Assembly: GCA_902762505.1 (NCBI GenBank)
Contig: CACWOQ010000007.1
Span: 1-64,000 of the forward strand
Direction of reading: 5' to 3'
Length of the DNA: 64,000 bases
Source of the DNA: an uncultured Ruminococcus sp.
GTDB lineage: Bacteria; Bacillota; Clostridia; Oscillospirales; CAG-272
Shown: piece after piece, positions 1 to 64,000 of the stretch
Layout: each line of letters begins with the position of its first letter
Numbering within the stretch: the first letter of the stretch is position 1
Translations under genes and position numbers: made by a program
Notes under the pieces: generated by a model
The model's input: the letters and a program-made list of their open reading frames with translations, nothing else
The model's database searches: none
What the model was told of the DNA's origin: nothing

Positions 1-1167
1 GATGATGACCGTGTACGACGCGCCGATCTTGTCGGCGTATTTCATCTGAGCTTTCAGACTGCGCCCGACTATATCGCACTCGGCGCGTATCCCGTTCTGA
101 CGCAGACCGTAGACGAGCGTCTGCGCGAAGGCGACCGCTTCGTCTCCGAGAGGCGCGACGTAGATCCCGGGCGTCACGGGCGAGGGGATCTCGGCGGATG
201 AATATTTCATCGCGGCGACGAGCCTATCCATTCCCGCGGCGTAGCCGATACCGGGAAGACGCGGACCGCCGATCTCCTCGACAAGTCCGTCGTATCTGCC
301 GCCGGCGCAAACGGTAAGGTGCTTTTCCTCACCGGTCTTCGGGTCGACGCCGATGGGCGCTATGAATTCAAACACGGTCTTCGTGTAGTAATCGAGCCCG
401 CGGACGATACCGGGATCCGGGGTGAATTCGATATTCATACCGTTAAGGTACTGCATAAGCTTTTCATTGTGCTCTCTGCATTCGTCGCACAGGTAATCCG
501 TCACCTTCGGCGCGTCCTTTGCGACCGTCTGACAGACAGGGCTCTTGCAGTCCAGTATCCTCATAGGATTCGTTTTAAGCCTGCCCCTGCACGTTTCGCA
601 AAGCTGATCCTGCTTTCCGGTGAAGTAAGCGACGAGCGCTTCACGGTATCCGGGACGGCATTTTTTACAGCCTATGCTGTTTGTGTAAAGCTTTACGTTT
701 TTTATACCGAGCTGTTTTAAAAGCGTGTCAGCCATTGAAATGACGTTTGCGTCTGACGCGGGCGTTTCCGCGCCGAAAAGCTCGGTGCCGAACTGATAGA
801 ATTCACGGAACCTGCCCGCCGCGGGTTTTTCGTAACGGAAGCAGCTCGTGAAATAATAAAGCTTGAGCGGCATCGCCTCGCCCGCAAGTCCGTTTTCGAT
901 AACTGAACGGACGACGCACGCCGTGCCCTCGGGACGGAGCGTCATGCTCCTGCCGTCCTTGTCCTCAAACGTGTACATTTCCTTCTGAACGACGTCGGTC
1001 GTGTCGCCGACGCCGCGTGCGAAAAGCTCCGTTGACTCAAACGTCGGGAAACGGATCTCACCGTAGCCGTAAAGCGAGGCGACGCGGCGCGCCGTTTTTT
1101 CTATATTCTGCCAAATCGGGGCGTCCTTCGGAAGAATATCCGAGGTGCCGCGAGGTTTGATTATCAT
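1..1167 (-). CDS. hisS: Histidyl-tRNA synthetase, C-terminus beyond left edge
   Basis: Class II aminoacyl-tRNA synthetase that charges tRNA-His in the cytoplasm. The visible 389 residues contain the class II signature TLRPEGTA (about residue 76), motif 2 as RYEKPAAGRFREFYQFG (111-127) and the histidine-specific GLDYYTKTVFE (about 258). A cysteine-rich insert (CKKC at 167, CETC at 190, CDEC at 227) is typical of clostridial HisS. The ATG overlaps the TGA of the phosphopantetheinyl transferase gene (ATGA), so it is the last visible gene of the rimO operon. The anticodon-binding domain is only partly inside the window. Identification is firm. Confidence 0.97.
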   Translation of the reverse strand, partial: MIIKPRGTSDILPKDAPIWQNIEKTARRVASLYGYGEIRFPTFESTELFARGVGDTTDVVQKEMYTFEDKDGRSMTLRPEGTACVVRSVIENGLAGEAMPLKLYYFTSCFRYEKPAAGRFREFYQFGTELFGAETPASDANVISMADTLLKQLGIKNVKLYTNSIGCKKCRPGYREALVAYFTGKQDQLCETCRGRLKTNPMRILDCKSPVCQTVAKDAPKVTDYLCDECREHNEKLMQYLNGMNIEFTPDPGIVRGLDYYTKTVFEFIAPIGVDPKTGEEKHLTVCAGGRYDGLVEEIGGPRLPGIGYAAGMDRLVAAMKYSSAEIPSPVTPGIYVAPLGDEAVAFAQTLVYGLRQNGIRAECDIVGRSLKAQMKYADKIGASYTVII

Positions 1168-1763
1168 TTTTTTCTTCCTTCCTTGATGAATTTGACGTGA
1201 GTGACGTCACCGGTCAGCGTTACGTAAGTGTTGCCGATGCGGAACGTCGACTGCAGATCCTGTATATCGTTTACGTCGAATGAAGACAGCGGACGCGAGA
1301 ATCCCTCGCCCGTGTATTTGACGTAGCTTTCTTTTTTTGTCCAGACGCGGAAAAACTCGTCCGCGGGATCTTCCGCTCCGGCGATCCTCTCATATTCGGC
1401 GGCGGTGAAAAAGCGTTTCGCCAACGCAAGATGGTCCGTCTCACGCACTGTCTCACAGTCGACGCCTACCTCGCATTCGGATACGGCGGAGCAGACGAGT
1501 CCCGACGTGTGGGAAACGTTGTAATAGATCCCTCTGTCCTTCACGTATTCCTTGCCGTATTTCGATCTTTCGATCGTGATCTGCTCCGGGTCGGCGCCGA
1601 GATCGGCAAGACCCACGTCGGTCAGAACACGGCAGAACAGAGACATATAAGCCGGAGCTTCCTTTTCGGAATCGTCAAAGACGCGGCGCGAATAAGTATC
1701 GGCGCGGTCGTAAAGCTCTCTTATGCTGACACAGCCCGGCTCCGCGTAGTAAAGCGTTATCAT
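1164..1763 (-). CDS. 4'-phosphopantetheinyl transferase (Sfp/AcpS superfamily)
   Basis: A 199-residue protein that would transfer phosphopantetheine from CoA to a carrier protein serine. Visible superfamily motifs are YYNVSHTSG (about residue 79), GVDCE (about 99) with the Mg-binding aspartate, and FRVWTKKESYVKYTGEG (137 onward), the classic W-x-K-E-x-xK block. Its ATG overlaps the pgsA stop (ATGA), and its own TGA overlaps the hisS start, so the three are translationally coupled. Because pgsA is frameshifted, this gene also appears as the tail of a longer fused open frame beginning at 2318; that fusion is an artefact of the pgsA lesion. The carrier-protein substrate is not identifiable here. 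Confidence 0.88.
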   Translation of the reverse strand: MITLYYAEPGCVSIRELYDRADTYSRRVFDDSEKEAPAYMSLFCRVLTDVGLADLGADPEQITIERSKYGKEYVKDRGIYYNVSHTSGLVCSAVSECEVGVDCETVRETDHLALAKRFFTAAEYERIAGAEDPADEFFRVWTKKESYVKYTGEGFSRPLSSFDVNDIQDLQSTFRIGNTYVTLTGDVTHVKFIKEGRKK

Positions 1764-2318
1764 CTTCTCGGATCTATGTAAGTAAAGTATTTGGTCAGAT
1801 ACGTTATACCGGACCAGACCGTGAGTATGACGGTTATCGCGAGCGTGATATAAGAGAGCAGATGCACGCCGGCGAGCCCGCCGTTTTCGAAAATTACATC
1901 CGAAATTGGCGGCGATCACGGTGCCGTCCTCCTTCGAGGCGACCATGCGGATCGACGTCACGGTGAATTCACGCAGAAGTATGATGAGCGAGCTTATCAC
2001 GAGCATAAGCGACATATAGGAGAATCTCACGGCGCCGGACAGCGCGATGAGAGAGCCTAAGATAAGCATTTTGTCGGCTATGGGGTCGAGGAATTTTCCG
2101 AAGTTCGTCACCTGGTTCGTGCCGCGGGCGATCGCGCCGTCAAACAGATCGGTCAGCGCCGCAATGCCGAACACGGCGGCGGTGATGACGTTCCATAAAA
2201 CGGTGTTCTTCCAGGGGATGAGTATGAACGTAACGATCAGCGGGACGAGCCCGATGCGTATCAGAGTGAGAGTGTTCGGCAGGTTGATCGTTCTGCCGCC
2301 TTTTTTCTTTTCTGCCAT
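1760..2318 (-). pseudogene. pgsA: CDP-diacylglycerol-glycerol-3-phosphate 3-phosphatidyltransferase, internally deleted and frameshifted
   Basis: Integral membrane enzyme of phosphatidylglycerol synthesis. The N-terminal 138 residues are intact and show the complete CDP-alcohol phosphotransferase signature: D57..D60-G61..A64-R65...G74...D78...D82. After VIAANFG the frame runs on into the next gene. The expected hydrophobic C-terminus (FENGGLAGVHLL then SYITLAITVILTVWSGITYL) is present in the +1 frame and stops exactly at the phosphopantetheinyl transferase ATG. The usual GKxKTxxQM segment between them is missing, so roughly 40 nt appear deleted near 1888-1902. A simple ribosomal frameshift would not restore the lost residues. 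Since PgsA is normally essential, an assembly error is as likely as a real lesion. Confidence 0.85.
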
Positions 2319-2321
2319 ATT

Positions 2322-3665
2322 TTACCCTTTCTTGCTTATGCCGACGAGATCGTAGTCGTAGAAATCGGTTATGCGGACGTTTACGAAATCGCCTTCCTTG
2401 TGAAGATGCTGACCGCGGTCGAGATCGAAAAAGATCTTGCCGTCAACGTCCGGCGCGTCCGCCTCCGATCTGCCGACGTATGCGCCGACTGCCGCGTCGT
2501 AACCCTCGCAGAGGACCTTGAAGGTCTTGTGAAGCTTTTTCCTGTTCAGATCCTCGCTTATCTCGGACTGAAGCGCCATGATGCCGTCGACACGGTCCTG
2601 CTTGACCTGCTCGTCTATCTGGTCCTCAAAGTCGTAGGCGGGCGTGTCCTCCTCGCGCGAATAGGCGAAGGCGCCGAGTCTGTCGAATCTTGTTTCTTTT
2701 ATGAATTCGCACAGCTCCTCGTACTGCTCATCCGTCTCGCCGGGGAAGCCGGCTATCACGGTCGTGCGCAGGGTTATGCCGGGAACGCGCTCGCGCAGGC
2801 GGTTTATGGCGCCGACGATCGTTTCACGGCCGCCGTGGCGGTTCATTCTTTTCAGTACGTCGTCGTTTATGTGCTGTATCGGAAGGTCGACGTATTTGAG
2901 CACACGGTCGTTGTTCGCCATCTCGTCGATCAGCTCGTCCGTGATCTTGTCCGGATACAGATACAAAAGTCTGATCCACGGTATCGAGGTCTGCTCGCAT
3001 ATCCGGCGGATAAGCTCCGGCAGGGCGTATTTTCCGTAGAGATCGAGACCGTAGCGGCTCGTGTCCTGGGCTATGAGCGAAAGCTCCTTGCAGCCGTCCG
3101 CTTCGAGAAGCTTCGCCTCCTCGACGAGATCCTCGATCGGGCGTGAACGGAATCTTCCTCTTATAAGCGGTATCGCGCAGTAGGTGCAGCGGTTGTCACA
3201 GCCTTCGGCGATCTTCAGATACGCCGCGTACGGAGGCGTGGTCAGCATTCTGCCGCCGCCGAGCTCCGACGTGTTCTTGTCTTCGAAAAACGTGCATTTT
3301 TCACCGGAAAGCGAACGCTTTACCGCCTCTGCTATGCTTTTGATCGAACCTACGCCGACGAGCGCGTCGACCTCGGGTATCTCCTCGAAAATCTGTCTGC
3401 GGTATCTTTCGGCGAGGCATCCCGTAACGACGATCTTTTTAAGATGTCTGTGCTTTTTGAGCCACGCAACGTCAAGTATGTTGTCGATCGACTCCTGTTT
3501 TGCGTCGGTTATGAACGCGCAGGTGTTGATGACGATGACGTCAGCCTCGGTCTCCTCGTTCGTTATTTCAAATCCCTCGTCGGCTAAAACGTTCAGCATG
3601 ACTTCCGTGTCAAGCTGATTTTTCGCACAGCCGAGCGAGACGAATCCGATCTTTATGTTTTTCAT
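2322..3665 (-). CDS. rimO: Ribosomal protein S12 methylthiotransferase RimO
   Basis: Radical-SAM [4Fe-4S] enzyme that methylthiolates an aspartate of ribosomal protein S12. The 447-residue product has the N-terminal MTTase domain cysteines in SLGCAKNQLD, NTCAF and TGCLAERY, the radical-SAM cluster CDNRCTYC, and a C-terminal TRAM-like segment. The start MKNIKIGF is preferred over an in-frame ATG seven codons upstream because homologues begin here. It is first in the rimO-pgsA-PPTase-hisS operon, with only three bases before pgsA, and a good promoter lies directly upstream. Confidence 0.95.
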   Translation of the reverse strand: MKNIKIGFVSLGCAKNQLDTEVMLNVLADEGFEITNEETEADVIVINTCAFITDAKQESIDNILDVAWLKKHRHLKKIVVTGCLAERYRRQIFEEIPEVDALVGVGSIKSIAEAVKRSLSGEKCTFFEDKNTSELGGGRMLTTPPYAAYLKIAEGCDNRCTYCAIPLIRGRFRSRPIEDLVEEAKLLEADGCKELSLIAQDTSRYGLDLYGKYALPELIRRICEQTSIPWIRLLYLYPDKITDELIDEMANNDRVLKYVDLPIQHINDDVLKRMNRHGGRETIVGAINRLRERVPGITLRTTVIAGFPGETDEQYEELCEFIKETRFDRLGAFAYSREEDTPAYDFEDQIDEQVKQDRVDGIMALQSEISEDLNRKKLHKTFKVLCEGYDAAVGAYVGRSEADAPDVDGKIFFDLDRGQHLHKEGDFVNVRITDFYDYDLVGISKKG

Positions 3666-3696
3666 ACGGTCTTCCTTATGGTACAATTATATTATA

Positions 3697-3725
3697 ATAT
3701 TATATTACAAATTTTAAAATTGCAA
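3697..3725 (-). promoter_or_regulatory. Sigma-A-type promoter for the rimO operon
   Basis: On the minus strand, TTGCAA (3720-3725) and TAATAT (3697-3702) are separated by 17 bp in an AT-rich stretch just upstream of the rimO start at 3665. A second TATAAT-like hexamer lies slightly further downstream, so the exact -10 is uncertain. Confidence 0.55.
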
Positions 3726-3745
3726 GAGCATTACGGTGTAAGTTT

Positions 3746-5347
3746 TTAAAACTGTGCTTTTTTGACGCGTTTTTTGTATATCAAAGCTGCTGCGAACAGG
3801 GATACGACGGTCAGAGCGCAGACGGCGGGGAACAGGTACGGCGTTTTGTGGTAAAATGAAACGTCATCTCTCAATACGGCGTTCGCCGAGGCGAAGCCCG
3901 CCGTAAGCGCGGGAACGTCGTCGAGGATAACTCCGCGCGCGTCGATCACCGTGGAGTAGCCGGCGGCGGAGGAGCGGACGTAATAACGGCGCGCTTCGAT
4001 CGCCCGCAGTATCGCGTGACCGTTATGCTCGTATAGCTGAGCCGAATCCATCCACCAGCTGTCGTTCGTCGATTCGGTGAGCAGCACGGCGCCTTTCGCC
4101 GTCTCTTCAAAGCCTATGTTTTCAAACGCCGAATCAAAGCAGATGAAGGCGCCGAGCCGTCCGAGCGTCGAATCGAAGACTACGCTTTCACCGCCGGCAG
4201 ACAGATCGTCGCCGAGGCTCGTCACGTCCTCGAGGAACGGGAAAAGCGTGAGTATCATTTTTCTTGCCGGAGTGAATTCGCCGAACGGGACGGGATGCTG
4301 CTTGCGGTACGGTCCGGAGACGGTGCCGTCGGGACTTATGCACCACGTCACGTTGTAAAGTTCGTCATCGCCGTATTCGTACGCGCCGATTATTATCACG
4401 ACGTCGTTTTCACGGCTGAAATCGCGGAGCCTTTCCTCGGTCAAGGGGCTGTTTTTCAGATCTATGTTGAAGCAGCCCTCCGGCATGACGATGAGCGACG
4501 CGCCGTTTTCTCTGACCTCGTCGGCGGATCTTTCGAGAAACAGGTCGATCGTCTCCTGAACGCCGATACGCGTCCTTCCGGAGATTATATTGCCCTGAAG
4601 CGCCGCAACGGCGACCTGCTCGCCGGATTCGGCTTTTTTATCCGCGGCGTACAGCAGCGCACCGCAGGCGGTGTTCGTTAAGAATATCCCGACGGCGACG
4701 GAAAAGCATGCGATCCGCAAGCGTCTGTCTTTACGGGTAATAAGCGAATATACGGCGAGCGCAAGCGAGGCGTTCACCGCGACGATAAGAGACGAAATGA
4801 AATACGACCCGAACACGGACGCCGTCTGTATGAAGAAAATATTGCTCTGCATCGTCACGGCGAGACGCGCCCACGGCGTCGCAAGGCTGCCGAGAGTGAA
4901 GAGAAATTCGATCAGAACGTAACAGGCGGCGGAAAACGGTATCAGAAGGTACCTGCGCACCCTGCAAAGCGAAGTGCAAAGAAACAGACCCGTAAAAAAA
5001 TGGAACAGAGCGAGAAGCACGGAAAGGATCAGCCCGGAGCCGAACCAGCTCAGCGCGACGTATCCCACCGCTTCAAGACGGTTGAAGCCGAGGTATTCAA
5101 GAGGATACTGATATCGGAACCATTGAAAGACCGTCGCAAACATCACGGCTCCCCAGTAATACCCGTACCCGTAAAAACGGAGAGGGTTACGGCTTTGTCC
5201 GTCCGCCTCGGCGAGGAGCACGAGAAACATCGGTATCAAAGAAAAAAGCACGATAAAGCCCGCCTTGTACCACGCAAAGCACAAGCCGGTCAGTATCGCG
5301 CTGACAGTCAGCAAGAGAAATCTTATCGGAAATTTTCGTAAAACCAT
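3746..5347 (-). CDS. lnt: Apolipoprotein N-acyltransferase (Lnt family)
   Basis: A 533-residue membrane protein with about six N-terminal hydrophobic segments (residues 8-220), an extracytoplasmic nitrilase-fold domain (about 243-490) and a last helix near the C-terminus. The catalytic Glu-Lys-Cys triad can be placed: E290 in VMPEGCF, K349 in YRKQHPVPFGEF, C403 in FICFDSAFE. It would N-acylate the cysteine of lipoproteins. Lnt is best known from Gram-negatives and actinobacteria but relatives occur in Clostridia, and this window encodes lipoproteins (44633, 53581). The gene overlaps the 3' end of the pseudouridine synthase gene by 25 bp, so it is the third gene of that operon. Confidence 0.85.
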   Translation of the reverse strand: MVLRKFPIRFLLLTVSAILTGLCFAWYKAGFIVLFSLIPMFLVLLAEADGQSRNPLRFYGYGYYWGAVMFATVFQWFRYQYPLEYLGFNRLEAVGYVALSWFGSGLILSVLLALFHFFTGLFLCTSLCRVRRYLLIPFSAACYVLIEFLFTLGSLATPWARLAVTMQSNIFFIQTASVFGSYFISSLIVAVNASLALAVYSLITRKDRRLRIACFSVAVGIFLTNTACGALLYAADKKAESGEQVAVAALQGNIISGRTRIGVQETIDLFLERSADEVRENGASLIVMPEGCFNIDLKNSPLTEERLRDFSRENDVVIIIGAYEYGDDELYNVTWCISPDGTVSGPYRKQHPVPFGEFTPARKMILTLFPFLEDVTSLGDDLSAGGESVVFDSTLGRLGAFICFDSAFENIGFEETAKGAVLLTESTNDSWWMDSAQLYEHNGHAILRAIEARRYYVRSSAAGYSTVIDARGVILDDVPALTAGFASANAVLRDDVSFYHKTPYLFPAVCALTVVSLFAAALIYKKRVKKAQF

Positions 5348-6273
5348 ACGTTCTCCAGTTTTACCGTCAGCTCCTTGCCCGTAAGATAAGACAGAGAGCC
5401 TATCCCGCGCTCAAATATGAGCCTGTATGAGTAAAGAGCCTGATATTTGTAGCCCTGTTTTTTATCCTCGCGGTTGACGCCGTATTTTCCGTCGCCGAGA
5501 AGCGGATGACCGATATAAGACAGATGCGAGCGGATCTGATGCGTTTTTCCGGTATAGAGCCTTACCTGAAGCAGAGCGTCACCGTCCTTCTTTGCAAGCA
5601 CTTTGTATCCGGTGACGATCCTGACGCGCCCCTGCTTCGGTTTGTCGTACACGGTCACAACGTTGTTTTTCGTATCCTTGTACAGATACGCGGTGAGTAT
5701 CGCCTCGCCGGGCTCCGGCACGCCGTGTACGGCGCAGAGATAATATTTGTCTACGACCTTTTCCTTTATCATTTCGTTCATATCGCGCAGGGCGGCGGCG
5801 TTTTTCGCCGCTATGACGAGACCGCCCGTGTTCCTGTCTATACGGTTGCACAGGGACGGGGTAAAGGATGATTCGGACTCCGGGTCGTATTCACCCTTCC
5901 GGTACAGATACGCCTTGATATGCTCGATAAGCGTGATCTGCTCGCCCTGATCGTCCGGGTGGCAGAGCATACCGGGACGCTTGTCGCAGACGATCACGTT
6001 TTCGTCCTCGTATACGACGTTTACGTCGGGCGTCAGCGTAAGGAACGGATCGGACGTGTATTTTTCCTCGAAAAATTCCGGCGGCAGAAAGCAGAGAACG
6101 GAGTCGCCTTCGCACAGCACGGTCCCGGGCTCGGCGCGGCGTCTGTTGACTTTTATCTTTTTAGTGCGGATCGCCTTGTATAAAAGCGACTGAGGCAGAG
6201 TTTTCAGCGTTTTCGATATGAATTTGTCGAGGCGCTGACCCGCGTCGTTTCCGTTTATTATAAACTCTTTCAA
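5323..6273 (-). CDS. RluA-family 23S rRNA/tRNA pseudouridine synthase
   Basis: A 316-residue pseudouridine synthase. An S4-like RNA-binding region is at the N-terminus (AGQRLDKFISKTL), followed by the catalytic motif NRIDRNTGGLVIA, whose aspartate is the family nucleophile, and YTGKTHQIRSHL near the C-terminus. The start is taken as TTG at 6273, overlapping the TGA of the upstream metallo-hydrolase (TTGA). The longer in-frame extension, rich in arginine, lies inside that gene and is unlikely to be translated. The exact target uridine cannot be told from sequence alone. Confidence 0.88.
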   Translation of the reverse strand: MKEFIINGNDAGQRLDKFISKTLKTLPQSLLYKAIRTKKIKVNRRRAEPGTVLCEGDSVLCFLPPEFFEEKYTSDPFLTLTPDVNVVYEDENVIVCDKRPGMLCHPDDQGEQITLIEHIKAYLYRKGEYDPESESSFTPSLCNRIDRNTGGLVIAAKNAAALRDMNEMIKEKVVDKYYLCAVHGVPEPGEAILTAYLYKDTKNNVVTVYDKPKQGRVRIVTGYKVLAKKDGDALLQVRLYTGKTHQIRSHLSYIGHPLLGDGKYGVNREDKKQGYKYQALYSYRLIFERGIGSLSYLTGKELTVKLENVWFYENFR

Positions 6274-7088
6274 AGCCTTATTATCTGATCGCCGTCTTTT
6301 GCGACGTAATGCTCTTTTACGCCGAGCTCTTCCATCCAGCCGCGGACCTCTATTGTTTTGAACACGTGCGTGTTGTAGCCTTTTCCGGCGTCGTTTTCCC
6401 AGAGCCATTTCGGCGTGCACCATATGCAGGCGGACGGCGCTATCGCCTCGTATACGTCGCGCAGGACGCCGTTCTGACCGTGGTGCGCCATCTGCACGAT
6501 ATCGCTTTTGAGCTTGTCGCCGTGCATTGAAAGCAGCTTTGCGCCCGCGTCCCAGCCGAGGTCGCCGAGGAACATTACTTTTTTGCCGCCGAGCGTCATT
6601 CTGAAAACGGACGTGGAATTGTTTACCGCGTTGCCGGTGTAGACCGGGTCGAACGTGTAGAGAAATTCGAAGTTCGCGCCTTTTATTTCGTACACGTCGT
6701 ACTGCGATACGATGCAGATCCTGTCGGCGAAAAGCGGCAGAGCCTCATAGAACTCCGCGACCGTGTGCGCCTCCCAGTTCTCGTACTTGTCGAAATACTG
6801 AAAGGACGGAAAGTTATAGTAAACACGGTCGAATTCAAATTCGCCGCGGTGATCCTTTACAAGCTTTATGAAAGCGGAGATGTGGTCGTCGTGCGCGTGC
6901 GAAAGGAACCACGCGTCGATATGCGGCACGCGGCAGCCCGTGACCTCGCGAAGCTTCGACAGAAGCTTTTCCGCGTCAAAGGCGTAGCCTCCGTCGATGA
7001 CTATGACGCCGTTTTCCTGTGTCGTCACGATGAAGCTGTTCATCTGTCTGTCGCTCTCTGAATTGAGCATGTATATCGTATTGTTCAT
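6270..7088 (-). CDS. MBL-fold metallo-hydrolase, ComEC C-domain-like
   Basis: A 272-residue metallo-beta-lactamase-fold protein. The metal-binding motif is seen as SHAHDDH (about residue 63-69), and further ligands are plausible in MFLGDLGWDAG and MAHHGQNG. The order DGG-HxHDDH-GD-HHGQNG resembles the hydrolase domain attached to ComEC, but there are no membrane segments, so this is a free cytoplasmic member of unknown substrate. It is first in an operon with the pseudouridine synthase and lnt and has its own strong promoter. Confidence 0.8.
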   Translation of the reverse strand: MNNTIYMLNSESDRQMNSFIVTTQENGVIVIDGGYAFDAEKLLSKLREVTGCRVPHIDAWFLSHAHDDHISAFIKLVKDHRGEFEFDRVYYNFPSFQYFDKYENWEAHTVAEFYEALPLFADRICIVSQYDVYEIKGANFEFLYTFDPVYTGNAVNNSTSVFRMTLGGKKVMFLGDLGWDAGAKLLSMHGDKLKSDIVQMAHHGQNGVLRDVYEAIAPSACIWCTPKWLWENDAGKGYNTHVFKTIEVRGWMEELGVKEHYVAKDGDQIIRL

Positions 7089-7121
7089 ATCCCGGTCCTT
7101 CTTATATTATATTATAGGGGT

Positions 7122-7150
7122 ATTATACTACCGATTTGTGTCCGTGTCAA
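7122..7150 (-). promoter_or_regulatory. Promoter of the metallo-hydrolase operon
   Basis: Consensus TTGACA (7145-7150 on the minus strand) and TATAAT (7122-7127) with a 17-bp spacer, about 35 bp upstream of the 7088 start. The -35 end lies inside the 3' end of nth. Confidence 0.75.
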
Positions 7151-7784
7151 GACGGTTTCGGCAAACGTCGGACAAAATGCATTCGCCGCAGCGGGGCGAG
7201 CGGGCGGAGCAAACGTCGCGCCCGAACATGACGAGGCGGTGGCAAAGATCCGCCTGCTCCGACGGCTCGACTACGGCGGACAGCTCCTTTTCCGTTTTCT
7301 CGGGGGATAGCGGCTTGCCGTCGCCGCAGAGCCCGAGCTTTGCGGAGATGCGGATGCAGTGCGTGTCCGCGACTATCGCCGGCTTGTTGAATATATCGCC
7401 GAGGATAAGATTGGCGATCTTTCGTCCGACGCCCGGAAGAGTCAGAAGATCCTCCATGTTGTCGGGGACCCTGCCGCCGAATACGGAAACGATCCGCTCC
7501 GACATACCGACGAGATCCTTTGCCTTGCTGTTGTAGAGCCCGCAGGAGAATATGTATCTGCCGACGTCTGCCGGGTCCGCCTTCGCCATTGCGTATGCGT
7601 CGGGATACGCGGCGAAAAGAGCGGGGCAAACGAGATTCACGCGGGCGTCCGTGCATTGCGCCGAAAGCCTCCCCATCACGAGGAGACGCCACGGGTCGCC
7701 CTCGTAACGGAGCGCGCATTCCGCGGACGGATATTTTTCTTTGAGCCGCGAAACGACCGTCGCGGCAAGCTCTGTTTTTTTCAT
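7128..7784 (-). CDS. nth: Endonuclease III (base-excision repair DNA glycosylase/AP lyase)
   Basis: A 218-residue HhH-GPD glycosylase that removes oxidised pyrimidines. Visible are the helix-hairpin-helix LPGVGRKIANLIL (about residue 118), the catalytic aspartate in VADTHCIRISAKLGL, and the C-terminal iron-sulfur loop CSARSPRCGECILSDVC with C-x6-C-x2-C-x5-C spacing. The lysine expected before the HhH is replaced by a less canonical context (LSAQCTDARVN is present as usual). It is divergent from the E2-like gene at 7884. Confidence 0.92.
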   Translation of the reverse strand: MKKTELAATVVSRLKEKYPSAECALRYEGDPWRLLVMGRLSAQCTDARVNLVCPALFAAYPDAYAMAKADPADVGRYIFSCGLYNSKAKDLVGMSERIVSVFGGRVPDNMEDLLTLPGVGRKIANLILGDIFNKPAIVADTHCIRISAKLGLCGDGKPLSPEKTEKELSAVVEPSEQADLCHRLVMFGRDVCSARSPRCGECILSDVCRNRLDTDTNR

Positions 7785-7812
7785 TCTTTTTGTCTCATTT
7801 TTGAAAAAAATC

Positions 7813-7841
7813 TTGATTTTGGCGTAACTGTGTGTTATTAT
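7813..7841 (+). promoter_or_regulatory. Extended -10 promoter for the E2-like gene
   Basis: TTGATT (7813-7818), 17-bp spacer, then TATTAT (7836-7841) preceded by TGT (7833-7835), an extended -10 element. It points at the ATG at 7884, which has a GGGAG ribosome-binding site. Confidence 0.65.
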
Positions 7842-7883
7842 CGGGTATTAACTAAACTGAAAATAAACTCTGGGAGATATATT

Positions 7884-8726
7884 ATGAACAGACCGGACGG
7901 AAAAAGGATCAAAAACGCGGACCCGATGTATCAGGTCGCAGCGTTTGTAATGGATAAGCGCGTCGACTCGATGAATATGATCACCGTCGACCTTCCTCTT
8001 GATCCCATGAACGCATATATACATAAGGTAAGGAACGAACGCGGGATAGCCCTGTCTCCGATGGGACTGCTGCTCGCCGGATATCTGCGCACCTCGTGCG
8101 ATTTTCCGGCGCTGAACCGCTTTGTCGTCAACAAACGCATTTATACAAGAACGGAATTCTGCGCCGGTCTCGTCGTGCTGAAAGCCGGCGGAGAAGAGGG
8201 AACGATGTCGAAGATATATTTCGATCAGAGCGACACCGTGTTCGACGTACAGCGCAAGATAGACGAGTACATAGAGAAAAACAGAAACGCGGAGAACAAC
8301 AACTCTACCGATAAGCTGATAAAAACGCTGCTCAGCATCCCCGGTCTCTGCTCGTTCGGCGTGTGGATGTTCAAGTTCCTTGACAGACACGGACTTCTGC
8401 CGAAAAAGATAATCGACGCGTCGCCGTTCCACGAGTCGCTGCTGATATCGAACCTCGCGAGCATACGTACGAATCATATATACCATCACGTTTACGAATT
8501 CGGTACGACGAGCGTGGGCATTACGATGGGCAATCCCCGCGTCGTGCCGAGACTCAGCCGTGACGAGGTCGTATTCGAACGCACTCTGCCGCTCGGCGTC
8601 GTTATGGACGAGCGCATCTGCTCCGGCTCTTATTTTGCCGCGGCGTTCAAGAAGCTGACTTCGTATCTCAAAAACCCGGCTCTGCTCGAGAATCCGCCCG
8701 AGCAGATAAAGCACGACGTCACGTGA
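7884..8726 (+). CDS. E2-like acyltransferase fold protein (2-oxoacid dehydrogenase E2/CAT superfamily), active-site His not seen
   Basis: A 280-residue protein resembling only the catalytic domain of dihydrolipoamide acyltransferases or chloramphenicol acetyltransferase. Supporting features are FPALNRFVVNKRIYTR (about residue 80), FEFGTTSVGITMGNP-type strand near 210 and LPLGVVMDERICSGSYFAAAF near 245. In true enzymes the last block reads DHRxxDG; here it is D-E-R-I-C-S-G, so the catalytic histidine is replaced by glutamate. No lipoyl or E3-binding domain is present, and no E1/E3 genes are nearby. Function is unknown; it may be a non-catalytic or differently acting member. Its 3' end overlaps the convergent PLP-enzyme gene by 8 bp. 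Confidence 0.7.
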   Translation: MNRPDGKRIKNADPMYQVAAFVMDKRVDSMNMITVDLPLDPMNAYIHKVRNERGIALSPMGLLLAGYLRTSCDFPALNRFVVNKRIYTRTEFCAGLVVLKAGGEEGTMSKIYFDQSDTVFDVQRKIDEYIEKNRNAENNNSTDKLIKTLLSIPGLCSFGVWMFKFLDRHGLLPKKIIDASPFHESLLISNLASIRTNHIYHHVYEFGTTSVGITMGNPRVVPRLSRDEVVFERTLPLGVVMDERICSGSYFAAAFKKLTSYLKNPALLENPPEQIKHDVT

Positions 8727-10026
8727 TCACGGATACGCTCTTCACGCCGTGACTGCGTAAATATTCAGCCGTCGCCCCGTCGATCACCTCGCCGCAAACC
8801 ACGGGTGAAACGGCGGGCGGACAACTCACGCATACGTCTCCCGCGATCCTGCCTTCGCACTGCGATACCGGCAGGACCGTTTTTTTTGCGAAAAACGCGT
8901 CGCGTATGCTCATCGCGCGCCGCGGCAGAACGGCGGCGAACCGTTCCTGTTCAAGCGGATCCGACAGTTCAAAGGTGCAAAGCACGGACGAAAGACGCCG
9001 CAGACCGCGGACGCCCGTCTGCGGATTCGGCAAAAACGTTATGAAATCTCTGTCCGCGTATTCGGGATAGACGTTTTTTTCGATAAGACGGCTCTGCGTC
9101 TCGTATCCGGTGAGTCCGCTCATCGACGTGCGCAGAGTGATCTTCATCGGCTCGTCGCCGTACGGGACGTAGCCTTTCGCGGCAAGAGAAGCCTTTACGT
9201 TATCAACCTCGGGTATGAACCGGCGCAGACGCTGTCTGTAAGTACAAAGATACCTGTTCAGCCCGTCAAGGCTTTGAAGTATCAGATATGACGGTGAAGT
9301 GGAGGCGAACGCCGCCATGGCGGAAAGCACCTCTTCACGGCTGAATTCCGCCGTGTGCAGATAAGCGGCGCCGGTCAGAGCCGGCAGCGTCTTATGCGCG
9401 GAGGTGCAGCAAACGTCGGCGCCGAGAGCCAGGGGATCCGAAGGCTCCGGCAGAAAATGCAGATACGCACCGTGCGCGCAGTCGACCATAAGGTATACGC
9501 CGTGTCTGTGACAGACCGCGGCGACCGCGGCGACGTCGGCGGTTTTGCCGAGATAATCCGGGGTCGTTATATAAACGGCGTCCGGCTTGTCCCTTATTAT
9601 CTGCTCCTCGACCGTGACAGGATCGACGGTGACGGATACGACCGTGTCGTCCGGCATAGGTCTCTGCCATATCACGTCGGCGCCGGTGAGCGCGGCGGCG
9701 GTGATGAACGAGCGGTGTACGTTGCGCGCGGCGAGTATCCTCGCCTGACGCCCGAGCCGCTGACAGAGAAGAAACACCATCGCACGCACGCAAAGCGACG
9801 AGCCCTCCGTGCTGTAATACGTCGGTGTGCCGAACAGACGTGACGCGTTTTTCTGCGAGAGCTCGATTATGCCGTCCGGCGAGAAAAGCTCGTCCGCGCC
9901 GGGGATCTCCGTTATATCGTCCTCCTCGTGACCGCAAAAGACAAAGCCCTTGTGACCCGGCGTATGCAGGCGCAGGGGCTTTTTCCCTTTATAGTCGTTT
10001 ATGAAGTCAATTATCGGAGTCTTCAT
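8719..10026 (-). CDS. Orn/Lys/Arg decarboxylase-family PLP enzyme
   Basis: A 435-residue fold-type I PLP enzyme. The N-terminus RLHTPGHKG is the family hallmark. The cofactor residues are VDCAHGA (D182, H185) and TSAHKTLPALTG with Schiff-base lysine K212. It resembles the short, wing-less clostridial members annotated as arginine/lysine/ornithine decarboxylases; the true amino acid substrate cannot be assigned. Its start lies 20 bp inside the SCIFF maturase gene, so it is expressed as the third gene of that operon, which is a context worth noting. Confidence 0.85.
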   Translation of the reverse strand: MKTPIIDFINDYKGKKPLRLHTPGHKGFVFCGHEEDDITEIPGADELFSPDGIIELSQKNASRLFGTPTYYSTEGSSLCVRAMVFLLCQRLGRQARILAARNVHRSFITAAALTGADVIWQRPMPDDTVVSVTVDPVTVEEQIIRDKPDAVYITTPDYLGKTADVAAVAAVCHRHGVYLMVDCAHGAYLHFLPEPSDPLALGADVCCTSAHKTLPALTGAAYLHTAEFSREEVLSAMAAFASTSPSYLILQSLDGLNRYLCTYRQRLRRFIPEVDNVKASLAAKGYVPYGDEPMKITLRTSMSGLTGYETQSRLIEKNVYPEYADRDFITFLPNPQTGVRGLRRLSSVLCTFELSDPLEQERFAAVLPRRAMSIRDAFFAKKTVLPVSQCEGRIAGDVCVSCPPAVSPVVCGEVIDGATAEYLRSHGVKSVSVIT

Positions 10027-11395
10027 CTTCCTCGTACAGGCGGTCCACCTCAGCCATTATCGCGCATTCGAGCCGCTTTTTGAACAGGTCGCAGCCGTAT
10101 GAGTAAACACCGGTGACGGATCCCGTCGAATGATAGGCGTTCGCGGCGCATCCGCCGGCGCAGTAGAGGCGCGCCCAGCAGTTTCTGCATTCTTCTCTCG
10201 CGTAAACGTTGCAGGCGGCGAATTCGTCGCGCCGTTCCGTATTCGTTACGCCGTGCCAGATATCGCCAAGGCGGAATTTTTCCTCTCCGACGAACTGATG
10301 GCACGGATAAAGATCGCCCTGCGGCGTCACGGCGAGATATTCGGTGCCCGAGCCGCAGCCGGAGATCCTCTTGTAGATGCACGGACCGCCCTGCAGATCT
10401 ATCATATAGTGATAAAAAGTGAAGGGTCTGCCCTCTCTGCGGCGTTTTATCATAAGCTCGGCGAGCTTTTCATACTGCTCGTATACGACCGGTTTGTCCT
10501 CCTCGGTAAGAGCGGAGGGACTGTCGGGCGAAGCGACGACGGGCTCCATTGAAAGCTCGTTGAACCCGAGGTCGAGCATCACCTTTATATCCTCGAGAAA
10601 ATCGGGGTTGTAATGCGTGAACGTGCCGCGCATATAGTAAGACTTGTCGCCGCGGGAGGCAACGAGCTTCTGAAACTTCGGGACGATCACGTCGTAGCTG
10701 CCTCTGCCCGCCGCGTCGACTCTGAATCTGTCGTGTACCTTGCGCCTGCCGTCGAGCGAAAGCACGACGTTCGACATCTCGCGGTTGGCGAATTCGATCA
10801 CGTCGTCGTCTATGTCCACGCCGTTCGTCGTCAGAGTGAAGCGAAAATTTTTATTGTATTTCCCCTCGACCGACCGGGCGTATTCCACGAGCTTTTTTAC
10901 CACGTCGAAATTCAGCAGCGGCTCGCCGCCGAAAAAGTCGACCTCGAGATTGCGGCGGCTGCCGGAGTTTTCAATGAGAAAATCGAGCGCGCGTTTGCCG
11001 ACCTCGAAGCTCATAAGAGCCGATTTGCCGTGATATCTGCCCTGTCCCGCAAAGCAGTACGAGCACGTCAGATTGCAGGCGTGGCTGATGTGCAGACAGA
11101 GCGCCTTTATAACGCCCGACGTGCGGCGCTTCAGCTCCGGCGCCATGGGAGCGAAGGTGTCCGGGCTGAAAAGCTGCCCTTCCGCCTTGAGCTCCTCTAT
11201 CTGATCGAGTATCGACTCCGCGTCGCCCTCCGAAAGCCCGGGGTATTTTTCAAGCAGCGCGGAGACGACCTGTTCGCGGCTGTGATCCTCAAACATCGCA
11301 ATTGCGTCATACGCCGCGTCGTCCACGGCGTGGACGGCGCCCGAGCATACGTCGAGGACTATGTTGTAACCGTTTTGTTTGTATTGATGTATCAT
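10007..11395 (-). CDS. scfB: SCIFF peptide thioether maturase (radical SAM/SPASM)
   Basis: A 462-residue radical-SAM enzyme. An N-terminal peptide-recognition region (about 10-90) precedes the cluster motif CNLTCSYC (C107, C111, C114); GGEPLLNF follows. The C-terminal SPASM/twitch part carries the auxiliary-cluster cysteines in GCGSGTEYLAV, LYPCHQF, CNVYAREECRNC and YCAGGCAANAYH. It would install sulfur-to-carbon thioether bridges in the SCIFF precursor encoded just upstream at 11446. The start MIHQYKQNGYN matches the family; longer upstream reading would run into the precursor gene. Confidence 0.94.
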   Translation of the reverse strand: MIHQYKQNGYNIVLDVCSGAVHAVDDAAYDAIAMFEDHSREQVVSALLEKYPGLSEGDAESILDQIEELKAEGQLFSPDTFAPMAPELKRRTSGVIKALCLHISHACNLTCSYCFAGQGRYHGKSALMSFEVGKRALDFLIENSGSRRNLEVDFFGGEPLLNFDVVKKLVEYARSVEGKYNKNFRFTLTTNGVDIDDDVIEFANREMSNVVLSLDGRRKVHDRFRVDAAGRGSYDVIVPKFQKLVASRGDKSYYMRGTFTHYNPDFLEDIKVMLDLGFNELSMEPVVASPDSPSALTEEDKPVVYEQYEKLAELMIKRRREGRPFTFYHYMIDLQGGPCIYKRISGCGSGTEYLAVTPQGDLYPCHQFVGEEKFRLGDIWHGVTNTERRDEFAACNVYAREECRNCWARLYCAGGCAANAYHSTGSVTGVYSYGCDLFKKRLECAIMAEVDRLYEEDEDSDN

Positions 11396-11410
11396 ATTTT
11401 CCGAATTCTT

Positions 11411-11437
11411 AAAACGCCGCCCTGGCGGCGGCGTTTT
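11411..11437 (-). terminator. Hairpin between scfA and scfB, probable attenuating terminator
   Basis: A perfect 11-bp inverted repeat (11411-11421 pairs with 11427-11437, 5-nt loop) made of AAAACGCCGCC and its complement. On the minus strand the stem ends in TTTT. It sits in the 50-bp gap between precursor and maturase, as expected if the small precursor mRNA is made in excess over the maturase mRNA. Confidence 0.7.
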
Positions 11438-11445
11438 AAAGTTTA

Positions 11446-11592
11446 TTATTTGTTTTTGTTCTCGCAGCTCTGATTTGCTATGCCGCAGCTCGTTTTGCAG
11501 GCCGACTGGCAGGATGTCTGGCATTCACCGCAGCCGCCGTTTTTCGCGCTTGCGCACAGATCGCGGGTCTTTATAGTTTTGATGTGCTTCAT
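11446..11592 (-). CDS. scfA: SCIFF ribosomal peptide precursor (six cysteines in forty-five)
   Basis: A 48-codon gene. The product starts MKHIKTIKTRDLCASAKNGG and continues with a run of regularly spaced cysteines (positions 13, 21, 24, 28, 32, 36 and 43), including CGECQTSCQSACKTSC. This is the near-universal clostridial SCIFF peptide, substrate of the adjacent radical-SAM maturase. It has seven cysteines rather than the six in the family name, counting the leader-proximal C13. A GGAGGGC ribosome-binding site precedes the ATG and a consensus promoter lies 30 bp further upstream. Confidence 0.95.
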   Translation of the reverse strand: MKHIKTIKTRDLCASAKNGGCGECQTSCQSACKTSCGIANQSCENKNK

Positions 11593-11623
11593 TTATAAGC
11601 CCTCCTGTGTGTTTATTCGATTC

Positions 11624-11652
11624 ATATTACCACAAATCCGGGATTTTGTCAA
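11624..11652 (-). promoter_or_regulatory. Promoter of the SCIFF operon
   Basis: TTGACA (11647-11652, minus strand) and TAATAT (11624-11629) with exactly 17 bp between, about 32 bp upstream of the scfA start. Near-consensus, suggesting strong expression. Confidence 0.75.
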
Positions 11653-11692
11653 GAGGTAATATGTAATAATATATCGTAATTACGCTCCGTTC

Positions 11693-13546
11693 TCAGCACT
11701 CTCCGAGGACGATAAGCTCGTCTTCGTCCGAAAGCTCTATCTCCTCGTCGAGCGGGAGATTGAACCTGCCGTGCTTTTCACGGTCGAGACAGCCGAGCAG
11801 GACACACCTGTTTTCATACATAATGTGACGAAGTTCCCTGACGGTATAGACGCCCGTCAGTCCCATGGAGCCGGCGTTTTTCAGATACAGCTCGTTGCCC
11901 TCGTTTGATAACAGCTCGCGGAAAACGTCGATCAGCTCGGGGCTTTCGGCTATCTGCGAAAGGATCAGCGAAGACATACTCGAGGCGACGAGAAAGTCCG
12001 TATGGTCGCCGCTTCCGACAAGCTTCTGATTATGCTCCTTCTGCATCTCCATCGTTATATTGAACGAAAGACCGTATCTTTTTCTGATATCGCGGAGATT
12101 GAGCAGCAGGAATATCGCGTCCATATCCGCTTTTTCGGGGTCTTCATCGTGCTCGCTCAGGATAACGATATGCTGAGCCATGCGTGAAAGCTCCCTGAGC
12201 ACTCTTTCGGAGCGCGGATTGCCGCGGTAATAGTTTAAGGTGAGGTTCCTTTCGTCCGCCGCCTTCTGCAGCTCCTCGCGTTCCTCCTCCGTCGTCTTCT
12301 GACCGGCCAGATAAACGTGGGATATGTTTTCCGGAAGCTCTTGGAGTATCACGGGCAGAGTCTCGTTGTGACCTATTATGACGGTATCCGTCGTGTCCTC
12401 GGCAAGCCCCGCGCTTTCAACGGTGAACTCCGACATATCGGACAGAGAACCGTCCTTAAGCTCCGCCGAATCGTTCTCATCTGCAAAGATCAGTATGCGG
12501 TCTGTATCGAGGATGCGAAGCTCCTTCGGCGGATTCATCGTCACCCTGTCGCCGCGGAGGACGCCTACGGGCACGGCGCAGTCAAGCCTTATCATCAGTT
12601 CTTCGAACGTCAGACCAGCCGCGCCGCGTATATCGGCGATGTAGAATTCGGAGCCCTCGAAATTGAATATTTCCCGGAACGCCTCGGAAAGACCCGTCTG
12701 CGTGCACGAATGCGCGACCATCTTCGCCATTATGTTGTTCGTCTGAAGGGTCAATATGTTGTTGTCCTTCGCAAGAGAAGGCGGGAAACGGTATTCGTTC
12801 TTTGAGATTATCGCGTTCACCCCTATGCCGGAAACGCCCTTTTCTTTCAGAAGCGTGGAAACGGCGAGCACCGATTTTATCGTTCTCATATCGTCCGTCG
12901 GACTGATTATAACGGTCCGGCACGTTTCGATCGAGCATTTTTCAAGAGACGCGGGGTCGGTGATGTCGACGGTCCTGCAGATTATCCTCACGTTCTTCGG
13001 TATTTCAAGGTTTTCCTTGATATTCTGCTCGATCTCCTCGCGGTCCGTGTCCTCAGCCACAACGATGCGCACGGGCTTGCCCGACGCCGCAAGGATGAGC
13101 TGACGGATCAGCGTATACTCTCCCGGGCTGAAGCCGAGAACGATTATATGGTCCTTTTCAAGCACCATAGAGTTGCCTCTTTTGAGGTTGTCTATCTTTT
13201 CCTCGATCGCGCTCGTGATAATACCTATCAGCACGCTTGTGAACAGAACGCCGGCGATCGCCGTCACGGACATGAGTATGACGTAACCGGGACTGCCGTC
13301 CTCAAACGAAGGCATCCAGGCGTTGATCACGGTGGCGATGCTGTCCCAGAAGACGGACGCCGTTTCGCCCTCCTCGTTGAAGCCGAAAGCGATTATCAGC
13401 GCGGCGATCACGACCGCAAGCAGCAGCGAAGCTATTATCAGGATGCGGATCAGACCGAGGGAGCCTCCGGTCATACGGTTGTCGAACCAGTAGCTGAAAC
13501 GGTCCTTCAGCGAAAATTTCGTCTTGTCCCTTCCGTTTTTGCTCAT
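11693..13546 (-). CDS. CASTOR/POLLUX-like ion channel with tandem NAD-binding (RCK/TrkA-N) domains
   Basis: A 617-residue membrane protein. Two hydrophobic helices (about 30-55 and 85-112) flank a periplasm-facing loop. RCK/TrkA-N domains follow: the first begins DHIIVLGFSPGEYTLIRQL (about 136), a dinucleotide-binding strand-loop; a second begins DTVIIGHNETLPVILQEL (about 385). The layout matches the CASTOR/POLLUX/SYM8 family of cation channels rather than TrkA itself. The start MSKNGRDK at 13546 has a GGAGGAAAG ribosome-binding site; the 14-codon upstream extension is dismissed. It lies 63 bp after the GDPD gene and may be co-transcribed. Confidence 0.8.
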   Translation of the reverse strand: MSKNGRDKTKFSLKDRFSYWFDNRMTGGSLGLIRILIIASLLLAVVIAALIIAFGFNEEGETASVFWDSIATVINAWMPSFEDGSPGYVILMSVTAIAGVLFTSVLIGIITSAIEEKIDNLKRGNSMVLEKDHIIVLGFSPGEYTLIRQLILAASGKPVRIVVAEDTDREEIEQNIKENLEIPKNVRIICRTVDITDPASLEKCSIETCRTVIISPTDDMRTIKSVLAVSTLLKEKGVSGIGVNAIISKNEYRFPPSLAKDNNILTLQTNNIMAKMVAHSCTQTGLSEAFREIFNFEGSEFYIADIRGAAGLTFEELMIRLDCAVPVGVLRGDRVTMNPPKELRILDTDRILIFADENDSAELKDGSLSDMSEFTVESAGLAEDTTDTVIIGHNETLPVILQELPENISHVYLAGQKTTEEEREELQKAADERNLTLNYYRGNPRSERVLRELSRMAQHIVILSEHDEDPEKADMDAIFLLLNLRDIRKRYGLSFNITMEMQKEHNQKLVGSGDHTDFLVASSMSSLILSQIAESPELIDVFRELLSNEGNELYLKNAGSMGLTGVYTVRELRHIMYENRCVLLGCLDREKHGRFNLPLDEEIELSDEDELIVLGEC

Positions 13547-13609
13547 TATCTTTCCTCCTGCTTTTTTTGACTGTGCGGATCGATTCAAAGTGTCGGGAAA
13601 GCTTTCGTT

Positions 13610-16180
13610 TTACGCTTTTTTCTTTTTGGAGAGCACGACCGCAACTATAACGCCGCCGATCACCGCAGCGGCGGCGACGGCTGAAACGATTATCACCGCC
13701 GGATTCACGCCCTTGACCCCGGTTTCCTGATCATTGCCGTCCGTCGCTGCGTCGGGCTCGGTTACGGTATCCGTTACGGACTCCGTGTCCGTGACCTCGC
13801 CGCCCTTGACCGTCACGGTGACGGGACGCGTGTAAAGCGTGTAGGAGTTTTTAGAGTTGATCTTGTGGGTGTATTCGAGCGCGTACGTGTACGTGCCGGG
13901 TCCCGGGAACGAAAGCTCGGTCCCGTTGACTGTTATATCGCCTTCAAGCGGTATGACGCGGACCTTTTCCGACGCGTCCGCCTCTTTTCTTTCATACGTG
14001 AGAGCCGTCGCTTTTACCGTATAGGTCTCGCCCTCGTTTATTTCCGCCGTGTATTCCGGCGCCGAGAGAATCTTCACGAATTTCGCGGGGATCGTGCAGT
14101 TGTTCGTCGTCAGACCGTTGTAGCCGGACATGAAGAAGTCAATGTAAACGTTTTTGTCGTCTATCGTCCACGGCCACGTGGTCAGCCCGCGCATGTTGGC
14201 TGCGGCGGCGAATTCCTTTGTGTGACCGGAAAAGTTCGGATTGTAGGTCGAGCTCATTTTCTGCACCTTTGAAAGCACGGCTTTCGCCTGCTTGTTCGCG
14301 GTATCGCCCGAGACGAGAGGATTGCAGAGATAACCGGCGGACATCTCCGGAAAGATCTGTTTCAGGTTGTTGATCTGTCCCTGATGGAACGTGATGACGG
14401 AAACCTGATCCTCAACGCCGTATTCGCCGATCAGAGACCAGAGCTTTTCAACGAGGTTTTTGTTCGTGCTCTTGATCTCGATGAACAGCAGCATATCCTT
14501 GCCCTTGATCGCCTTGAAATAATCCTCGAGGAAGGGCACGCGGCATTCGGTAAAGCCTTTCTTGTTCGGGAACTGCTTGTTCACGAGAAGCTCGCGCAGC
14601 TGCTCGGACGTTGATCTTTCCATATTGAGATCGGCGCTCGCGGTCCTGCCGGTCGTTCCGTCGTGCATGACCATAAGCTCGCCGTCGGCGGTTATGTATA
14701 TATCGTTTTCAACGCAGTCCGCGCCGAGCTCGTACGCGAGGAGGGAGCCCTCCACCGTGTTTTCCGGCGCCTGCTGCGGTATGCCTCTGTGACCTATGTT
14801 CAAGGGAGATCTGAAAAGCTTGTCGCCGGACATATACTCGTTCAGCACTTTGTACATCAGAGCCGTGTTGTCCGTCACGGCGCCGTGACCGCCGGAGGCG
14901 GCGATCGAGAACGCCTGCGTTATCCCTGTCACGGGAGACGGAGAACTGACCCATACGGAGATAAGTCTGTCGTACAGATATTTCACGTTTTCCTTGAGAG
15001 CGACGTTTTCGGGTATCACCGCGACCGACGCGAACGCGGCGTTCGTACGCTGCCTGATCTTCAGAAGCTCTTTATCCGAAAGCGCGGTCTTGCCCTTCAG
15101 CTCTTCCGTGAAGTCGAGCACGCCGCGGCAGAGATCGCATTTTTTTCTGCATCCGAGTACGAGCTCGTCCTTGTCGCTCATCACGAACACGTCGGACATG
15201 CCGTTCTCGTCAAGATAACGGCAGACGGCGTCCGCGGACTCCGCGTCCTTTACGTAAAACGTCGGCATTATGACTCCGCCGAGCAGGGCGACGGCTTCGT
15301 CGAGGCGGGCGAAGGCTTTGCCGTCGGCGTCGGTGACGTTGAGCGACGGGTCGACTCTGAATATCGCGTTGGCGGGGACCGTTTCGGACGAGGCGAGCCC
15401 CTCAAGCTGAGCTCTGCCGTTCACGTATTCCGACAGCGTGTAGCCGCCTATCACACCGAGCGCGGACTGTGCGATCTCGGTGAATCTGACGGTTGACGCC
15501 GCCGTCGAACGCAGGTACGTGACCTTTATATCGTCTACCTTCAGTATGCAGAAGTTCGCGGTGAGACCGACGGCGCCGGTCTCGTAAAGCGTTGCGTCCG
15601 TGCAGTCAACGCCTTTTTCGCCGTTTATCGTGTGGATCGCGCGCTCATCCCTCACCGTGACCTTTACCTCGTCAAGCGTACCTTCGCTGAATTTGTGGTC
15701 CTTGACGGAGCCGGTCGACGTGACGTTCCAGGTGTTCTGCTCAGTTCTGTACGCGAACTCCACGCCGTTTGACGGCGTGCTGTCGTAACGGAAGCACATA
15801 TGCATGTATGGATAGCCGTTTCCGGACGGATTCTGGAGCCGGTACATGATCGAAGCCCAGCGTCCCGCGTCGCGCGGCTGAAGTATCGTCGCGTGGATGG
15901 TTATTTCATAGTTGCCGTATTTGTCAAGCTCCTCCGGCAGAAGCACCTTCGTGAACTCGCGGCCCGTCGCGTCAAGATAAAGAAAGCCGTCTTCAACGTA
16001 TACCTTCCCCTCGTGTCCTTTGGGGATACGGAAGCCGTCCGGCAGTCCGCCGGAAAAATCCGTCTCGTAAAGCACGGCGCCGTTTTCCGGCTCGTTTGTC
16101 TGCGATTCCGCGCTGATCTGACCGGTAAAGCAAAGGCAGATCATAAGCGCGGCGATAAATGCGCACAGTAGTTTTTTCAT
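13610..16180 (-). CDS. Surface-anchored glycerophosphodiester phosphodiesterase-domain protein
   Basis: An 856-residue secreted protein. A signal peptide (1-24) is followed by a LamG/concanavalin-like region (35-220), a linker domain, and a GDPD TIM barrel starting NIGHRGIPQQAPENT (H464) with ENDIYITADGELMVMHDG (E491, D493, H508 region) and FIEIKS. The tail has a Thr/Glu-rich linker, one membrane helix (about 826-850) and KKKK. It probably releases glycerol phosphate from phosphodiesters or teichoic-type polymers outside the cell. There is no LPXTG motif, so anchoring is by the helix. The start overlaps the stop of the 63-codon gene upstream. Confidence 0.88.
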   Translation of the reverse strand: MKKLLCAFIAALMICLCFTGQISAESQTNEPENGAVLYETDFSGGLPDGFRIPKGHEGKVYVEDGFLYLDATGREFTKVLLPEELDKYGNYEITIHATILQPRDAGRWASIMYRLQNPSGNGYPYMHMCFRYDSTPSNGVEFAYRTEQNTWNVTSTGSVKDHKFSEGTLDEVKVTVRDERAIHTINGEKGVDCTDATLYETGAVGLTANFCILKVDDIKVTYLRSTAASTVRFTEIAQSALGVIGGYTLSEYVNGRAQLEGLASSETVPANAIFRVDPSLNVTDADGKAFARLDEAVALLGGVIMPTFYVKDAESADAVCRYLDENGMSDVFVMSDKDELVLGCRKKCDLCRGVLDFTEELKGKTALSDKELLKIRQRTNAAFASVAVIPENVALKENVKYLYDRLISVWVSSPSPVTGITQAFSIAASGGHGAVTDNTALMYKVLNEYMSGDKLFRSPLNIGHRGIPQQAPENTVEGSLLAYELGADCVENDIYITADGELMVMHDGTTGRTASADLNMERSTSEQLRELLVNKQFPNKKGFTECRVPFLEDYFKAIKGKDMLLFIEIKSTNKNLVEKLWSLIGEYGVEDQVSVITFHQGQINNLKQIFPEMSAGYLCNPLVSGDTANKQAKAVLSKVQKMSSTYNPNFSGHTKEFAAAANMRGLTTWPWTIDDKNVYIDFFMSGYNGLTTNNCTIPAKFVKILSAPEYTAEINEGETYTVKATALTYERKEADASEKVRVIPLEGDITVNGTELSFPGPGTYTYALEYTHKINSKNSYTLYTRPVTVTVKGGEVTDTESVTDTVTEPDAATDGNDQETGVKGVNPAVIIVSAVAAAAVIGGVIVAVVLSKKKKA

Positions 16181-16368
16181 TTTTTTCCCTTCCTGTCTTT
16201 TTTATCCGAAACAAGCAGTATCAAAGCCGCGGCGGCGAACAGAGCCGCGGATACGACCATGGCGACGGCTTCCGGCGGAAGCTGAAATCGCCCGCCGGAT
16301 GACAAATAAGTGAAAAGGTCCGTCGGCGCCTCCGTCACCGGCGCCGCACCCTGAAAAAGCGGGATCAT
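16177..16368 (-). CDS. Small single-pass membrane protein
   Basis: A 63-residue protein. The first 35 residues are polar or proline-containing (APVTEAPTDLF, FQLPPEAV), followed by one hydrophobic helix AMVVSAALFAAAALILLV and a KKDRKGKK tail. It overlaps the HD-hydrolase stop by 4 bp (ATGA) and the GDPD start by 4 bp, so it is a genuine coupled gene rather than chance. The C-terminal helix plus lysine tail mimics the anchors of the surface proteins here, so it could be a detached anchor. Not otherwise recognised. Confidence 0.65.
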   Translation of the reverse strand: MIPLFQGAAPVTEAPTDLFTYLSSGGRFQLPPEAVAMVVSAALFAAAALILLVSDKKDRKGKK

Positions 16369-16961
16369 GACTCTTTGCCCTCCAGAAAATAAGTCGCCTC
16401 CATGTCAGCCGTGGAAAGGGCGAAGGCGAGAGGGTACAGCTCGAACGCCGAGCCGACGTTCCGCGCGTCCTCCGTCCCGGCGAAGCCCATGTGGTATCTT
16501 ATGGCGAACGCCTCCTCGCGCGTAAGCTTCATAAAGCCGGAGATTATATATACGGATTTTTCACCGTGCCCGTAGGGCATCCTGTCCCTGAACTCGTAAA
16601 AGGGAACTTTTTCCCATACGCCCGTCGCTTCATTTTTTTTGTTGCGGTAGCTTATCTGATAGCAGTCCGCTTTGCACACGTCGTGGAGCAGAGCGCATAT
16701 CGCCGCCGTCTCCTCGCTAACGTTTATGCCGTACGTTTCCTTTACGCGCGGACGGTCAAGGTAATCGCAAAGGCAGCGGTAAACGTTCAGACTGTGCTCG
16801 CAGAGCCCGCCCTCGCACGACAGATGGAACACGGTCGACGCGGGAGAGGTGAAGAAATCGGATTTGCTTGTAAGATAATCGAGCAGCCTGTCTGCCCCCT
16901 CACGCTTTATTTTTTCGTTGTATATGCTTATGAACTCGTTTTTGTTATCGGAAATCGACAT
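16365..16961 (-). CDS. HD-domain hydrolase
   Basis: A 198-residue protein with HD-type metal ligands in CEGGLCEHSLNVYRCL, CALLHDVCKADCY (the HD pair) and YGHGEKSVY, and a late aspartate in LSTADMEATY. Such proteins are often annotated as phosphohydrolases or tied to 3'-5' exonuclease YhaM-type activity; the substrate is unknown. The start at 16961 is fixed by GGAGGTGTGAT directly upstream; a longer reading frame has no such site. First gene of the operon with the small membrane protein and GDPD gene. Confidence 0.8.
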   Translation of the reverse strand: MSISDNKNEFISIYNEKIKREGADRLLDYLTSKSDFFTSPASTVFHLSCEGGLCEHSLNVYRCLCDYLDRPRVKETYGINVSEETAAICALLHDVCKADCYQISYRNKKNEATGVWEKVPFYEFRDRMPYGHGEKSVYIISGFMKLTREEAFAIRYHMGFAGTEDARNVGSAFELYPLAFALSTADMEATYFLEGKES

Positions 16962-16984
16962 ATCACACCTCCGTCTTTGAACAC

Positions 16985-17013
16985 ATTGTATCATACCGGA
17001 CGGCAAAAATCAA
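16985..17013 (-). promoter_or_regulatory. Promoter of the HD-hydrolase/GDPD operon
   Basis: TTGATT (17008-17013, minus strand), 17-bp spacer, TACAAT (16985-16990), 24 bp upstream of the 16961 start. It diverges from the galU promoter. Confidence 0.6.
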
Positions 17014-17075
17014 GACAAATCATCCGATTATTATAAATAATCCGTCAAAAACACAAAAAAACAAAAAAATAAGTA

Positions 17076-17104
17076 TTGATTTTCCGCCGCCTTTAGTATA
17101 TAAT
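17076..17104 (+). promoter_or_regulatory. Promoter of the galU operon
   Basis: TTGATT (17076-17081), 17-bp spacer, perfect TATAAT (17099-17104), followed 38 bp later by the galU ATG with a GAGGTG ribosome-binding site. Confidence 0.7.
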
Positions 17105-17142
17105 GTAAAATTGAAGTAATATAGTCAACAGAGGTGCGCAAA

Positions 17143-18018
17143 ATGAAAAAGATTACAAAAGCAGTCATCCCCGCGGCGGGACTCGGGACCCGCATGCTTC
17201 CGATATCGAGGACCGTGCCGAAGGAGATCCTGCCGATCGTCGACCGTCCTTCCATGGAATATCTCGTGCGTGAGGCGGTGGAATCCGGGATCACCGACAT
17301 TCTCATCATAACCGGCAGAAACAAGGAAGTGATCGAAAACTATTTCGATTATTCAATAGAATACAAGGACACGCTCGAAGCGAAGGGCAAAATCGCCGAG
17401 CTTGAGGATATGCGCCGCGTATGCTCGCTCGCAAACGTTTATTTCCTGCGCCAGAAGGAGGCGAAGGGACTCGGACACGCGGTGCTCTGCGCCGAAAAAT
17501 TCATCGGCGACGAGCCGTTCGCGGTCCTTTACGGAGACGACGTCATGGTCGCCGAAAAGCCCGTGACGAAGCAGCTTTGCGAAGCGTATGAAAAATACGG
17601 GAAAGCCGTCGTCGGCGTATGCGAGGTCCCGTACGAGGATCTTAAAAAATACTGCTCGATGAAGGTCGAACCGATCTGCGAGCGCACGTATATGACGACG
17701 GATATGGTCGAGAAGCCTCAGACGAAGGAGGAGATGTTCTCCAACCTTTCGATCCTCGGCAGAGTCGTGCTTACGCCCGATATCTTCGATATACTCAAAA
17801 ACACGCCCTACGGACGCGGCGGAGAGCTGCAGCTCACCGACGCGATGAAGCAGCTTGCAAGGACCGTCGGCGTCATCTCGTACGAATACGAGGGCAGAAG
17901 ATACGATATGGGCTCGAAGCTCGGATTTTTAAAGGCGAACGTCGAAATGGCGCTGCAGCATCCGGAGCTGAAGGACAGCTTCGGAGCGTATCTGAAGGAG
18001 CTCGTCAAAACGCTTTAA
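17143..18018 (+). CDS. galU: UTP-glucose-1-phosphate uridylyltransferase
   Basis: A 291-residue nucleotidyltransferase making UDP-glucose for envelope polysaccharides. The N-terminal signature is AVIPAAGLGTRMLPISR with KEILPIVDRPSMEYLV; LYGDDVM binds the metal and VEKPQTKEE follows. The ATG at 17143 is preferred over a GTG nine bases earlier because the GAGGTG ribosome-binding site overlaps that GTG. It is first in a run with the dCMP deaminase, rimI and tsaD genes. Confidence 0.95.
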   Translation: MKKITKAVIPAAGLGTRMLPISRTVPKEILPIVDRPSMEYLVREAVESGITDILIITGRNKEVIENYFDYSIEYKDTLEAKGKIAELEDMRRVCSLANVYFLRQKEAKGLGHAVLCAEKFIGDEPFAVLYGDDVMVAEKPVTKQLCEAYEKYGKAVVGVCEVPYEDLKKYCSMKVEPICERTYMTTDMVEKPQTKEEMFSNLSILGRVVLTPDIFDILKNTPYGRGGELQLTDAMKQLARTVGVISYEYEGRRYDMGSKLGFLKANVEMALQHPELKDSFGAYLKELVKTL

Positions 18019-18045
18019 AATAAATGACTGAAAGGTGAGACCGTG

Positions 18046-18522
18046 ATGGAAAGAGTATCGAAAACGAATTATTATCTCGACATCGCACAGACCGTACTCG
18101 AAAGGAGCACGTGCCTCTGCCGCAGATTCGGCGCGATCATCGTTAAAAACGATTCGATAGTGTCAACGGGCTATAACGGCGCGCCGCGCGGAAGAAAAAA
18201 CTGCACTGATATAGGTCACTGCGTCTGCAACAGAGCCGGCGGCGGCGAAAGCTCGGAGGCTTGCCGTGCCGTCCATGCAGAGATGAACTGCATCATTTCC
18301 GCGACGCGTGAGCAGATGCTCGATTCCACGATGTATCTTTGCGGAGTGGACGCGGCGACGGGACAGATAATCGAGGACGCGAACAGCTGCCGCACCTGCA
18401 GAAGGATGATAATAAACGCCGGTATTTCGCGCGTTGTCATCAGAACGTCGCCGACGTGCTTCGTCAGCTACAACGTGCGCGACTGGGTGCTCAACGACGA
18501 CAGTATAGGATACCTTTCGTGA
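18046..18522 (+). CDS. dCMP deaminase family protein (ComEB-like)
   Basis: A 158-residue cytidine/deoxycytidylate deaminase-fold protein. Zinc ligands are in AVHAEMNCI (His and the catalytic Glu) and SCRTCRRMIINAG (the C-x2-C pair). Extra cysteines in CTDIGHCVCNR resemble those of dCMP deaminases. It likely converts dCMP to dUMP for dTTP synthesis. The ATG at 18046 is 7 bp after AAAGGTGAG; a GTG codon immediately before it is a possible alternative. It overlaps rimI by 4 bp (GTGA). Confidence 0.88.
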   Translation: MERVSKTNYYLDIAQTVLERSTCLCRRFGAIIVKNDSIVSTGYNGAPRGRKNCTDIGHCVCNRAGGGESSEACRAVHAEMNCIISATREQMLDSTMYLCGVDAATGQIIEDANSCRTCRRMIINAGISRVVIRTSPTCFVSYNVRDWVLNDDSIGYLS

Positions 18523-18953
18523 CAGTAACGAAAATGGGACCGGCGCACGTGCCGGCAGCCGCGCGTCTCGAGCGGCTGTGCTTTTCCGCGCCCTGGAGCG
18601 AGCGGGAGCTTTTGTCCGCGCTTGAAATGCCGGGTTCCGTTTATTTCGCCGCCCTGGAGGGGGACGAGCTTTGCGGCTACGCCGGTATGTATACTGCGGC
18701 GGAGCTCGGGGAGATAAACAACATAGCCGTAGATCCCGAATACAGGAGACGAGGCGTCGCCACCGCGCTTCTTTCCGCGCTCTGCGCGCACGCAAGAAAG
18801 GCGGGGCTTTCAAAGCTGACGCTCGAGGTAAGGGCGTCGAACTTTGCGGCGCTTTCTCTGTACGGAAAAAACGGATTTTACCGCGTCGGTCAAAGACGCG
18901 GTTATTACACGGCGCCGAAGGAAGACGCCGTACTTCTTGATAAGGACTTATAA
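18519..18953 (+). CDS. rimI: Ribosomal protein S18-alanine N-acetyltransferase
   Basis: A 144-residue GNAT acetyltransferase. The acetyl-CoA-binding motif A is INNIAVDPEYRRRGVATALL and motif B is LEVRASNFAALSLYGKNGF, both typical of RimI, with RRGYYTAPKEDAVLL at the C-terminus. The GTG start overlaps the deaminase stop, and a much longer in-frame extension lying inside that gene is rejected. Placement directly before tsaD is a conserved arrangement in Firmicutes and supports the RimI assignment. Confidence 0.9.
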   Translation: MTVTKMGPAHVPAAARLERLCFSAPWSERELLSALEMPGSVYFAALEGDELCGYAGMYTAAELGEINNIAVDPEYRRRGVATALLSALCAHARKAGLSKLTLEVRASNFAALSLYGKNGFYRVGQRRGYYTAPKEDAVLLDKDL

Positions 18954-19981
18954 TGCTGTATCTTGCTTTTGAATCCTCGTGTGACGAGACGGCGGTCGCC
19001 GTTGTTTCGTCGCCCGAAGGTAAGGATGAATTCACGGTGCTGTCAAACGAGATCGCGTCTCAGGTCGACGTCCACGCCAAATACGGCGGCGTCGTGCCGG
19101 AAATAGCGTCACGCGCGCATATCGAGGCGATCTCGGCGCTTACGTACAAAGCCCTGTCGGACGCCGGCGTCACCGCCGCGGATATCGACCGCGTCGCCGT
19201 GACGACCGAGCCCGGTTTGATCGGCGCGCTTCTTGTCGGCGTGAATTTCGCCAAGAGCTTCGCTTATTCAAACAACAAACCTATCCTCGGCGTCAACCAC
19301 ATAAAGGGTCACGTCGCGGCGAATTACGTTTCGGGACCGGTGAAGACGCCTTTTATCGCCTTCGTCGCGTCGGGCGGACATACGTCCATAATAAAAGCCT
19401 CGTCGCACACGGATTTCGAGACGGTAGGACGCACGCTTGACGACGCCGTCGGCGAGGCTTTCGACAAAATAGGCCGCCGTATGGGTTTGAATTACCCGTG
19501 CGGCGCCGCAATGGACAGGCTCGCCTCCGAGGGCGATCCCGAAGCTTTTAAGCTGCCCGCGGTACATATGAAGGACGGGTCTTTCAATTTTTCGCTGTCC
19601 GGGCTCAAAACTCACGTCATAAATATGCTCAACACGGCGGAGATGAAGGGGGAGAGCGTCGATATCAGAGACGTCTGCGCCTCAGTCACCGCTGTGATCT
19701 GCGATTCCGTCGTCCGCCAGCTCAACGAATGCGTGAAGCGGTACAAGGTCGACACCCTGCTCGCCGCCGGCGGCGTTCTTGCAAACTCTCACCTCAGAGC
19801 CGCGCTCACCGAATTTTGCAGGAAAAAAGGACTTGACCTGCGTATCCCGCCGATATCGCTCTGCGGAGACAACGGCGTGATGATCGCCGCGGCGGCGAAA
19901 TATGAATACGAAAAAGGCAGATATTCCGATATGAGCCTTGACGGCAGACCGTCGTCAAAAGACGACTGGAAAAGCTATTGA
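18953..19981 (+). CDS. tsaD: tRNA N6-threonylcarbamoyladenosine synthase subunit TsaD
   Basis: A 342-residue ASKHA-fold protein needed for t6A37 in ANN-decoding tRNAs. Seen are ESSCDETAVAVV at the N-terminus, YGGVVPEIASRAHIEAI with the metal-binding histidine, GVNHIKGHVAAN with two more histidine ligands, and SGGHT plus AAGGVLANSHLR phosphate-binding loops. The ATG overlaps the rimI stop by one base. Length and motifs are fully standard. Confidence 0.97.
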   Translation: MLYLAFESSCDETAVAVVSSPEGKDEFTVLSNEIASQVDVHAKYGGVVPEIASRAHIEAISALTYKALSDAGVTAADIDRVAVTTEPGLIGALLVGVNFAKSFAYSNNKPILGVNHIKGHVAANYVSGPVKTPFIAFVASGGHTSIIKASSHTDFETVGRTLDDAVGEAFDKIGRRMGLNYPCGAAMDRLASEGDPEAFKLPAVHMKDGSFNFSLSGLKTHVINMLNTAEMKGESVDIRDVCASVTAVICDSVVRQLNECVKRYKVDTLLAAGGVLANSHLRAALTEFCRKKGLDLRIPPISLCGDNGVMIAAAAKYEYEKGRYSDMSLDGRPSSKDDWKSY

Positions 19982-20443
19982 GCGGAAATCGCTGTCAAGT
20001 CTTTTTTTGAAAAAAGTCGAATTTAGTTGAAAATCCACAAAACCGCACGGCATTTTTCGGTCAGTTTTACTCATCTTATTTGTTAACAAAAAAATAAGAA
20101 GTTGAGCCGTCCGAAACCGTTTATGCATTCGTTCCGGCGCCGTTTTCGCCGTTTTTTGCGAATAAAACCCGCGCACTAAAATTCCACAGGAAAAACTACG
20201 TTATTTTGTAAACGCCGCGTTAAATCAAGGCTTTAAAGCTCCCGACGAGCCGGAAAAACGGTGGAATTTGTGGAATAAGATGTGGAATTTGTGGATTGCC
20301 GGGTGGATAAGAATTCAGAATTTATGCGTTTTCAACTCGATTATTCAGACTTATTATATGAAAAAACATAGCAAAAAACGCAAAATTCAAGTTATAAACT
20401 CACAATAGAGAAAAAGTTAATTAAATGTTAAATCGGAGGAGAC
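19982..20443 (+). other. 462-bp AT-rich intergenic region with iterated GTGGA elements
   Basis: No plausible gene is seen. The left part holds a TTTTTTTGAAAAAAG inverted repeat after tsaD and a TTGTTAACAA palindrome near 20081. The right part has repeated GTGGA blocks (separate entry) and, weakly, a TTCAAC/TTATAT pair (20331-20336, 20354-20359, 17-bp spacer) that could be the promoter for the downstream operon. The final GGAGGAGA is the ribosome-binding site of the gene at 20444. Confidence 0.6.
20261..20310. repeat. Direct repeat with DnaA-box-like GTGGA elements
   Basis: The 14-mer GTGGAATTTGTGGA occurs at 20261-20274 and again at 20282-20295, a 21-bp register (two helical turns). GGTGGATAA follows at 20302-20310. 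TGTGGATTG (20290-20298) and GGTGGATAA differ from the DnaA box TGTGGATAA at two and one positions. Regular phasing suggests a cooperative protein-binding site upstream of the operon containing dnaD and dnaI. Confidence 0.5.
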
Positions 20444-21616
20444 ATGGAAACACTGAAGAGCAAGTACGGCGATTACGTCGAATCAGCTGTCGAAAAGTAC
20501 AGGGAACTGCTGTACAGCCAGCTTGAACGCGCCGATGAGATAAAGAAGGTAAAGGATTTTACGGATTATAAAAGCCTTGACCGCATAATCATAGGCGTCT
20601 GCGGCGGCGACGGTATCGGTCCGACAATAACCGACGCCGCGGAGCATATTCTGCGCCGCCTTCTTGCAAAAGACGTGGAGAAAGGCAAGATAGAATTCAG
20701 GCGGATCGACGGGCTGACGATCGAAAACAGAGTCGCCTGCGGAAAGGCGATACCCGACGACGTGCTCGAACAGCTCAGACAGTGCCACGTCATACTCAAG
20801 GGTCCGACGACGACGCCCCACAAGGGCGACGGCTTGCCGAATATCGAGAGCGCAAACGTGATGATGAGAAAAAAGCTTGACCTGTTCGCAAACGTCCGCC
20901 CCGTTAAGGTCCCGTCCGAGGGCATAGACTGGACGTTTTTCCGCGAAAATACCGAGGGCGGCTACGCCGTAGGCTCGCAGGGCGTGAACGTGAACGACGA
21001 TCTGGCGCTCGATTTCTGCGTCACGACAACGGAGGGGACCGAGCGCATCGCGCGGCTCGCCTACGAATTCGCACGTAAAAACAACAAGGACCGCGTCTCT
21101 ATCGTCACAAAAGCGAACGTGATAAAGACGACGGACGGAAAATTCCTTGAAATATGCAAACGCATCGGAGAGGAATACCCCGAGATAACGACGGACGAAT
21201 GGTTCATAGACATCATGACCGCGAAGCTCGTCGATACGAAGCGCAGACGTGATTTCCGCGTCTTCATACTGCCGAACCTCTACGGCGACATAATCACGGA
21301 CGAGGCGGCTGAATTCCAGGGCGGCGTAGGCACCGCCGGCTCCGCCAACATAGGCAAAAGATACGCGATGTTCGAGGCGATACACGGCTCAGCGCCGAGA
21401 ATGGTAGCCGAGGGCAGGGCGCAGTACGCGGATCCGTGCTCCATGCTCCGCGCCGCGGCGATGCTTCTGTCGCATATCGGCAGGCAAAAGGAGTCGGACA
21501 GACTTACGCGCGCGCTCGATATCTGTATGTTTGAGGAAAAGCGCATCACCGTCACCGGTCGTGATACCGGCGCGACGTGCCGTGAATTCGCGGAATACGT
21601 GGAAGAAAAGCTGTAA
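20444..21616 (+). CDS. Isocitrate/isopropylmalate dehydrogenase family enzyme, probably isocitrate dehydrogenase
   Basis: A 390-residue beta-decarboxylating dehydrogenase. Visible are VCGGDGIGPTI, the substrate-binding run around NVRPVK and FFRENTEGGYAVGSQG, the catalytic lysine in VTKANVIKTTDG, and LPNLYGDIITDEAAEFQGG-VGTAGSANIG with FEAIHGSAPRM for the nucleotide. Residues 1-45 form a charged N-terminal extension before the canonical fold. Isocitrate rather than 3-isopropylmalate is favoured because no leu genes are nearby and the ENTEGGY block fits IDH, but coenzyme choice is unclear. The stop overlaps the rex start (TAATG). Confidence 0.82.
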   Translation: METLKSKYGDYVESAVEKYRELLYSQLERADEIKKVKDFTDYKSLDRIIIGVCGGDGIGPTITDAAEHILRRLLAKDVEKGKIEFRRIDGLTIENRVACGKAIPDDVLEQLRQCHVILKGPTTTPHKGDGLPNIESANVMMRKKLDLFANVRPVKVPSEGIDWTFFRENTEGGYAVGSQGVNVNDDLALDFCVTTTEGTERIARLAYEFARKNNKDRVSIVTKANVIKTTDGKFLEICKRIGEEYPEITTDEWFIDIMTAKLVDTKRRRDFRVFILPNLYGDIITDEAAEFQGGVGTAGSANIGKRYAMFEAIHGSAPRMVAEGRAQYADPCSMLRAAAMLLSHIGRQKESDRLTRALDICMFEEKRITVTGRDTGATCREFAEYVEEKL

Positions 21617-22344
21617 TGAGAAAAAAAGAACCTGAAGATACGGGCTTCGACATAAATTCCATCCCGGGAATAGCGGGCAGATCGCCGAAGAACAGCTGCG
21701 AAATGCCGCAGGCGCTGATCAACAGACTGCCGGTTTATTTCAGATGCCTGCGCGATCTGATCAACCGGGACGTTCTCAAGGTCTCGTCACAGGAGCTGTC
21801 GGACATCTGCGGAGTGAGCCCGTCGCAGCTGCGGCAGGATATGAAGTATTTCGGCGGACTCGGTCAGCGCGGATACGGCTATAACGTGATGAGGCTTTAC
21901 AACAGCATAAGCGAAACGCTCGGCGTCGGACGGAAATACTCAGCCGTCATAATCGGAGCCGGAAGACTCGGAGAGGCGCTGTACGAAAGCCGGCTTTTCG
22001 AGCAGCGCGGCGTCTGGGTAAAGGGCGTTTTTGACGTTTCCCGTGAAAAAACGGGAAAGGAATTCGGCGCCGTCACGGTGCGCGGCACGGAGGAGCTTTG
22101 CGATTTCTGCCGCGAAAACAGGATAGACATAGCCGTAATATGCTTCCCGTGTCTTGAAAAAGAGGAAGTGACCGGACTGCTCAAAGACTGCGGCGTGTCC
22201 GGAGTATGGAACTTCTCACAGGTCAGGCTTGACGGAGAAGAGCTCGGCGTGCCGGTGGAGAACATCTGCACGGGGGACTCTCTCATGATGCTCACGTACG
22301 AAATGTCAGTCAGGGATAACAGGAAAGATGAAAATAAAGCTTAA
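21616..22344 (+). CDS. rex: Redox-sensing transcriptional repressor Rex
   Basis: A 242-residue NADH/NAD-responsive repressor. The winged-helix N-terminus has RLPVYFRCLRDL and SSQELSDICGVSPSQLRQDM, the DNA-recognition region, then YFGGLGQRGYGYNV. The Rossmann part begins SAVIIGAGRLGEAL and ends GVWNFSQVRL. An extended N-terminal arm of about 30 residues is longer than usual. Placement one base after the dehydrogenase gene and overlapping dnaD by 17 bp ties redox sensing to these genes. Confidence 0.95.
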   Translation: MRKKEPEDTGFDINSIPGIAGRSPKNSCEMPQALINRLPVYFRCLRDLINRDVLKVSSQELSDICGVSPSQLRQDMKYFGGLGQRGYGYNVMRLYNSISETLGVGRKYSAVIIGAGRLGEALYESRLFEQRGVWVKGVFDVSREKTGKEFGAVTVRGTEELCDFCRENRIDIAVICFPCLEKEEVTGLLKDCGVSGVWNFSQVRLDGEELGVPVENICTGDSLMMLTYEMSVRDNRKDENKA

Positions 22345-23305
22345 TTACATAGACGGGATAATAAACGTCCCGTCGGAGTCCGTTCTGCCGAATATCGGAG
22401 AAATGGACGCGGACGAGCTTCGCGTGCTTCTGTACGTCTGCTCGGATCCGTCGTTCCGCGAAGATACGGACAGCAGAAAAGCAAACGCAATAAAAACGCT
22501 CGATATGCAGTGGGCGGCGATCGAAAAAGCGCTTTCGTCGCTTTCGTCGTACGGGATCCTGCGATCCGACGAGGTCGAGGCTGAGGATCAGCCTCAGCAC
22601 AAGGCTAAAAAGCAGAAAGCGAGCGTCCGCGCCGACAGTCCGCTTTATACGAAGGATGAGACCGCCGGGATCATAGACCGCAACGAGGATCTTCACAAGA
22701 TAATCAACGATGACGTTCCGCGTCTCACCGGGCGCGCCGTCACGCAGAACGAGGCGCTTATACTCGTGTCGCTTTACGATTATCTTCACCTTCCGTCGGA
22801 GAGCATAATAAAGCTCGTCGATTTCTGCCGCACGAACGGCGTCGTGTCGTTCCGCGTGGTCGAGAGGACGGCGTACAGCCTTTTTGACGAGGACATAACT
22901 ACGCCCGAGGCGATAGAGGAGTTTATAATCCGGCAGCGGAAAAAGGACGAGATGACGTCTCATATAAGGGATCTGTTCGGAATAGGCAGCCGTTCGCTGA
23001 TCTCACGCGAAAAGAATCAGATCAAGAACTGGATAGAGGTATACGGCTACGGTCAGGATATGATAGACCTCGCGTACGAGACTACCATCAAGAGTATAAA
23101 CGAGCCCTCGCTCGACTACGCCGGCGCCGTTATGAAACGCTGGTTCGAAAACGGCTGCCGCACGCCGCAGGACGTGGAAAACGCTGATTCCGCACAGACG
23201 CCCGTGCCGAAGATCAAAAAAACGCGCGGCAAAAAAGCCGAAGCGGAGAGCTTCGACGCGGATGATTTCATGGACCTTGCGATGAAACGCAGCTATAAAG
23301 AGTAA
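22328..23305 (+). CDS. DnaD-domain primosome protein
   Basis: A 325-residue protein. An N-terminal winged-helix-like region (about 1-80) is followed by a charged linker (QPQHKAKKQKASV) and a DnaD-type domain (about 125-290) ending in the diagnostic YGYGQDMIDLAYETT and LDYAGAVMKRWFENG, matching the family YxxxR/W pattern. DnaD-type proteins help load the replicative helicase in low-GC Gram-positives. It lies immediately before a DnaI/DnaC-type loader. Its start lies inside rex. Confidence 0.87.
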   Translation: MKIKLNYIDGIINVPSESVLPNIGEMDADELRVLLYVCSDPSFREDTDSRKANAIKTLDMQWAAIEKALSSLSSYGILRSDEVEAEDQPQHKAKKQKASVRADSPLYTKDETAGIIDRNEDLHKIINDDVPRLTGRAVTQNEALILVSLYDYLHLPSESIIKLVDFCRTNGVVSFRVVERTAYSLFDEDITTPEAIEEFIIRQRKKDEMTSHIRDLFGIGSRSLISREKNQIKNWIEVYGYGQDMIDLAYETTIKSINEPSLDYAGAVMKRWFENGCRTPQDVENADSAQTPVPKIKKTRGKKAEAESFDADDFMDLAMKRSYKE

Positions 23306-23320
23306 CAGGAGACGTGTGAT

Positions 23321-24289
23321 ATGGCTTTTTACCGTGAAGATTACGTTCTTGTAAAGAAGAAATTCGAAGAGAAGAGAAATAAAGCGAAGGAACAGGCTCT
23401 CGCCCGCCGCGAATATCTGTGCGAACAGATACCCGGGATGAGGCAGATCTGCGATACGATAGAATCAGCCGGCCCGCGCGCGTACCGCGCGGCGCTGCTC
23501 GGCCGGGAGGGCTTTGACGAGCGCTTCGCCGAGATCAGGCGTCAGACGGAGGAGCTTGTCGAAAAACAGGCGGAGATACTGGCGGAGAACGGCTTCCCGA
23601 AGGATTATTTTGACGTCAAATACGAATGCCCCGTCTGCCGGGACGAGGGAAACGTCGACGGCAGGATGTGCGAATGCATGAGAGCCGAGCTCATAAAAGC
23701 CGGTTACGTTTCATCCGGAATATCGGGACTCTGCGGCAGGATGAGCTTTGAAACGTTCGATACGTCGTATTATTCCGGCGAGGACCGCCGCAACGCGGAG
23801 CTTATACTTGACAGATGCCGCCGCTACGCGAAGGAATTCCACGGCAAGGGCTCCGGCTCCATGATCTTCATGGGCGGGACGGGGCTCGGCAAGACTCATA
23901 TGTCGGTCGCCGTGGCGAAAGCCGTCGTGGAAGCCGGTTACAGCGTTTACTACCGCACGGCGGAGGAGCTTTTCGCCGATTTCCGCGCGGAGAGGTTCCG
24001 CCGCTTCGACGACAACTCGCCCGTAAGGACGGACAGATACGCCGAGTGCGAGCTGCTTGTAATAGACGATCTCGGTACCGAGACGTCGGGACGCGACGTC
24101 ACCTCGTTTTTATACAGTCTGCTCAATATGCGCATTAACTCAGGCATGCCCACGCTGATCAGCACGAATCTGTCGCATAAGGATATGATATCGGTATACG
24201 ACGAGCGCATCGCCTCGCGCCTGCTCGGAGAATTTCTGCCGTACCGCTTCACCGGTACGGACGTGAGGATGCAGAAGCTGAAGGAATGA
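23321..24289 (+). CDS. DnaI/DnaC-type helicase-loader ATPase
   Basis: A 322-residue AAA+ ATPase. An N-terminal helical region is followed by a zinc-binding cluster CPVCRDEGNVDGRMCECM (about 104-121), then Walker A MGGTGLGKTHM (about 186) and Walker B LLVIDDLGTE (about 247). The arrangement matches primosomal DnaI and its DnaC-like relatives, which load the replicative helicase. It is 15 bp after dnaD and is followed by a strong hairpin terminator, so it ends the operon. Confidence 0.9.
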   Translation: MAFYREDYVLVKKKFEEKRNKAKEQALARREYLCEQIPGMRQICDTIESAGPRAYRAALLGREGFDERFAEIRRQTEELVEKQAEILAENGFPKDYFDVKYECPVCRDEGNVDGRMCECMRAELIKAGYVSSGISGLCGRMSFETFDTSYYSGEDRRNAELILDRCRRYAKEFHGKGSGSMIFMGGTGLGKTHMSVAVAKAVVEAGYSVYYRTAEELFADFRAERFRRFDDNSPVRTDRYAECELLVIDDLGTETSGRDVTSFLYSLLNMRINSGMPTLISTNLSHKDMISVYDERIASRLLGEFLPYRFTGTDVRMQKLKE

Positions 24290-24328
24290 CTGAAAGGATC
24301 CGCCGCTTGTCACGGCGGATCCTTTCAG
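24290..24328. terminator. Bidirectional terminator between convergent genes
   Basis: A perfect 16-bp inverted repeat (24290-24305 with 24313-24328, 7-nt loop) starting directly after the dnaI stop and overlapping the stop codon of the convergent gene at 24325. The arms begin CTGAAAGGATCCGCCG. Confidence 0.75.
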
Positions 24329-24774
24329 TCCCGGTCCGCCGTGACAGTCCTGCGCCTTCTGACGTCCGGTGCGAAAAAGCGCAATACGCCGCCGTCGTCA
24401 TAGTACGAGTACGGAAGATCCCCAGACCTGACAGTCCCGCCCGCGGAGCGCAGGGCTGAAACGAGCCGCTTTTTTTCTCCGCGGCTTATCTTCAGCGGAG
24501 AAAGCATACCTTGACTGTCGAAGGTAACGGCAAACGGCGCGTATACGCGCCTGTTTTCAAAACGTATCTCGGATTCGAACAGCACTGACGGCGGATCCGC
24601 GTTTTTAACGGCGCATGAAAGGCGGCTGTATACCGAACCGTCTCTTTGCCGCCGCTTTACGTATTCGCCGACTATCCTCGATATCACGCCGTCCGCGCGG
24701 CGGATACCGGTCACGGGATAAGCGACGCTTATCTTCTTGCCGTCCTTTTTTACTGTCTGCCTTTTGATCTCCAT
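24325..24774 (-). CDS. Uncharacterised protein, 149 residues
   Basis: Basic protein with no recognised domain, no signal peptide and no membrane segment. The middle alternates short strands (SRLSCAVKNAD, EIRFENRRVYAPFAVTFDSQG) and the end is arginine-rich (PDVRRRRTVTADRD). The start MEIKRQTV at 24774 avoids reading into the divergent promoter at 24811. Its stop sits within the bidirectional terminator. It faces the secreted-protein gene at 24874. I cannot assign a function. Confidence 0.55.
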   Translation of the reverse strand: MEIKRQTVKKDGKKISVAYPVTGIRRADGVISRIVGEYVKRRQRDGSVYSRLSCAVKNADPPSVLFESEIRFENRRVYAPFAVTFDSQGMLSPLKISRGEKKRLVSALRSAGGTVRSGDLPYSYYDDGGVLRFFAPDVRRRRTVTADRD

Positions 24775-24810
24775 ATCCGCGGCTCCGTTCCGGTTTGTTG
24801 TGTATTGAGG

Positions 24811-24839
24811 TTGACAAAAACGTGTCGTCATGATATAAT
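24811..24839 (+). promoter_or_regulatory. Consensus promoter of the secreted-protein operon
   Basis: TTGACA (24811-24816), 17-bp spacer, TATAAT (24834-24839): both hexamers perfect. The ATG at 24874 follows after an AAAAGGAA ribosome-binding site. Confidence 0.8.
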
Positions 24840-24873
24840 ATATTCATAAATCCCGGAAAAGGAACTGTTTGAA

Positions 24874-27561
24874 ATGAAAAATCTGATCAGAATCTTATGT
24901 GTGGCGATCGCAGTCCTGATGACGGCGCCGTCCGCGGCGGGACTGCTCGCCGCCGCGCCTTCTCAGACGGCTCCGGCGACGCATCTGCCAGCGCGGGTCA
25001 AACCGACGCTTGTCACCACAAGTCTTGATTTTACGGATCAGACGATGAGCGCGTACGTGAGGAACGGCGCTCTCGCCGTCGGAAGCCGCGCGACGATGGA
25101 TATATCCGACAAAACGCTCCGCAACGCGGGCTCGCTTCCGATGTCGTTCGGCTCCGCCGTGTACGTCGGCGACGATTACGGCGATTCCGAGGGCTACGTC
25201 AAATTCGATATGCGTATCGTCTCCGGCACCGTGAGCCTCGGCATGCGCAACACCCGCGCCGGAAAATACACGGACGGCCGCGGCATCTGGTTCTCGTTTT
25301 CGCCGGACGGAGTTATGACCGTCAAAGAAAACGACACGGGCGCGACCGCGACTGTCGATACCGGCGCCGATATGACCGCCGTGACGGCGATAAGAGCCGA
25401 CGAGCTGCTTGACCGTATAGTCATAAGCGTCAACGGAAAGGCTGTCGCCGAGGCGTCAACCGCGGACGGAACGTTCATTCTCAGATCCGCGGATAAAGAG
25501 ACGCTCTGCAAAGAAAGCGGCTGCGAGCTTTACAGATCCGGTTATTTCACCGTCGTCATAGACGGTGACACGGACGGATACGTCGACAATATCGAATTCA
25601 CGAATTACAGCGTGGATCAGAGCATGCCGGACGCGTCTTACCGCCCGATAGATTATTCAACCTGGACGGCGACGGACGACCTGCAAAGGACCGTCGCGGA
25701 CAACTCCGCAACCGGAGATCCGAGGCGGGAAAAGGCGGTGGGCCTGTTCTACTTCCTCTGCTGGGTCGGCGCCGGTCAGACCGTGCAGGACAACACGAAG
25801 ATTTACCTTGAAGGCGGCGCCAAAGGGCTGAAAAAATATCTGCAGGAAAAAGGCGGCGAGGCGTACTGGGCGGAGCCGTATTTCGGATATTATCTGAACA
25901 CCGATACGTGGGTATACAGAAAGCACGCGTATATGCTCGAGGCGGCGGGCGTCGACTTCATCTTCCTCGACGTCTCGAACGGCGTAACGTTCGACAACGG
26001 TCATAAAGCTCTGTTCGACACGTGGCTGAAGATCAGACGCGAGGGCGGTATGACTCCGCAGATCTGCTTCTTCTGCGGCGACAATCCTCAGATCTTTGAC
26101 ACGGATATCTCCCATATCAGCAAAACGGTCTATTCGGAGCTGAATTACGATAAATACAAAGAGCTGTTCTATATGTGGGACGGCAAGCCGCTTATCTTCG
26201 GCAACGCGTCCGGCGTGAACGAACAGAGCAAAGAATTCCTCAAAAACTTCACCGTCCGCGGAAACTGGGCGTGGTGCGACAAGGACGGCTACTGGAGCTG
26301 GCTGCAGGAATACACGTACGACGAAAAAAGCGGCAAATACGGGCTTGTCAACGGCGGCTTTGGCAGAGACTCCTCCGGAAAGTTCGAGGAGCTTGCCGTC
26401 TCGCTCGGACACCATCCGTCGACGAGCAAGGGCAGAAGCTTCGTATACGGCAGCGAACCGAACACAAAGAAGAACGACTTCAACTTCTCGCTTGAGGGCG
26501 TCGGAGAGGGCAAGTGCTTCGAATCTCAGTTCAAAGCCGCGATGAGCTTCGACCCCTCGGTCATGCTCATAACCGGCTGGAACGAATGGATCGCCGGCTG
26601 CCCGCACGACGCGCAGTACAGATTCTTCGCACAGACCTCGGTCAAAGGGTACATCTATATAGACCAGTTCAACCCGGAATTCTCACGTGACGCGGAGCCG
26701 ATGAGACTTCGCGACGGCGTCGGCTTCGGCGACAACTACTATTATCAGATGTGCGATTACATAAGAAAATTCAAGGGCATAGACAAAGCGCCGGAGGCGA
26801 CGGGACAGCAGAGCATAAAGCTTGACGACCTGTCGACCTGGGACGGCGTAGGTCCTCTGTACATGGACAACACGGGCGACGCGGAGCTGCGCAACAGCGT
26901 CTGTTACGACAGCAGCATCAGATACGTGAACGGCAGCGGCAGAAACGACGTGGAATCCGCCAAGGTCAGCCAGGACGCGGAATACCTTTACTTCCTCGTA
27001 AAATGCACCGCGGATATCGAATTCGCCGACGGACAGAACTGGATGAACCTGTTCATCAACACCGACAACGACGCGGCGACCGGCTGGGAAGGCTACGACT
27101 TCGTGATCAACCGCAGCAGAGACGAAAAGACCGTTTCGGTCGAACGCTTCGGCGACGGATTTTTGTCAAAAAAGACGGGTGACGCAGATTATTTCATATC
27201 CGGCGAATATATGACGGTCAGGGTGCCGAAAAATACGCTCGGCGTATCGGAGCTGAAGAATTTCACGTTCAAATGGGCTGATAATTCTACCGTCACGGGC
27301 AACGTAATGGAATTCATGGATCTGGGCGACGCCGCGCCGAACGACAGATACGCGTTCATCTACGTCGGCGGAAACGGCGCCACGGTGGAATACGGTGACG
27401 GCGCTGACGAAAGCACCGCCGATGATACGGAAACTCAGACGGCGGAAGAAAACGAAAACGGCGAAGAGTCGCTCGCCGGATTCACGGCTGCCGTGTGCGC
27501 CGTGTCCGCGGTGCTGATAGCGGCTGCTGCCGTCGTGATCGTGAAGATCAAGAGAAAATAA
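24874..27561 (+). CDS. Secreted, membrane-anchored glycoside-hydrolase-like protein with C-terminal CBM9/DOMON-like domain
   Basis: An 895-residue protein. A signal peptide (1-30) precedes a LamG-like beta domain (about 45-250), then a TIM-barrel-like region (about 285-640) with YYLNTDTWVYRKHAYML, FIFLDVSNG, YMWDGKPLIFG and LITGWNEWIAG. The WNEW and aspartate-rich strands recall GH71/GH99-type alpha-glycan hydrolases, but I cannot fix the family. Residues about 655-850 form a CBM9/DOMON-like module (LFINTDNDAATGWEGYDFVI). The C-terminus has an acidic linker, one membrane helix and KIKRK. Probably a polysaccharide-degrading or -binding surface protein; operonic with the next gene (13 bp gap). 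Confidence 0.75.
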   Translation: MKNLIRILCVAIAVLMTAPSAAGLLAAAPSQTAPATHLPARVKPTLVTTSLDFTDQTMSAYVRNGALAVGSRATMDISDKTLRNAGSLPMSFGSAVYVGDDYGDSEGYVKFDMRIVSGTVSLGMRNTRAGKYTDGRGIWFSFSPDGVMTVKENDTGATATVDTGADMTAVTAIRADELLDRIVISVNGKAVAEASTADGTFILRSADKETLCKESGCELYRSGYFTVVIDGDTDGYVDNIEFTNYSVDQSMPDASYRPIDYSTWTATDDLQRTVADNSATGDPRREKAVGLFYFLCWVGAGQTVQDNTKIYLEGGAKGLKKYLQEKGGEAYWAEPYFGYYLNTDTWVYRKHAYMLEAAGVDFIFLDVSNGVTFDNGHKALFDTWLKIRREGGMTPQICFFCGDNPQIFDTDISHISKTVYSELNYDKYKELFYMWDGKPLIFGNASGVNEQSKEFLKNFTVRGNWAWCDKDGYWSWLQEYTYDEKSGKYGLVNGGFGRDSSGKFEELAVSLGHHPSTSKGRSFVYGSEPNTKKNDFNFSLEGVGEGKCFESQFKAAMSFDPSVMLITGWNEWIAGCPHDAQYRFFAQTSVKGYIYIDQFNPEFSRDAEPMRLRDGVGFGDNYYYQMCDYIRKFKGIDKAPEATGQQSIKLDDLSTWDGVGPLYMDNTGDAELRNSVCYDSSIRYVNGSGRNDVESAKVSQDAEYLYFLVKCTADIEFADGQNWMNLFINTDNDAATGWEGYDFVINRSRDEKTVSVERFGDGFLSKKTGDADYFISGEYMTVRVPKNTLGVSELKNFTFKWADNSTVTGNVMEFMDLGDAAPNDRYAFIYVGGNGATVEYGDGADESTADDTETQTAEENENGEESLAGFTAAVCAVSAVLIAAAAVVIVKIKRK

Positions 27562-27574
27562 GGAGGCGGTAAAG

Positions 27575-28711
27575 ATGAAAAAATCAAGATTCTGCATTGT
27601 TTTCCTTCTCTGCGCCGCGCTTTGCGTCACCGCTTCATCCCTGAACGTGATGAAGGAGGACTTCGATTCGTACTTTGCGGGGACCGATCCCCTTGAGGTC
27701 GAAGAGCTGTACGGATATTTCGAATGGCACAACGCGACAAACGAAAGCTCCCTTGAGCTCGTTGAGGATAACGGCGGCACGGCTCTGAAGCTTGCCGGCT
27801 ACAGCGAGCTTTACACGATAGACTACATCCCTGCGGAATACGTTTTCTCGCTCCGTATCAAGCCGAAAAAAGACAACGGGATGATAAACGTCTTCGTCCG
27901 CGGCGATATGCCGGGCGGACTCGTAAAGCAGAACCCGAGAAACGCGGGGATCATGCAGTCGTTCTACTACTTTGAGTGGGACTGGTACGCCGAAAACGGC
28001 GGCAGTCACGGCGGCTCGAGCACCGGCGGCTCCGGTCTGGCGATATCGCTTACCAAAAACGGCTTCACGATGAGGATCAAGAAATACGCCCCGGATTCGC
28101 TTACGATCACCTCGTCCGTATTCAACGTAAAAGCCGACCTCGATATCGATCTTAACGCGTATAACGACGTGAAGATCACCGACACCGGCAAGCGCATAGA
28201 CGTTTTCATCAACGGTATGCTCGGCGGCTTCGTCGAGCTTTCGGACGAAAGCACGGTGTACGAATCCGACGGAACGAACACGGCGTATTACAAAAAAGCC
28301 ACGGTGTACGACGGAGACGGAAAGCTTCTCGGCGAGGTGGAGGACACGCGTCTTCATTACAACGGTTCTCAGATCGCCGTCGCCGGCCGCAACGAGACGT
28401 TTTACGCGGACGATATCTGCATCGCCTGCGGCGAGCACGCGATAGAATACAGCAACGGCGAATACACGCCGGAGCCGCCTCAGACCGCGACGGACACCGA
28501 AAACCGCGATACCGATCCCGTCACCGCGCCGGAGGAAACAGATCCGGTCACAGACGGCACCTCGGACGAGACGACTGAGCCGGCGGATACGGAAGAAGCA
28601 AAACCGTCCGGCGGAGCAGGTAAAAAGACGAAAATAATCATTATCGCCGCGGCAGTCGACGCGGTGATAATAGCCGCTATGGCGGTGTTTATACCGAAAA
28701 AAAAGAAATAA
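27575..28711 (+). CDS. Surface LamG-like protein with C-terminal membrane anchor
   Basis: A 378-residue protein with a signal peptide (1-22), a single jelly-roll-like domain (about 25-295; VFSLRIKPKKDNGMINVF, MRIKKYAPDSLTI, IDVFINGMLGGFVEL), an acidic Thr/Pro/Glu linker (about 300-345) and a final helix followed by PKKKK. It has no catalytic motif that I can identify. The domain resembles the N-terminal parts of the proteins at 13610 and 24874, so this may be a stand-alone binding module of the same surface system. A strong AAGGAGG ribosome-binding site precedes the ATG. Confidence 0.75.
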   Translation: MKKSRFCIVFLLCAALCVTASSLNVMKEDFDSYFAGTDPLEVEELYGYFEWHNATNESSLELVEDNGGTALKLAGYSELYTIDYIPAEYVFSLRIKPKKDNGMINVFVRGDMPGGLVKQNPRNAGIMQSFYYFEWDWYAENGGSHGGSSTGGSGLAISLTKNGFTMRIKKYAPDSLTITSSVFNVKADLDIDLNAYNDVKITDTGKRIDVFINGMLGGFVELSDESTVYESDGTNTAYYKKATVYDGDGKLLGEVEDTRLHYNGSQIAVAGRNETFYADDICIACGEHAIEYSNGEYTPEPPQTATDTENRDTDPVTAPEETDPVTDGTSDETTEPADTEEAKPSGGAGKKTKIIIIAAAVDAVIIAAMAVFIPKKKK

Positions 28712-28734
28712 TATAAACGGAGGCTTTTCAATAA

Positions 28735-29670
28735 ATGTCAGAATTCAAGGATCTCAGGATAGTTGACAACTTCTATCAGACGTCGCTTTTCTTCCCGATG
28801 CCCGCCGTGCTCGTCAGCACGATAGCGGACGACGGCGAAACGAACTGCGGTTCATACTCGCTCATCCAGCCGTATTACGTAGCCGGTAAGGATTATTACG
28901 CGATGCTTTTGAGCTGCCGCAACTCTTCGAACACGGCGCAGAACATCATAAAGCGTAAAAAATGCGCGATCAATTTCTTCCCGGACGACCCGAAGTACTT
29001 CAAGGAAGCCGTAAGACTCGGCTGGCCCGGAGACACGACGGCGGAAAAAATGAAGGATTTCAACATGACGCTGACAGACGGTCTTCGCGCAGAAGCGGAT
29101 CCCGCCGGATCGTACCCGAAGATAGTCAAGGAATCCTTCCAGGTCATAGAATGCACGTGGATGGATACGCTTGACGGAGCGGAAAACGACGGACCCATGC
29201 CCGAGGGCGAGGACCATTACACGCTTGAAAAATACCACGATTTCAACGGTATAACAAGCCCGTACGGCGCTCACTTCATCCTTCGTGTCGACAAGATACT
29301 GATGAAGGAAAAATACTATAACGCGATAATAAACGGCGTAAAGGCGTCGGATTTCCCGCCCTGCCCCGTTGATTACGGTTACAGAGATTCCAAAAACTTC
29401 TGGTATCACAAGCACAGAAGAATGAGAGCCGAGCTTCTTCCCGTAAGACAGACGACGCTTTCGTCCGTAAGATACGCCGCCGACAGGATAGACCCCGAGG
29501 TTCATTTCACGGACGACGCGCTTCAGATGATCGTCAACGTGCCGAGGATCTTCCTCCCCACCGTGCTGCGCGGCTGCGTTGCGTGGGCGAAGGAAAACGG
29601 CAGGACCGAAATATCGGCTGCCGAGATGAAGATCATAAACGACAAGAGAAGCAAGGAAAAGAAAAAATAA
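28735..29670 (+). CDS. Flavin reductase-like FMN-binding protein
   Basis: A 311-residue protein. The N-terminal 200 residues look like the split-barrel flavin reductase fold (SLFFPMPAVLVSTIADDGETN, LLSCRNSSNTAQNI, KCAINFFPDD, YGAHFILRVDKILM). Residues about 255-305 (FTDDALQMIVNVP, AWAKENGRTEISAAEM) loosely recall the small PCP_red domain of dark-operative protochlorophyllide reductase, a resemblance I rate weak. Electron partner unknown. It follows the surface-protein genes by 23 bp and is closed by a strong terminator. Confidence 0.75.
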   Translation: MSEFKDLRIVDNFYQTSLFFPMPAVLVSTIADDGETNCGSYSLIQPYYVAGKDYYAMLLSCRNSSNTAQNIIKRKKCAINFFPDDPKYFKEAVRLGWPGDTTAEKMKDFNMTLTDGLRAEADPAGSYPKIVKESFQVIECTWMDTLDGAENDGPMPEGEDHYTLEKYHDFNGITSPYGAHFILRVDKILMKEKYYNAIINGVKASDFPPCPVDYGYRDSKNFWYHKHRRMRAELLPVRQTTLSSVRYAADRIDPEVHFTDDALQMIVNVPRIFLPTVLRGCVAWAKENGRTEISAAEMKIINDKRSKEKKK

Positions 29671-29702
29671 AACGCCGCTGTGCGGTAAGCGGCGCCGAAA
29701 CA

Positions 29703-29736
29703 AAAGCAGACCGGGAATCGGATCCCGGTCTGCTTT
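29703..29736. terminator. Bidirectional intrinsic terminator
   Basis: A perfect 14-bp stem (29703-29716 with 29723-29736, 6-nt loop) of AAAGCAGACCGGGA and its complement between the convergent genes ending at 29670 and 29742. T-rich sequence follows on the plus strand and A-rich sequence flanks it on the left. Confidence 0.8.
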
Positions 29737-29741
29737 GCGTT

Positions 29742-32366
29742 TTATTTTCTGAACAGATCGAAGAAGCTGCGTTTCTTCGGCTGCATGGAGAGCATCAGCT
29801 CGAATTTTTCCTTCATCGCAAAATCGGAGGCGAACGCCGTTTCCGCGTCGAGCTTGAGCTGCTCGAGCTTTCTCGAATTCAGCTTGTGGACGCGGTCCGC
29901 CGTGACCTGAAGCTCATCCGCGCCGAGCTCTGTGAATACGAAGCGCAAAAACGTGCAGAAATCGGAATAATCACTGTGCTGTTTTCCCCATTGCAGCCAT
30001 TCCGCGCAGAACCGGTCGGTGAAGCGCGAGGATTGAGGAGTAGACAGTCTGAACAGGCTGTAAATGTACGGTATCTCCTCCGGCTCCGCGTTCTCGGCGA
30101 ACAGAGGGAGGACCCAGTCGAGATACGTTTCGGACTCGGCGTCGGAGAATCTCGTTAGGTCTATCTGCTCGGACGACGTGATCGACGACAGATAAGGCTT
30201 TGCGTTGTGGTAATCCTTGCGGTTCTGTATACCGGAGGCGCAGACGCCGAACGCGAGCACCAGAAGCTTTCCGGAAAGCTCCTTGCCTCTGATATTGCAC
30301 TCGTACTCGCCGAGGTCGTTTATTATCTTTTCGGTCTCCTTGCCGGGACGGCTGAACCGCAGACGGGAGATCATGCCGTTGACCACCTCGTCGGATATGT
30401 CTATGCAGAGCCTGTCTGACAAAAGTATCCCGAAAATCAGCTCTTCCGCCTCTTTTATATTCTCCGGCTTCTTGCGCTTGTACGCGGCGTAGTATTCCTC
30501 AAGCGCCTGCGGCAGATATCTTTGCGCGTAGTCCGACGAGGCGGAGAAATAGTTCGTATAATGCTCGGAGACGAGCGTGGTCGACTGCTTTACGTCGTAC
30601 GTGACGATCATCTGACGGAGGACCGACCACATCAGATCGTATTTTTCGGCTTCGGCTAAGAAATCGAAAAGCTCGCGTCTGCGGTCTCCGAGGTGAGCCG
30701 CCGCCTGCTCGGAAAACGCAGTGGTGAGGTTGACCTGTACGGGGATACCGTCCTTTATCGTGTCGGTAACGGTTTCGAGGTTCTCCTCGACCGTGCAGAA
30801 GCGCTTCACGTCGTCGGTGAACAGCGACAGCGCGTGATCGGACGCCGCCTTGTCCGTACCGCAGGCGTAGCGTTCCTTCATCACAGAGGAGAGGAAGCCG
30901 CCGAGCTTGTCGGACGGGGACAGGCATTCGTAGCTCGAATCGTGCTTGTGTACGTATTCGCTTATCAGCGACACGATGAAATCCGCCTTCCACTCGACGT
31001 GCTGATATCCGGCGACGAAGAGGAGCGCGCTCCTGCTCTTGTCCGACATAAGCTCGTCCGTTATGTCGATCCCGCAGCCGGAGCAGACGGATCTGATCTT
31101 TTCAAAGTATCCGTTGAAGGTGCCGGACGTGACGTCGCGCGAGATCATCACTATCGGCACGGAATCAACGGCGAGAGCGCGGAAGCCGTTCTTGATTATC
31201 AGAGAGGCGTCGGCATAGACCGCCGCCATATACGAAAGTATCTTCGTAAGGTATGACGGACCGAGGCTCAGTATCGCTTCGCTCACGCAGAGCATTGCTT
31301 CAACAAGCAGAAGCTTGCCGCCGTAACGCGCGTGTCTGCCGGAGTATTCGGCGATCCTGTCGAAAAGCGGCTCGTCAACGGCGCGGAAAGCGTCCGTCGA
31401 ACCGGCGCTGCAGCAGTTCGAAGCGCGGCACATGAGATAAGCCGGTACGAGCGCCGGGGAGACCTTGTCCGTATCGCAGAACTGCTCAACGTATCCGTGG
31501 AAAACGCGGAGCAGATCGTAGTTGTGAAGCATCGTTTCCTCGATAAACGCGAAGAAATCGTCGTCGTCCGCGTATTTGCCGGGGTCGAAGCATTCGCCTG
31601 CGGTGAGATCGAAGACGCAGAAGCGCTCGTCCTCGCAAAGGCTCCTGTCGTACGCCGTGTGGTTCGATACGGCGCCGCAGATATCGACGTCCGCGTTTTT
31701 CGGATCGTATGAATAAGTGGAATATGATATCTTTTTCGCATATGACAGAGGCAGAACGTATTCGAGCGAGGCGATCCATAAAACGGTGTTTTCCTGCTCG
31801 TCACAGATCACTATCCTGCGCCCCGTCTCATCCTTGTGCATGAGCGCCCAGAGCATGGAGCGGAACACGTCGAAGCGGCCCGGCGCCGAGAGGAATTTCA
31901 TGACCTTGTTTACGGTCACGGTCTGACCCACGGTAAGCGTCGGTGCGCCGACGTAGCCTACGCCGACCGAGGAATCCACCGCCTCGGGCGCGGCTGTTTC
32001 AAGGAATGACGGCGAACCTATGAACTCACACGGGTAGACGCCGCAGTCAGTCTCGGAAAACAGCACGGAATGGCTTATATGGTTCATCCCGGGACCGAAC
32101 GGGTCCTTTCCGAGGCACGCGGCCCTGCTCATCGCACAGTTTCCGTCCGCGTATCTGTACGTGTACGAAACGGGCATGCAGGCTATGATCTTTTCCGTAT
32201 ACTCAGGGATGACCTGGTCAAGCTCCGGCGCCCTGTATTCGGACAGCCTGTCTCCGAATTCGTTGTGACGCGGAAAATCCCGGTCCGAGCTGAGTATCCC
32301 GAAGCCGGGACCGCCGCCGTAAAGACCGGTCCTGCGGCTCGTATGTATTATCTGATGAAGACTCAT
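29742..32366 (-). CDS. GAP1-N2/GAP1-M domain protein (GTPase-associated protein 1 family)
   Basis: An 874-residue protein. The N-terminal 150 residues (YGGGPGFGILSSDRDFP, RYADGNCAMSRAACLGKD, GMNHISHSVLF) match what I know of the GAP1-N2 domain, followed by the LWALMHKDETGRRIVICD and YAKKISYSTYSYDP stretches characteristic of the middle GAP1-M region. The rest is helical and acidic, with no catalytic motif seen. GAP1 proteins were defined next to conflict-system GTPases; here no GTPase or effector gene is adjacent. The start at 32366 has AAAGGAG upstream; a 12-codon extension is dropped. It has its own promoter. Confidence 0.75.
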   Translation of the reverse strand: MSLHQIIHTSRRTGLYGGGPGFGILSSDRDFPRHNEFGDRLSEYRAPELDQVIPEYTEKIIACMPVSYTYRYADGNCAMSRAACLGKDPFGPGMNHISHSVLFSETDCGVYPCEFIGSPSFLETAAPEAVDSSVGVGYVGAPTLTVGQTVTVNKVMKFLSAPGRFDVFRSMLWALMHKDETGRRIVICDEQENTVLWIASLEYVLPLSYAKKISYSTYSYDPKNADVDICGAVSNHTAYDRSLCEDERFCVFDLTAGECFDPGKYADDDDFFAFIEETMLHNYDLLRVFHGYVEQFCDTDKVSPALVPAYLMCRASNCCSAGSTDAFRAVDEPLFDRIAEYSGRHARYGGKLLLVEAMLCVSEAILSLGPSYLTKILSYMAAVYADASLIIKNGFRALAVDSVPIVMISRDVTSGTFNGYFEKIRSVCSGCGIDITDELMSDKSRSALLFVAGYQHVEWKADFIVSLISEYVHKHDSSYECLSPSDKLGGFLSSVMKERYACGTDKAASDHALSLFTDDVKRFCTVEENLETVTDTIKDGIPVQVNLTTAFSEQAAAHLGDRRRELFDFLAEAEKYDLMWSVLRQMIVTYDVKQSTTLVSEHYTNYFSASSDYAQRYLPQALEEYYAAYKRKKPENIKEAEELIFGILLSDRLCIDISDEVVNGMISRLRFSRPGKETEKIINDLGEYECNIRGKELSGKLLVLAFGVCASGIQNRKDYHNAKPYLSSITSSEQIDLTRFSDAESETYLDWVLPLFAENAEPEEIPYIYSLFRLSTPQSSRFTDRFCAEWLQWGKQHSDYSDFCTFLRFVFTELGADELQVTADRVHKLNSRKLEQLKLDAETAFASDFAMKEKFELMLSMQPKKRSFFDLFRK

Positions 32367-32437
32367 ATATGGTAAAACTCCTTTGAATGAAATGAGGGGC
32401 ATGATCGCGTATAAATGCTGATAATATCTTATTTTAT

Positions 32438-32466
32438 ATCATATCACAACAATTATGAAATTTCAA
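32438..32466 (-). promoter_or_regulatory. Promoter of the GAP1 gene
   Basis: TTGAAA (32461-32466, minus strand), 17-bp spacer, TATGAT (32438-32443), 72 bp upstream of the 32366 start. Divergent from the promoter at 32517. Confidence 0.6.
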
Positions 32467-32516
32467 GCCCATTATCAAAATTTACAAATAAAGATACGGA
32501 TTTTATATACGCGCGG

Positions 32517-32545
32517 TTGACAGAGCGGGCGGTGCGGTGTATAAT
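32517..32545 (+). promoter_or_regulatory. Consensus promoter of the 97-residue protein gene
   Basis: TTGACA (32517-32522), GC-rich 17-bp spacer, TATAAT (32540-32545). Both hexamers are perfect. AAGGAGGTGA then leads to the GTG start at 32568. Confidence 0.8.
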
Positions 32546-32567
32546 AACGTCGTAAGGAGGTGAGACT

Positions 32568-32861
32568 GTGAGTCTTAAAGATGACTGGAAAAAGACCGGT
32601 AAGGATCTCGGCAAATCGTTTGCCGGACTCGGAAAGTCGATTATTAAATCCGTCGAGGCGGGAGCCGACAAGGTGAACGGAGACGAGGGGAAAAACGAAA
32701 GCGTCGAAGCCTCCGCCGGGCTGCGCGAAAGCTGGAGCAAGGTGGGACACAGCTTCGGAGAAGCCGGCAAATCTCTCGGAAAAGCCGTGCTTGGCACGGC
32801 TAAGACCGTCGGAGACGCGTTTGAAGACGAAAAGCAAGACGGCGGGGAAAAGCAGGAATAA
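32568..32861 (+). CDS. Small charged amphipathic-repeat protein
   Basis: A 97-residue cytoplasmic protein with GTG start and a perfect AAGGAGGTGA ribosome-binding site. It contains two versions of a motif, DWKKTGKDLGKSFAGLGKSI (about 5-24) and SWSKVGHSFGEAGKSLGKAV (about 55-74), separated by an acidic linker, suggesting an internal duplication of an amphipathic helix. The consensus promoter and terminator indicate a strongly expressed single gene. No known function; abundance-type or membrane-surface protein is possible but is inference. Confidence 0.7.
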   Translation: MSLKDDWKKTGKDLGKSFAGLGKSIIKSVEAGADKVNGDEGKNESVEASAGLRESWSKVGHSFGEAGKSLGKAVLGTAKTVGDAFEDEKQDGGEKQE

Positions 32862-32873
32862 CGAAACCCGTGC

Positions 32874-32898
32874 AAAAAACAGGCTCTGCCTGTTTTTT
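32874..32898 (+). terminator. Intrinsic terminator
   Basis: Stem AAAAAACAGGC pairs with GCCTGTTTTTT across a 3-nt loop (32874-32884 with 32888-32898), ending in six T residues, 12 bp after the small gene's stop. Confidence 0.8.
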
Positions 32899-32959
32899 GT
32901 ATTTTCACGTAATTACGCGACGGTTCACAAAACGTTTCAATTAACTGCGAAATATCATA

Positions 32960-33013
32960 TTGAAACCGGGACTTAACAGGTGTATAATCAACTTATTAAA
33001 TATAAATTGATTA
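32960..33013 (+). promoter_or_regulatory. marR promoter and probable MarR operator palindrome
   Basis: TTGAAA (32960-32965), 17-bp spacer, TATAAT (32983-32988). Overlapping the -10 and start site is a 29-bp interrupted palindrome at 32985-33013: TAATCAA then TTAT on the left, ATAA then TTGATTA on the right, with one mismatched pair and a 5-nt centre. This is a good autoregulatory operator for the MarR protein encoded at 33029. Confidence 0.75.
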
Positions 33014-33028
33014 AGAAAGGCGAAAAAA

Positions 33029-33496
33029 ATGAGAAAAGAAGTACAGAGCAAAACGCAGAAAACGATAGGAAAGCTTATAAGACTCAATAAGCTCCACCGT
33101 GCGGCGATAGAGTCGAGGGTAGAGGAACTCGGAATACACACAAGTCAGCATCTGGCGCTCGTCACCGTGGCGAAAAACGAGGGGAAATGGAACCAGATCA
33201 AAGTGGCGGAAGAGCTCGGGATCAGCGCCGCCGCCGTCTCCGTGACGATGAAAAAGCTTGAGAAAACCGGCTTCATAACCCGCCGCGACCAGGATGAAGA
33301 CGCGCGTCAGAAGGCTCTTTCGCTTACCGCGAAGGGCAGAAAGGTCATAGACAGCACGAAAAAGATCTTTGAAGAGGTGGATTCCGAGATGTGCAGGAAC
33401 ATAAGCGAAGAGGATCTCGACACGCTCGATTCGATAATAACGAGGATGATCGCGAATTTCGACGCGGACCGACAGAACGGCGCGGAGGATAAATGA
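33029..33496 (+). CDS. MarR-family transcriptional regulator
   Basis: A 155-residue winged-helix repressor. The recognition helix region is QIKVAEELGISAAAVSVTMKKL (split here as helix-turn-helix), followed by the wing ITRRDQDEDARQKALSLTAKG, the standard MarR D-x-R block. It overlaps the first ABC exporter gene by 4 bp (ATGA), the classic layout in which a MarR protein controls a drug or peptide half-exporter pair. The operator described upstream suggests autorepression. Confidence 0.92.
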   Translation: MRKEVQSKTQKTIGKLIRLNKLHRAAIESRVEELGIHTSQHLALVTVAKNEGKWNQIKVAEELGISAAAVSVTMKKLEKTGFITRRDQDEDARQKALSLTAKGRKVIDSTKKIFEEVDSEMCRNISEEDLDTLDSIITRMIANFDADRQNGAEDK

Positions 33497-35153
33497 AAAA
33501 ATGGTTCAGATATGCAAAGCCGTACGTCCCGTATTTTATACTCGGACCGCTTTGCATGCTTATAGAGGTAGCCGGTGAGGCTGTTATGCCGCGTCTGCTC
33601 GGTATACTCATAAACCGGGCGAACGAAGGCTTGCTCACCTCCGGTATGAGCCTCGGGATCATGGCGCTTATGATAGTCATAGCTCTGGTCATGATGGCGG
33701 GCGGCGTCGGCGGCGCGTATTTTGCGTCAAAGGCGTCCGTAAACTACGCCGCCGATCTGCGCGCTGACGTGTATTCGAGAATCCAGACGTTTTCCTTTGA
33801 GAACATAGACAAATTCTCGACGGGCTCTCTCGTCACGCGTCTGACGAACGACGTCACGCAGATGCAGAACCTGATAAACATGATGATGCGCATGGCGCTC
33901 CGCGCTCCCGGTATGATGATCGCGTCGCTTATAATGGCGATAATCCTCAAGCCGAAGCTTTCGGTCGTCTTCGCCGTGAGCATCCCGGTAATGCTTTTGT
34001 CGGTGGGCTTTATAATCCTTCGCGGCTTCCCGCTGTTTTCCAAAGTGCAGACAAAGCTCGACGCCCTGAACTCGACGGTGCAAGAAAACGTGACGAACGT
34101 CAGAGTCGTTAAGAGCTTCGTGCGCGAGGATCACGAAACGGAGAAATTCCGCCGCGCGAACAGAGAGCTGAAAAACACGGGCATGTCGGCTGCCAAGGTC
34201 ATGATCTTCATGCAGCCGGTGATGACTCTTATCATGAACGTGACGGTGGTCGTGGTCGTTCTGATCGGCAGCCGCCTCGTCCTCAACCGCGACGGCGGTA
34301 TGCTCCCGGGCGACCTTACGTCGTTCATTTCATACGTAACGCAGATACTCATGTCGCTTGTGATGGTGACGTTCATGCTCACGTTCTCTTCGCGCGCCAT
34401 GGCGTCGGCACGCCGTATCAGGGAGGTGCTTGACGAACCTGTCACGCTGAACGACGACGGCGCCGCGTTCAAGGACCTTCACGTTCAGCGCGGAGACGTT
34501 GAATTCAGAAACGTCACATTCAGATATTATAAACCGGATGCGGCAAATCCACGCTTGTATCCATGATCCCGCGCTTATACGACTGCGACGGCGGGCAGGT
34601 CCTGGTCGACGGGGTCGACGTTAAGGATTATTCGCTCGTCAACCTGCGCGACGGTATAGGCATGGTGCTTCAGAAAAACACGCTTTTCTCCGGAACGATA
34701 GCGGAAAACCTCCGCTGGGGAGACGAGCAGGCGGACGATGAGACCGTCCGGCGCATGGCGGAGTACGCTCAGGCGGATAAATTCGTGTCGTCCTTCAAGG
34801 ACGGATACGAAACGATGCTCGATCAAGGCGGCAACAACGTATCGGGAGGACAGAAGCAGAGGCTCTGCATAGCGCGCGCCCTGCTCAAACAGCCGAAAAT
34901 CCTGATCCTCGACGACAGTACGAGCGCCGTCGACACGGCGACCGAGGCGATGATAAGACGGGCGTTCCGCGAGGAGCTGCCCGGCAGCACGAAGATAATC
35001 ATCGCGCAGCGTATCACGTCCGTTATGGAATCGGATATGATCGTCGTCATGAACGACGGCAGGATAACGGGTATCGGCACGCACGAACAGCTGCTTGAAA
35101 GCAACGTCGAATACCGTGAAATATATGAATCGCAGATCGGAGGTAACAGCTGA
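33493..35153 (+). pseudogene. ABC half-exporter (permease-ATPase), split by a deletion at Walker A
   Basis: The first 350 residues (33493-34566) form the six-helix exporter membrane domain, running to VEFRNVTFRYYKPDA and then frameshifting to a stop. The rest (GKSTLVSMIPRLYDCDGG, Q-loop QKNTLFSGTIAENLRWGD, signature NNVSGGQKQRL, Walker B ILILDDSTSAVD) continues in another frame to 35153. About 25 residues normally lying between these parts, through the start of the P-loop, are missing, so roughly 75-82 nt were lost. In the second frame the junction reads TGCGKST, so the P-loop end survives. As given it could not make a functional transporter. Partner of the intact exporter at 35153. Confidence 0.88.
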
Positions 35154-37102
35154 TGCCGAGAAACATAGATCAATTGAGAGCTCAGTACAACAGCTCCGCT
35201 TCCGATAAGAGGAACCGCGGACCCTCCGGTCCGAGAGGCGGCGGACCGGGCGTCGGAGGCGCCTCGGGCAAACCGAAGGACGCCGGAAAAACGCTTTCAA
35301 GACTCGTATCATACGCAAAGGGCTATACCGGCAGGATAATCGCCGTACTCGTATGTATGGTCTTAAGCACGGTGACGTCGCTTATAGGCGGCTATATGCT
35401 CGCCCCGGTCATAAACAGGCTGACAGCCGCCGTGGCGCCGGAAACGGCTGAAAAGCTCAGCCTTCTCGAACAGAAGGTCGGCGCGTACGTCGGCGTCCTT
35501 TCAAACGGGATCTTCGGTGAAGACAGCGTGCTGAACTATATCTCGTCGGCAATGATAATACTCGGCGCGGTGTATCTCGTCGGCGTTGCGACGACGTACG
35601 TTCAGAGCAGACTGATGCTCTCTGTCTCTCAGGGGATAATCGAGCGCATCAGAAACGATCTGTTTGAAAAACTGCAGCGTCTTCCGGTAAGATACTTCGA
35701 CGGACATCCGACGGGCGAGATCATGTCGAGATTCACGAACGATATAGACAATATCGACGTGATGATAAACAACTCGCTGACGTCTCTGATCTCCGGCGCC
35801 GTGACGCTGATCGGCACGCTCGTCTTCATGCTGACGACGAGCTGGATACTTACGCTCATAGTAATAGCGTTCTTCCCGATATTCGCGTTCGGCGGAGCGA
35901 AAATAGCGGGACTTTCCCGCAAATACTACGTCAGCCAGCAGGCGGCGCTCGGAGCGGTGAACGGATATATGGAAGAAACCGTCACCGGACAGAAGGTCAT
36001 AAAGGTATTCAACCACGAGGATGAATGCGTGGAGGAATTCGGACTTCTGAACGACGATATGCGCGACAAGCAGTTCAAAGCCCAGTTCTGGGGCGGCGTT
36101 GTCGGTCCGATAATGGGCAACACCTCGCAGATAACGCTCGCCGTGACTATCGGCGTCGGCGGCATACTGATGCTCAACGGTCTGCTCGGAGCAGGCGGAC
36201 TCACGGTGTTTTCACAGTATGCGAGGCAGTTCTCGATGCCGATAAACCAGATCTCCCAGCAGATGGCGACGGTATTTGCGGCGCTCGCCGGCGCGGAACG
36301 CGTTTTCGAGGTGATGGACACGGATCCTGAGACGGCAGACCGCGAAGGCGCCGTCGATCTTGCCGATATGAAGGGCTACGTCGTGCTTGACAACGTCACG
36401 TTCGGATACGTTCCCGGCAAAACGGTGCTGAAGCATATAAGCCTTTACGCGAAGCCCGGGCAGAAGATAGCGTTCGTCGGCTCGACGGGCGCCGGAAAGA
36501 CCACCGTCACGAACCTGCTCAACCGCTTCTATGACATAGAGGAGGGAAGCATAACGATCGACGGCGTGGATATCAGGGACATCAAGCGCGAACAGCTCCG
36601 CAAAAATATCGCTATGGTCCTTCAGGATACTCATCTTTTCACCGGCACCGTGATGGAGAATATCAGATACGGACGGCTCGACGCGACGGACGACGAGGTG
36701 ATCGAGGCGGCGAAAACGGCGTCCGCTCACAGCTTCATAATGCGTCTGTCGGACGGCTACAACACCATGCTCGAGGGAGACGGCGCGAACCTCTCGCAGG
36801 GGCAGAGACAGCTTCTGAATATCGCGCGCGCCGCGCTGTCAAAGGCGCCGATACTCGTGCTTGACGAGGCGACGAGCTCGGTCGACACGCGTACCGAGCG
36901 TCACATCGAGCACGGCATGGACAGACTCATGAAGAACAGAACGACGTTCGTCATCGCACACCGTCTGTCGACAGTAAGGAACAGCAACGCCATAATGGTG
37001 CTTGAAGCGGGCGAGATCATCGAGCGAGGAAGCCATGAGGAGCTGCTCGAGATGAAGGGCAGATACTACGAGCTTTACACCGGCAAAAAGGAACTTGACT
37101 GA
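35153..37102 (+). CDS. ABC exporter ATP-binding/permease protein
   Basis: A 649-residue fused half-exporter. An unusual polar Gly/Pro-rich N-terminus (about 1-45; GPSGPRGGGPGVGGASG) precedes six membrane helices (about 60-360). The nucleotide-binding domain has Walker A FVGSTGAGKTTV, Q-loop VLQDTHLFTGTV, signature NLSQGQRQLLNIARA (LSQGQ variant), Walker B ILVLDEATSSVD and the H-loop FVIAHRLSTV. It would pair with the preceding half-exporter as a heterodimer of the MarR-controlled multidrug type; substrate unknown. The ATG overlaps the previous stop by one base. Confidence 0.92.
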   Translation: MPRNIDQLRAQYNSSASDKRNRGPSGPRGGGPGVGGASGKPKDAGKTLSRLVSYAKGYTGRIIAVLVCMVLSTVTSLIGGYMLAPVINRLTAAVAPETAEKLSLLEQKVGAYVGVLSNGIFGEDSVLNYISSAMIILGAVYLVGVATTYVQSRLMLSVSQGIIERIRNDLFEKLQRLPVRYFDGHPTGEIMSRFTNDIDNIDVMINNSLTSLISGAVTLIGTLVFMLTTSWILTLIVIAFFPIFAFGGAKIAGLSRKYYVSQQAALGAVNGYMEETVTGQKVIKVFNHEDECVEEFGLLNDDMRDKQFKAQFWGGVVGPIMGNTSQITLAVTIGVGGILMLNGLLGAGGLTVFSQYARQFSMPINQISQQMATVFAALAGAERVFEVMDTDPETADREGAVDLADMKGYVVLDNVTFGYVPGKTVLKHISLYAKPGQKIAFVGSTGAGKTTVTNLLNRFYDIEEGSITIDGVDIRDIKREQLRKNIAMVLQDTHLFTGTVMENIRYGRLDATDDEVIEAAKTASAHSFIMRLSDGYNTMLEGDGANLSQGQRQLLNIARAALSKAPILVLDEATSSVDTRTERHIEHGMDRLMKNRTTFVIAHRLSTVRNSNAIMVLEAGEIIERGSHEELLEMKGRYYELYTGKKELD

Positions 37103-37103
37103 T

Positions 37104-38846
37104 ATGGACGTATACCGCTATGCAAAAATAAAAGACAGGGTCAGCCTGCGTGACGGGAACAGACTGTACGGCTTGATCGACGCGCGTATCAACGCTCTGA
37201 TCGACGGACTGTTTCTGCGCGTCGACATGACGGCGGTCGTTGACTTTTACAGATACAGGCTGAACAGATTCGCCGCGGGTGAGTTTTTCGGAAAGCTGAT
37301 GCGCGCCGCGTGTCTGATTTACAGATATACGAAGGACGCGCGGCTCAAGACCGTCATAGACGGCGCCGCGAACGATATAATGAGCCTGCAGGACGGCGAC
37401 GGCGATATAAGCACCGCGCCGAAAAACGAACAGCCGAACGGCAGCTCCGGCGCCGATCTCTGGGAGAGAAAATACGTTCTGCTCGGGCTGTGGGAATATT
37501 ATCTTGCCACGGAGGACGAAAGAGTCCTTTCGTGCATGAAGCGCCTTGCGCTTTATACGGCTTCTCAGGTGGGCGAGCCTCCGAAAACTCCCGTCACAAA
37601 GACGGGATGGGCGTTCTGCGGGATCGAATCCTCGTCGATACTCGAGCCCGTCGTTAAGCTTTACGCGCTGACGGGAGAAAAAGAACTGCTCGGACTTGCG
37701 GATCATATCGTCGCCTCCGGCGCCTGCGGACGCGAGAATATGTTTGAGGCGATACTTGACGGCAAAGACCCGAAGGATATAGGCTCTGACGGCGTCCCGG
37801 AGCACAGCATAGCGAAGGCTTACGAGATGATGAGCTGCTTTGAAGGGCTGCTCGAATACTACCGTGTGACAGGGATCGAAAAATACAGACGGTGCGCCGG
37901 GATCTTTATCGAAAAGATAAACGCGCAGGAGATCACATATCTCGGCTCCGGCGGAGCGGATAAGCCCTACAATCTCGGTCCCGGGACGGGCGAGCAGTGG
38001 AATCATACGTATTTCGAGCAGGCGAACCCGGATATTTCGCTCAGCATGGAAACGTGCGTAACGATAACGTATATGAAGCTTATGCTTCAGTATTACAGAC
38101 TTACGGGCGACGCTTCGTGCATAGACCGGATAGAGGTCAGTCTGTATAACGCCCTGCTCGGCGCTATGAAGCCGGACGGCTCATTCTTCGATTATTTTCC
38201 TAAATTCAACGGAGTAAGGAGCACAAAGGTAAATTTCAGCTACGATATAAACGGCATACCGCTTTCGTGCTGTACCGCAAACGGACCGATGGGGATGGCG
38301 ATCATACCGTATCTGTCGTATACGTCCGAAAAAGACAGGCTTGACGTCAACCTTTACGTTCCTTCGGAAAACGAGTATTTCACGATGGAAACGGACTATC
38401 CTTATTCCGGCGGGGTAAAGCTGACGTCGAAGTTTGACGGCACGCTGAAGGTCGCGCTGCGCATCCCCGGCTTCTGCCGCGGATACAGCCTTTCGCTCGC
38501 GTATGAAAAAGACGGCGGATACGCCGTGCTTGACAGGACGGAATGGAAGACCGGCGATACCGTGACGCTCGAAATGAGCATTGAGCCGGTATGCCATCCG
38601 TGCCCCGAAAGCGTCAACCCGGCGGCGCGCGGTATGGTGCTGTATACGTACGGTCCGCTCGTGCTGTCAAGAGACAGATCGGTCGATCCGCACTTTGACG
38701 AGCCGGTCGCCCCGGCGGATCCGGGATACGCCTCATTCTCCGACGGGAAAATAAAGATCGGAGACGCGGTGTTCGTGCCGTACGCCGCGGCGGGCGCCTC
38801 GTGGGATGAAAAAACGGAGTACAGAAGCTGGTTGAAGCTGAAATAA
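37104..38846 (+). CDS. GH127-family beta-L-arabinofuranosidase-like glycoside hydrolase
   Basis: A 580-residue cytoplasmic (no signal peptide) alpha/alpha-barrel protein. The family's catalytic core is recognisable: LSMETCVTITYMKLMLQYY carrying an E-T-C block, then SLYNALLGAMKPDG, and the Cys-Cys motif LSCCTANGPMG, one of which acts as nucleophile in GH127. C-terminal beta domains follow (KVALRIPGFCRGYSL). It would act on arabinose-containing oligosaccharides. The ATG at 37104 is chosen over a TTG nine bases earlier for ribosome-binding-site spacing. It is co-oriented with the exporter genes. Confidence 0.85.
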   Translation: MDVYRYAKIKDRVSLRDGNRLYGLIDARINALIDGLFLRVDMTAVVDFYRYRLNRFAAGEFFGKLMRAACLIYRYTKDARLKTVIDGAANDIMSLQDGDGDISTAPKNEQPNGSSGADLWERKYVLLGLWEYYLATEDERVLSCMKRLALYTASQVGEPPKTPVTKTGWAFCGIESSSILEPVVKLYALTGEKELLGLADHIVASGACGRENMFEAILDGKDPKDIGSDGVPEHSIAKAYEMMSCFEGLLEYYRVTGIEKYRRCAGIFIEKINAQEITYLGSGGADKPYNLGPGTGEQWNHTYFEQANPDISLSMETCVTITYMKLMLQYYRLTGDASCIDRIEVSLYNALLGAMKPDGSFFDYFPKFNGVRSTKVNFSYDINGIPLSCCTANGPMGMAIIPYLSYTSEKDRLDVNLYVPSENEYFTMETDYPYSGGVKLTSKFDGTLKVALRIPGFCRGYSLSLAYEKDGGYAVLDRTEWKTGDTVTLEMSIEPVCHPCPESVNPAARGMVLYTYGPLVLSRDRSVDPHFDEPVAPADPGYASFSDGKIKIGDAVFVPYAAAGASWDEKTEYRSWLKLK

Positions 38847-38904
38847 ACGGCAAACGCTGATGCCGCAGGTCGTGATCTTTGCGTCAGGCTCGGCAGATAT
38901 AATA

Positions 38905-38943
38905 AAAAATCAGTCCCGTAAATCAAAAACGGGACTGATTTTT
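38905..38943. terminator. Bidirectional intrinsic terminator
   Basis: A perfect 15-bp stem (38905-38919 with 38929-38943) of AAAAATCAGTCCCGT and its complement, 9-nt loop, with T-runs on both sides, between convergent genes ending at 38846 and 39020. Confidence 0.85.
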
Positions 38944-39019
38944 ATTGATTCCAAAACGGCTGTTCTCCGATCGTTTTGATGTGTGACGGCGCTTTTTCCG
39001 GCGGCCGGTCGAGGACCGT

Positions 39020-39841
39020 TCAGACGCGATCCCTGCTCCGGCTTGCCGAAAGAAGCGTTTTTGCATTGTTGTATAAAACGTCTTCCGTTTCTTTATCAGT
39101 CAGACGCAGTCTGAAGAACCGCGGCAGCTCCGTATCGGGGAGCTTGACGGGGTAATCGGTACCGAACATCATACGCGACACGCCGAGGCGCGAGATTATC
39201 GCGTCCGCCTCCTCCGGCGTCATCGTCCACAGAGCGGACGAGGTGTCGAACCAGATCCTATCACAGCCGCAAAGATATCTGACGGCTTCTTCGTTTGCCT
39301 TGTAGCCGCCGAAATGCGCGGCGACGGCGGTCAGACGCGGAAAATCCCTCATGACCTTCACAAGCTTTTCGGGCGCGGAGAATCTGTACTGCGGACGGTC
39401 GTCGCCCGTGTGAAAGTATACGGGAAACCTGCCCTCCGCCTCCTCGTAAAGCGGGTAGAGCCGCGGATCGTCTATGTCGACGCCCTGTATATCGGGATGG
39501 AGCTTGATGCCGGACAGCCCGTGTTCAAGGCAAAAATCTATCTCGGCTTTCATATCGTCGCAGGGGTGCAGGCCGCCGAAGGCGTACGCCTCGAACCCGT
39601 CGGCTCTGCCGCGCTCGAGCGCAGCCGCCGCCGATTCGTTCACGCGGCGTATCTGATGCGCGTTCGTTGCGACGGCGAGTATCAGAAATCCGTTCACCTT
39701 GCAGCGCCTGTCCGCCTCCGTCATATCATTATACGTTCCGTCGCCTTCGGGTACGAAATCATAGAATCTGCCGAGCGCGTCTACGGCGCGCCCGGCTATA
39801 TTGTCCGGGTATATATGAGTGTGTACGTCAAATATCTTCAT
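39020..39841 (-). CDS. Amidohydrolase-family metal-dependent hydrolase
   Basis: A 273-residue TIM-barrel hydrolase. The N-terminus IFDVHTHIYPDNI holds the first His pair; GIKLHPDIQGVDIDDPRLY and YFHTGDDRPQY supply further metal ligands; VAAHFGGYK and MFGTDYPVKLPDTE complete the amidohydrolase_2 pattern. Typical relatives are decarboxylases or lactonases of aromatic or sugar acids, and the substrate is unknown. It overlaps the TIM-barrel isomerase gene by 14 bp and is third in the operon led by the acyl-CoA ligase. Confidence 0.85.
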   Translation of the reverse strand: MKIFDVHTHIYPDNIAGRAVDALGRFYDFVPEGDGTYNDMTEADRRCKVNGFLILAVATNAHQIRRVNESAAAALERGRADGFEAYAFGGLHPCDDMKAEIDFCLEHGLSGIKLHPDIQGVDIDDPRLYPLYEEAEGRFPVYFHTGDDRPQYRFSAPEKLVKVMRDFPRLTAVAAHFGGYKANEEAVRYLCGCDRIWFDTSSALWTMTPEEADAIISRLGVSRMMFGTDYPVKLPDTELPRFFRLRLTDKETEDVLYNNAKTLLSASRSRDRV

Positions 39842-40640
39842 CGAGCGACCTCATGTAATCGGCGTAGCTGTGAAACGCGATCCCGGAGCCCTCGAGCTCG
39901 GGGACCCAGCGCTTGACCCATTCATATGAATAGAAGCCGTCGTAGCCGACCGCGTCAAGCTCGCGCTTGACCTCCTCTACCGGCACGTCGCCGTAGCCCA
40001 TAAGCGCGTATTTCACGGCGCCGTTTTCTATGTAAGAATCCTTGACGTGGACGTGCTTTACGTATCGTCCGATGTTTTTCGCCGTCTCCGAGGGGGACTC
40101 GCGGAAGAATCTGTACGGATGGTGTATATCCCAGATAACGCCCATGTTCGGACGGTCCGCCGCCTCAAGCAGCTTTTTCATATCCGCTGATCTCGCGAGT
40201 ATCCCGTTCGTCTCTATCAGAAGCGTGACGCCGAACGGAGCCGTCATGTCGCAGAATCTGCCGTATTGCTCCGCAAGCTCCGCGACGGTGCTTTCATACT
40301 GCGGCTCGGGCGTTTTCTCGCCCATTATGCGGACGTATTTTACGCCGAGCTTCTGCGCCAGCTCCGCGTACGCCAGTATCTCGAATTCCGCAAGCGGGAG
40401 CTGCGAAGGGTCTGACAGATACGCCGCCGTGGTGAAAAGCGGGACAGCGAGTCCTGCCTCGCGCAGCGTCTCTTTTGTTTTTTCAATGTTTTCCGCGCTG
40501 AAAATGCTCATTTTCGGCGCGAACATCTCGCGGCCTATACCGCGGATCTCGACGCCGTCGTAGCCGAGGTCGCGCGCGGTCGCGTATATATCTCTCCATT
40601 GCCACTCCGGGCAGCCGAGCGTTGAAAAAGACAGTTTCAT
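39828..40640 (-). CDS. Xylose-isomerase-like sugar phosphate isomerase/epimerase
   Basis: A 270-residue AP-endonuclease-2-type TIM barrel. Features are STLGCPEWQWRDIY at the start, GYDGVEIRG, the metal-site strands LLIETNGILARS, WDIHHPYRF and KHVHVKDSY, and FYSYEWVKRW near the end. Such proteins isomerise or dehydrate sugars and inositols, and the exact substrate is open. It lies nine bases after the ligase gene and overlaps the amidohydrolase gene. Confidence 0.83.
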   Translation of the reverse strand: MKLSFSTLGCPEWQWRDIYATARDLGYDGVEIRGIGREMFAPKMSIFSAENIEKTKETLREAGLAVPLFTTAAYLSDPSQLPLAEFEILAYAELAQKLGVKYVRIMGEKTPEPQYESTVAELAEQYGRFCDMTAPFGVTLLIETNGILARSADMKKLLEAADRPNMGVIWDIHHPYRFFRESPSETAKNIGRYVKHVHVKDSYIENGAVKYALMGYGDVPVEEVKRELDAVGYDGFYSYEWVKRWVPELEGSGIAFHSYADYMRSLDEDI

Positions 40641-40649
40641 AATATCCTC

Positions 40650-42314
40650 CTATGCGGTCACGATAGACGCGGCGTCCTGCAGACCGAGCTTTTCGGTCGC
40701 CTCGTCGCGGAGCTTGAATTTCTGTATCTTGCCGGCGGCGTTCATCGGGAACGAATCCGTGATTATTACGTATTTCGGAACCTTGTGGCGCGCCATGTTT
40801 GCGCGGACGAGGTCCTTGACGTCCTGCTCCGAAAGCTCCGAGCCTTCGTTTCTGATGACGAAGGCGCATATCTCCTCGCCGTACTGTGCGTCCGGCACGC
40901 CGACGACCTGAACGTCGCGCACGCCGTCACAGGTGTAGAGGAAATCCTCTATTTCCTTCGGATATATGTTTTCGCCGCCGCGGATTATCATATCCTTTAT
41001 ACGCCCGGTTATCTTGAAATACCCGTCCGGCATACGGCACGCGAGGTCGCCCGTGTGGAGCCAGCCGTCCTTGTCTATCGCCTGAGCCGTAGCCTCCGGC
41101 ATCTTGTAATAGCCCTTCATAATGTTGTAGCCGCGGGCGCAGAATTCGCCGTTCTGACCGTCGGGCAGCTCCTCGCCCGTCTCCGGGTCGACGATCTTCG
41201 TTTCAACTCCGGGCAGAGCGCGGCCGACGGAATTCACCCTGTGTTCAAGCGTTTCGTCCGTCGTCGTCATCGTACAGCCGGGCGACGCCTCCGTCTGACC
41301 GTAGGTGATCGTGATCTGCCGCATCCCCATCTCGTCGATGACGCGCTTCATCATCTCGACCGGGCAGGGCGAGCCCGCCATAATACCGGTGCGGAGATTG
41401 AATTTGAATTCGTGAAATCTCGGATGCTGGAGCATCGCTATATACATCGTGGGCACGCCGTGAACCGCGGTGCATTTCTCGGCGTCCAGCGCTTCGAGCA
41501 CGTCGATCGGGCGGTAGTAGTTTATCGGCACCATGCTGCTGCCGTGGGTAATGCAAGCCATTATCGCAAGCACCAGTCCGAAGCAGTGGAAGAAGGGAAC
41601 GGGTATGCAGAGCCTGTCCGCCTCGGTGAATTTCATACAGTCGCCGATTGATTTCCCGTTGTTGAGGATATTGCGGTGCGTGAGCATAACGCCCTTCGGG
41701 AATCCCGTTGTCCCGGACGTGTACTGTATGTTTACAACGTCGCCCGGGTCGCATTTGGATTTCGCTTCAAGCAGCTCCGCGTCGGTTACGTTATCGGCAA
41801 GCGCCATGAATTCGTCCCAGCCGATCATACCGGGCTCGTTCACGTCGCCGTCTATCGTTATTATCCTTTTAAGGCAGGGAAGCCTGCGCGATCTTATGAC
41901 CCGGTCGCCCGACGAAAGCTCGGGGACGAGCCGCTTCATTATACCGACGTAGTCCGTATCCTTGAAGCCGCGGCACATGACGAGGCAGGCGCTGTCGGAT
42001 TGCCTGAGAAGATATTCGGCCTCGTAGATCTTGTAGTTTGTGTTTACCGTGACGAACACCGCGCCGATCTTTGACGCGGCGAACAGCGTAATTATCCATT
42101 GCGGATAATTCGTCGCCCACATAGCTATGTGGTCGCCTTTTTTGAAGCCGAGCGCGAGCAGGGCTTTCGCAGCGCGGTCGCATTCGGCGTCAAGCTGACC
42201 GTACGTGCGCTCGTAATCGAAGCCGCTGTGATATTTCACGGCGGGTTGATCCGGCACGGTCCTTGCCAGATATTCGATCTGACCGCTTATCGTCCTTTCA
42301 ATCAGTTCCGACAT
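40650..42314 (-). CDS. AMP-forming acyl-CoA synthetase/ligase
   Basis: A 554-residue ANL-superfamily adenylating enzyme. The P-loop is YTSGTTGFPKGVMLTH, the substrate/adenylate motif ITYGQTEASPG, the hinge DGWLHTGDLA followed by TGRIKDMIIRGGENIYP, and the catalytic lysine sits in NAAGKIQKFKLRDEA. It resembles medium-chain or branched acyl-CoA ligases (FadD-like). The start MSELIERT at 42314 has GGAGG upstream. The gene is directly behind a T-box leader with an intrinsic terminator, so its expression should depend on an uncharged tRNA. Confidence 0.88.
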   Translation of the reverse strand: MSELIERTISGQIEYLARTVPDQPAVKYHSGFDYERTYGQLDAECDRAAKALLALGFKKGDHIAMWATNYPQWIITLFAASKIGAVFVTVNTNYKIYEAEYLLRQSDSACLVMCRGFKDTDYVGIMKRLVPELSSGDRVIRSRRLPCLKRIITIDGDVNEPGMIGWDEFMALADNVTDAELLEAKSKCDPGDVVNIQYTSGTTGFPKGVMLTHRNILNNGKSIGDCMKFTEADRLCIPVPFFHCFGLVLAIMACITHGSSMVPINYYRPIDVLEALDAEKCTAVHGVPTMYIAMLQHPRFHEFKFNLRTGIMAGSPCPVEMMKRVIDEMGMRQITITYGQTEASPGCTMTTTDETLEHRVNSVGRALPGVETKIVDPETGEELPDGQNGEFCARGYNIMKGYYKMPEATAQAIDKDGWLHTGDLACRMPDGYFKITGRIKDMIIRGGENIYPKEIEDFLYTCDGVRDVQVVGVPDAQYGEEICAFVIRNEGSELSEQDVKDLVRANMARHKVPKYVIITDSFPMNAAGKIQKFKLRDEATEKLGLQDAASIVTA

Positions 42315-42333
42315 TTTGCCTCCAAAAAACATA

Positions 42334-42360
42334 CCCCGGATATCGTTAAGATATCCGGGG
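42334..42360 (-). terminator. T-box-controlled intrinsic terminator
   Basis: An 11-bp stem CCCCGGATATC with GATATCCGGGG (arms 42350-42360 and 42334-42344, 5-nt loop) followed on the minus strand by TATGTTTTTT, 13 bp before the ligase ribosome-binding site. Confidence 0.88.
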
Positions 42361-42580
42361 CGAAATATCAGATATTCCGCGGTACCACCCGCATTTATCG
42401 CTTTACCGTCTTATAACGGCGTGCCTCTGTAACGGGAGGACCCGGCTGCGCTTAATCGCTTTCGTTTTTGGCGCGGCTGCTCGGGAGCGAGCTTCGACTG
42501 ACGGGTGATACGCGTTCTCAGCAACACGCGCTCTCTGTCTAACACTCCGTGCGTCTACTTTTCTCCTTCAACGCTTTTAT
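42334..42580 (-). ncRNA. T-box riboswitch leader, probable Leu (CUC) specifier
   Basis: Read on the minus strand, the leader has GAAGGAGA and GTAGACGCA near its 5' end (stem I), AGAGAG and GCTGAGAACGCG in the stem I loops, and the diagnostic T-box GGGTGGTACCGCGG at 42377-42390 facing the tRNA acceptor end. The terminator hairpin at 42334-42360 follows. Aligning CGAAR-NNN-x6-GAGC with the specifier context of known glycine leaders gives CUC (42489-42491), that is leucine. A one-base shift would read GCU (Ala), so the amino acid is tentative. It should antiterminate the acyl-CoA ligase operon. Confidence 0.88.
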
Positions 42581-42586
42581 GATGTG

Positions 42587-42615
42587 ATTTTATCACGGCT
42601 TGCCCGTGTTGTCAA
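42587..42615 (-). promoter_or_regulatory. Promoter of the T-box leader
   Basis: TTGACA (42610-42615, minus strand), 17-bp spacer, TAAAAT (42587-42592). It places the transcript start near 42580, just ahead of stem I. Confidence 0.75.
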
Positions 42616-42633
42616 CAGATATTTTGTGAACAA

Positions 42634-43953
42634 TCAGGGACGGACGAACTCCGCGTAGATCGCTTTTATCGTTTTTTCAAAGTCGTTTTCGTCGATACCG
42701 ATTATGATATTCAGCTCGTCTGAGCCCTGATCTATCATCTTTACGTTGACGTCCGCCTCGGCAACCGCTTTGAACACCTTGGCGGCGGTACCCTTCGATT
42801 TGACCATCGCGCGTCCGACGACGGCGATCAGCGCAATGCCCTCTTCAACGCTGACGCTGTCGGGGCACGCCTCCTGCTGTATGCCGTTCAGTATATAGTC
42901 GAGTCTGCCGGACAGCTCGCTGCTTTTTACGATGATCGACATGGTGTCGATACCGGACGGCAGATGCTCGAAGCTTATTTTCTTCTTTTCGAGCACGCCG
43001 AGCACGCGGCGTCCGAAGCCGACCTCAACGTTCATGAGATCCTTTGAGATGTTTATCGCGGTGAAGCCTTTTCTGCCGGCGATACCGGTTATTATGTTCA
43101 CCGTGTCGTAATCCGGCGTTTCGGCGACTATCATCGTGCCGCGGTCCTGCGGACGGTCCGTGTTCTTTATGTTTATCGGTATCCCGGCGATCTGTACGGG
43201 GAAGATCGCGTCCTCGTGAAGCACCGTCGCGCCCATGTACGAAAGCTCACGCAGCTCGCGGTACGTTATGGTGTTTATCACCTTCGGATTCTCGACTATG
43301 CGCGGGTCAGCCATGAGAAAGCCCGAAACGTCGGTCCAGTTCTCGTACAGCTCGGCGGCGGCGGCGCGCGCGACGATGGAGCCGGTTATATCCGAGCCTC
43401 CGCGTGAAAAGGTCTTTATCGTGCCGTTCGGCATCGCGCCGTAGAAGCCCGGAAAAACGGCGCGCTCGTGACGCCTGAGCCTTGCGCTCAGCACGTCGTT
43501 CGTATATTCGGCGTTGAACGTTCCGTCGTTGTTGAAGAATATGACCTCGCGCGCGTCGATGAAATCGTAGCCGAGATATGCGGCGAGGATCTTTGCGTTA
43601 AGATACTCTCCGCGGGAGGCGGCGTAGTCGCGGCCGGTCATATTGTACATGCCGTTTCTTATGCGGGTGAACTCACGGTCGAGATCCACGGGGAGCCCGA
43701 GCTCGCTTATTATCGTGTTGTATCTGTCTACGATTTCGTTGAAAAGCACGTCGATATTCTCGCCCGCCTCGGCTTTTTCATAGCAGAGGTAGAACATATC
43801 GGTTATCTTGAAATCGCCCTTGAAGCGTTTGCCCGGCGCGGATACGACGACGTATCTGCGGTCCGGCGAGGCTTTGATTATGCTCGCTACCTGTCTGAAT
43901 TTGTCGGCGTCAGCCATCGACGTGCCGCCGAATTTTGTTACGACTGTTCCCAT
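42634..43953 (-). CDS. Aspartate kinase
   Basis: A 439-residue enzyme for the first step of lysine/threonine/methionine synthesis. The kinase signature VVTKFGGTSMADADK opens the protein, with FPGFYGAMPNGTIKTFSRGGSD in the middle and WTDVSGFLMADPRIV for aspartate binding. Two ACT regulatory domains fill the C-terminal third (about 295-439; IVKSSELSGRLD, GIALIAVVGRAMV). It lies upstream of the T-box promoter with no link to that operon. Feedback inhibition by an amino acid is expected of the family, but which one cannot be told. Confidence 0.93.
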   Translation of the reverse strand: MGTVVTKFGGTSMADADKFRQVASIIKASPDRRYVVVSAPGKRFKGDFKITDMFYLCYEKAEAGENIDVLFNEIVDRYNTIISELGLPVDLDREFTRIRNGMYNMTGRDYAASRGEYLNAKILAAYLGYDFIDAREVIFFNNDGTFNAEYTNDVLSARLRRHERAVFPGFYGAMPNGTIKTFSRGGSDITGSIVARAAAAELYENWTDVSGFLMADPRIVENPKVINTITYRELRELSYMGATVLHEDAIFPVQIAGIPINIKNTDRPQDRGTMIVAETPDYDTVNIITGIAGRKGFTAINISKDLMNVEVGFGRRVLGVLEKKKISFEHLPSGIDTMSIIVKSSELSGRLDYILNGIQQEACPDSVSVEEGIALIAVVGRAMVKSKGTAAKVFKAVAEADVNVKMIDQGSDELNIIIGIDENDFEKTIKAIYAEFVRP

Positions 43954-43967
43954 TTATGTAAGCCCTC

Positions 43968-44411
43968 TCATTTGTCTTTGTTATCTTTGTGAACTCCGAG
44001 CATGAGACGCAGAGCCTCGCTCTCGTCGCCGAACCGCCCGAAGGTGAGTCTGACGTCCCCTTTCTGCCCGCAGAGCAGAAGCTCGCCGTCTCCGTCGCGC
44101 TCGGCGGTGAAGAACGACGTACGGAACGGCGCCGCGTCGGCAAGGACGTAGACCGCCCGGCAGTCGCCGGTCTCCTCCGGCTCGGGCATCGTCACGGTGA
44201 TGCAGACCGTGTCAGCGTCAAGGCGCGCCGCCTCGACCCGGAAGTCTTCTTCTTTATATCCGAATTCCTCTTCCTCCTTCGCGTAAGCCGACGCGCACAG
44301 ACCGCAGACGAGCCTGCTCTTCTGCATCATCAGAGTCGAAACGAAATCTCCGCCGCGCCGGTCGAGCAGGTAGGGGATCATTATGTGTTCAAAAACGTAT
44401 CTTGCTCTCAT
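43968..44411 (-). CDS. Uncharacterised protein, 147 residues
   Basis: Begins MRARYVFEHIMIPYLL and contains acidic stretches (EEEEFGYKEEDF) and a strand-rich middle (VCITVTMPEPEETGD). It has no recognised domain, signal or membrane segment. The downstream choice of start is supported by a promoter whose -10 lies at 44445, so the upstream in-frame ATG at 44444 would be at the transcript start. It is 14 bp from aspartate kinase and presumably its operon partner. Confidence 0.6.
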   Translation of the reverse strand: MRARYVFEHIMIPYLLDRRGGDFVSTLMMQKSRLVCGLCASAYAKEEEEFGYKEEDFRVEAARLDADTVCITVTMPEPEETGDCRAVYVLADAAPFRTSFFTAERDGDGELLLCGQKGDVRLTFGRFGDESEALRLMLGVHKDNKDK

Positions 44412-44444
44412 ATCATTATATTCCCGTGTGTTATTACAGAACAT

Positions 44445-44473
44445 ATGATATCACAAATAACGTGGGTTGTCAA
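44445..44473 (-). promoter_or_regulatory. Promoter of the aspartate kinase operon
   Basis: TTGACA (44468-44473, minus strand), 17-bp spacer, TATCAT (44445-44450). Confidence 0.7.
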
Positions 44474-44557
44474 TGTATGATTTGAAGTTAGTTTTTGAAT
44501 TTTGAAGGACAATTCTTGTCAAATTGCAAAAAAAAGCCCGGATTTCACAAAATTCCG

Positions 44558-44586
44558 TTGACAAGGACATAAGACGGTGGTATTAT
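44558..44586 (+). promoter_or_regulatory. Promoter of the CotH-family lipoprotein gene
   Basis: TTGACA (44558-44563), 17-bp spacer, TATTAT (44581-44586). The predicted transcript start near 44593 precedes the chosen ATG at 44633. Confidence 0.7.
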
Positions 44587-44632
44587 TTATCTGTGACGTA
44601 TGACAGACAAATATGAATTGGAAGTTACCCGA

Positions 44633-46465
44633 ATGAGAAAATCAACAAAAATGATCTGTATCCTGCTGTCGGCTGTACTGCTGCTTTGCGGATGTGAAAA
44701 CGCCGCGCCGGATACCGCGGCGCCCGAGAGCGTGACGACGGCTGAGACGGATATACAGACGGAGGAGCCGGAAAAAGAGGACACGAGGCTTTCCGTCGTG
44801 TTTTCCGTAAAAGGCGGCGTATATTCCGAAGCGCAGACGCTTCGGCTTTCGCTTCCGGAAAACGCGCCGGAAGGAGCGTACATAACGTACACGGACGACT
44901 GCTCTGAGCCTGACGGAAAAAGCGAAAAATACACAGCGCCTATCACGGTGTGCGACGGCGGAGTCTCCGTCATACGCGCCGCCTGCTTTTCCCCGGACGG
45001 CGGGTATCTCGGATATATAAAGACCGCGACGTATATAAACGCGGCGGACGGCAGGTTCGGCACGTACGTCGTCTCCATAGTCACCGAAAAGGATAATCTT
45101 TACGGAAAGACCGGTATAATCGACAATCCGCACAATTCCGGCAAGGAATGGGAAAGACCCTGTCACGTCGAGATCATGACGGCGGGCGGCGAACGCGTTA
45201 TCTCGCAGGACGCCGGCCTCCGCATATTCGGGGGAAGCTCGAGATCGCTGCCGCAGAAATCGTTCCGTCTTATCGCCCGCAAGGACGGTTATTTCGACGA
45301 AATGAAGTATAACGGCAAGGGGAGCTTCGAATACCCGTTTTTCGATGGCAGAAAGATCGTAGCCGGGCAGAACGCCGGACAGCCGCTTGAAAAATACGAC
45401 AGGCTGATCCTCCGAAACGGCGGAAACGATTCTATCCAGGCGACGGCGGCGGATCCCGAGATGATGACGCTTACGCGCGACGCGGCGGCGAACTTTTTTA
45501 TGGCTGAGACGGCGCCCGAGGTCGCGTGTCAGTACTCGGCTTTCGCGGTCGTATATCTGAACGGAGAATACTACGGCATCCTCGATATGAAAGAGGATAT
45601 AAACGACGATTACATGAAAAACGTCTACGGCCTTGACAAAAATTCCGTGACCGTTATAAAATCCGAGCTCGATACGAGCCGTCACTGCGACAGGCATGAC
45701 AACGGCGGTCAGTGCCGTTTCGACGACGTGTGGTTCTATTACGAGGTCGACGAGGGCGAGGATTCCGAGCTTGACGAATATCTGGCTGTATGCCGCGCGG
45801 CGCGTAAGGCGCTCTCAGGCGGCAAGGCTGAGACGGAAGCCGGATACGCCGCGCTTTCCGAAGTGCTTGACGTGGACAACTTCATGAAATACTGCGCCGT
45901 GAGCCTTTACACCTGCAATACCGACTGGCCGCACAACAACGTCAGAGTGTGGAGATACACGGGAGAGAAGATCGACGGCAATCCGTATTCCGACGGAAAA
46001 TGGCGTTTTACCACGCGTGATATGGATTTCACGTTCGGGCGTTACCAATGCCTCGTTTTGCCGGAAATATACACAATGGCTGATACCGATACGATCAGAT
46101 TCACGCTCGGCAATTTCTATGACGGAGCGTATGAGGTAAAGGACAATTATCCCGATTCGCTGTACGTGCAGAGCCTGCTCGCGCTTTGTCTGCACAACGA
46201 CTCGTTCAGGGAGAGATTCGTATCGTTCTGTCAAAGCCTCTGCTCGGATGAGTCGAAGGCCGCGCTCACCGGCATCATGGATTCGCTGTCCGGACAGATA
46301 AAGGGCGAGATAAAATACCATTTGCAGAGATGGAAAGGCACGATCAGCGGCAGCTATACGCAAAACGTCTGGAAAAAGAACCTGAAGGACATGAAAAAAT
46401 GGGCGGAGAAGAGACCGGATGAGTTTTCTTCCATGCTCGGACAGATAAATACCTATTTCAAATAA
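44633..46465 (+). CDS. CotH-family kinase-like lipoprotein with chitobiase-like domain
   Basis: A 610-residue protein. A lipoprotein signal ends in LLCGC (lipobox Cys about 20). A CHB_HEX_C-like beta domain (about 50-135; GAYITYTDDCSEPDGKS, VIRAACFSPDGG) precedes the CotH module: RIFGGSSRSLPQKSFRL, YDRLILRNGGNDS, VYLNGEYYGILDMKEDIND, and the metal-binding RDMDFTFGR near residue 460. CotH proteins are protein kinases of spore coats or secreted bacterial surface proteins; this one is extracellular and lipid-anchored. The chosen start gives a clean signal peptide; two ATGs upstream lack ribosome-binding sites. Confidence 0.85.
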   Translation: MRKSTKMICILLSAVLLLCGCENAAPDTAAPESVTTAETDIQTEEPEKEDTRLSVVFSVKGGVYSEAQTLRLSLPENAPEGAYITYTDDCSEPDGKSEKYTAPITVCDGGVSVIRAACFSPDGGYLGYIKTATYINAADGRFGTYVVSIVTEKDNLYGKTGIIDNPHNSGKEWERPCHVEIMTAGGERVISQDAGLRIFGGSSRSLPQKSFRLIARKDGYFDEMKYNGKGSFEYPFFDGRKIVAGQNAGQPLEKYDRLILRNGGNDSIQATAADPEMMTLTRDAAANFFMAETAPEVACQYSAFAVVYLNGEYYGILDMKEDINDDYMKNVYGLDKNSVTVIKSELDTSRHCDRHDNGGQCRFDDVWFYYEVDEGEDSELDEYLAVCRAARKALSGGKAETEAGYAALSEVLDVDNFMKYCAVSLYTCNTDWPHNNVRVWRYTGEKIDGNPYSDGKWRFTTRDMDFTFGRYQCLVLPEIYTMADTDTIRFTLGNFYDGAYEVKDNYPDSLYVQSLLALCLHNDSFRERFVSFCQSLCSDESKAALTGIMDSLSGQIKGEIKYHLQRWKGTISGSYTQNVWKKNLKDMKKWAEKRPDEFSSMLGQINTYFK

Positions 46466-46480
46466 GAGAGGGATCAAATC

Positions 46481-47674
46481 ATGGAAAGATTTGTTGGAAC
46501 GGTATCGAGAGGCGTAAGAGCCCCGATAATCAGAAAGGGTGACGATATAGCGCAGATCGTCGTTGACTCCGTGCTCGCCGCGGCGGAATCGGAGGGCTTC
46601 TCCCTTCGTGACCGCGACGTCATTGCGGTGACGGAGGCTGTCGTCGGACGCGCACAGGGCAACTACGCGACTACCGATCAGATAGCTAAGGACGTTGCCG
46701 CCAAATTCCCCGGCGGCGAGATAGGGCTCATATTCCCGATCCTTTCGCGCAACCGCTTTGCGATTTGTCTGCGCGGCATAGCGAAGGGCGTTAAAAAAAT
46801 AACGCTCATGCTCTCTTACCCCTCGGACGAGGTCGGCAACCACCTGTTCGACGACGAAACGCTCGACGAGGCTGACGTCGATCCTTACAGAGACGTGCTT
46901 GACGAGAAGAAATACAGAGAGCTTTTCGGATACGTGAAGCATCCGTTCACGGGCGTCGATTACGTGGAGTATTATAAACAGCTCATATCCGACTGCGGAT
47001 GCGATTGCGAGGTCATCTTCGCAAACGACTGCCGCGCGATACTCGATTATCAGAAGAACGTGATCAACTGCGATATACACACAAGACACAGAACGAAGAA
47101 AAAACTCGTTAAAGCCGGCGCCGAAAAGGTCGTCGGACTTGACGAGATACTCACCGCCCCGGTGGACGGCTCGGGATATAATGAGAATTACGGTCTGCTC
47201 GGCTCGAACAAAGCGACGGAGGACACGGTAAAGCTGTTCCCGCGCGACTGCATGCCGATAGTGCTGAACGTCCAGCGTCAGATACTTGAAAAGACCGGCA
47301 AGCACGTGGAGGTCATGGTCTACGGCGACGGCGCGTTCAAGGATCCCGTCGGAAAGATATGGGAACTGGCGGACCCGGTCGTTTCGCCCGCCTACACGCC
47401 CGGGCTTGAAGGTCAGCCGAACGAGGTCAAGCTGAAATACCTCGCGGACAACAACTTCGCTCACCTCAAGGGCGACGAGCTCAAAGCGGCTATCGCCGAT
47501 TACATAAGAAAAAAGGATTCCGACCTTGTCGGAAAGATGGTGTCCCAGGGAACGACGCCGCGCCGCCTCACGGACCTGATCGGTTCGCTCTGCGATCTCA
47601 CCTCCGGTTCCGGTGACAAGGGTACGCCGATAATCCTCGTACAGGGTTATTTCGACAATATGACGGCAGAATAA
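46481..47674 (+). CDS. CofE-like (coenzyme F420-0:L-glutamate ligase family) protein
   Basis: A 397-residue protein. The N-terminal block GDDIAQIVVDSVL with RDVIAVTEAVVGRAQGN (about 50) and the late blocks NVQRQILEKTGKHVEV and VMVYGDGAFKDPVGKIWE resemble the F420 gamma-glutamyl ligase fold. F420 itself is not expected in Clostridia, so this is likely the clostridial subfamily of unknown substrate, perhaps another glutamylation. No other cofactor gene is adjacent. It follows the CotH gene by 15 bp and ends at a strong terminator. Confidence 0.72.
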   Translation: MERFVGTVSRGVRAPIIRKGDDIAQIVVDSVLAAAESEGFSLRDRDVIAVTEAVVGRAQGNYATTDQIAKDVAAKFPGGEIGLIFPILSRNRFAICLRGIAKGVKKITLMLSYPSDEVGNHLFDDETLDEADVDPYRDVLDEKKYRELFGYVKHPFTGVDYVEYYKQLISDCGCDCEVIFANDCRAILDYQKNVINCDIHTRHRTKKKLVKAGAEKVVGLDEILTAPVDGSGYNENYGLLGSNKATEDTVKLFPRDCMPIVLNVQRQILEKTGKHVEVMVYGDGAFKDPVGKIWELADPVVSPAYTPGLEGQPNEVKLKYLADNNFAHLKGDELKAAIADYIRKKDSDLVGKMVSQGTTPRRLTDLIGSLCDLTSGSGDKGTPIILVQGYFDNMTAE

Positions 47675-47681
47675 AAAAACG

Positions 47682-47705
47682 CCTGCGAAGCTCTTGCTTC
47701 GCAGG
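47682..47705. terminator. Bidirectional intrinsic terminator
   Basis: CCTGCGAAG (47682-47690) pairs with CTTCGCAGG (47697-47705) across CTCTTG, flanked by A7 on the left and T6 on the right, between convergent genes. Confidence 0.85.
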
Positions 47706-47714
47706 TTTTTTACG

Positions 47715-48602
47715 TCAGTCTTTTCTGATCATCATCGAGCCGCCGCCGAATTTGATGAGCCCGTCCTCGCAGACAAGTTCGTCCCAGCTCGACTGCACTT
47801 CGCCGAAGACCTCTCTGTGCTGTTTCGTGTCGTAGTAATACTTGCCGTCCACGCACTTCCATTCCGTGCGCTGGGCGCAGAAATATCCGTCGCGTGCCGC
47901 GAGTATCTCGCCTGATTCCACGGCTTCCTTTATCATTTCATCCGACACGCCGGCGGGGATCTTCATCCATTGATCCACGGTGTGATCCGGAGTGAATTCC
48001 ACCTTTAAGGTGAAGGAATTGAGAGCACTGTCGTCGACGTCCTCACCCGCGGCTTTCTTTGCTTCAAGGTCGGCTTTGACCTCGGCTTCGGTGAAAAGGT
48101 CGAAATCACCGTTCACGAACGCAAGAGCTTTGACGACGGAGTACGTACCGACGATCTCGTCGCCCTCGCCGCCCTCGGCTTCTCCCACGTCCGCCGGCTC
48201 GGTAACGACGCCGTCGGACTCTTTTTTGAGCGCTATCGCAAGAAAACCTATGGCAAATACGAGATGCGTGCCCTCGGACACCTGTAATTTTTCAGCCGCG
48301 TCGCGGAAGGAGCCTTCCGGAAGATCGATGAAATCGCCGAGCTCGTATCTGTATTCGAACATATCGGTCTGATTCCACGTGCCCTTGAATTCGCTGCCTT
48401 TCGACGTGTCCGTGAGCGTCACCGTGCCGTCTTCGAAAAAGTCGAAGGTGAGCGCGGTGAAATCGGATCCGTCGTCACTTTTGAATTCCGCGGCGGGAAT
48501 GTGGGCAAGGTCGTCGGAGAGGCCGTTGACGATATAGTCGACGCGCCATTTGCCTACGATGAATTTTTTGCCTTTCAAAAGGTCTCTTTCATCAAGTTCC
48601 AT
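47715..48602 (-). CDS. Uncharacterised lipocalin-like protein, two-domain
   Basis: A 295-residue cytoplasmic protein. The first half begins KFIVGKWRVDYIVNGL and includes LTFDFFEDGTVTLTD and FKGTWNQTD, the beta-barrel start pattern of lipocalin-like DUFs. The second half (GDEIVGTYSVVKALAF, KVEFTPDHTVDQWMKIP, TEWKCVDGKYYYDTKQ) shows a related W/Y-rich pattern after an acidic linker (EGGEGDE), so it may be a duplicated domain. It lies 11 bp after an ABC ATPase gene and is expressed with it. Function unknown. Confidence 0.6.
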   Translation of the reverse strand: MELDERDLLKGKKFIVGKWRVDYIVNGLSDDLAHIPAAEFKSDDGSDFTALTFDFFEDGTVTLTDTSKGSEFKGTWNQTDMFEYRYELGDFIDLPEGSFRDAAEKLQVSEGTHLVFAIGFLAIALKKESDGVVTEPADVGEAEGGEGDEIVGTYSVVKALAFVNGDFDLFTEAEVKADLEAKKAAGEDVDDSALNSFTLKVEFTPDHTVDQWMKIPAGVSDEMIKEAVESGEILAARDGYFCAQRTEWKCVDGKYYYDTKQHREVFGEVQSSWDELVCEDGLIKFGGGSMMIRKD

Positions 48603-48613
48603 AATAATCCTCC

Positions 48614-49468
48614 TTATCTGTCAAAAACACGGATATATTCGTCCTCGAGCGTCGGGACCGCCGCTTCGGCGCCGTCGCACGGACACGTCTCGGATAAGAG
48701 CCTCATCCATACCTCCGAGCCCTCGCCCGAAATATTTATGACCTTGTATCTGTTCTGAAATTCCGCTACGCGGTCGGCGTCCGTTTTTACGGTCCATACC
48801 TGCCCTCTTGACTTTTCCGCAAGAGAGGAGGGCGAACCGGAGTCTATGACAACGCCTTTTTTCAGGAATATCGCCGTTTTTGCAATGTATTCAACGTCTG
48901 ATACGACGTGGGTGGCGATCAGAACTATCTTCTGCATGGATATGCGGGAGATGTAGTTTCTCATGGCGATGCGCTGCTTCGGATCGAGTCCCGCGGTAGG
49001 CTCGTCAAGAACGAGTATCTTCGGATCTCCGATAACCGCCTGCGCAAGAGCGAGACGCTGCTTCATACCGCCGGAGAACGTCGACGTGCGCTTTCTCCTC
49101 ACGTCGTCAAGCTCTACCTCGCGCAGGATATCGTCGATCTGAGCGGCGGGCGATTTGACACCCTTGAGCGCGGCAATGTAAAACAGATATTCCTCCGCCG
49201 TGAACTGCGGATATATCCCGGGATACTGCGGCATGTAGCCGAGAAGCTGTAAAAAGTTTCTCCCCATGTCGGATATATTAACGCCTTCATACGTGACGGA
49301 ACCCGAGTCGTACTTCAGATTGTCGGTTATTATGTTCATCAGCGTCGTCTTTCCGGATCCGTTCGGACCGAGAAGAGCGTAGATGCCCGGCGTGAAGGTC
49401 AGGGTCAGCCCCGACAACGCCTTGTTCTGTCCGTAGCTTTTACTGACGTCTTTAACAGTGAGCTCCAC
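48614..49468 (-). CDS. ABC transporter ATP-binding protein without an adjacent permease
   Basis: A 284-residue ATPase with GTG start and GGAGG ribosome-binding site. Walker A is LLGPNGSGKTTLMN, Q-loop YMPQYPGIYP, signature STFSGGMKQRLALAQA, Walker B ILVLDEPTAGLD and H-loop IATHVVSD. The C-terminal 60 residues (VWTKTDADRVAEFQNRYK-like) form the regulatory tail of the BcrA/Nat type. No membrane gene follows, only the lipocalin-like protein, so the permease must be elsewhere, or the protein has another role. Confidence 0.88.
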   Translation of the reverse strand: MELTVKDVSKSYGQNKALSGLTLTFTPGIYALLGPNGSGKTTLMNIITDNLKYDSGSVTYEGVNISDMGRNFLQLLGYMPQYPGIYPQFTAEEYLFYIAALKGVKSPAAQIDDILREVELDDVRRKRTSTFSGGMKQRLALAQAVIGDPKILVLDEPTAGLDPKQRIAMRNYISRISMQKIVLIATHVVSDVEYIAKTAIFLKKGVVIDSGSPSSLAEKSRGQVWTVKTDADRVAEFQNRYKVINISGEGSEVWMRLLSETCPCDGAEAAVPTLEDEYIRVFDR

Positions 49469-49501
49469 AGCGTAACCTCCGTATAATGTTTACTCAACTC
49501 A

Positions 49502-49530
49502 ATTATACCACACCGTTTTCCCGATTGCAA
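49502..49530 (-). promoter_or_regulatory. Promoter of the ABC ATPase operon
   Basis: TTGCAA (49525-49530, minus strand), 17-bp spacer, TATAAT (49502-49507), 34 bp upstream of the GTG start. Confidence 0.6.
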
Positions 49531-49648
49531 TACCATTTTAATTATTTTATCACCGTCAATGCGAAAAACATCTTATTTATAAGGCTAAAAAGTATGAAAA
49601 CGAACGGCTTTTTGTCAAATCCGCGTTTGTAAACATTCTGAAAAGTGC

Positions 49649-49677
49649 TTGCAATGCGTTTTTGCATATGTTATAAT
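49649..49677 (+). promoter_or_regulatory. Promoter of the small membrane protein/ATPase operon
   Basis: TTGCAA (49649-49654), 17-bp spacer, TATAAT (49672-49677). Confidence 0.6.
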
Positions 49678-49793
49678 CAGACCGGAGCAGATACGGCGTG
49701 CCGCTGCGCGCACGTCCGCCGGCGCCTGAGCCGATCCGGAAAGAGCGGATGAGAGCCGGGCGAGCTGATTTAAGGGAAAGATGAGGAGAACAA
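49678..49793 (+). other. GC-rich structured 5' leader
   Basis: About 110 nt between the -10 and the ATG, distinctly GC-rich against the AT-rich upstream DNA. It contains possible hairpins such as ATCCG/CGGAT around GAAAGAG near 49738 and several GC-rich CGC/GCG blocks at 49700-49730. I do not recognise a known riboswitch. The remaining intergenic part (49531-49648) is AT-rich and shows nothing else. Confidence 0.4.
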
Positions 49794-50015
49794 ATGAAAA
49801 CCGCGCTGCTTGTCATATTCATAATCTGCGTCAGCCTGTGTGTTCTGTCGTTTTTGCTGTCGATGTTTTTCCACAGAGGTTATTACAGTCTGCTCGACGG
49901 CAGCCATGAGCAGTACGCAAGGCTCCGCTGCCTGACGTACGTTTTTCTGATTTCCGGTATCGTTCTTGCGGTCATATCCGCCGTATGCCTTATCGCGCGC
50001 ATTAAGCTGACATGA
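49794..50015 (+). CDS. Small two-helix membrane protein
   Basis: A 73-residue protein with two hydrophobic helices (about 4-27 and 48-68) joined by a short polar loop (RGYYSLLDGSHEQYARLR). A GAGGAGA ribosome-binding site precedes the ATG. It overlaps the AAA ATPase start by 4 bp (ATGA), so the two are coupled. Family unknown; a membrane partner of the ATPase is possible but not shown. Confidence 0.65.
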   Translation: MKTALLVIFIICVSLCVLSFLLSMFFHRGYYSLLDGSHEQYARLRCLTYVFLISGIVLAVISAVCLIARIKLT

Positions 50016-50896
50016 TATACCTTACCGAGTTTTGTCTTCCGGGCGAAAAAAGAGAGACCGGATATAAGCTCGCCGGGAGCGCCGAGCTTAACTGGTCGTG
50101 CTATTCAGGCTCCGGATATCCGTTCGGCGTGTTCCCGCAGAAGCTTTTTGAACGTGTGACGTTTGATTCGTCCATTGTGATTTTCTGCGGCGAAAACGGG
50201 TCCGGAAAATCAACTCTGCTCAACGTGATAGCGGAAAAGCTCGGCATAAAACGTGTGACCGCGTTCAACAGATCGCCGAATTTCGGCAATTTTGTCTCAA
50301 TGTGCAGGGCGGAACTTTGCAAAGAACTGAGATCCGCGGAGATAATAACCAGCGACAGCGTGTTTGATTTTCTGCTCGACGTCCGCGCGTTGAACGACGG
50401 TCTGAGATCGAGCAAAGAAACCGTTTTTGAAGCGTACTGCGAGCAAAAAAGATTCCTTCGGACCGAAGGCTATACGATGAAAACGCTCGACGATTACGAC
50501 GAGCTGAAAAAGTATAATGAGATCCGCCGCACGTCGATGCCGGAATATGCGAGACGGCGCGTCGGAGCGGACGTTATAATGCATTCGAACGGCGAAAGCG
50601 CGCTCGATATATTCGAGAGGGCTATCGGTGAGAACGCGCTTTATCTGCTCGACGAGCCGGAAAACAGCCTGTCGGCGTCGCATCAAAGGGAGCTTGCGAA
50701 GTATATTTCCGATTCCGCGAGGTTTTACGGCTGCCAGTTTATTATATCGTCGCACTCCCCGTTTTTGCTTTCGCTTGAAGGGGCGGAAATATACGATCTC
50801 GACGCTCGCCCCGTTACGGTGAAAAAATGGACGGAGCTTGAATGCATCATGGAGTATGCAAGGCTATTCAGGGATGCCGACGCGGATGCGGACTGA
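50012..50896 (+). CDS. Stand-alone AAA/ABC-type ATPase
   Basis: A 294-residue ATPase. Walker A is IFCGENGSGKSTLLN (about 58-72), a signature-like stretch sits at HSNGESALDIFE, and Walker B is ALYLLDEPENSLSA (about 208), followed by the H-switch QFIISSHSPFLLSLEG. The fold is the AAA_21/AAA_23 (OLD- or SMC-like) type found as free cytoplasmic proteins. Some relatives act in defence systems with nucleases, but no nuclease gene is present here. It is the last intact ordinary gene before the Rhs cassette array. Confidence 0.82.
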   Translation: MIYLTEFCLPGEKRETGYKLAGSAELNWSCYSGSGYPFGVFPQKLFERVTFDSSIVIFCGENGSGKSTLLNVIAEKLGIKRVTAFNRSPNFGNFVSMCRAELCKELRSAEIITSDSVFDFLLDVRALNDGLRSSKETVFEAYCEQKRFLRTEGYTMKTLDDYDELKKYNEIRRTSMPEYARRRVGADVIMHSNGESALDIFERAIGENALYLLDEPENSLSASHQRELAKYISDSARFYGCQFIISSHSPFLLSLEGAEIYDLDARPVTVKKWTELECIMEYARLFRDADADAD

Positions 50897-50904
50897 TACT
50901 GCGG

Positions 50905-51022
50905 GAGAAATGAAGGCGATCCGTATCCGTTCAGTGATTATTCGGATCGTGCTTTCAACCACGGCGGATCCGGAAAATTTACGCAAGCTTATGACAGCAT
51001 TAATAGTTTTGTAACAGCGTAA
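50905..51022 (+). pseudogene. Remnant end of an Rhs tip or older cassette
   Basis: In the frame of the following Rhs core the DNA reads GDPYPFSDYSDRAFNHGG then SGKFTQAYDSINSFVTA and a TAA at 51020-51022. It has no start codon and no upstream core, so it looks like the tail of a displaced Rhs C-terminus left at the left edge of the array. Weak, as it is very short. Confidence 0.35.
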
Positions 51023-51130
51023 GAGTATTATGATAACGGAGAGTTTACCGTAAGCGTTCAAAATGACGGCGAAATAACGAAAACCGCAGAAAGATCTGCG
51101 TATAACGGCGTATCCATAACGTATGACGCT

Positions 51131-52306
51131 ATGGGTAATCCGCTGAACTACAACAACGGCAGTAGTTATACCTTCACATGGAAGAACGGGCGAGAGCTTG
51201 CAACGCTTTCGACCGGTACAACAAGCGTAACGTATAACTACAACGCAGACAGCGTAAGGATCAAAAAGACCGTCAACGGCGTTGTTCACGAATACGTTGT
51301 TGACGGCTACAAGATACTTGAAGAAAAATACGGTACGACCGTACTGAAATTCACCTACGATGAGAACGACGCCCCGCAGAGCATATCCGTCAACGGTACG
51401 GTTTACTATTACGGAAAGAATCTTCAGGGTGACATTGTAAAGATTTACGATTCAAACGGTAATTCAGTCGCCGGATATTCGTATGACGCGTGGGGAAACA
51501 TACTCTCAATCACATATACAAGCATTTACGGAGCATCTGTAAGCGGCCTCAACCCGTTCAGGTATCGTGGCTATTACTACGACACCGAATCCGGACTTTA
51601 CTACCTTAACAGCAGATATTATGATGCTAAGGTGGAGAGGTTTATTAATGCAGATGATCCTGAGTTCCTTGGAGCTACAGGAACAAACTTGAGTTACAAT
51701 ACATTTCTATATTGCGACAACTCTCCTATTTCTTTAATTGATTACACTGGAAACGCTCCATATTTAGGATGGGGCATTCAACTGGAAGGCTCTTTTATGG
51801 GGATCATTGTTGGAATCGAGTTGATATGGTATGATAGCATAGCAAAGCCATATTACGGAAATCGAAAACTACCGTGTATATATATTTATGGTGGATTCGG
51901 TATAAATGTAAAAAGTGGTAATATATGGAATATAAAAAGCTTGATTACTTTTGTTAAAGATGAATCTTTAAGGGCTTTTGGATCAGCAAGTAAAGCAGCT
52001 TGGAAAATAGGAGGAGGACTCAGTATATGTGCCTTCCGGGTGTATGGAATTATTAAAACGCCATATGATTACAAAGGACCGTTTATATCAATTGGAGCGA
52101 CGCTGTGGCACATTAAAGCATATTACTCTCAATCACCATCAAGAGATGTGTTTTCGGTAGGAATTGGAATAAGCTCAAGTAAGTTTGGATTTAGTCCTTT
52201 ATCAGGTACCTACTATACACTAATTCCTTTTAATTGGGTGATTACAATTGCCGACATGTTTAGTTCTTTGTTTGGCAGAATGAAGACTATTTCCAATATG
52301 GCATAG
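51131..52306 (+). CDS. Rhs repeat core fragment with AT-rich C-terminal tip (candidate toxin)
   Basis: The open frame actually extends back to 51023 without a proper start; 51131 is the first ATG and has no clear ribosome-binding site. Residues 1-175 are YD-repeat and Rhs core sequence (TYNYNADSVRIKKTVNG, YYGKNLQGDIVKIYDSNG, AGYSYDAWGNILSIT) ending in the hallmark NPFRYRGYYYDTESGLYYLNSRYYD. The conserved part stops near 51650. The remaining 220 residues are AT-rich, unrelated to the core, Gly/Ile-rich and include GIIVGIELIWYD and FSVGIGISSSKFGF. The tip is unassigned. Missing N-terminal repeats mean this is a detached cassette, not a full Rhs protein. Confidence 0.75.
   Translation: MGNPLNYNNGSSYTFTWKNGRELATLSTGTTSVTYNYNADSVRIKKTVNGVVHEYVVDGYKILEEKYGTTVLKFTYDENDAPQSISVNGTVYYYGKNLQGDIVKIYDSNGNSVAGYSYDAWGNILSITYTSIYGASVSGLNPFRYRGYYYDTESGLYYLNSRYYDAKVERFINADDPEFLGATGTNLSYNTFLYCDNSPISLIDYTGNAPYLGWGIQLEGSFMGIIVGIELIWYDSIAKPYYGNRKLPCIYIYGGFGINVKSGNIWNIKSLITFVKDESLRAFGSASKAAWKIGGGLSICAFRVYGIIKTPYDYKGPFISIGATLWHIKAYYSQSPSRDVFSVGIGISSSKFGFSPLSGTYYTLIPFNWVITIADMFSSLFGRMKTISNMA
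51155..51650 (+). repeat. Rhs core direct repeat, copy A
   Basis: 496 bp that recur almost base for base at 52910-53405 with offset 1755. Differences are scattered and mostly at third codon positions. Part of the same core (75 bp) recurs a third time at 54745. Recombination between such copies is how Rhs tips are exchanged. Confidence 0.85.
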
Positions 52307-52315
52307 GGCAAAACA

Positions 52316-52810
52316 ATGGAACGAGTTGTTTATGAATTTGGATATAATATCCATTTTGTTGATTTCATTCCTGTTGTTTTTGGAATTATTATAAGCACAT
52401 TGTTGTTAGTTCTTACAAGTAGTTTAAAAAAACACCAACGATACTTAATTCGTATTGTTGTAGTTGTGGTAATGGCACTGGTTATTCTTGTTGTTTTTAT
52501 AATTCCTATAACTCACTATTATAGCATTAAGGATGGCAATACAACTAATATTCAATGTACACAAGGATATCTAGTGTACATAAGCAGATCGTCAACCTAT
52601 TACTGGAACCATGGTAGTGATACATTCATAATTGGTGATGTTTGTTTCTATGTAAGCGGCGATGAGAAATATGGTTACTGTAAATTATATAATGATGATA
52701 AGGCGATACTCAAGGAAGGGCAATTATATAAAGTTGACTATTTCTTCGATAAATTAAGATCGTATTACATTATATACAGAATTATTGCTGTTGAACAAAA
52801 TGTTAATTAG
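52316..52810 (+). CDS. Candidate membrane immunity protein for Rhs tip A
   Basis: A 164-residue AT-rich gene starting 9 bp after the Rhs tip. Two hydrophobic segments (about 16-36 and 43-66, with VVVVVMALVILVVF) are followed by a soluble, probably extracytoplasmic domain with tyrosine-rich strands (GYLVYISRSSTYYW, YYIIYRIIA). Position directly after a toxin tip is the normal site of an immunity gene; the membrane topology suggests the tip acts at the envelope. No family recognised. Confidence 0.6.
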   Translation: MERVVYEFGYNIHFVDFIPVVFGIIISTLLLVLTSSLKKHQRYLIRIVVVVVMALVILVVFIIPITHYYSIKDGNTTNIQCTQGYLVYISRSSTYYWNHGSDTFIIGDVCFYVSGDEKYGYCKLYNDDKAILKEGQLYKVDYFFDKLRSYYIIYRIIAVEQNVN

Positions 52811-52882
52811 GTCATGGATCGGATGTGGATTGGTACTGAATTGAGTAAGAGGTTAAAACATGATACCATATGCATCAGATGA

Positions 52883-53494
52883 GAAAACGAGGCTTCGCGA
52901 AACTGCAGTAACAGCAGCAGCTATACATTTACATGGAAGAACGGACGCGAGCTTGCAACGCTTTCGACCGGTACAACAAGCGTAACGTATAACTACAACG
53001 CAGACGGTGTAAGGATCAAAAAGACCGTCAACGGTGTCGTTCACGAATACGTTGTTGACGGTTACAAGATACTTGAGGAAAAGTACGGAAGTACCGTTCT
53101 GAAATTCACCTACGATGAGAACGACGCCCCGCAGAGCATATCCGTCAACGGTACGGTTTACTATTACGGCAAGAACCTTCAAGGTGATATCGTAAAGATA
53201 TATGACGCAAACGGCAACGCGATCGCCGGATATACGTATGACGCGTGGGGAAACATACTCTCGATCACCTATACAAGCATTTACGGAGCATCTGTAAGCA
53301 GCCTCAATCCGTTCAGGTATCGTGGATATTATTACGATACCGAATCCGGACTCTACTACCATAACAGCAGATATTATGATGCTAAGGTGGGGAGGTTTAT
53401 AAATGAAGACGAATACTACGTGTTTGACATAGATTACAAGAGTTTTGAAAACAATTTATATACATATTGTTATAATAATCCTGTGAAATTATGA
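52883..53494 (+). pseudogene. Second Rhs core fragment with truncated tip
   Basis: Open from after a TGA at 52880 to TGA at 53492-53494 but with no start codon at the front. It encodes YTFTWKNGRELATLSTG through PFRYRGYYYDTESGLYYHNS and RFINEDEYYVFDIDYKSF, ending NNLYTYCYNNPVKL. In intact proteins the NNPV block leads into the tip; here the frame ends at once and stops abound downstream, so the tip is lost. It lies between the tip-A immunity candidate and a lipoprotein gene. Confidence 0.8.
52910..53405 (+). repeat. Rhs core direct repeat, copy B
   Basis: Partner of copy A at 51155-51650, same length, strand and frame. The left limit falls close to a stop codon in unrelated sequence, consistent with a recombination endpoint. 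Confidence 0.85.
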
Positions 53495-53580
53495 TGCTAT
53501 GGAATTTTAATAGTATAACAAATATATTAATAAAGGTCAAAATGGGAAACGGCATTGGAGATTATATATTATAACATAAC

Positions 53581-54147
53581 ATGGAGATAAAAAAAGTTAT
53601 TATAGTTTTTATAGTCGTATGTGTAATACTTATATTAAGCTGTTGTTCATCTAAGAGCACTATATTTTCTCATACTACAACCATTGATGGAGCTGAAAAC
53701 TACTATGAATTTTGGGAGTTTGAAAATGTTAATGGATTACACTGTACTAATCATTTTAACAACCAAATTCCATGCAAAGCTTTTCCATCTGAACTAACTG
53801 ATGCATCAATTATTTCTGCTGAATTCATCAGGAACGAAGCGTTTGCCATGAGCGATTCTTATAGAATTATTGTTGAAGTGGAGTTCGATAGCGAAAATAT
53901 TAATTCAGAAAAGAAAAGACTATGTGATCTCGGTGCAACTATTGATAATAACACTTTTAGTAAAGAAGCATATATCACAATATGGAATTATGATGGGCTG
54001 TTTGAATATGTTCTGTTTGATGCCAATGTTGCGACATATGTTTATTTGCGATACTACTCTTCCGAAGTTAATGAAACCTATCTTCCAGAAAACTATCCCA
54101 ATGTTGACGGATCGTTTTGTATTGAAGCTTATCACAGTCTTAAATAA
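53581..54147 (+). CDS. AT-rich lipoprotein, candidate immunity or cargo of the second Rhs cassette
   Basis: A 188-residue protein with a lipoprotein signal (hydrophobic run IIVFIVVCVILIL ending in the lipobox LSCC) and a soluble domain with no recognised motif (YYEFWEFENVNGLHC, YRIIVEVEFDSEN, EAYITIWNYDGLFEY). The DNA is far more AT-rich than the chromosome around it. Its location after a truncated Rhs core suggests a former immunity gene; outer-surface lipidation would fit protection from an extracellular toxin. The ATG has no clear ribosome-binding site. Confidence 0.6.
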   Translation: MEIKKVIIVFIVVCVILILSCCSSKSTIFSHTTTIDGAENYYEFWEFENVNGLHCTNHFNNQIPCKAFPSELTDASIISAEFIRNEAFAMSDSYRIIVEVEFDSENINSEKKRLCDLGATIDNNTFSKEAYITIWNYDGLFEYVLFDANVATYVYLRYYSSEVNETYLPENYPNVDGSFCIEAYHSLK

Positions 54148-54264
54148 AACTATTGCAAACGACTCAAGCAAATACGAATTGACAGAGTAAGAATTGTTTA
54201 TTTATTACACATATTCGGTATCATCATATCATCGATATTAAGTCATAGAAGAATCTTTCAAATA

Positions 54265-54723
54265 ATGTTTAAGATAAATAAAACGCCCAAAACAATCGCG
54301 TTGATTAACAAATATTCCGGATATATTTCTCAGTCTGTCATATATATAGTATCCACGCTGTCAACAGTTTGGGGTAAACACACTACGGGAACTTTTGTCA
54401 TTATTGAATGCCTCATCCTTACAGTATTATTAATTCTCACTCTTAGCGTTATAATCGTAACGATAACATTGATTTTGTTTCACAAAATTGAGGATGACGA
54501 TAAATATGACAGAAACGCCGCACCCGCTGATTTTTGGACCATACTTTACAGGTTCTCTGCAATAATAATACCGCTATACATCTGGTTTGTTTTTGTCAGA
54601 AGCGGTGTTGACAATAATGCTCCATATGTACTAATTTGGTTATTGCAGTGGGCAGTGCTGTTTAACTCGTTTTTTTACAACGCTTTTTTGAAGCAATATA
54701 CAGGTAAAAACGATCATAAATGA
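54265..54723 (+). CDS. AT-rich four-helix membrane protein in the Rhs array
   Basis: A 152-residue protein with about four hydrophobic segments (roughly 20-36, 42-72, 94-112 and 118-138). No family recognised. It sits between the lipoprotein and the third Rhs core scrap, in foreign AT-rich DNA, so it may be another orphan immunity protein. Only its composition and position support this. Confidence 0.55.
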   Translation: MFKINKTPKTIALINKYSGYISQSVIYIVSTLSTVWGKHTTGTFVIIECLILTVLLILTLSVIIVTITLILFHKIEDDDKYDRNAAPADFWTILYRFSAIIIPLYIWFVFVRSGVDNNAPYVLIWLLQWAVLFNSFFYNAFLKQYTGKNDHK

Positions 54724-54744
54724 CAATTTTCGCACGAACTGTGA

Positions 54745-54819
54745 ATCAAAAAGACCGTCAACGGCGTCGTTCACGAATACGTTGTTGACGGGTACAAGAT
54801 ACTTAAAGAGAATTACGGC
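54745..54819 (+). repeat. Third Rhs core scrap
   Basis: 75 bp matching the core segment around IKKTVNGVVHEYVVDGYKIL with a few changes, fused at its right end to the phosphatase gene. Its AAAGAG now lies where the ribosome-binding site of the gene at 54822 is needed. Confidence 0.75.
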
Positions 54820-54821
54820 AT

Positions 54822-55448
54822 ATGAGATTTTATATTTTAAGACACGGAGAGACGGCGCTTAACGCGAAGCGCGTGATGCAGGGCAGGCTTGACGAACCGC
54901 TTTCCGCAAAAGGAGTTGAACTGGCAAAGGTCACCGGAAGGGCGATGAAGGATATCAAGTTCGACCGCTGTATATCAAGCCCGCTCAGAAGAGCGTCGCA
55001 GACCGCCGGATTGATCCTGCGGGAGAGCGGAAACGCTTTGACGATCGAATACGACGACAGACTGTCCGAGATCGATTTCGGCGCGCTGGAAGGAAAAAGC
55101 CTCGCCGAAATGGGCGATGCCGGAAAGCTGTTTCTTTCCGATCCGTTCGCGTGCCCGGGATTTCCCGGCGGCGAGAGCGTGGCGGACGTCTGCCGGCGTA
55201 CGCAGAGCCTTCTGCGTGAGCTGATCGGCAAGGACGACGGAAAAACGTACCTTCTGAGCACTCACGGCTGCGCCGCAAGGGCGATCGTCAATTTTCTTTT
55301 CCCGGATCCGGAGGATTTCTGGCGCGGACACGTGCCGTATAACTGCTCGTTTACCGTCGTTGAAGCGGAAAAGGGAACTGCAAGGCTGATCGATCTCGAC
55401 CGCGTATATTATGACAGAGGTCTTGCGGTCGACCGGTATTCAGTTTGA
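54822..55448 (+). CDS. Histidine phosphatase (phosphoglycerate mutase-like) family protein
   Basis: A 208-residue protein with the RHG motif FYILRHGETALNAKR, the CISSPLRRASQTA phosphate pocket and the second histidine in LLSTHGCAARAIV. Members dephosphorylate small metabolites such as alpha-ribazole phosphate or sugars; the substrate is unknown. Codon usage and GC return to chromosomal type here, so it marks the right border of the Rhs array. The presumed ribosome-binding site is inside the Rhs scrap, meaning array rearrangement may have altered its translation. Confidence 0.87.
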   Translation: MRFYILRHGETALNAKRVMQGRLDEPLSAKGVELAKVTGRAMKDIKFDRCISSPLRRASQTAGLILRESGNALTIEYDDRLSEIDFGALEGKSLAEMGDAGKLFLSDPFACPGFPGGESVADVCRRTQSLLRELIGKDDGKTYLLSTHGCAARAIVNFLFPDPEDFWRGHVPYNCSFTVVEAEKGTARLIDLDRVYYDRGLAVDRYSV

Positions 55449-55555
55449 ATATACGAAATCACAAAAATGAAATATTCCGCCTGACGGCAACGTTAAATAA
55501 CGCGGCGCCGCCGCAAAGTGAAACATGATCCGCCCGCCGGGTGGATCACGCCGGA

Positions 55556-55583
55556 AAAAAAGCACGCTTTCGCGTGCTTTTTT
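55556..55583. terminator. Bidirectional intrinsic terminator
   Basis: Stem AAAAAAGCACGC with GCGTGCTTTTTT across a TTTC loop (55556-55567 with 55572-55583). It ends immediately at the tRNA-like sequence that follows. Confidence 0.85.
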
Positions 55584-55605
55584 GGCGGAGAAGGAGAGAT
55601 TCGAA
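55583..55605 (-). other. tRNA 3'-end-like sequence, possible attachment site
   Basis: On the minus strand the 23 nt begin with the T-loop TTCGAAT, continue CTCTC and end CTTCTCCGCCA with an encoded CCA. This matches the 3' third of a tRNA, most like a serine tRNA whose acceptor would start GGAGAAG. The rest of the tRNA is absent: the sequence 5' of the T-loop cannot form the T-stem. Such 3'-end duplicates are typical attachment sites left by integrases. No integrase is in the window. Confidence 0.5.
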
Positions 55606-55716
55606 ACTGCACTATATATAGTGTCCGAATCGCAGGAATTCGGTGCTTTTCACACTATATATAGAACAGGGTTCAATCGGGTCTATTTTTTATAAAAAAC
55701 CGGGTCAAATCTCTCC
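55593..55716. repeat. Short element with 12-bp inverted ends and internal palindromes
   Basis: GGAGAGATTCGA (55593-55604) is repeated inverted, with one mismatch, as TCAAATCTCTCC (55705-55716). Between them are a perfect 14-bp palindrome CACTATATATAGTG (55610-55623), its 12-bp echo CACTATATATAG (55653-55664), a small hairpin (55625-55643) and a TTTTTTATAAAAAA stretch. The 124-bp unit could be a mobile hairpin element or structured RNA; otherwise the 55449-55725 gap holds only the terminator. Confidence 0.45.
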
Positions 55717-55725
55717 GCTTCAAAT

Positions 55726-56769
55726 TCACCTTTTTATCAAACCGTACCGGGCGAGAACAAGCTCGGTTATATATTTGCCTCTGACCTTCATTCCGAGCCT
55801 TGATATGACGTCCGATACAAGCGTTTCGTCAAGCGACGGAATATATTTTCTGTATTCCGGATAAGCGTCCGTAAGCTCGTTGAACAGCTTTATAAGCAGG
55901 TCGCTCTTCTTCGGTAACGAAGGGTATCCGCGCGCTATCAGCGCCATGTTGTTGTCGTAATTCGGAGCAAGTCCGAGCAGCTCTCCGGTCTTTGTGTCAC
56001 GCATAAGTCCGAAATTGTTCGTGTGTCTGTCCGGGTTCGCGGTGACCGTGTCCATAAATATAAGTCTTATATAATCGGGTATCGCCGACGGGCAAATCAT
56101 ACGCAGCGCTTCGACTACGGAAACATAATCCTCGTCGTCTCCCATAAACGACGACGCCGGCTCGAAATTCACGCTTGCGCCGTTTGTGAAATCAAGCGAT
56201 TTTATACATCCGTTTCCGCGCTCGTACAGCGCCATATTCATTCCGAGAGCGCGTCCGAGCTCGCTTATGAACAGCTCAGAGAACATCTCGTCGTGACTCG
56301 CGCGCTTGTAAAGCCACCATTTTCCGTCGCGCAGCTTCCAGCATTTTTCGAAGCTTCCGGTGTTCGTAAGCTCCGGCGTTTTGCTGCGCCCGCTCGACGC
56401 CGCTCTGTTAAAGCTGTTGTAAGTGCCTTTAAGCGCAAGGGATGAGAAATAGTCGTCGGAGAAGTCAATATCGCCGTACGTCAGAGCCGAGCCGATATCG
56501 CGTATCCAGTAGTTGTCAGTTATCGTTGCCGCGTTCACGTGGACGACGGTCGAAATGTCGTCCTTTTCCGTCAGCCGCAGAGCCTTCTTCAGTAACCGGG
56601 AGTTGGCGCGGTGACTGTCAATCGCCCGGGATTTCAGCCACAGGTCGGCGTTTGACAAGCGCTTCAGAAAAAGAGGGAGCAGGGCTTCATTGCAAACGGT
56701 GAGAGCTCCGTTATTCCACACGGCGACAACGGTATCGCCGCTCAGTATCTCATAATTATGTTTATCCAC
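55726..56769 (-). CDS. HipA-like serine/threonine kinase, no HipB partner
   Basis: A 347-residue protein resembling the HipA C-terminal kinase lobe. Visible are ITDNYWIRDIGS, an ATP-binding stretch WWLYKRASHDEMFSELFISEL, the catalytic loop TVTANPDRHTNNFGLMRD and LGLAPNYDNNMAL in place of DFG. The usual N-terminal HipA domain is reduced to about 80 residues. GTG start with GGGAGG at the right distance. No HipB-type helix-turn-helix gene is adjacent on either side, so it may be an orphan kinase or belong to the surrounding island rather than a toxin-antitoxin pair. Confidence 0.85.
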   Translation of the reverse strand: MDKHNYEILSGDTVVAVWNNGALTVCNEALLPLFLKRLSNADLWLKSRAIDSHRANSRLLKKALRLTEKDDISTVVHVNAATITDNYWIRDIGSALTYGDIDFSDDYFSSLALKGTYNSFNRAASSGRSKTPELTNTGSFEKCWKLRDGKWWLYKRASHDEMFSELFISELGRALGMNMALYERGNGCIKSLDFTNGASVNFEPASSFMGDDEDYVSVVEALRMICPSAIPDYIRLIFMDTVTANPDRHTNNFGLMRDTKTGELLGLAPNYDNNMALIARGYPSLPKKSDLLIKLFNELTDAYPEYRKYIPSLDETLVSDVISRLGMKVRGKYITELVLARYGLIKR

Positions 56770-56880
56770 AACAACGCCTCCCTTCTTGTGTTTTAATTAT
56801 ACTATCATATTTTTCAACAAAAGTCAAGCGAAATTTATCCGACCGTAAAAATCGGAATTTCTGTCATAATAAAAACAAGG

Positions 56881-57063
56881 CGGGGACAGCCGGGCTCCGG
56901 CGGCATGTGCGCGTTTCGTCCCTTTCGCGCCGTGCCGGCCGTTATTGCGTTTCGTCCCTTTCGCGATAATCCGGCAGCCCGCCCCGCTGATATAAAATAC
57001 AGCCCGGCGATTACGGCGGGCTGCTTTTTGTGTCTGTGTCGCGGCAGAGAGCTTGTATTACAG
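56881..57063 (+). repeat. 185-bp direct repeat, left copy
   Basis: Nearly identical to 57793-57978. Each copy contains two 19-mers GCGTTTCGTCCCTTTCGCG (56911-56929, 56947-56965), then a terminator-type hairpin and the last codons of the gene (here pseudogene) that reads leftward. The repeat thus covers the 3' end and downstream region of a duplicated gene. The stretch 56770-56880 left of it shows only a -10-like TATAAT for the HipA gene. Confidence 0.85.
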
Positions 57064-57275
57064 ACGATTGGTTTTCCTCTCCGGGTTTTTACTGTAAAGA
57101 TTCCGAAAGGACTTGATTAGTTTTCACATTGCATCGGATGATGTGTTAAACAAACTCATCGCATCGTCGAGCGTTATTTCATCCGTCACAATCATACTAT
57201 AAATGCTAGTAAGCTCTATGCATGAAGTTTCTTTGCTCTATCTACGGATACGTAGATATCGTAGCACTTCCGCTC
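57058..57275 (-). pseudogene. Degenerate C-terminal copy of the 57973 gene
   Basis: Read leftward it still gives SIYSMIVTDEITLDDAMSLF and KLIKSFRNLYSKNPE, matching SIYSMLVTDEITLDEAAKIL and ELIKSFRGLYSKDPY of the intact gene at 57973. It contains at least two in-frame stops, a frameshift, and lacks the first two thirds. Together with the 185-bp repeat it shows a tandem duplication followed by decay, with the zinc-ribbon gene now in the middle. Confidence 0.85.
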
Positions 57276-57567
57276 ATACCAATAGATTTAAATCAGGAAA
57301 CGAGAAAGGGGTTTTGCAATACTTGCATATTACTGCTTCAACACCTGTATTCACAGTGTTTTTCGCGTTGCAGTATGGGCAAATTACTTCTTTAGTCTCG
57401 ATATTTCTTGTGAATGAATTCAATCTGTATATCTTTTCTTTAGGTGACAATCTGGTGTTACAAAACACACACTCTTTTAATGAACTGCTAAACCGAGCGA
57501 CATTTACACCGTTGCAACTTTTGCATATATAAAGATAATTCGCCTCTGGTTCGTAATTATTCTGCAT
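57274..57567 (-). CDS. Small zinc-ribbon protein
   Basis: A 97-residue protein with four C-x2-C pairs: CKSC, CVFC, CPYC and CKYC, forming two zinc ribbons joined by SPKEKIYRLNSFTRN. No catalytic domain. It starts with a good GGAGG ribosome-binding site and has its own promoter. Zinc ribbons of this sort bind nucleic acid or mediate protein contacts. Its AT-rich composition and position between duplicated halves suggest later insertion. Confidence 0.7.
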   Translation of the reverse strand: MQNNYEPEANYLYICKSCNGVNVARFSSSLKECVFCNTRLSPKEKIYRLNSFTRNIETKEVICPYCNAKNTVNTGVEAVICKYCKTPFSFPDLNLLV

Positions 57568-57594
57568 AGCGTTAACTACCTCCTTGCTAATCTT

Positions 57595-57622
57595 ATTATA
57601 GCATATATTTTATGAAAGTCAA
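57595..57622 (-). promoter_or_regulatory. Promoter of the zinc-ribbon gene
   Basis: TTGACT (57617-57622, minus strand), 16-bp spacer, TATAAT (57595-57600), 28 bp ahead of the ATG. Confidence 0.6.
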
Positions 57623-57736
57623 GGGGTGGTGTTACAATCAAATAAATGTTCCAGACGTTCCTCTTATTAAAATCATCATGCAGTATCTCATGTATTATGG
57701 CATTCTTTTAACCGTTATTATCTGACATCTTAAGTG

Positions 57737-57761
57737 GATAACTGGTTTCAAACCAGTTATC
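57737..57761. repeat. Perfect 12-bp inverted repeat
   Basis: GATAACTGGTTT, one base C, then AAACCAGTTATC. It is not followed by a T-run on either strand. It lies in the gap between the zinc-ribbon promoter and the right 185-bp repeat and could be a protein-binding site or a DNA scar. The rest of 57623-57736 shows nothing I can name. Confidence 0.5.
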
Positions 57762-57792
57762 TCGACAAGACACCCGTCGATGCTCTTCGTGA

Positions 57793-57978
57793 CGGGGACA
57801 GCCGGGCTCCGGCGGCGTGTGCGCGTTTCGTCCCTTTCGCGCCGTGCCGGCCGTTATTGCGTTTCGTCCCTTTTGCGATAATCCGGCAGCCCGCCCCGCT
57901 GATATAAAAATACAGCCCGTCGATTACGGCGGGCTGCTTTTTGTGTCTGTGTCGCGGCATAGAGCTTGTGTGTTACAG
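57793..57978 (+). repeat. 185-bp direct repeat, right copy
   Basis: Partner of 56881-57063 with the same internal 19-mers (57823-57841 and, with one change, 57859-57877) and the same hairpin. It joins the intact gene at 57973. Confidence 0.85.
57905..57936 (-). terminator. Terminator of the ClpX-like operon
   Basis: On the minus strand CAGCCCGCCG pairs with CGACGGGCTG (arms 57927-57936 and 57913-57922, one G-U pair), followed by TATTTTTAT. It lies 37 bp after the 57973 stop. Confidence 0.7.
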
Positions 57979-58566
57979 CTGTTTTATCTGTTTATACGGG
58001 TCCTTGCTGTACAGACCTCTGAACGACTTGATAAGCTCTCTTACGGTTTCCGGGGTTGTGTAAAGAATTTTCGCCGCTTCGTCGAGCGTTATCTCGTCCG
58101 TCACGAGCATGCTGTATATGGTTGCGAGCTCCATACAGGATACCTCTTTTGCGTGACCGGCGGAAATGCGTATGTCACAGCACCTCCGCATAATCCCGAA
58201 TGAGTTTGACAGAATCGATTGAATGATGTTTTCTATCGTATCGATATCTTTCCCGATAAAGACGTCGGCTATGACGTCCGATATGAGGTCCAGGATATGA
58301 TTGGCGACGGCGTTTGCGTACGCCCCTGCTTTCATGTCAGCGTACTGATAATCGCAAGTCTGCTGACATATATGTAGATTTACGTCGTAGTATATCTGCT
58401 CCTTGTATGTGGCGAGATACTCGCCGAGCGTCCTTGCAAAACGCTCCGCGTCTCCCCGCGCCTTCGCCCGTGCTGCGTCGGGCGTCACGCCCTTCTCCAG
58501 CAGCTGTTCAAGCCTCCGCAGCCTGAACCTCTCTTCCGCTTTCTTTACACTCCGATTCTTCTTCAT
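57973..58566 (-). CDS. Unrecognised helical partner protein of the ClpX-like ATPase
   Basis: A 197-residue protein. It has a basic N-terminal third (KKNRSVKKAEERFRLRRLEQ, then ARAKARGDAERFARTLGEYL), a helical middle with clustered cysteines (HICQQTCDYQY; RRCCDIRI), and a C-terminal helix-turn-helix-like part (VTDEITLDEAAKILYTTPETVRELIKSF). The start at 58566 has GGAGGAA; a longer in-frame reading is rejected. It overlaps the ClpX-like gene by 59 bp, in a different frame, so the two are surely co-expressed. Duplicated as a pseudogene at 57058. No family recognised; substrate adaptor or DNA-binding subunit are both open. Confidence 0.7.
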   Translation of the reverse strand: MKKNRSVKKAEERFRLRRLEQLLEKGVTPDAARAKARGDAERFARTLGEYLATYKEQIYYDVNLHICQQTCDYQYADMKAGAYANAVANHILDLISDVIADVFIGKDIDTIENIIQSILSNSFGIMRRCCDIRISAGHAKEVSCMELATIYSMLVTDEITLDEAAKILYTTPETVRELIKSFRGLYSKDPYKQIKQL

Positions 58567-59944
58567 CAGTGTGTTCCTCCTTTGTTTTTTGTTTTTTATC
58601 AGCACTTTCAAGAAGGCTGTATAAGACCCCTTCAAAGTATCTGTCAAATATGGTTTTCAGCCCTCTGGCGCCTATTCCCTCCGCGTAAGCCTCGGCGCAG
58701 AGCGTACGTACGAAGTTGTCCGGTATCTTCACGTTTTCTCCGAACACGGAAAGAGTCTTTTCGTATCCGGACAGAATATCGTCCTCAGCCGTTACAATCG
58801 CGTAAAGGTCGGAAACGGAGAGCGGACGGAGCCGGACTATCGTCGTAAATCTCCCGGCAAGTTCTTTTATCATCCCGTATCGGATTAAATCCGTATGGGA
58901 TATTTCGTCGGTATCCTCAATCATCCCGGACGGACTTAAAAAGCCGACCGGATTTTTCCTGTCGGTTTCCTCTATGCTCTTTATCCCGAAGGCGCCTCCG
59001 GCGATAAACAGTATGTTGTCCGTTTTAATCCGGTGCTTTCCGCGGGAGCGCAGGTCTATCGTTATCTCCTCACCTTCGATAAGAGTCAGAAGAGACGTCT
59101 GGTCCGCCGTCTTATATTCGTGCCCCTGGGAGCCGTTCGTAAATATGCACATCTTGTCTATCTCGTCAAGATACACGATTCCGCGCTCCGCCAAATCCAC
59201 GTCGTAATTTGCTTTTTCAAGCAGGTCGGCTATAACGTCTGACGCGTCGCGCCCCTTGTATCCCGACGCCGTGATTTTAGTCGTGTCGGCAATGACAAAG
59301 GGAACGTTCAATACCTTTGATATCACTCTGACCATCTCGGTCTTGCCGCATCCCGTGGGACCGGTCATAATGATATTGGATTTGCTCAATCCGAGCTCCG
59401 GCTGCTCAATACGCAATAAGTGTCTGATGACGCCGACAATCAGGGATTGCTTGGCTTCCTCCTGCCCGTATATGCTTTTATCAAGCGCAGCTTTCAGCCG
59501 TCCGTAAGTATCGACGATATCATGATTAAGACCGGGCTCGTATACGCGCAGGCTTTTGTCAGACCCGCACTTCAGCTCGACCGTGATAATCGGCTCCGCG
59601 CTCTGATACAGCTTTACAAACAGCTTACGGCCGTCCTCTCCGTTTATGTAATCCTTCAGGTCGTCCTCTTCGTCAAATTTGATTTCTTTGCTTACAGCGT
59701 CCGTGAAGTCGTCTTCCGCGGAAAGCCTGTACACGTCATTCAGCGTAAACCGCTTGCCGTATCCTCGGCATATCATCACCCAACCGGTGATGTATATCTG
59801 AAGACATAAAGTGTCGTCAACGGGCTCATCGGTTACGGATTCAAGCTCCGCGGAGATAAGCTTCCCGACCACAGCCGGCGTGTAAAAGCTGTTCACCAGT
59901 TCAAACAAAGGCGTCACAACCGCCTGTTTCAGATTTTCAAACAT
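58508..59944 (-). CDS. ClpX-like AAA+ ATPase with novel N-terminal domain
   Basis: A 478-residue AAA+ protein. Residues 150-450 match ClpX: Walker A GPTGCGKTE (195-203), Walker B VYLDEIDKM (257-265), sensor DNILFIAGGAFG, GMIKELAGRFTTIVRLRPL with the arginine finger, and sensor-2 GARGLKTIFDRYFE. VGF at 333-335 sits where ClpX carries its ClpP-docking IGF loop. The ClpX zinc-binding N-domain is absent, replaced by about 145 residues (KLISAELESVTDEP, YITGWVMICRGYGKRF) I do not recognise. The C-terminus is Glu/Lys-rich. No clpP is in the window. Probably an unfoldase of an accessory system. Confidence 0.82.
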   Translation of the reverse strand: MFENLKQAVVTPLFELVNSFYTPAVVGKLISAELESVTDEPVDDTLCLQIYITGWVMICRGYGKRFTLNDVYRLSAEDDFTDAVSKEIKFDEEDDLKDYINGEDGRKLFVKLYQSAEPIITVELKCGSDKSLRVYEPGLNHDIVDTYGRLKAALDKSIYGQEEAKQSLIVGVIRHLLRIEQPELGLSKSNIIMTGPTGCGKTEMVRVISKVLNVPFVIADTTKITASGYKGRDASDVIADLLEKANYDVDLAERGIVYLDEIDKMCIFTNGSQGHEYKTADQTSLLTLIEGEEITIDLRSRGKHRIKTDNILFIAGGAFGIKSIEETDRKNPVGFLSPSGMIEDTDEISHTDLIRYGMIKELAGRFTTIVRLRPLSVSDLYAIVTAEDDILSGYEKTLSVFGENVKIPDNFVRTLCAEAYAEGIGARGLKTIFDRYFEGVLYSLLESADKKQKTKEEHTDEEESECKESGREVQAAEA

Positions 59945-60008
59945 TCACCGTGTCTCCTTTTATCTTGCGTTCGGTATTATAATGACAGAACCGATACGCC
60001 GATAAAAA

Positions 60009-60043
60009 GAAAAATCCCGATGCACATCGCAAAGGGATTTTTC
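60009..60043. terminator. Intrinsic terminator
   Basis: GAAAAATCCC (60009-60018) pairs with GGGATTTTTC (60034-60043), with an inner GATG/CATC stem, just after the stop of the leftward gene at 60056. Confidence 0.75.
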
Positions 60044-60055
60044 GTATGTACGTTA

Positions 60056-60493
60056 TTACAGTTCTTTACCCGCTTTCACATATTCGATGAACTCATTCAT
60101 TGTTTTGAAGTTTGCATATACCATGTTAACATCATAAAGAGCGCCATCGATTTCGAAAGCACAGGGACCAAACGTGAGATTTACGCTTTTTTCCTCAGAC
60201 GTTTCCCATACTTCAAAACTGGTCATGGCAAAATAGCGGTCAATCATACCGGATATGCAATCAGGTACGGTATACGTTTTTAAATATATTAGTATGACTT
60301 TATATTGTTCGGAAGTTGTGTGAAAGTAAAAATCGAATTCAGCGTCAGTAATCCCAACGGCCTCAAGACAGGCTTTTAATGTGTTTTCTCCATTTGCGAA
60401 CATATCGGCCGCTCGCTGTAACTTCTTTTCCAAGTCCCGTCTGCAATAGAGTTCGGCGTCGTCGATGCTTGCGATTCTTGATTGTGTATACAT
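60056..60493 (-). CDS. Uncharacterised protein, 145 residues
   Basis: Acidic cytoplasmic protein. The N-terminus MYTQSRIASIDDAELYCRRD and ENTLKACLEAVGITDAEF look helical; the second half has YFAMTSFEVWETSEEKSVN and FEIDGALYDVNMVYANFKT. No recognised domain, weak ribosome-binding site. It lies between the ClpX-like operon and hsdR on the opposite strand from hsdR. Confidence 0.55.
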   Translation of the reverse strand: MYTQSRIASIDDAELYCRRDLEKKLQRAADMFANGENTLKACLEAVGITDAEFDFYFHTTSEQYKVILIYLKTYTVPDCISGMIDRYFAMTSFEVWETSEEKSVNLTFGPCAFEIDGALYDVNMVYANFKTMNEFIEYVKAGKEL

Positions 60494-60749
60494 ATTTCTT
60501 ACCTGCCCGGTTCGGTCCGGAACGTCGTTGCGTTTTCCCTAAAAGTTATACCTACCGGGCACCCTTTGATTGTATTATGACAGAAATTTTCAGATTTCCG
60601 GGCAATCCTCGCAGGATTTACATATAATTCACAAATGCGGATTTCGACACCGGTTTCAGCAACTGATTCTTTCGTAAAGACGGTTGAGCAAGACCGGTAT
60701 TGTAGTTTGGTACTCTTAGTAAAAATACGCCAAAACACATATGCGCATC
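60494..60749. other. Intergenic stretch before hsdR
   Basis: No gene is seen. It contains no clear promoter for the leftward gene at 60493 and no tRNA or repeat that I recognise. The hsdR promoter starts at its right end (60750). Confidence 0.5.
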
Positions 60750-60778
60750 TTGACAAACCGAGCTTTTTGCGTTATATT
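60750..60778 (+). promoter_or_regulatory. hsdR promoter
   Basis: TTGACA (60750-60755), 17-bp spacer, TATATT (60773-60778), 40 bp before the hsdR ATG. Confidence 0.7.
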
Positions 60779-60817
60779 TATAATAACAATAAACAGCTCA
60801 CGACAGGAGGATATGTC

Positions 60818-63715
60818 ATGTCTAAGGTGAAATCGGAATATGAAGTTGAAGAGCTATATATTGACAGATTGGATGAGATGGGATACGAATATGTATCCTT
60901 GAAGAATTATGACGACGTTTGCGCTAACTTCAGGGAACAGTTTTGCAAACTGAACGCAAAGGAACTGATTGCCGCTAAGGGAACCGCCGAACTTTCGGAT
61001 ACTGAATTTGACCGTATCATGATACGGTTGGATAATCACACAATATATGAGTCTGCCAGAATTCTTCGCGAGAAATGGGTTCTGGAGCTTGATAACGGGA
61101 AAACCATTTACGTCGAGTTCTTTACCGGAGACGAGACAAGAAACATATATCAGGTCACCCATCAGATAACGATGGACCCCGCGCACAAGGACGACGTTCT
61201 GTATAAGAACAGGTATGACGTGACAATTCTCATAAACGGGCTTCCGCTTGTACAGACAGAATTGAAACGTCCCGGAATTGAAATCAACGAGGCGATAAAT
61301 CAGATAAACCGCTACAGACGGTTTTCTTTCCGCGGACTTTTCCGATATATCCAGCTGTTTGTCGTTTCAAACTCTACCATGACAAAGTACTGCGCCAACA
61401 TAAACGAAAACGACCCGTTCGGACATAAACAGGATATTCTGAAATCTCTGACTTTCTTCTGGACTGACGAGAACAACGTCCGTGTAAACAAACTGATGGA
61501 CTTTACAAACGCTTTTCTGACTAAGTTCCATCTGACCGAGATGCTGAGCAAGTACTTTGTTATCAAAGACACTGAACCGGTCCTGCTGATAATGAGGCCT
61601 TATCAGGTTTATGCCGTAAAACGCGCATTTGACCGTATTATCATGGCAGATATGAACGGCTATGTTTTCCACACAACCGGCTCGGGCAAGACGCTGACCA
61701 GCTACAAGCTTGCCTCGCTGCTCCGCGACGACCGCCGGATTGACAAGGTGTTCTTCCTTATCGACCGGAGCGACCTTGACTACCAGACCGTTGACGAGTA
61801 CAACAGCTTTGAAGCCGGATGCGTCGACCAGACGGACAGTACGTACAATCTGGTAAAAGACCTTCAGGATACTTCAAAATCGCTGATTATCACGACGATT
61901 CAGAAGATGGCGACGGCGCTTCGTTCCGAGAAGTATGACGCTGTTATGGACGCGTTCAAACAGCAGAAATGCGTTTTCATTATTGATGAATGCCACCGTT
62001 CGCAGTTTGGAAAAATGCACGCTCAGATTTGCAAGCATTTTCAGAACTCCAACTATATCGGATTTACCGGAACACCCATATTTGCCGAGAACAAAGGTCC
62101 TCAGGGACAGACGACGGCGGATATTTTCCGCTCAGGAACGCTTGACCCGTGCATCCATAAGTATATGATTAAAGAGGCTATTGCCGACGGCAACGTGCTC
62201 CGCTTTTCCGTTGAGTATATGAGAAGCGTTTCCGTTACCGGCGTCCGGGATTCCCGGATTGACCCCAAGGCGCTTGATGACGCGGAATACTGCAGGCGCC
62301 ACAAGATTGACCTGGACGAGCTGTATCACTCCGACAAGCGGATTGCGGCCGTATCCAATGATATACTCGGACATCTGAGCCAGCATACCAGGCTTGAAAA
62401 CAACAGCGTCTATACCGCAATATTTGCAATTGACAAGATTGAAACGCTTGTGAAATACTACGAGTATATGAAGGCTCACAATCCGAACAATTACAAAATT
62501 GCCGCTATATTTACGTATCAGGCCAATCAGGATATGGAGGAAAGCCCGGACAAGCATGCCGCCGAGCAGCTGGAAGCCTGTATGAAGGATTACAACAAGA
62601 CTTTCGGAACCGATTATGACCTGAGCAAATTTGACGCCTACCGCAAAGATATATCCAAACGTATGAAGCAGAAAGACCTGCCGCAGGTAGATTTGCTTCT
62701 TGTCGTGAATATGTTCCTGACGGGCTTTGACAGCAAGCCGACGAACACACTGTTCCTTGATAAAAACCTGGTGTGGCATTCTCTGGTTCAGGCGTATAGC
62801 CGTACCAACCGCGTCGATAAGGTGACAAAGCAGTTCGGTCAAATCGTCACGTACCGCAACATAAAGAAGGCTCAGGACGACGCTCTGAAGCTCTATTCCG
62901 GAGACGGCGACCCGAATGCGTATCTTTTGCAGTCATATGATTACTACGTTGCCGAGTATTACAAGCAGGTTGAGGTACTGCGTTCCGTTACGCCAACGCC
63001 CGACGACGCCGGAAACCTTCAGTCTGAAGACGATATCAGAGCGTTTGTTGTTACGTTCAGAATGCTGGCGGGTATTCTCAGCACGCTGAAGACGTTTTCA
63101 AAGTTCGACTGGGCGGACCTGGCGCCGGCGCTTGACGAGGACGAGTACGCCGATTTCAAGTCATGGTACCTGTATTATTATGATAAACACGGAAAGAACA
63201 GCAAAGAATCCATTCTTGTTGACGTGGACTTCAATATCGAGCTTGTCAGAACCGATAAAATCAACGTGGTCTATATCCTTAACCTTTTGAAGGATATCAA
63301 CCGCAGAGACAAGGTGGAAATGGCAAAGTCAATCGACCTGATTCTGCGTGAGATTGAACGTTCGGACAACGAGAAGATGCGTTACAAACGTGATATTATG
63401 AAGACGTTCGTAACAGAGCGGTTCTTCGAGCTTGACCCGGACGCGGACATCATCGAGGCTTATAACGAGTATGAGCGTGAAATGCTGCAGGCCGATATAG
63501 AGTCGTTTGCGACGGAGAACGGTCTGAGCGACGAGCTTGTCTCACGAATCCTGCACCAGTATTTCATGGATACGAAGAGCGTAACGCGCGAATTCTTAAG
63601 GCAGACATTCCTTTCCGGCGGCGTTAAGGGTCTTTTGAAACAGACAGTTCTGATTGATAAGACGCTGGATTTTCTGACCGATTGTTACAATAAATTTACC
63701 GCCGAAGGCGAGTGA
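60818..63715 (+). CDS. hsdR: Type I restriction enzyme, R subunit
   Basis: A 965-residue DNA translocase-endonuclease. The N-terminal PD-(D/E)xK nuclease region has YDVTILINGLPLVQTELKRPG (D and E-x-K). The SF2 motor has FHTTGSGKTLTSYKLA (motif I), IIDECHRSQFGK (motif II, DECH), YIGFTGTP (motif III) and MFLTGFDSKPTN with AYSRTNRVDK (motifs V-VI). A C-terminal helical domain follows. The ATG at 60818 is fixed by AGGAGGAT seven bases earlier; the longer in-frame extension lacks such a site and would start before the promoter. Followed by hsdM after 13 bp. Confidence 0.95.
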   Translation: MSKVKSEYEVEELYIDRLDEMGYEYVSLKNYDDVCANFREQFCKLNAKELIAAKGTAELSDTEFDRIMIRLDNHTIYESARILREKWVLELDNGKTIYVEFFTGDETRNIYQVTHQITMDPAHKDDVLYKNRYDVTILINGLPLVQTELKRPGIEINEAINQINRYRRFSFRGLFRYIQLFVVSNSTMTKYCANINENDPFGHKQDILKSLTFFWTDENNVRVNKLMDFTNAFLTKFHLTEMLSKYFVIKDTEPVLLIMRPYQVYAVKRAFDRIIMADMNGYVFHTTGSGKTLTSYKLASLLRDDRRIDKVFFLIDRSDLDYQTVDEYNSFEAGCVDQTDSTYNLVKDLQDTSKSLIITTIQKMATALRSEKYDAVMDAFKQQKCVFIIDECHRSQFGKMHAQICKHFQNSNYIGFTGTPIFAENKGPQGQTTADIFRSGTLDPCIHKYMIKEAIADGNVLRFSVEYMRSVSVTGVRDSRIDPKALDDAEYCRRHKIDLDELYHSDKRIAAVSNDILGHLSQHTRLENNSVYTAIFAIDKIETLVKYYEYMKAHNPNNYKIAAIFTYQANQDMEESPDKHAAEQLEACMKDYNKTFGTDYDLSKFDAYRKDISKRMKQKDLPQVDLLLVVNMFLTGFDSKPTNTLFLDKNLVWHSLVQAYSRTNRVDKVTKQFGQIVTYRNIKKAQDDALKLYSGDGDPNAYLLQSYDYYVAEYYKQVEVLRSVTPTPDDAGNLQSEDDIRAFVVTFRMLAGILSTLKTFSKFDWADLAPALDEDEYADFKSWYLYYYDKHGKNSKESILVDVDFNIELVRTDKINVVYILNLLKDINRRDKVEMAKSIDLILREIERSDNEKMRYKRDIMKTFVTERFFELDPDADIIEAYNEYEREMLQADIESFATENGLSDELVSRILHQYFMDTKSVTREFLRQTFLSGGVKGLLKQTVLIDKTLDFLTDCYNKFTAEGE

Positions 63716-63728
63716 GAGAAGGTATAAA

Positions 63729-64000
63729 ATGGCTGATAACGTAAAAGCGAAATCCGACGAGCTTGCAAAACAGCTCTGGGCAATTGCAAACGAGTTCCGC
63801 GGCAATATGGACGCATCGGAATTCAAGAACTATATTCTCGGACTGATTTTCTACCGTTACCTGAGTGAGAGAACGGAAAACTATATGGACGACCTTCTCA
63901 AGGACGACGGTATTTCATATCGCGAAGCTCTGAAAAATGATGATTATGCCGAAATCGTAAGAGGCTGGTCAATGTCTCATCTCGGCTATATCATAGAACC
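63729..64000 (+). CDS. hsdM: Type I modification methyltransferase, M subunit (N-terminal fragment)
   Basis: Only the first 90 codons are inside the window. They read LAKQLWAIANEFRGNMDASE, then FKNYILGLIFYRYLSERTEN, the standard HsdM N-terminal helical domain. A GAGAAGGT ribosome-binding site precedes the ATG. The methyltransferase motifs and any hsdS gene lie beyond the right edge. Confidence 0.9.
   Translation, partial: MADNVKAKSDELAKQLWAIANEFRGNMDASEFKNYILGLIFYRYLSERTENYMDDLLKDDGISYREALKNDDYAEIVRGWSMSHLGYIIE

Follow-up and report, generated by a model that had tools for sequence, protein, structure and literature searches.

Probable orphan Rhs modules in a variably present islet of an uncultured Ruminococcus genome

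Background

Orphan Rhs and CdiA-CT/CdiI modules consist of a core-end fragment, a tip and an immunity gene, arranged serially and without translation or export signals (Poole 2011, PMC3150448; Koskiniemi 2014, PMC3967940). Toxicity has been demonstrated for orphan tips of CdiA-CT and Rhs, and function for the immunity genes that go with them (PMC3150448), and an orphan tip can be reloaded onto the main gene by recombination (PMC3967940). Among Gram-positives, truncated duplications of rhs/wapA in Streptococcus suis join a truncated core to a different tip-immunity pair, and a truncated wapA module was not delivered (PMC12704120). Listeria LrhA is paired with LrhI, a membrane immunity protein whose globular part lies outside the cell and which has orphan copies in other genomes; the envelope target of LrhA was inferred from that externally placed domain (PMC10327511). 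Salmonella Typhi has a variably present T6SS/CDI immunity islet, proposed to hold mostly orphan immunity genes that give passive protection (PMC7400221).

The locus described here has features in common with each of these. It lies in the window, the 64,000-nucleotide stretch of an uncultured Ruminococcus sp. that was analysed, and is a 3.9-kb foreign stretch in a gut-type Bacillota genome, made up of Rhs core fragments, one tip with its adjoining gene, and a lipoprotein gene.

Extent and setting of the islet

The islet has an ATPase gene on its left and a phosphoglycerate-mutase-type gene on its right (Table 1). In the nearest relative, G008, these two genes are about 27 bp apart and the site is empty, so the islet is variably present. 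The flanking proteins of the two genomes are 90% (ATPase) and 80% (mutase type) identical, and the flanking DNA 84.5% and 83.4%. DNA matches to G008 end at 50920 and begin again at 54820, so the islet is taken to span about 50921–54819. G008 is the only informative comparison, since the ATPase and mutase genes are on different contigs in the other members of the genus in which both were found; with an empty site in one relative only, gain in the window genome and precise loss in G008 are not formally separated.

The accessory genes of the islet have 30–36% G+C and the cores 45%, against 52.6% for the window, in keeping with the AT-rich genes that a preliminary description had placed between the core copies. 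No clear target-site duplication was found at the islet edges (a few shared bases only), there is no tRNA gene in 44000–64000 and no Rfam RNA in 49000–58500, and a promoter scan stayed at chance level. Outside the islet, a repeat of ca. 180 bp occurs at 56881–57056 and 57793–57969 (97–98% identical, 912 bp apart), and an imperfect inverted repeat around CACTATATATAG lies at 55598–55678, in the intergenic space downstream of the mutase gene.

Table 1. Features of the islet and its flanks (window coordinates)
Feature	Coordinates	Strand	Basis
Left flank, AAA/ABC-type ATPase gene, outside islet	50012–50896	+	Pfam AAA_15/AAA_21; 90% identical protein in G008
Islet left edge, short open remnant of unknown origin, stop at end	50921–51022	+	Translation; similarity to G008 DNA stops at 50920
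Rhs core fragment 1, single open frame with tip	51023–51754	+	TIGR03696, 66 bits
C-terminal tip, 183 aa, candidate antibacterial toxin	51755–52306	+	Homologous tips in L113, L115, L114, L138, L070, L112, L139
Cognate immunity candidate of 164 aa with two membrane helices; C-terminal domain predicted to be extracellular	52316–52810	+	Same architecture after main-branch tips; profile score; topology
Rhs core fragment 2 (homology from 52901)	52883–53491	+	TIGR03696, 59 bits; translation ends NNPVKL*
AT-rich stub where a tip would have been, in the gap between core 2 and lipoprotein gene	53495–53580	+	Position; 24% G+C for 53413–53580
Lipoprotein, 188 aa, orphan immunity candidate	53581–54147	+	Relatives in 12 family genomes; one in an Rhs array
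Unassigned membrane protein of 152 aa, possibly another orphan immunity protein	54265–54723	+	Two strong hydrophobic segments
Rhs core scrap 3, islet right edge	54745–54818	+	93% identity to core 1
Right flank, phosphoglycerate-mutase/histidine-phosphatase family gene, outside islet	54822–55448	+	NCBIfam family matches; adjoins ATPase gene in G008

Rhs core fragments

A 530-bp query from core 1 matched itself (51131–51660), 52901–53412 at 90% DNA identity (E 3e-203) and a 74-bp scrap (93%, E 3e-25), all on the same strand; this is the repeated core and scrap of the preliminary description. A gap of 3 bp separates the scrap from the mutase gene. Both larger cores pass the RHS_assc_core model TIGR03696, whose cut-off is 32.5 bits.

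Fragmented genomes are known to be misassembled at repeats, and the two cores could in principle be assembly duplicates of a single locus. This reading is rejected: of 510 aligned sites, 49 differ between the cores (35.5 synonymous and 13.5 nonsynonymous differences; dS 0.43, dN 0.034, dN/dS 0.08), and the DNA on both sides differs between the copies. As the divergence bears the mark of purifying selection, both cores derive from working Rhs genes. Their dS is close to that of the flanking ATPase gene between the window and G008 (0.45).

The core ends are all that was found of an Rhs gene. In the assembly (2.64 Mb, 102 contigs, 89.7% complete), a TIGR03696 profile search gave two matches, both in the islet, and a protein search with the core gave only cores 1 and 2 and scrap 3. 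No full-length Rhs gene was found in the window, as had been described, nor was the complete gene that was to be looked for elsewhere found in the assembled genome. A long YD-repeat shell with an N-terminal export or delivery region was likewise not found in islet or assembly, and no N-terminal Rhs part at the islet site. Because the assembly is incomplete, the absence is not final, and a full-length gene may lie in DNA missing from it.

The islet might be the tail of an ordinary Rhs locus with a main gene followed by orphans, the main gene having been deleted or lying in unassembled DNA. Besides the incomplete assembly, this reading has in its favour that a full-length Rhs parent is followed by truncated cassettes in three other genomes: G224 (L143/L076), G531 (L138) and G350 (L122). 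The site is empty in G008, however, and since both islet edges adjoin chromosomal genes on an unbroken contig, there is no main Rhs gene at the site now; an origin as such a tail is rather unlikely. Separately, the G224 locus (L076 and L143, contig C10) was seen to have a full-length Rhs gene with an open frame of 2178 codons, followed by at least seven consecutive truncated core-tip cassettes.

The tip and its family

Core 1 and the tip share one frame, open from 51023 to 52306 (427 codons). The preliminary description had set a tip of 220 residues at 51650–52306; the tip itself stands, but its start is moved to about 51755, after the core-end motif, which leaves 183 aa. That motif reads DYTG in the window and DPNG, DPTG, DPEG or DPDG in the relatives, so that the window departs from the DPxG form. 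As in other orphan modules, the core-tip frame has neither a translation start nor an export signal: it lacks a start codon preceded by a clear ribosome site, and its first in-frame ATG, at 51131, lies inside the core with nothing resembling such a site before it.

Relatives of the tip were searched for in 395 genomes of the family with a two-tip alignment as query, and in 394 genomes of the order with a six-tip alignment. Three are from the same taxonomic family: L113 (G367), L115 (G315) and L114 (G122, a fragment). Two genomes outside it also have relatives, L138 (G531) and L139 (G549), and a divergent branch consists of L070 (G234) and L112 (G163, a fragment). With ca. 40 aa of the core end included, the window tip matches L113 with E 6e-16, L115 with 1e-14 and L070 with 2e-9; comparison of the tips only gives E 2e-4 for L070. 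The L138 tip, from a different family, scores 82 bits. L139 is cut by a contig end; 92 bp of it are 77% identical in DNA to the beginning of the window tip, which suggests that tip DNA has been transferred between taxonomic families. Among all Rhs tips collected, these form a separate group, with at least 83 bits against 6.6 for the next. By sequence comparison, the tip family is coherent and recurs in several other genomes.

Three further candidates were rejected – L135 and L136 matched weakly and lie in surroundings without an Rhs cassette, and L137 matched weakly within a region (L140) without a core match. Viral contigs held no relative of the core-tip protein, and plasmids held no match to the L113 tip and only matches covering less than 80% of the query to the core-tip protein of the window. 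A scan of genome contigs gave one relative of the core and none of the tip.

No catalytic motif or known toxin domain was recognised in the tip in Pfam, NCBIfam or PDB profile searches; the PDB search gave nothing meaningful, and structure models built from single sequences were too poor to be informative (mean pLDDT 32 and 53). The proteins encoded at 52316, 53581 and 54265 and the tip had no match above cut-off in Pfam, NCBIfam or PADLOC searches, which agrees with the earlier remark that the first two and the tip were unfamiliar.

The adjoining candidate immunity gene

The truncated core is joined to the tip, and the candidate immunity gene at 52316 begins 9 bp after the tip ends, the order expected of a module. 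Directly downstream of the L113, L115, L114 and L138 tips are genes for proteins of 160–195 aa in which two membrane helices at the N-terminus likewise precede a C-terminal domain. In a sample of 30 cassettes with a readable next gene, such a gene follows four of four main-branch tips (window, L113, L115, L138) and 2 of 26 other cassettes (Fisher p 5e-4), the architecture tested having been framed after the first pairs were seen, and L138, which fits, having been found later. At the level of sequence the similarity is weak. Against a profile built from the other immunity proteins, the score of the 52316 protein is 12.8 bits, which exceeds 1000 of 1000 composition-preserving shuffles; the best pairwise E is 0.018 and the hhalign probability 13%.

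The tip could also be a non-toxic structural domain, and the membrane protein downstream unrelated to it. The failure to recognise a catalytic motif or toxin domain would fit, but the tip occupies the polymorphic position behind an Rhs core, and in four further genomes, from two taxonomic families, an immunity-like gene regularly accompanies it, so that a structural role is improbable. Since the same gene architecture follows the tip of every readable main-branch relative, the tip and the 52316 protein are very probably a toxin-immunity pair, as far as sequence comparison can tell.

In most proteins of the 52316 family the positive charge is found mainly between the two helices, a distribution that would put the C-terminal domain on the outer side of the membrane. 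From this topology only, the tip may be supposed to act on the envelope. In the divergent branch the next gene is different and encodes a single-helix membrane protein of 211–228 aa.

Lone members of the 52316 family, with no Rhs tip seen beside them, are found in G234 and G069; loci noted for such lone genes are L120 (6326–6808) and L117 (6086–6586). A link to the gene at L070:8917–9411 was dropped, with no BLASTP support and a weak profile match (E 0.029). So was assignment to DUF3592 (PF12158): L114 alone matched, with E 0.0086 and 17.2 bits against a gathering cut-off of 25.3, and the window protein had no match.

The second cassette

The core-2 frame stops right after the core end, and no tip remains. 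Because the tip is gone, the lipoprotein gene at 53581 is an orphan, probably an orphan immunity gene; an immunity function for it is plausible. Twelve other genomes of the family have relatives of this lipoprotein. One of these (L122 7221–7769, G350) is inside an Rhs array, right after a tip candidate of ca. 100 aa and between core remnants; the relatives in G264 and G328 sit away from Rhs genes. For the 54265 protein, no relative was found in the loci searched and no Pfam or NCBIfam match above cut-off. It had been described as having four helices; a simple hydropathy scan gives two strong hydrophobic segments and does not bear out four. The islet has one immunity candidate without a tip (53581) and one still with its tip (52316), and the 54265 gene is unassigned. 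The earlier view of a decayed Rhs array holds insofar as the cassette remnants have different tips and immunity candidates, with the correction that the second cassette is now tipless.

Related islets in other genomes

G008, empty at this site, has broken Rhs cores of its own (C8:8324–10737), with AT-rich ORFs, between two chromosomal genes. A 180-aa ORF of that islet has a counterpart on contig C52 of the window genome, close to the contig end, with 97% DNA identity across 618 bp. The C52 copy is preceded by an 86-aa ORF, of which the G008 copy retains the last few dozen bases, joined straight to Rhs core sequence. Between the two copies dS is 0.08, against 0.45 for the flank gene, which makes this a recent exchange of an orphan immunity-type gene; dN/dS is ca. 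0.16 on few changes.

Several arrangements were noted in passing. In G008, L066 8080–11650 (on C8) is a broken Rhs islet with unrelated chromosomal genes on either side; it has three core fragments, and two of its AT-rich ORFs are lipoprotein-like. In the window genome, L158 6287–8260 (C52 ca. 16286–18259) is a second AT-rich cluster, of two small membrane proteins, the 86-aa ORF and the 180-aa protein. In the long array at L070 5281–13322 (G234 C69), three core fragments occur along with genes for many small membrane proteins, and the divergent tip branch has its different immunity type.

Discussion

The islet is best explained, with a probability of roughly 0.78, as an acquired set of orphan Rhs modules that likely gives passive protection and may store spare tips. 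It comprises at least two C-terminal modules (core end, tip and immunity gene) severed from the long Rhs genes that delivered them. The first is complete, with a 183-aa tip and, directly downstream, its very probably cognate two-helix membrane immunity protein; the second has lost its tip and kept the lipoprotein gene as probable immunity gene, and a third is reduced to a core scrap. The tip is not deliverable from the islet, which lacks a signal sequence, a full Rhs shell and a good translation start, and the most likely role of the islet is therefore passive protection against neighbours with matching Rhs toxins, together with the storing of tips. Recombination at the core could reload stored tips onto a full Rhs gene. 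What the sequences show directly is where the islet ends relative to G008, that the cores are homologous, that tip and immunity families occur together and that the second tip is lost; the tip is taken to be toxic and to act on the envelope, the immunity genes to be expressed and immunity to be selected for. Repeated tip replacement, the origin first suggested, is not borne out for this site: Rhs remnants are there as described, but the islet is absent in G008 and has no N-terminal Rhs part.

The most serious rival is that a chunk of a donor Rhs array arrived by chance and is decaying without function. It shares the main reading's view of the nature of the islet and departs from it over whether the islet does anything; it is a real possibility, if somewhat less than an even one. 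Core 2 is tipless and core 3 a scrap, there are no convincing promoters or ribosome sites, and the core-end motif of the tip is altered, all as inert debris would be. Against this, the three accessory ORFs and the 427-codon core-tip frame are all still open, lone 52316-family members persist in other genomes, and the genus exchanges an orphan immunity-type gene at 97% DNA identity, the preceding ORF being trimmed meanwhile (dN/dS again from few changes).

A broader proposal is more doubtful than not, and is offered tentatively. The tips may be a new family of Rhs toxins acting on the envelope or membrane, with two branches neutralised by two unrelated membrane immunity proteins (the two-helix type with a C-terminal domain and the single-helix type); bacteria of the genus would be gathering the immunity genes in islets trimmed of toxins and remote from any Rhs gene that could deliver one. 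If the tip is toxic, it and its partner would be an uncatalogued toxin-immunity family from uncultured Bacillota, whose target would probably be extracellular or in the membrane. With two types of immunity protein for a single tip family, it would become possible to test how immunity specificity arises. The genus is also a case in which orphan immunity-type genes move between species and shed toxin parts, which bears on whether such modules serve as protection or as toxin spares.

The kind of arrangement, that of orphan Rhs/CDI modules, is already well known; the tip and immunity families are absent from Pfam and NCBIfam, so the earlier suggestion of a family new to the catalogues stands, with the pair recurring in other genomes. 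The islet differs from the described orphan modules (PMC3150448, PMC3967940) in having no full-length parent upstream or in the assembly, and one of its modules is toxinless; it is thus away from the usual, though not obligatory, place downstream of a full-length parent. The S. suis copies, unlike it, follow a full-length wapA gene, and two tips of S. suis strain K56-WJ are nuclease-like by structure, a likeness that was not found for the islet tip (PMC12704120). Compared by architecture, Listeria LrhI has one N-terminal helix and 261 aa, and the 52316 protein two helices and 164 aa (PMC10327511). The immunity islet of Salmonella Typhi (PMC7400221) consists of different genes, and here an apparently intact tip has been kept with its immunity gene.

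Follow-up and report, generated by a model that had tools for sequence, protein, structure and literature searches.

Introduction

Plasmid initiators, transposases and island regulators are among the known targets of host Clp unfoldases. Plasmid initiators are activated by chaperone proteins and degraded by Clp proteases (PMC4980987, PMC7566177), and the excision genes of the island SaPI5 are controlled by ClpX (PMC6848492). Homologues of ClpX itself are carried by phages and plasmids (PMC7824862), and nearly all of these keep both the N-terminal zinc finger and the GYVG motif of the first pore loop. Also relevant here are the defence-bearing islands integrated at tRNA genes, with an integrase by the tRNA, a repeat of the tRNA 3' end, defence cargo and lowered G+C content.

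In this work, we analyzed a two-gene locus from an uncultured Ruminococcus sp. The window studied is a stretch of 64,000 nucleotides, positions 1 to 64,000 of contig CACWOQ010000007.1, so that window and contig coordinates coincide. The first gene encodes a ClpX-like protein and the second a small partner predicted to be helical. Like the phage and large-plasmid homologues, this is a ClpX-type unfoldase on mobile DNA, but it keeps neither the zinc finger nor GYVG, and none of those homologues has its N-domain or its partner. Hence the kind is known, and what is new is the N-domain together with the partner. Our searches of the open-access literature turned up no account of a pair of this kind.

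The ClpX-like protein

The ClpX-like gene (59944..58508, minus strand) encodes an AAA+ unfoldase of 478 aa, as judged from the ORF call and from profile and motif alignment. Its AAA+ module, of ClpX/HslU type, spans residues ∼147–447 and matches NCBIfam PRK05342 (7e-67), ClpX chains in the PDB (about 1e-45) and the HslU profile (1e-38). Walker A (GPTGCGKT, residues 195–202), Walker B (LDEID, residues 256–263), the arginine finger (R365, in KELAGR) and sensor 2 (GARG, residues 425–428) are intact and align with ClpX. The ClpP-docking tripeptide, VGF at residues 333–335, lies at the position of IGF in ClpX and fits the [IVLM]GF pattern common to ClpX (PRK05342/TIGR00382) and this protein. The ClpX-type core with arginine finger and VGF that was reported in the preliminary description thus holds. 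Elsewhere, on a different contig, the host has a canonical tig-clpP-clpX operon; the ClpX encoded there also carries VGF in the docking position of the alignment and is 37% identical to the ClpX-like protein over the AAA+ core.

Other features depart from ClpX. Pore loop 1 aligns as GYKG at residues 228–231, and the ClpX-like proteins described here have GYKG or GYRG where ClpX has GYVG. Pore loop 2 is replaced and the RKH region shortened, whereas both loops are full-length in ClpX; a shortened RKH region is also seen in the ClpX of Paenibacillus plasmid pSC2 and in some viral copies. The profile scores of 226 bits for PRK05342 and 189 bits for TIGR00382 are below the curated NCBIfam equivalog cut-offs of 359 and 371, respectively. 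In a tree of 117 sequences, the ClpX-like protein and its one relative form a long branch outside the cellular and phage ClpX proteins, with an exact sister that is unsure given the program's warning that long branches meet at that point. By sequence, then, the protein is a member of the ClpX/HslU branch of AAA+ unfoldases. Because it fails the defining features tested (zinc domain, pore loops, equivalog cut-off), we would not classify it as ClpX, although it may still work like ClpX.

A further departure is at the N-terminus, where ClpX has a C4 zinc domain and the ClpX-like protein has a new domain of 147 aa instead (residues 1–147; 59504..59944, minus strand). A profile scan found no zf-C4_ClpX match in this protein but did find one in the host's own ClpX (1.8e-11). 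Nothing credible was found for the new N-domain in Pfam or the PDB, and nothing at all in 72,556 plasmids, 50,697 phage records or a sample of 301 genomes of the class. Replacement of the zinc domain by unrecognized residues, as first proposed, is borne out, and in these collections the domain does not correspond to any known ClpX variant. It is 43% conserved relative to the copy in the relative genome described below. Single-sequence structure prediction was of no use for this domain (pLDDT 35).

The partner and the gene overlap

The partner gene (58566..57973, minus strand) encodes 197 aa when counted from an internal ATG, which we took as the start since the start of the copy in the relative genome corresponds to it. 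Single-sequence prediction gave an all-helical structure with moderate confidence (pLDDT 71.5), for which no fold match was obtained at E ≤ 0.001. Scans with family profiles returned nothing significant, and PADLOC gave no match. The helix-turn-helix-like C-terminus noted earlier survives as a weak hint, the matches being below threshold (HTH_Mga, E 0.019; HTH_17, E 0.099).

The two genes overlap by 59 bp (58508..58566, minus strand), in agreement with the preliminary description. This segment encodes the acidic tail of the ClpX-like protein and the basic N-terminus of the partner. An adaptor function for the partner and the recruitment of ClpP would be plausible.

Distribution and conservation of the pair

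Among 12 genomes of the genus, the pair is present in one other genome, G001 (hereafter the relative). Its copies are 55% (ClpX-like) and 32% (partner) identical to those of the source genome and occur in the same order, with an overlap of 62 bp. The two genes do therefore co-occur, and the recurrence of their order and overlap in a second genome is more than would be expected by chance. Nonsynonymous changes between the two genomes are rarer than synonymous ones (for the ClpX-like gene, pN 0.30 and pS 0.68). Synonymous differences approach saturation and nonsynonymous ones do not, which indicates that both the ClpX-like protein and its partner have been maintained by purifying selection.

The segment VGFLSP is unchanged between the two ClpX-like copies, an observation that bears on the role of ClpP. 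One could imagine that the ring only takes a complex apart, independently of ClpP, and that the VGF loop is a leftover. The pore loops lend themselves to such an idea, as GYKG/GYRG in pore 1 and the shortened pore-2/RKH region mean that coupling to ClpP could be lost. A leftover would not, however, require VGFLSP to be identical in two diverged copies, and we regard ClpP-independent remodelling as improbable. Proteolysis via host ClpP is plausible, judging from VGF.

We found no further member of the pair in 395 genomes of the family or 295 genomes of the order. Weak, distant homologues of the partner were seen in the family, but the best of these, in genome G018, has ordinary housekeeping genes as neighbours and was attributed to chance. 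Viral contigs searched with profiles of the N-domain, partner, Rep-like protein and recombinase (see below) yielded no relatives, and scanning them with the core motifs recovered ordinary phage ClpX only. A search of genome contigs returned two irrelevant AAA+ matches. With one relative found across the genus, family and order searches, the pair is neither common nor a housekeeping locus, and the host has its tig-clpP-clpX operon besides. One caveat here is that these comparisons involve n = 2 elements, both in draft genomes, and that the contig of the relative (14.4 kb) may be incomplete.

The integrative element and its two gene sets

The pair lies inside a 28.4-kb integrative element (contig positions 55583–83994). 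Its left border, attL (TGGCGGAGAAGGAGAGATTCGAA, 55583..55605), is a perfect copy of the 3' end of tRNA-Ser(GCT), and the same 23 bp recur (23/23) beyond the window at 83972–83994, within tRNA-Ser(GCT) itself. An integrase of the Phage_integrase family (82583–83761) adjoins the tRNA gene. G+C content is 45.5% inside the element, compared to 52.5–54.6% outside. In the close relative G009, segments flanking the insertion site are present but rearranged, and no clean empty site was seen there. Among the proteins scanned, which did not include every small ORF, we recognized no relaxase or conjugation genes. The 28.4-kb region appears to be a rare tRNA-integrated element.

Besides the ClpX-like pair, the element contains genes for a HipA-like protein, a type I restriction–modification (RM) system, a serine recombinase, a DrmD-like HEPN-helicase, a sacsin/HSP90-like ATPase, Fic, an AAA_14/DUF4143 ATPase, a second tyrosine recombinase, a HEPN/nucleotidyltransferase pair and an unassigned protein. 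From its sequence, we tentatively take the latter to be Rep-like, i.e. possibly replication-related; no HMM or plasmid match supports this label. Of the genes near the pair, that of the HipA-like protein (56769..55726, minus strand) is identified by HipA_C at 2.3e-7, just above its cut-off, and hsdR of the type I system (60818..63715, plus strand) is followed by hsdM and hsdS. At 68389–75427, a gene for a Swt1-HEPN/DrmD-like helicase is directly followed by that for the sacsin/HSP90-like ATPase; it is possible that these two form a defence system of their own.

The relative's contig has its own distinctive content, including a gene for a DNA-modification protein of the Mom family at 7373–8128 (Pfam Mom, 2.3e-50). 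This family has a known anti-restriction function in phages.

When all ORFs of ≥60 aa in the source element were compared with those of the relative's 14.4-kb contig, exactly five genes were common to both: those for the ClpX-like protein, the partner, the Rep-like protein (46% identity), the second tyrosine recombinase (65%) and the serine recombinase (66%). The relative orientations of these five genes are kept. The other genes differ, including all recognizable defence genes, so that RM, DrmD-like helicase, sacsin, Fic, HEPN and HipA genes constitute variable cargo. The Rep-like gene was found in 2/285 family genomes, the same two that carry the pair. Relatives of the second tyrosine recombinase are encoded on small plasmids from Flavonifractor and Streptococcus suis. 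While the element resembles tRNA-integrated defence islands in the respects listed in the Introduction, it differs from them in its backbone, which comprises a plasmid-type tyrosine recombinase, a serine recombinase, a Rep-like protein and an unfoldase.

These data speak to the proposal that the pair is an anti-phage module, in which unfoldase and adaptor would detect infection or stress and bring in host ClpP for the destruction of phage or host proteins. The neighbourhood is indeed rich in defence genes, as the preliminary description held (type I RM, DrmD-like, sacsin-like, Fic, HEPN/nucleotidyltransferase and HipA-like), and the pair is patchy and mobile. On the other hand, PADLOC gives generic AAA+ matches only, and the pair is common to two elements in which every recognizable defence gene differs. 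As the pair is shared while the defence genes are not, it follows the mobile-element backbone rather than the defence cargo; it looks like part of the element backbone, not a defence system, and we consider the anti-phage explanation unlikely.

Another explanation invokes the type I enzyme itself. In restriction alleviation, translocating EcoKI HsdR is degraded by ClpXP (PMC4231737), a precedent for an unfoldase that would remove HsdR, either the element's own or that of a new host, during establishment of the element. The hsdR gene begins some 0.9 kb away from that of the ClpX-like protein, and the Mom-family gene on the relative's contig could also be taken to point in this direction. However, that 14.4-kb contig showed no type I RM gene and yet keeps the pair, and host ClpX could already do the job. 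A function in restriction alleviation or anti-restriction therefore seems to us a poor prospect.

Repeats around the pair

The preliminary description took the partner gene to have been duplicated. We find that only a fragment was copied: ∼58 codons of the C-terminal third, decayed and interrupted by in-frame stops (57240..57067, minus strand), which rule out a functional second partner gene. Directly before this fragment is a zinc-ribbon-like ORF of 97 aa (57567..57274, minus strand), whose matches are below cut-off and which contains several CxxC pairs.

A non-coding repeat of 177 bp with a terminator-like stem follows the decayed copy (56881..57056), and a second copy is located downstream of the intact partner gene (57793..57969). 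The two copies are 97–98% identical. The adjoining copy of the partner gene is far more decayed than the 97%-identical repeat, and this disparity suggests recombination or conversion at the repeat.

On the other side of the pair, an ORF of 145 aa (60056–60493) gave weak, sub-threshold matches only (Imm42, AbiEi); it is preceded by an exact copy of the motif described next.

An element-wide motif

The motif TCTGTCATAAT (equivalent to ATTATGACAGA on the opposite strand) occurs nine times in the 2.64-Mb genome, and six of the nine copies fall within the 28.4-kb element (binomial P about 1e-10, calculated after the pattern was noticed). In the relative, 8 of 10 copies are on the 14.4-kb element contig. 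Three further copies are clustered on one contig (C10) of genome G002. Most copies precede an element gene and share its orientation, frequently with only a few tens of bases between motif and gene start.

In both elements the motif is found upstream of the ClpX-like and Rep-like genes, with one mismatch in the ClpX-like cases. In the window, the copy with one mismatch (ATAATGACAGA, 59979..59989, plus strand) is just upstream of the ClpX-like gene and overlaps its likely promoter region. Exact copies (ATTATGACAGA) are located upstream of the HipA-like gene (56860..56870, minus strand) and between the 145-aa ORF and hsdR (60574..60584, plus strand). Inverted repeats at 56856–56878 and 60566–60588, considered as transposon ends, proved to be copies of this element-wide motif. 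Promoter, operator and recombinase site are all possible roles for the motif.

Discussion

The explanation we favour, with about an even chance of being correct, is that the pair constitutes a dedicated ATP-driven unfoldase and partner, belonging to the backbone of a rare plasmid-like integrative element at tRNA-Ser and acting on a protein of that element. The ClpX-like protein would form a hexameric ring and, to judge from its anatomy, substrates would be selected by the new N-domain and the helical partner instead of by a zinc domain and the usual adaptors. Given that the pair travels with recombinases and a Rep-like gene rather than with defence genes, its substrate is most likely encoded by the element as well and bound to DNA. 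Candidates are the Rep-like protein, one of the recombinases and a regulator that acts at the TCTGTCATAAT sites common to both elements. This substrate would be remodelled or fed to host ClpP, thereby setting replication, excision or resolution of the element. The altered pore loops count against this explanation insofar as coupling to ClpP could be lost.

SaPI5 and the plasmid initiators offer the nearest parallel, since there an unfoldase acts on regulators or initiators of mobile DNA. In those cases control depends on the host's own Clp proteins, whereas here the element would bring its own. More tentatively, and with less than an even chance of being correct, we suggest an undescribed family of plasmid-like integrative elements, in which the element's own unfoldase–adaptor pair, working with host ClpP, would switch an integrated element to replication or excision and back, and in which the TCTGTCATAAT sites would make up the regulon.

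An element equipped with its own diverged ClpX, a private N-domain and a partner would represent a self-contained version of Clp control. Such an element would make retargeting of the ClpX motor by exchange of the N-domain directly testable. More broadly, a gene that seems to be part of a defence island can belong instead to the backbone of a mobile element.
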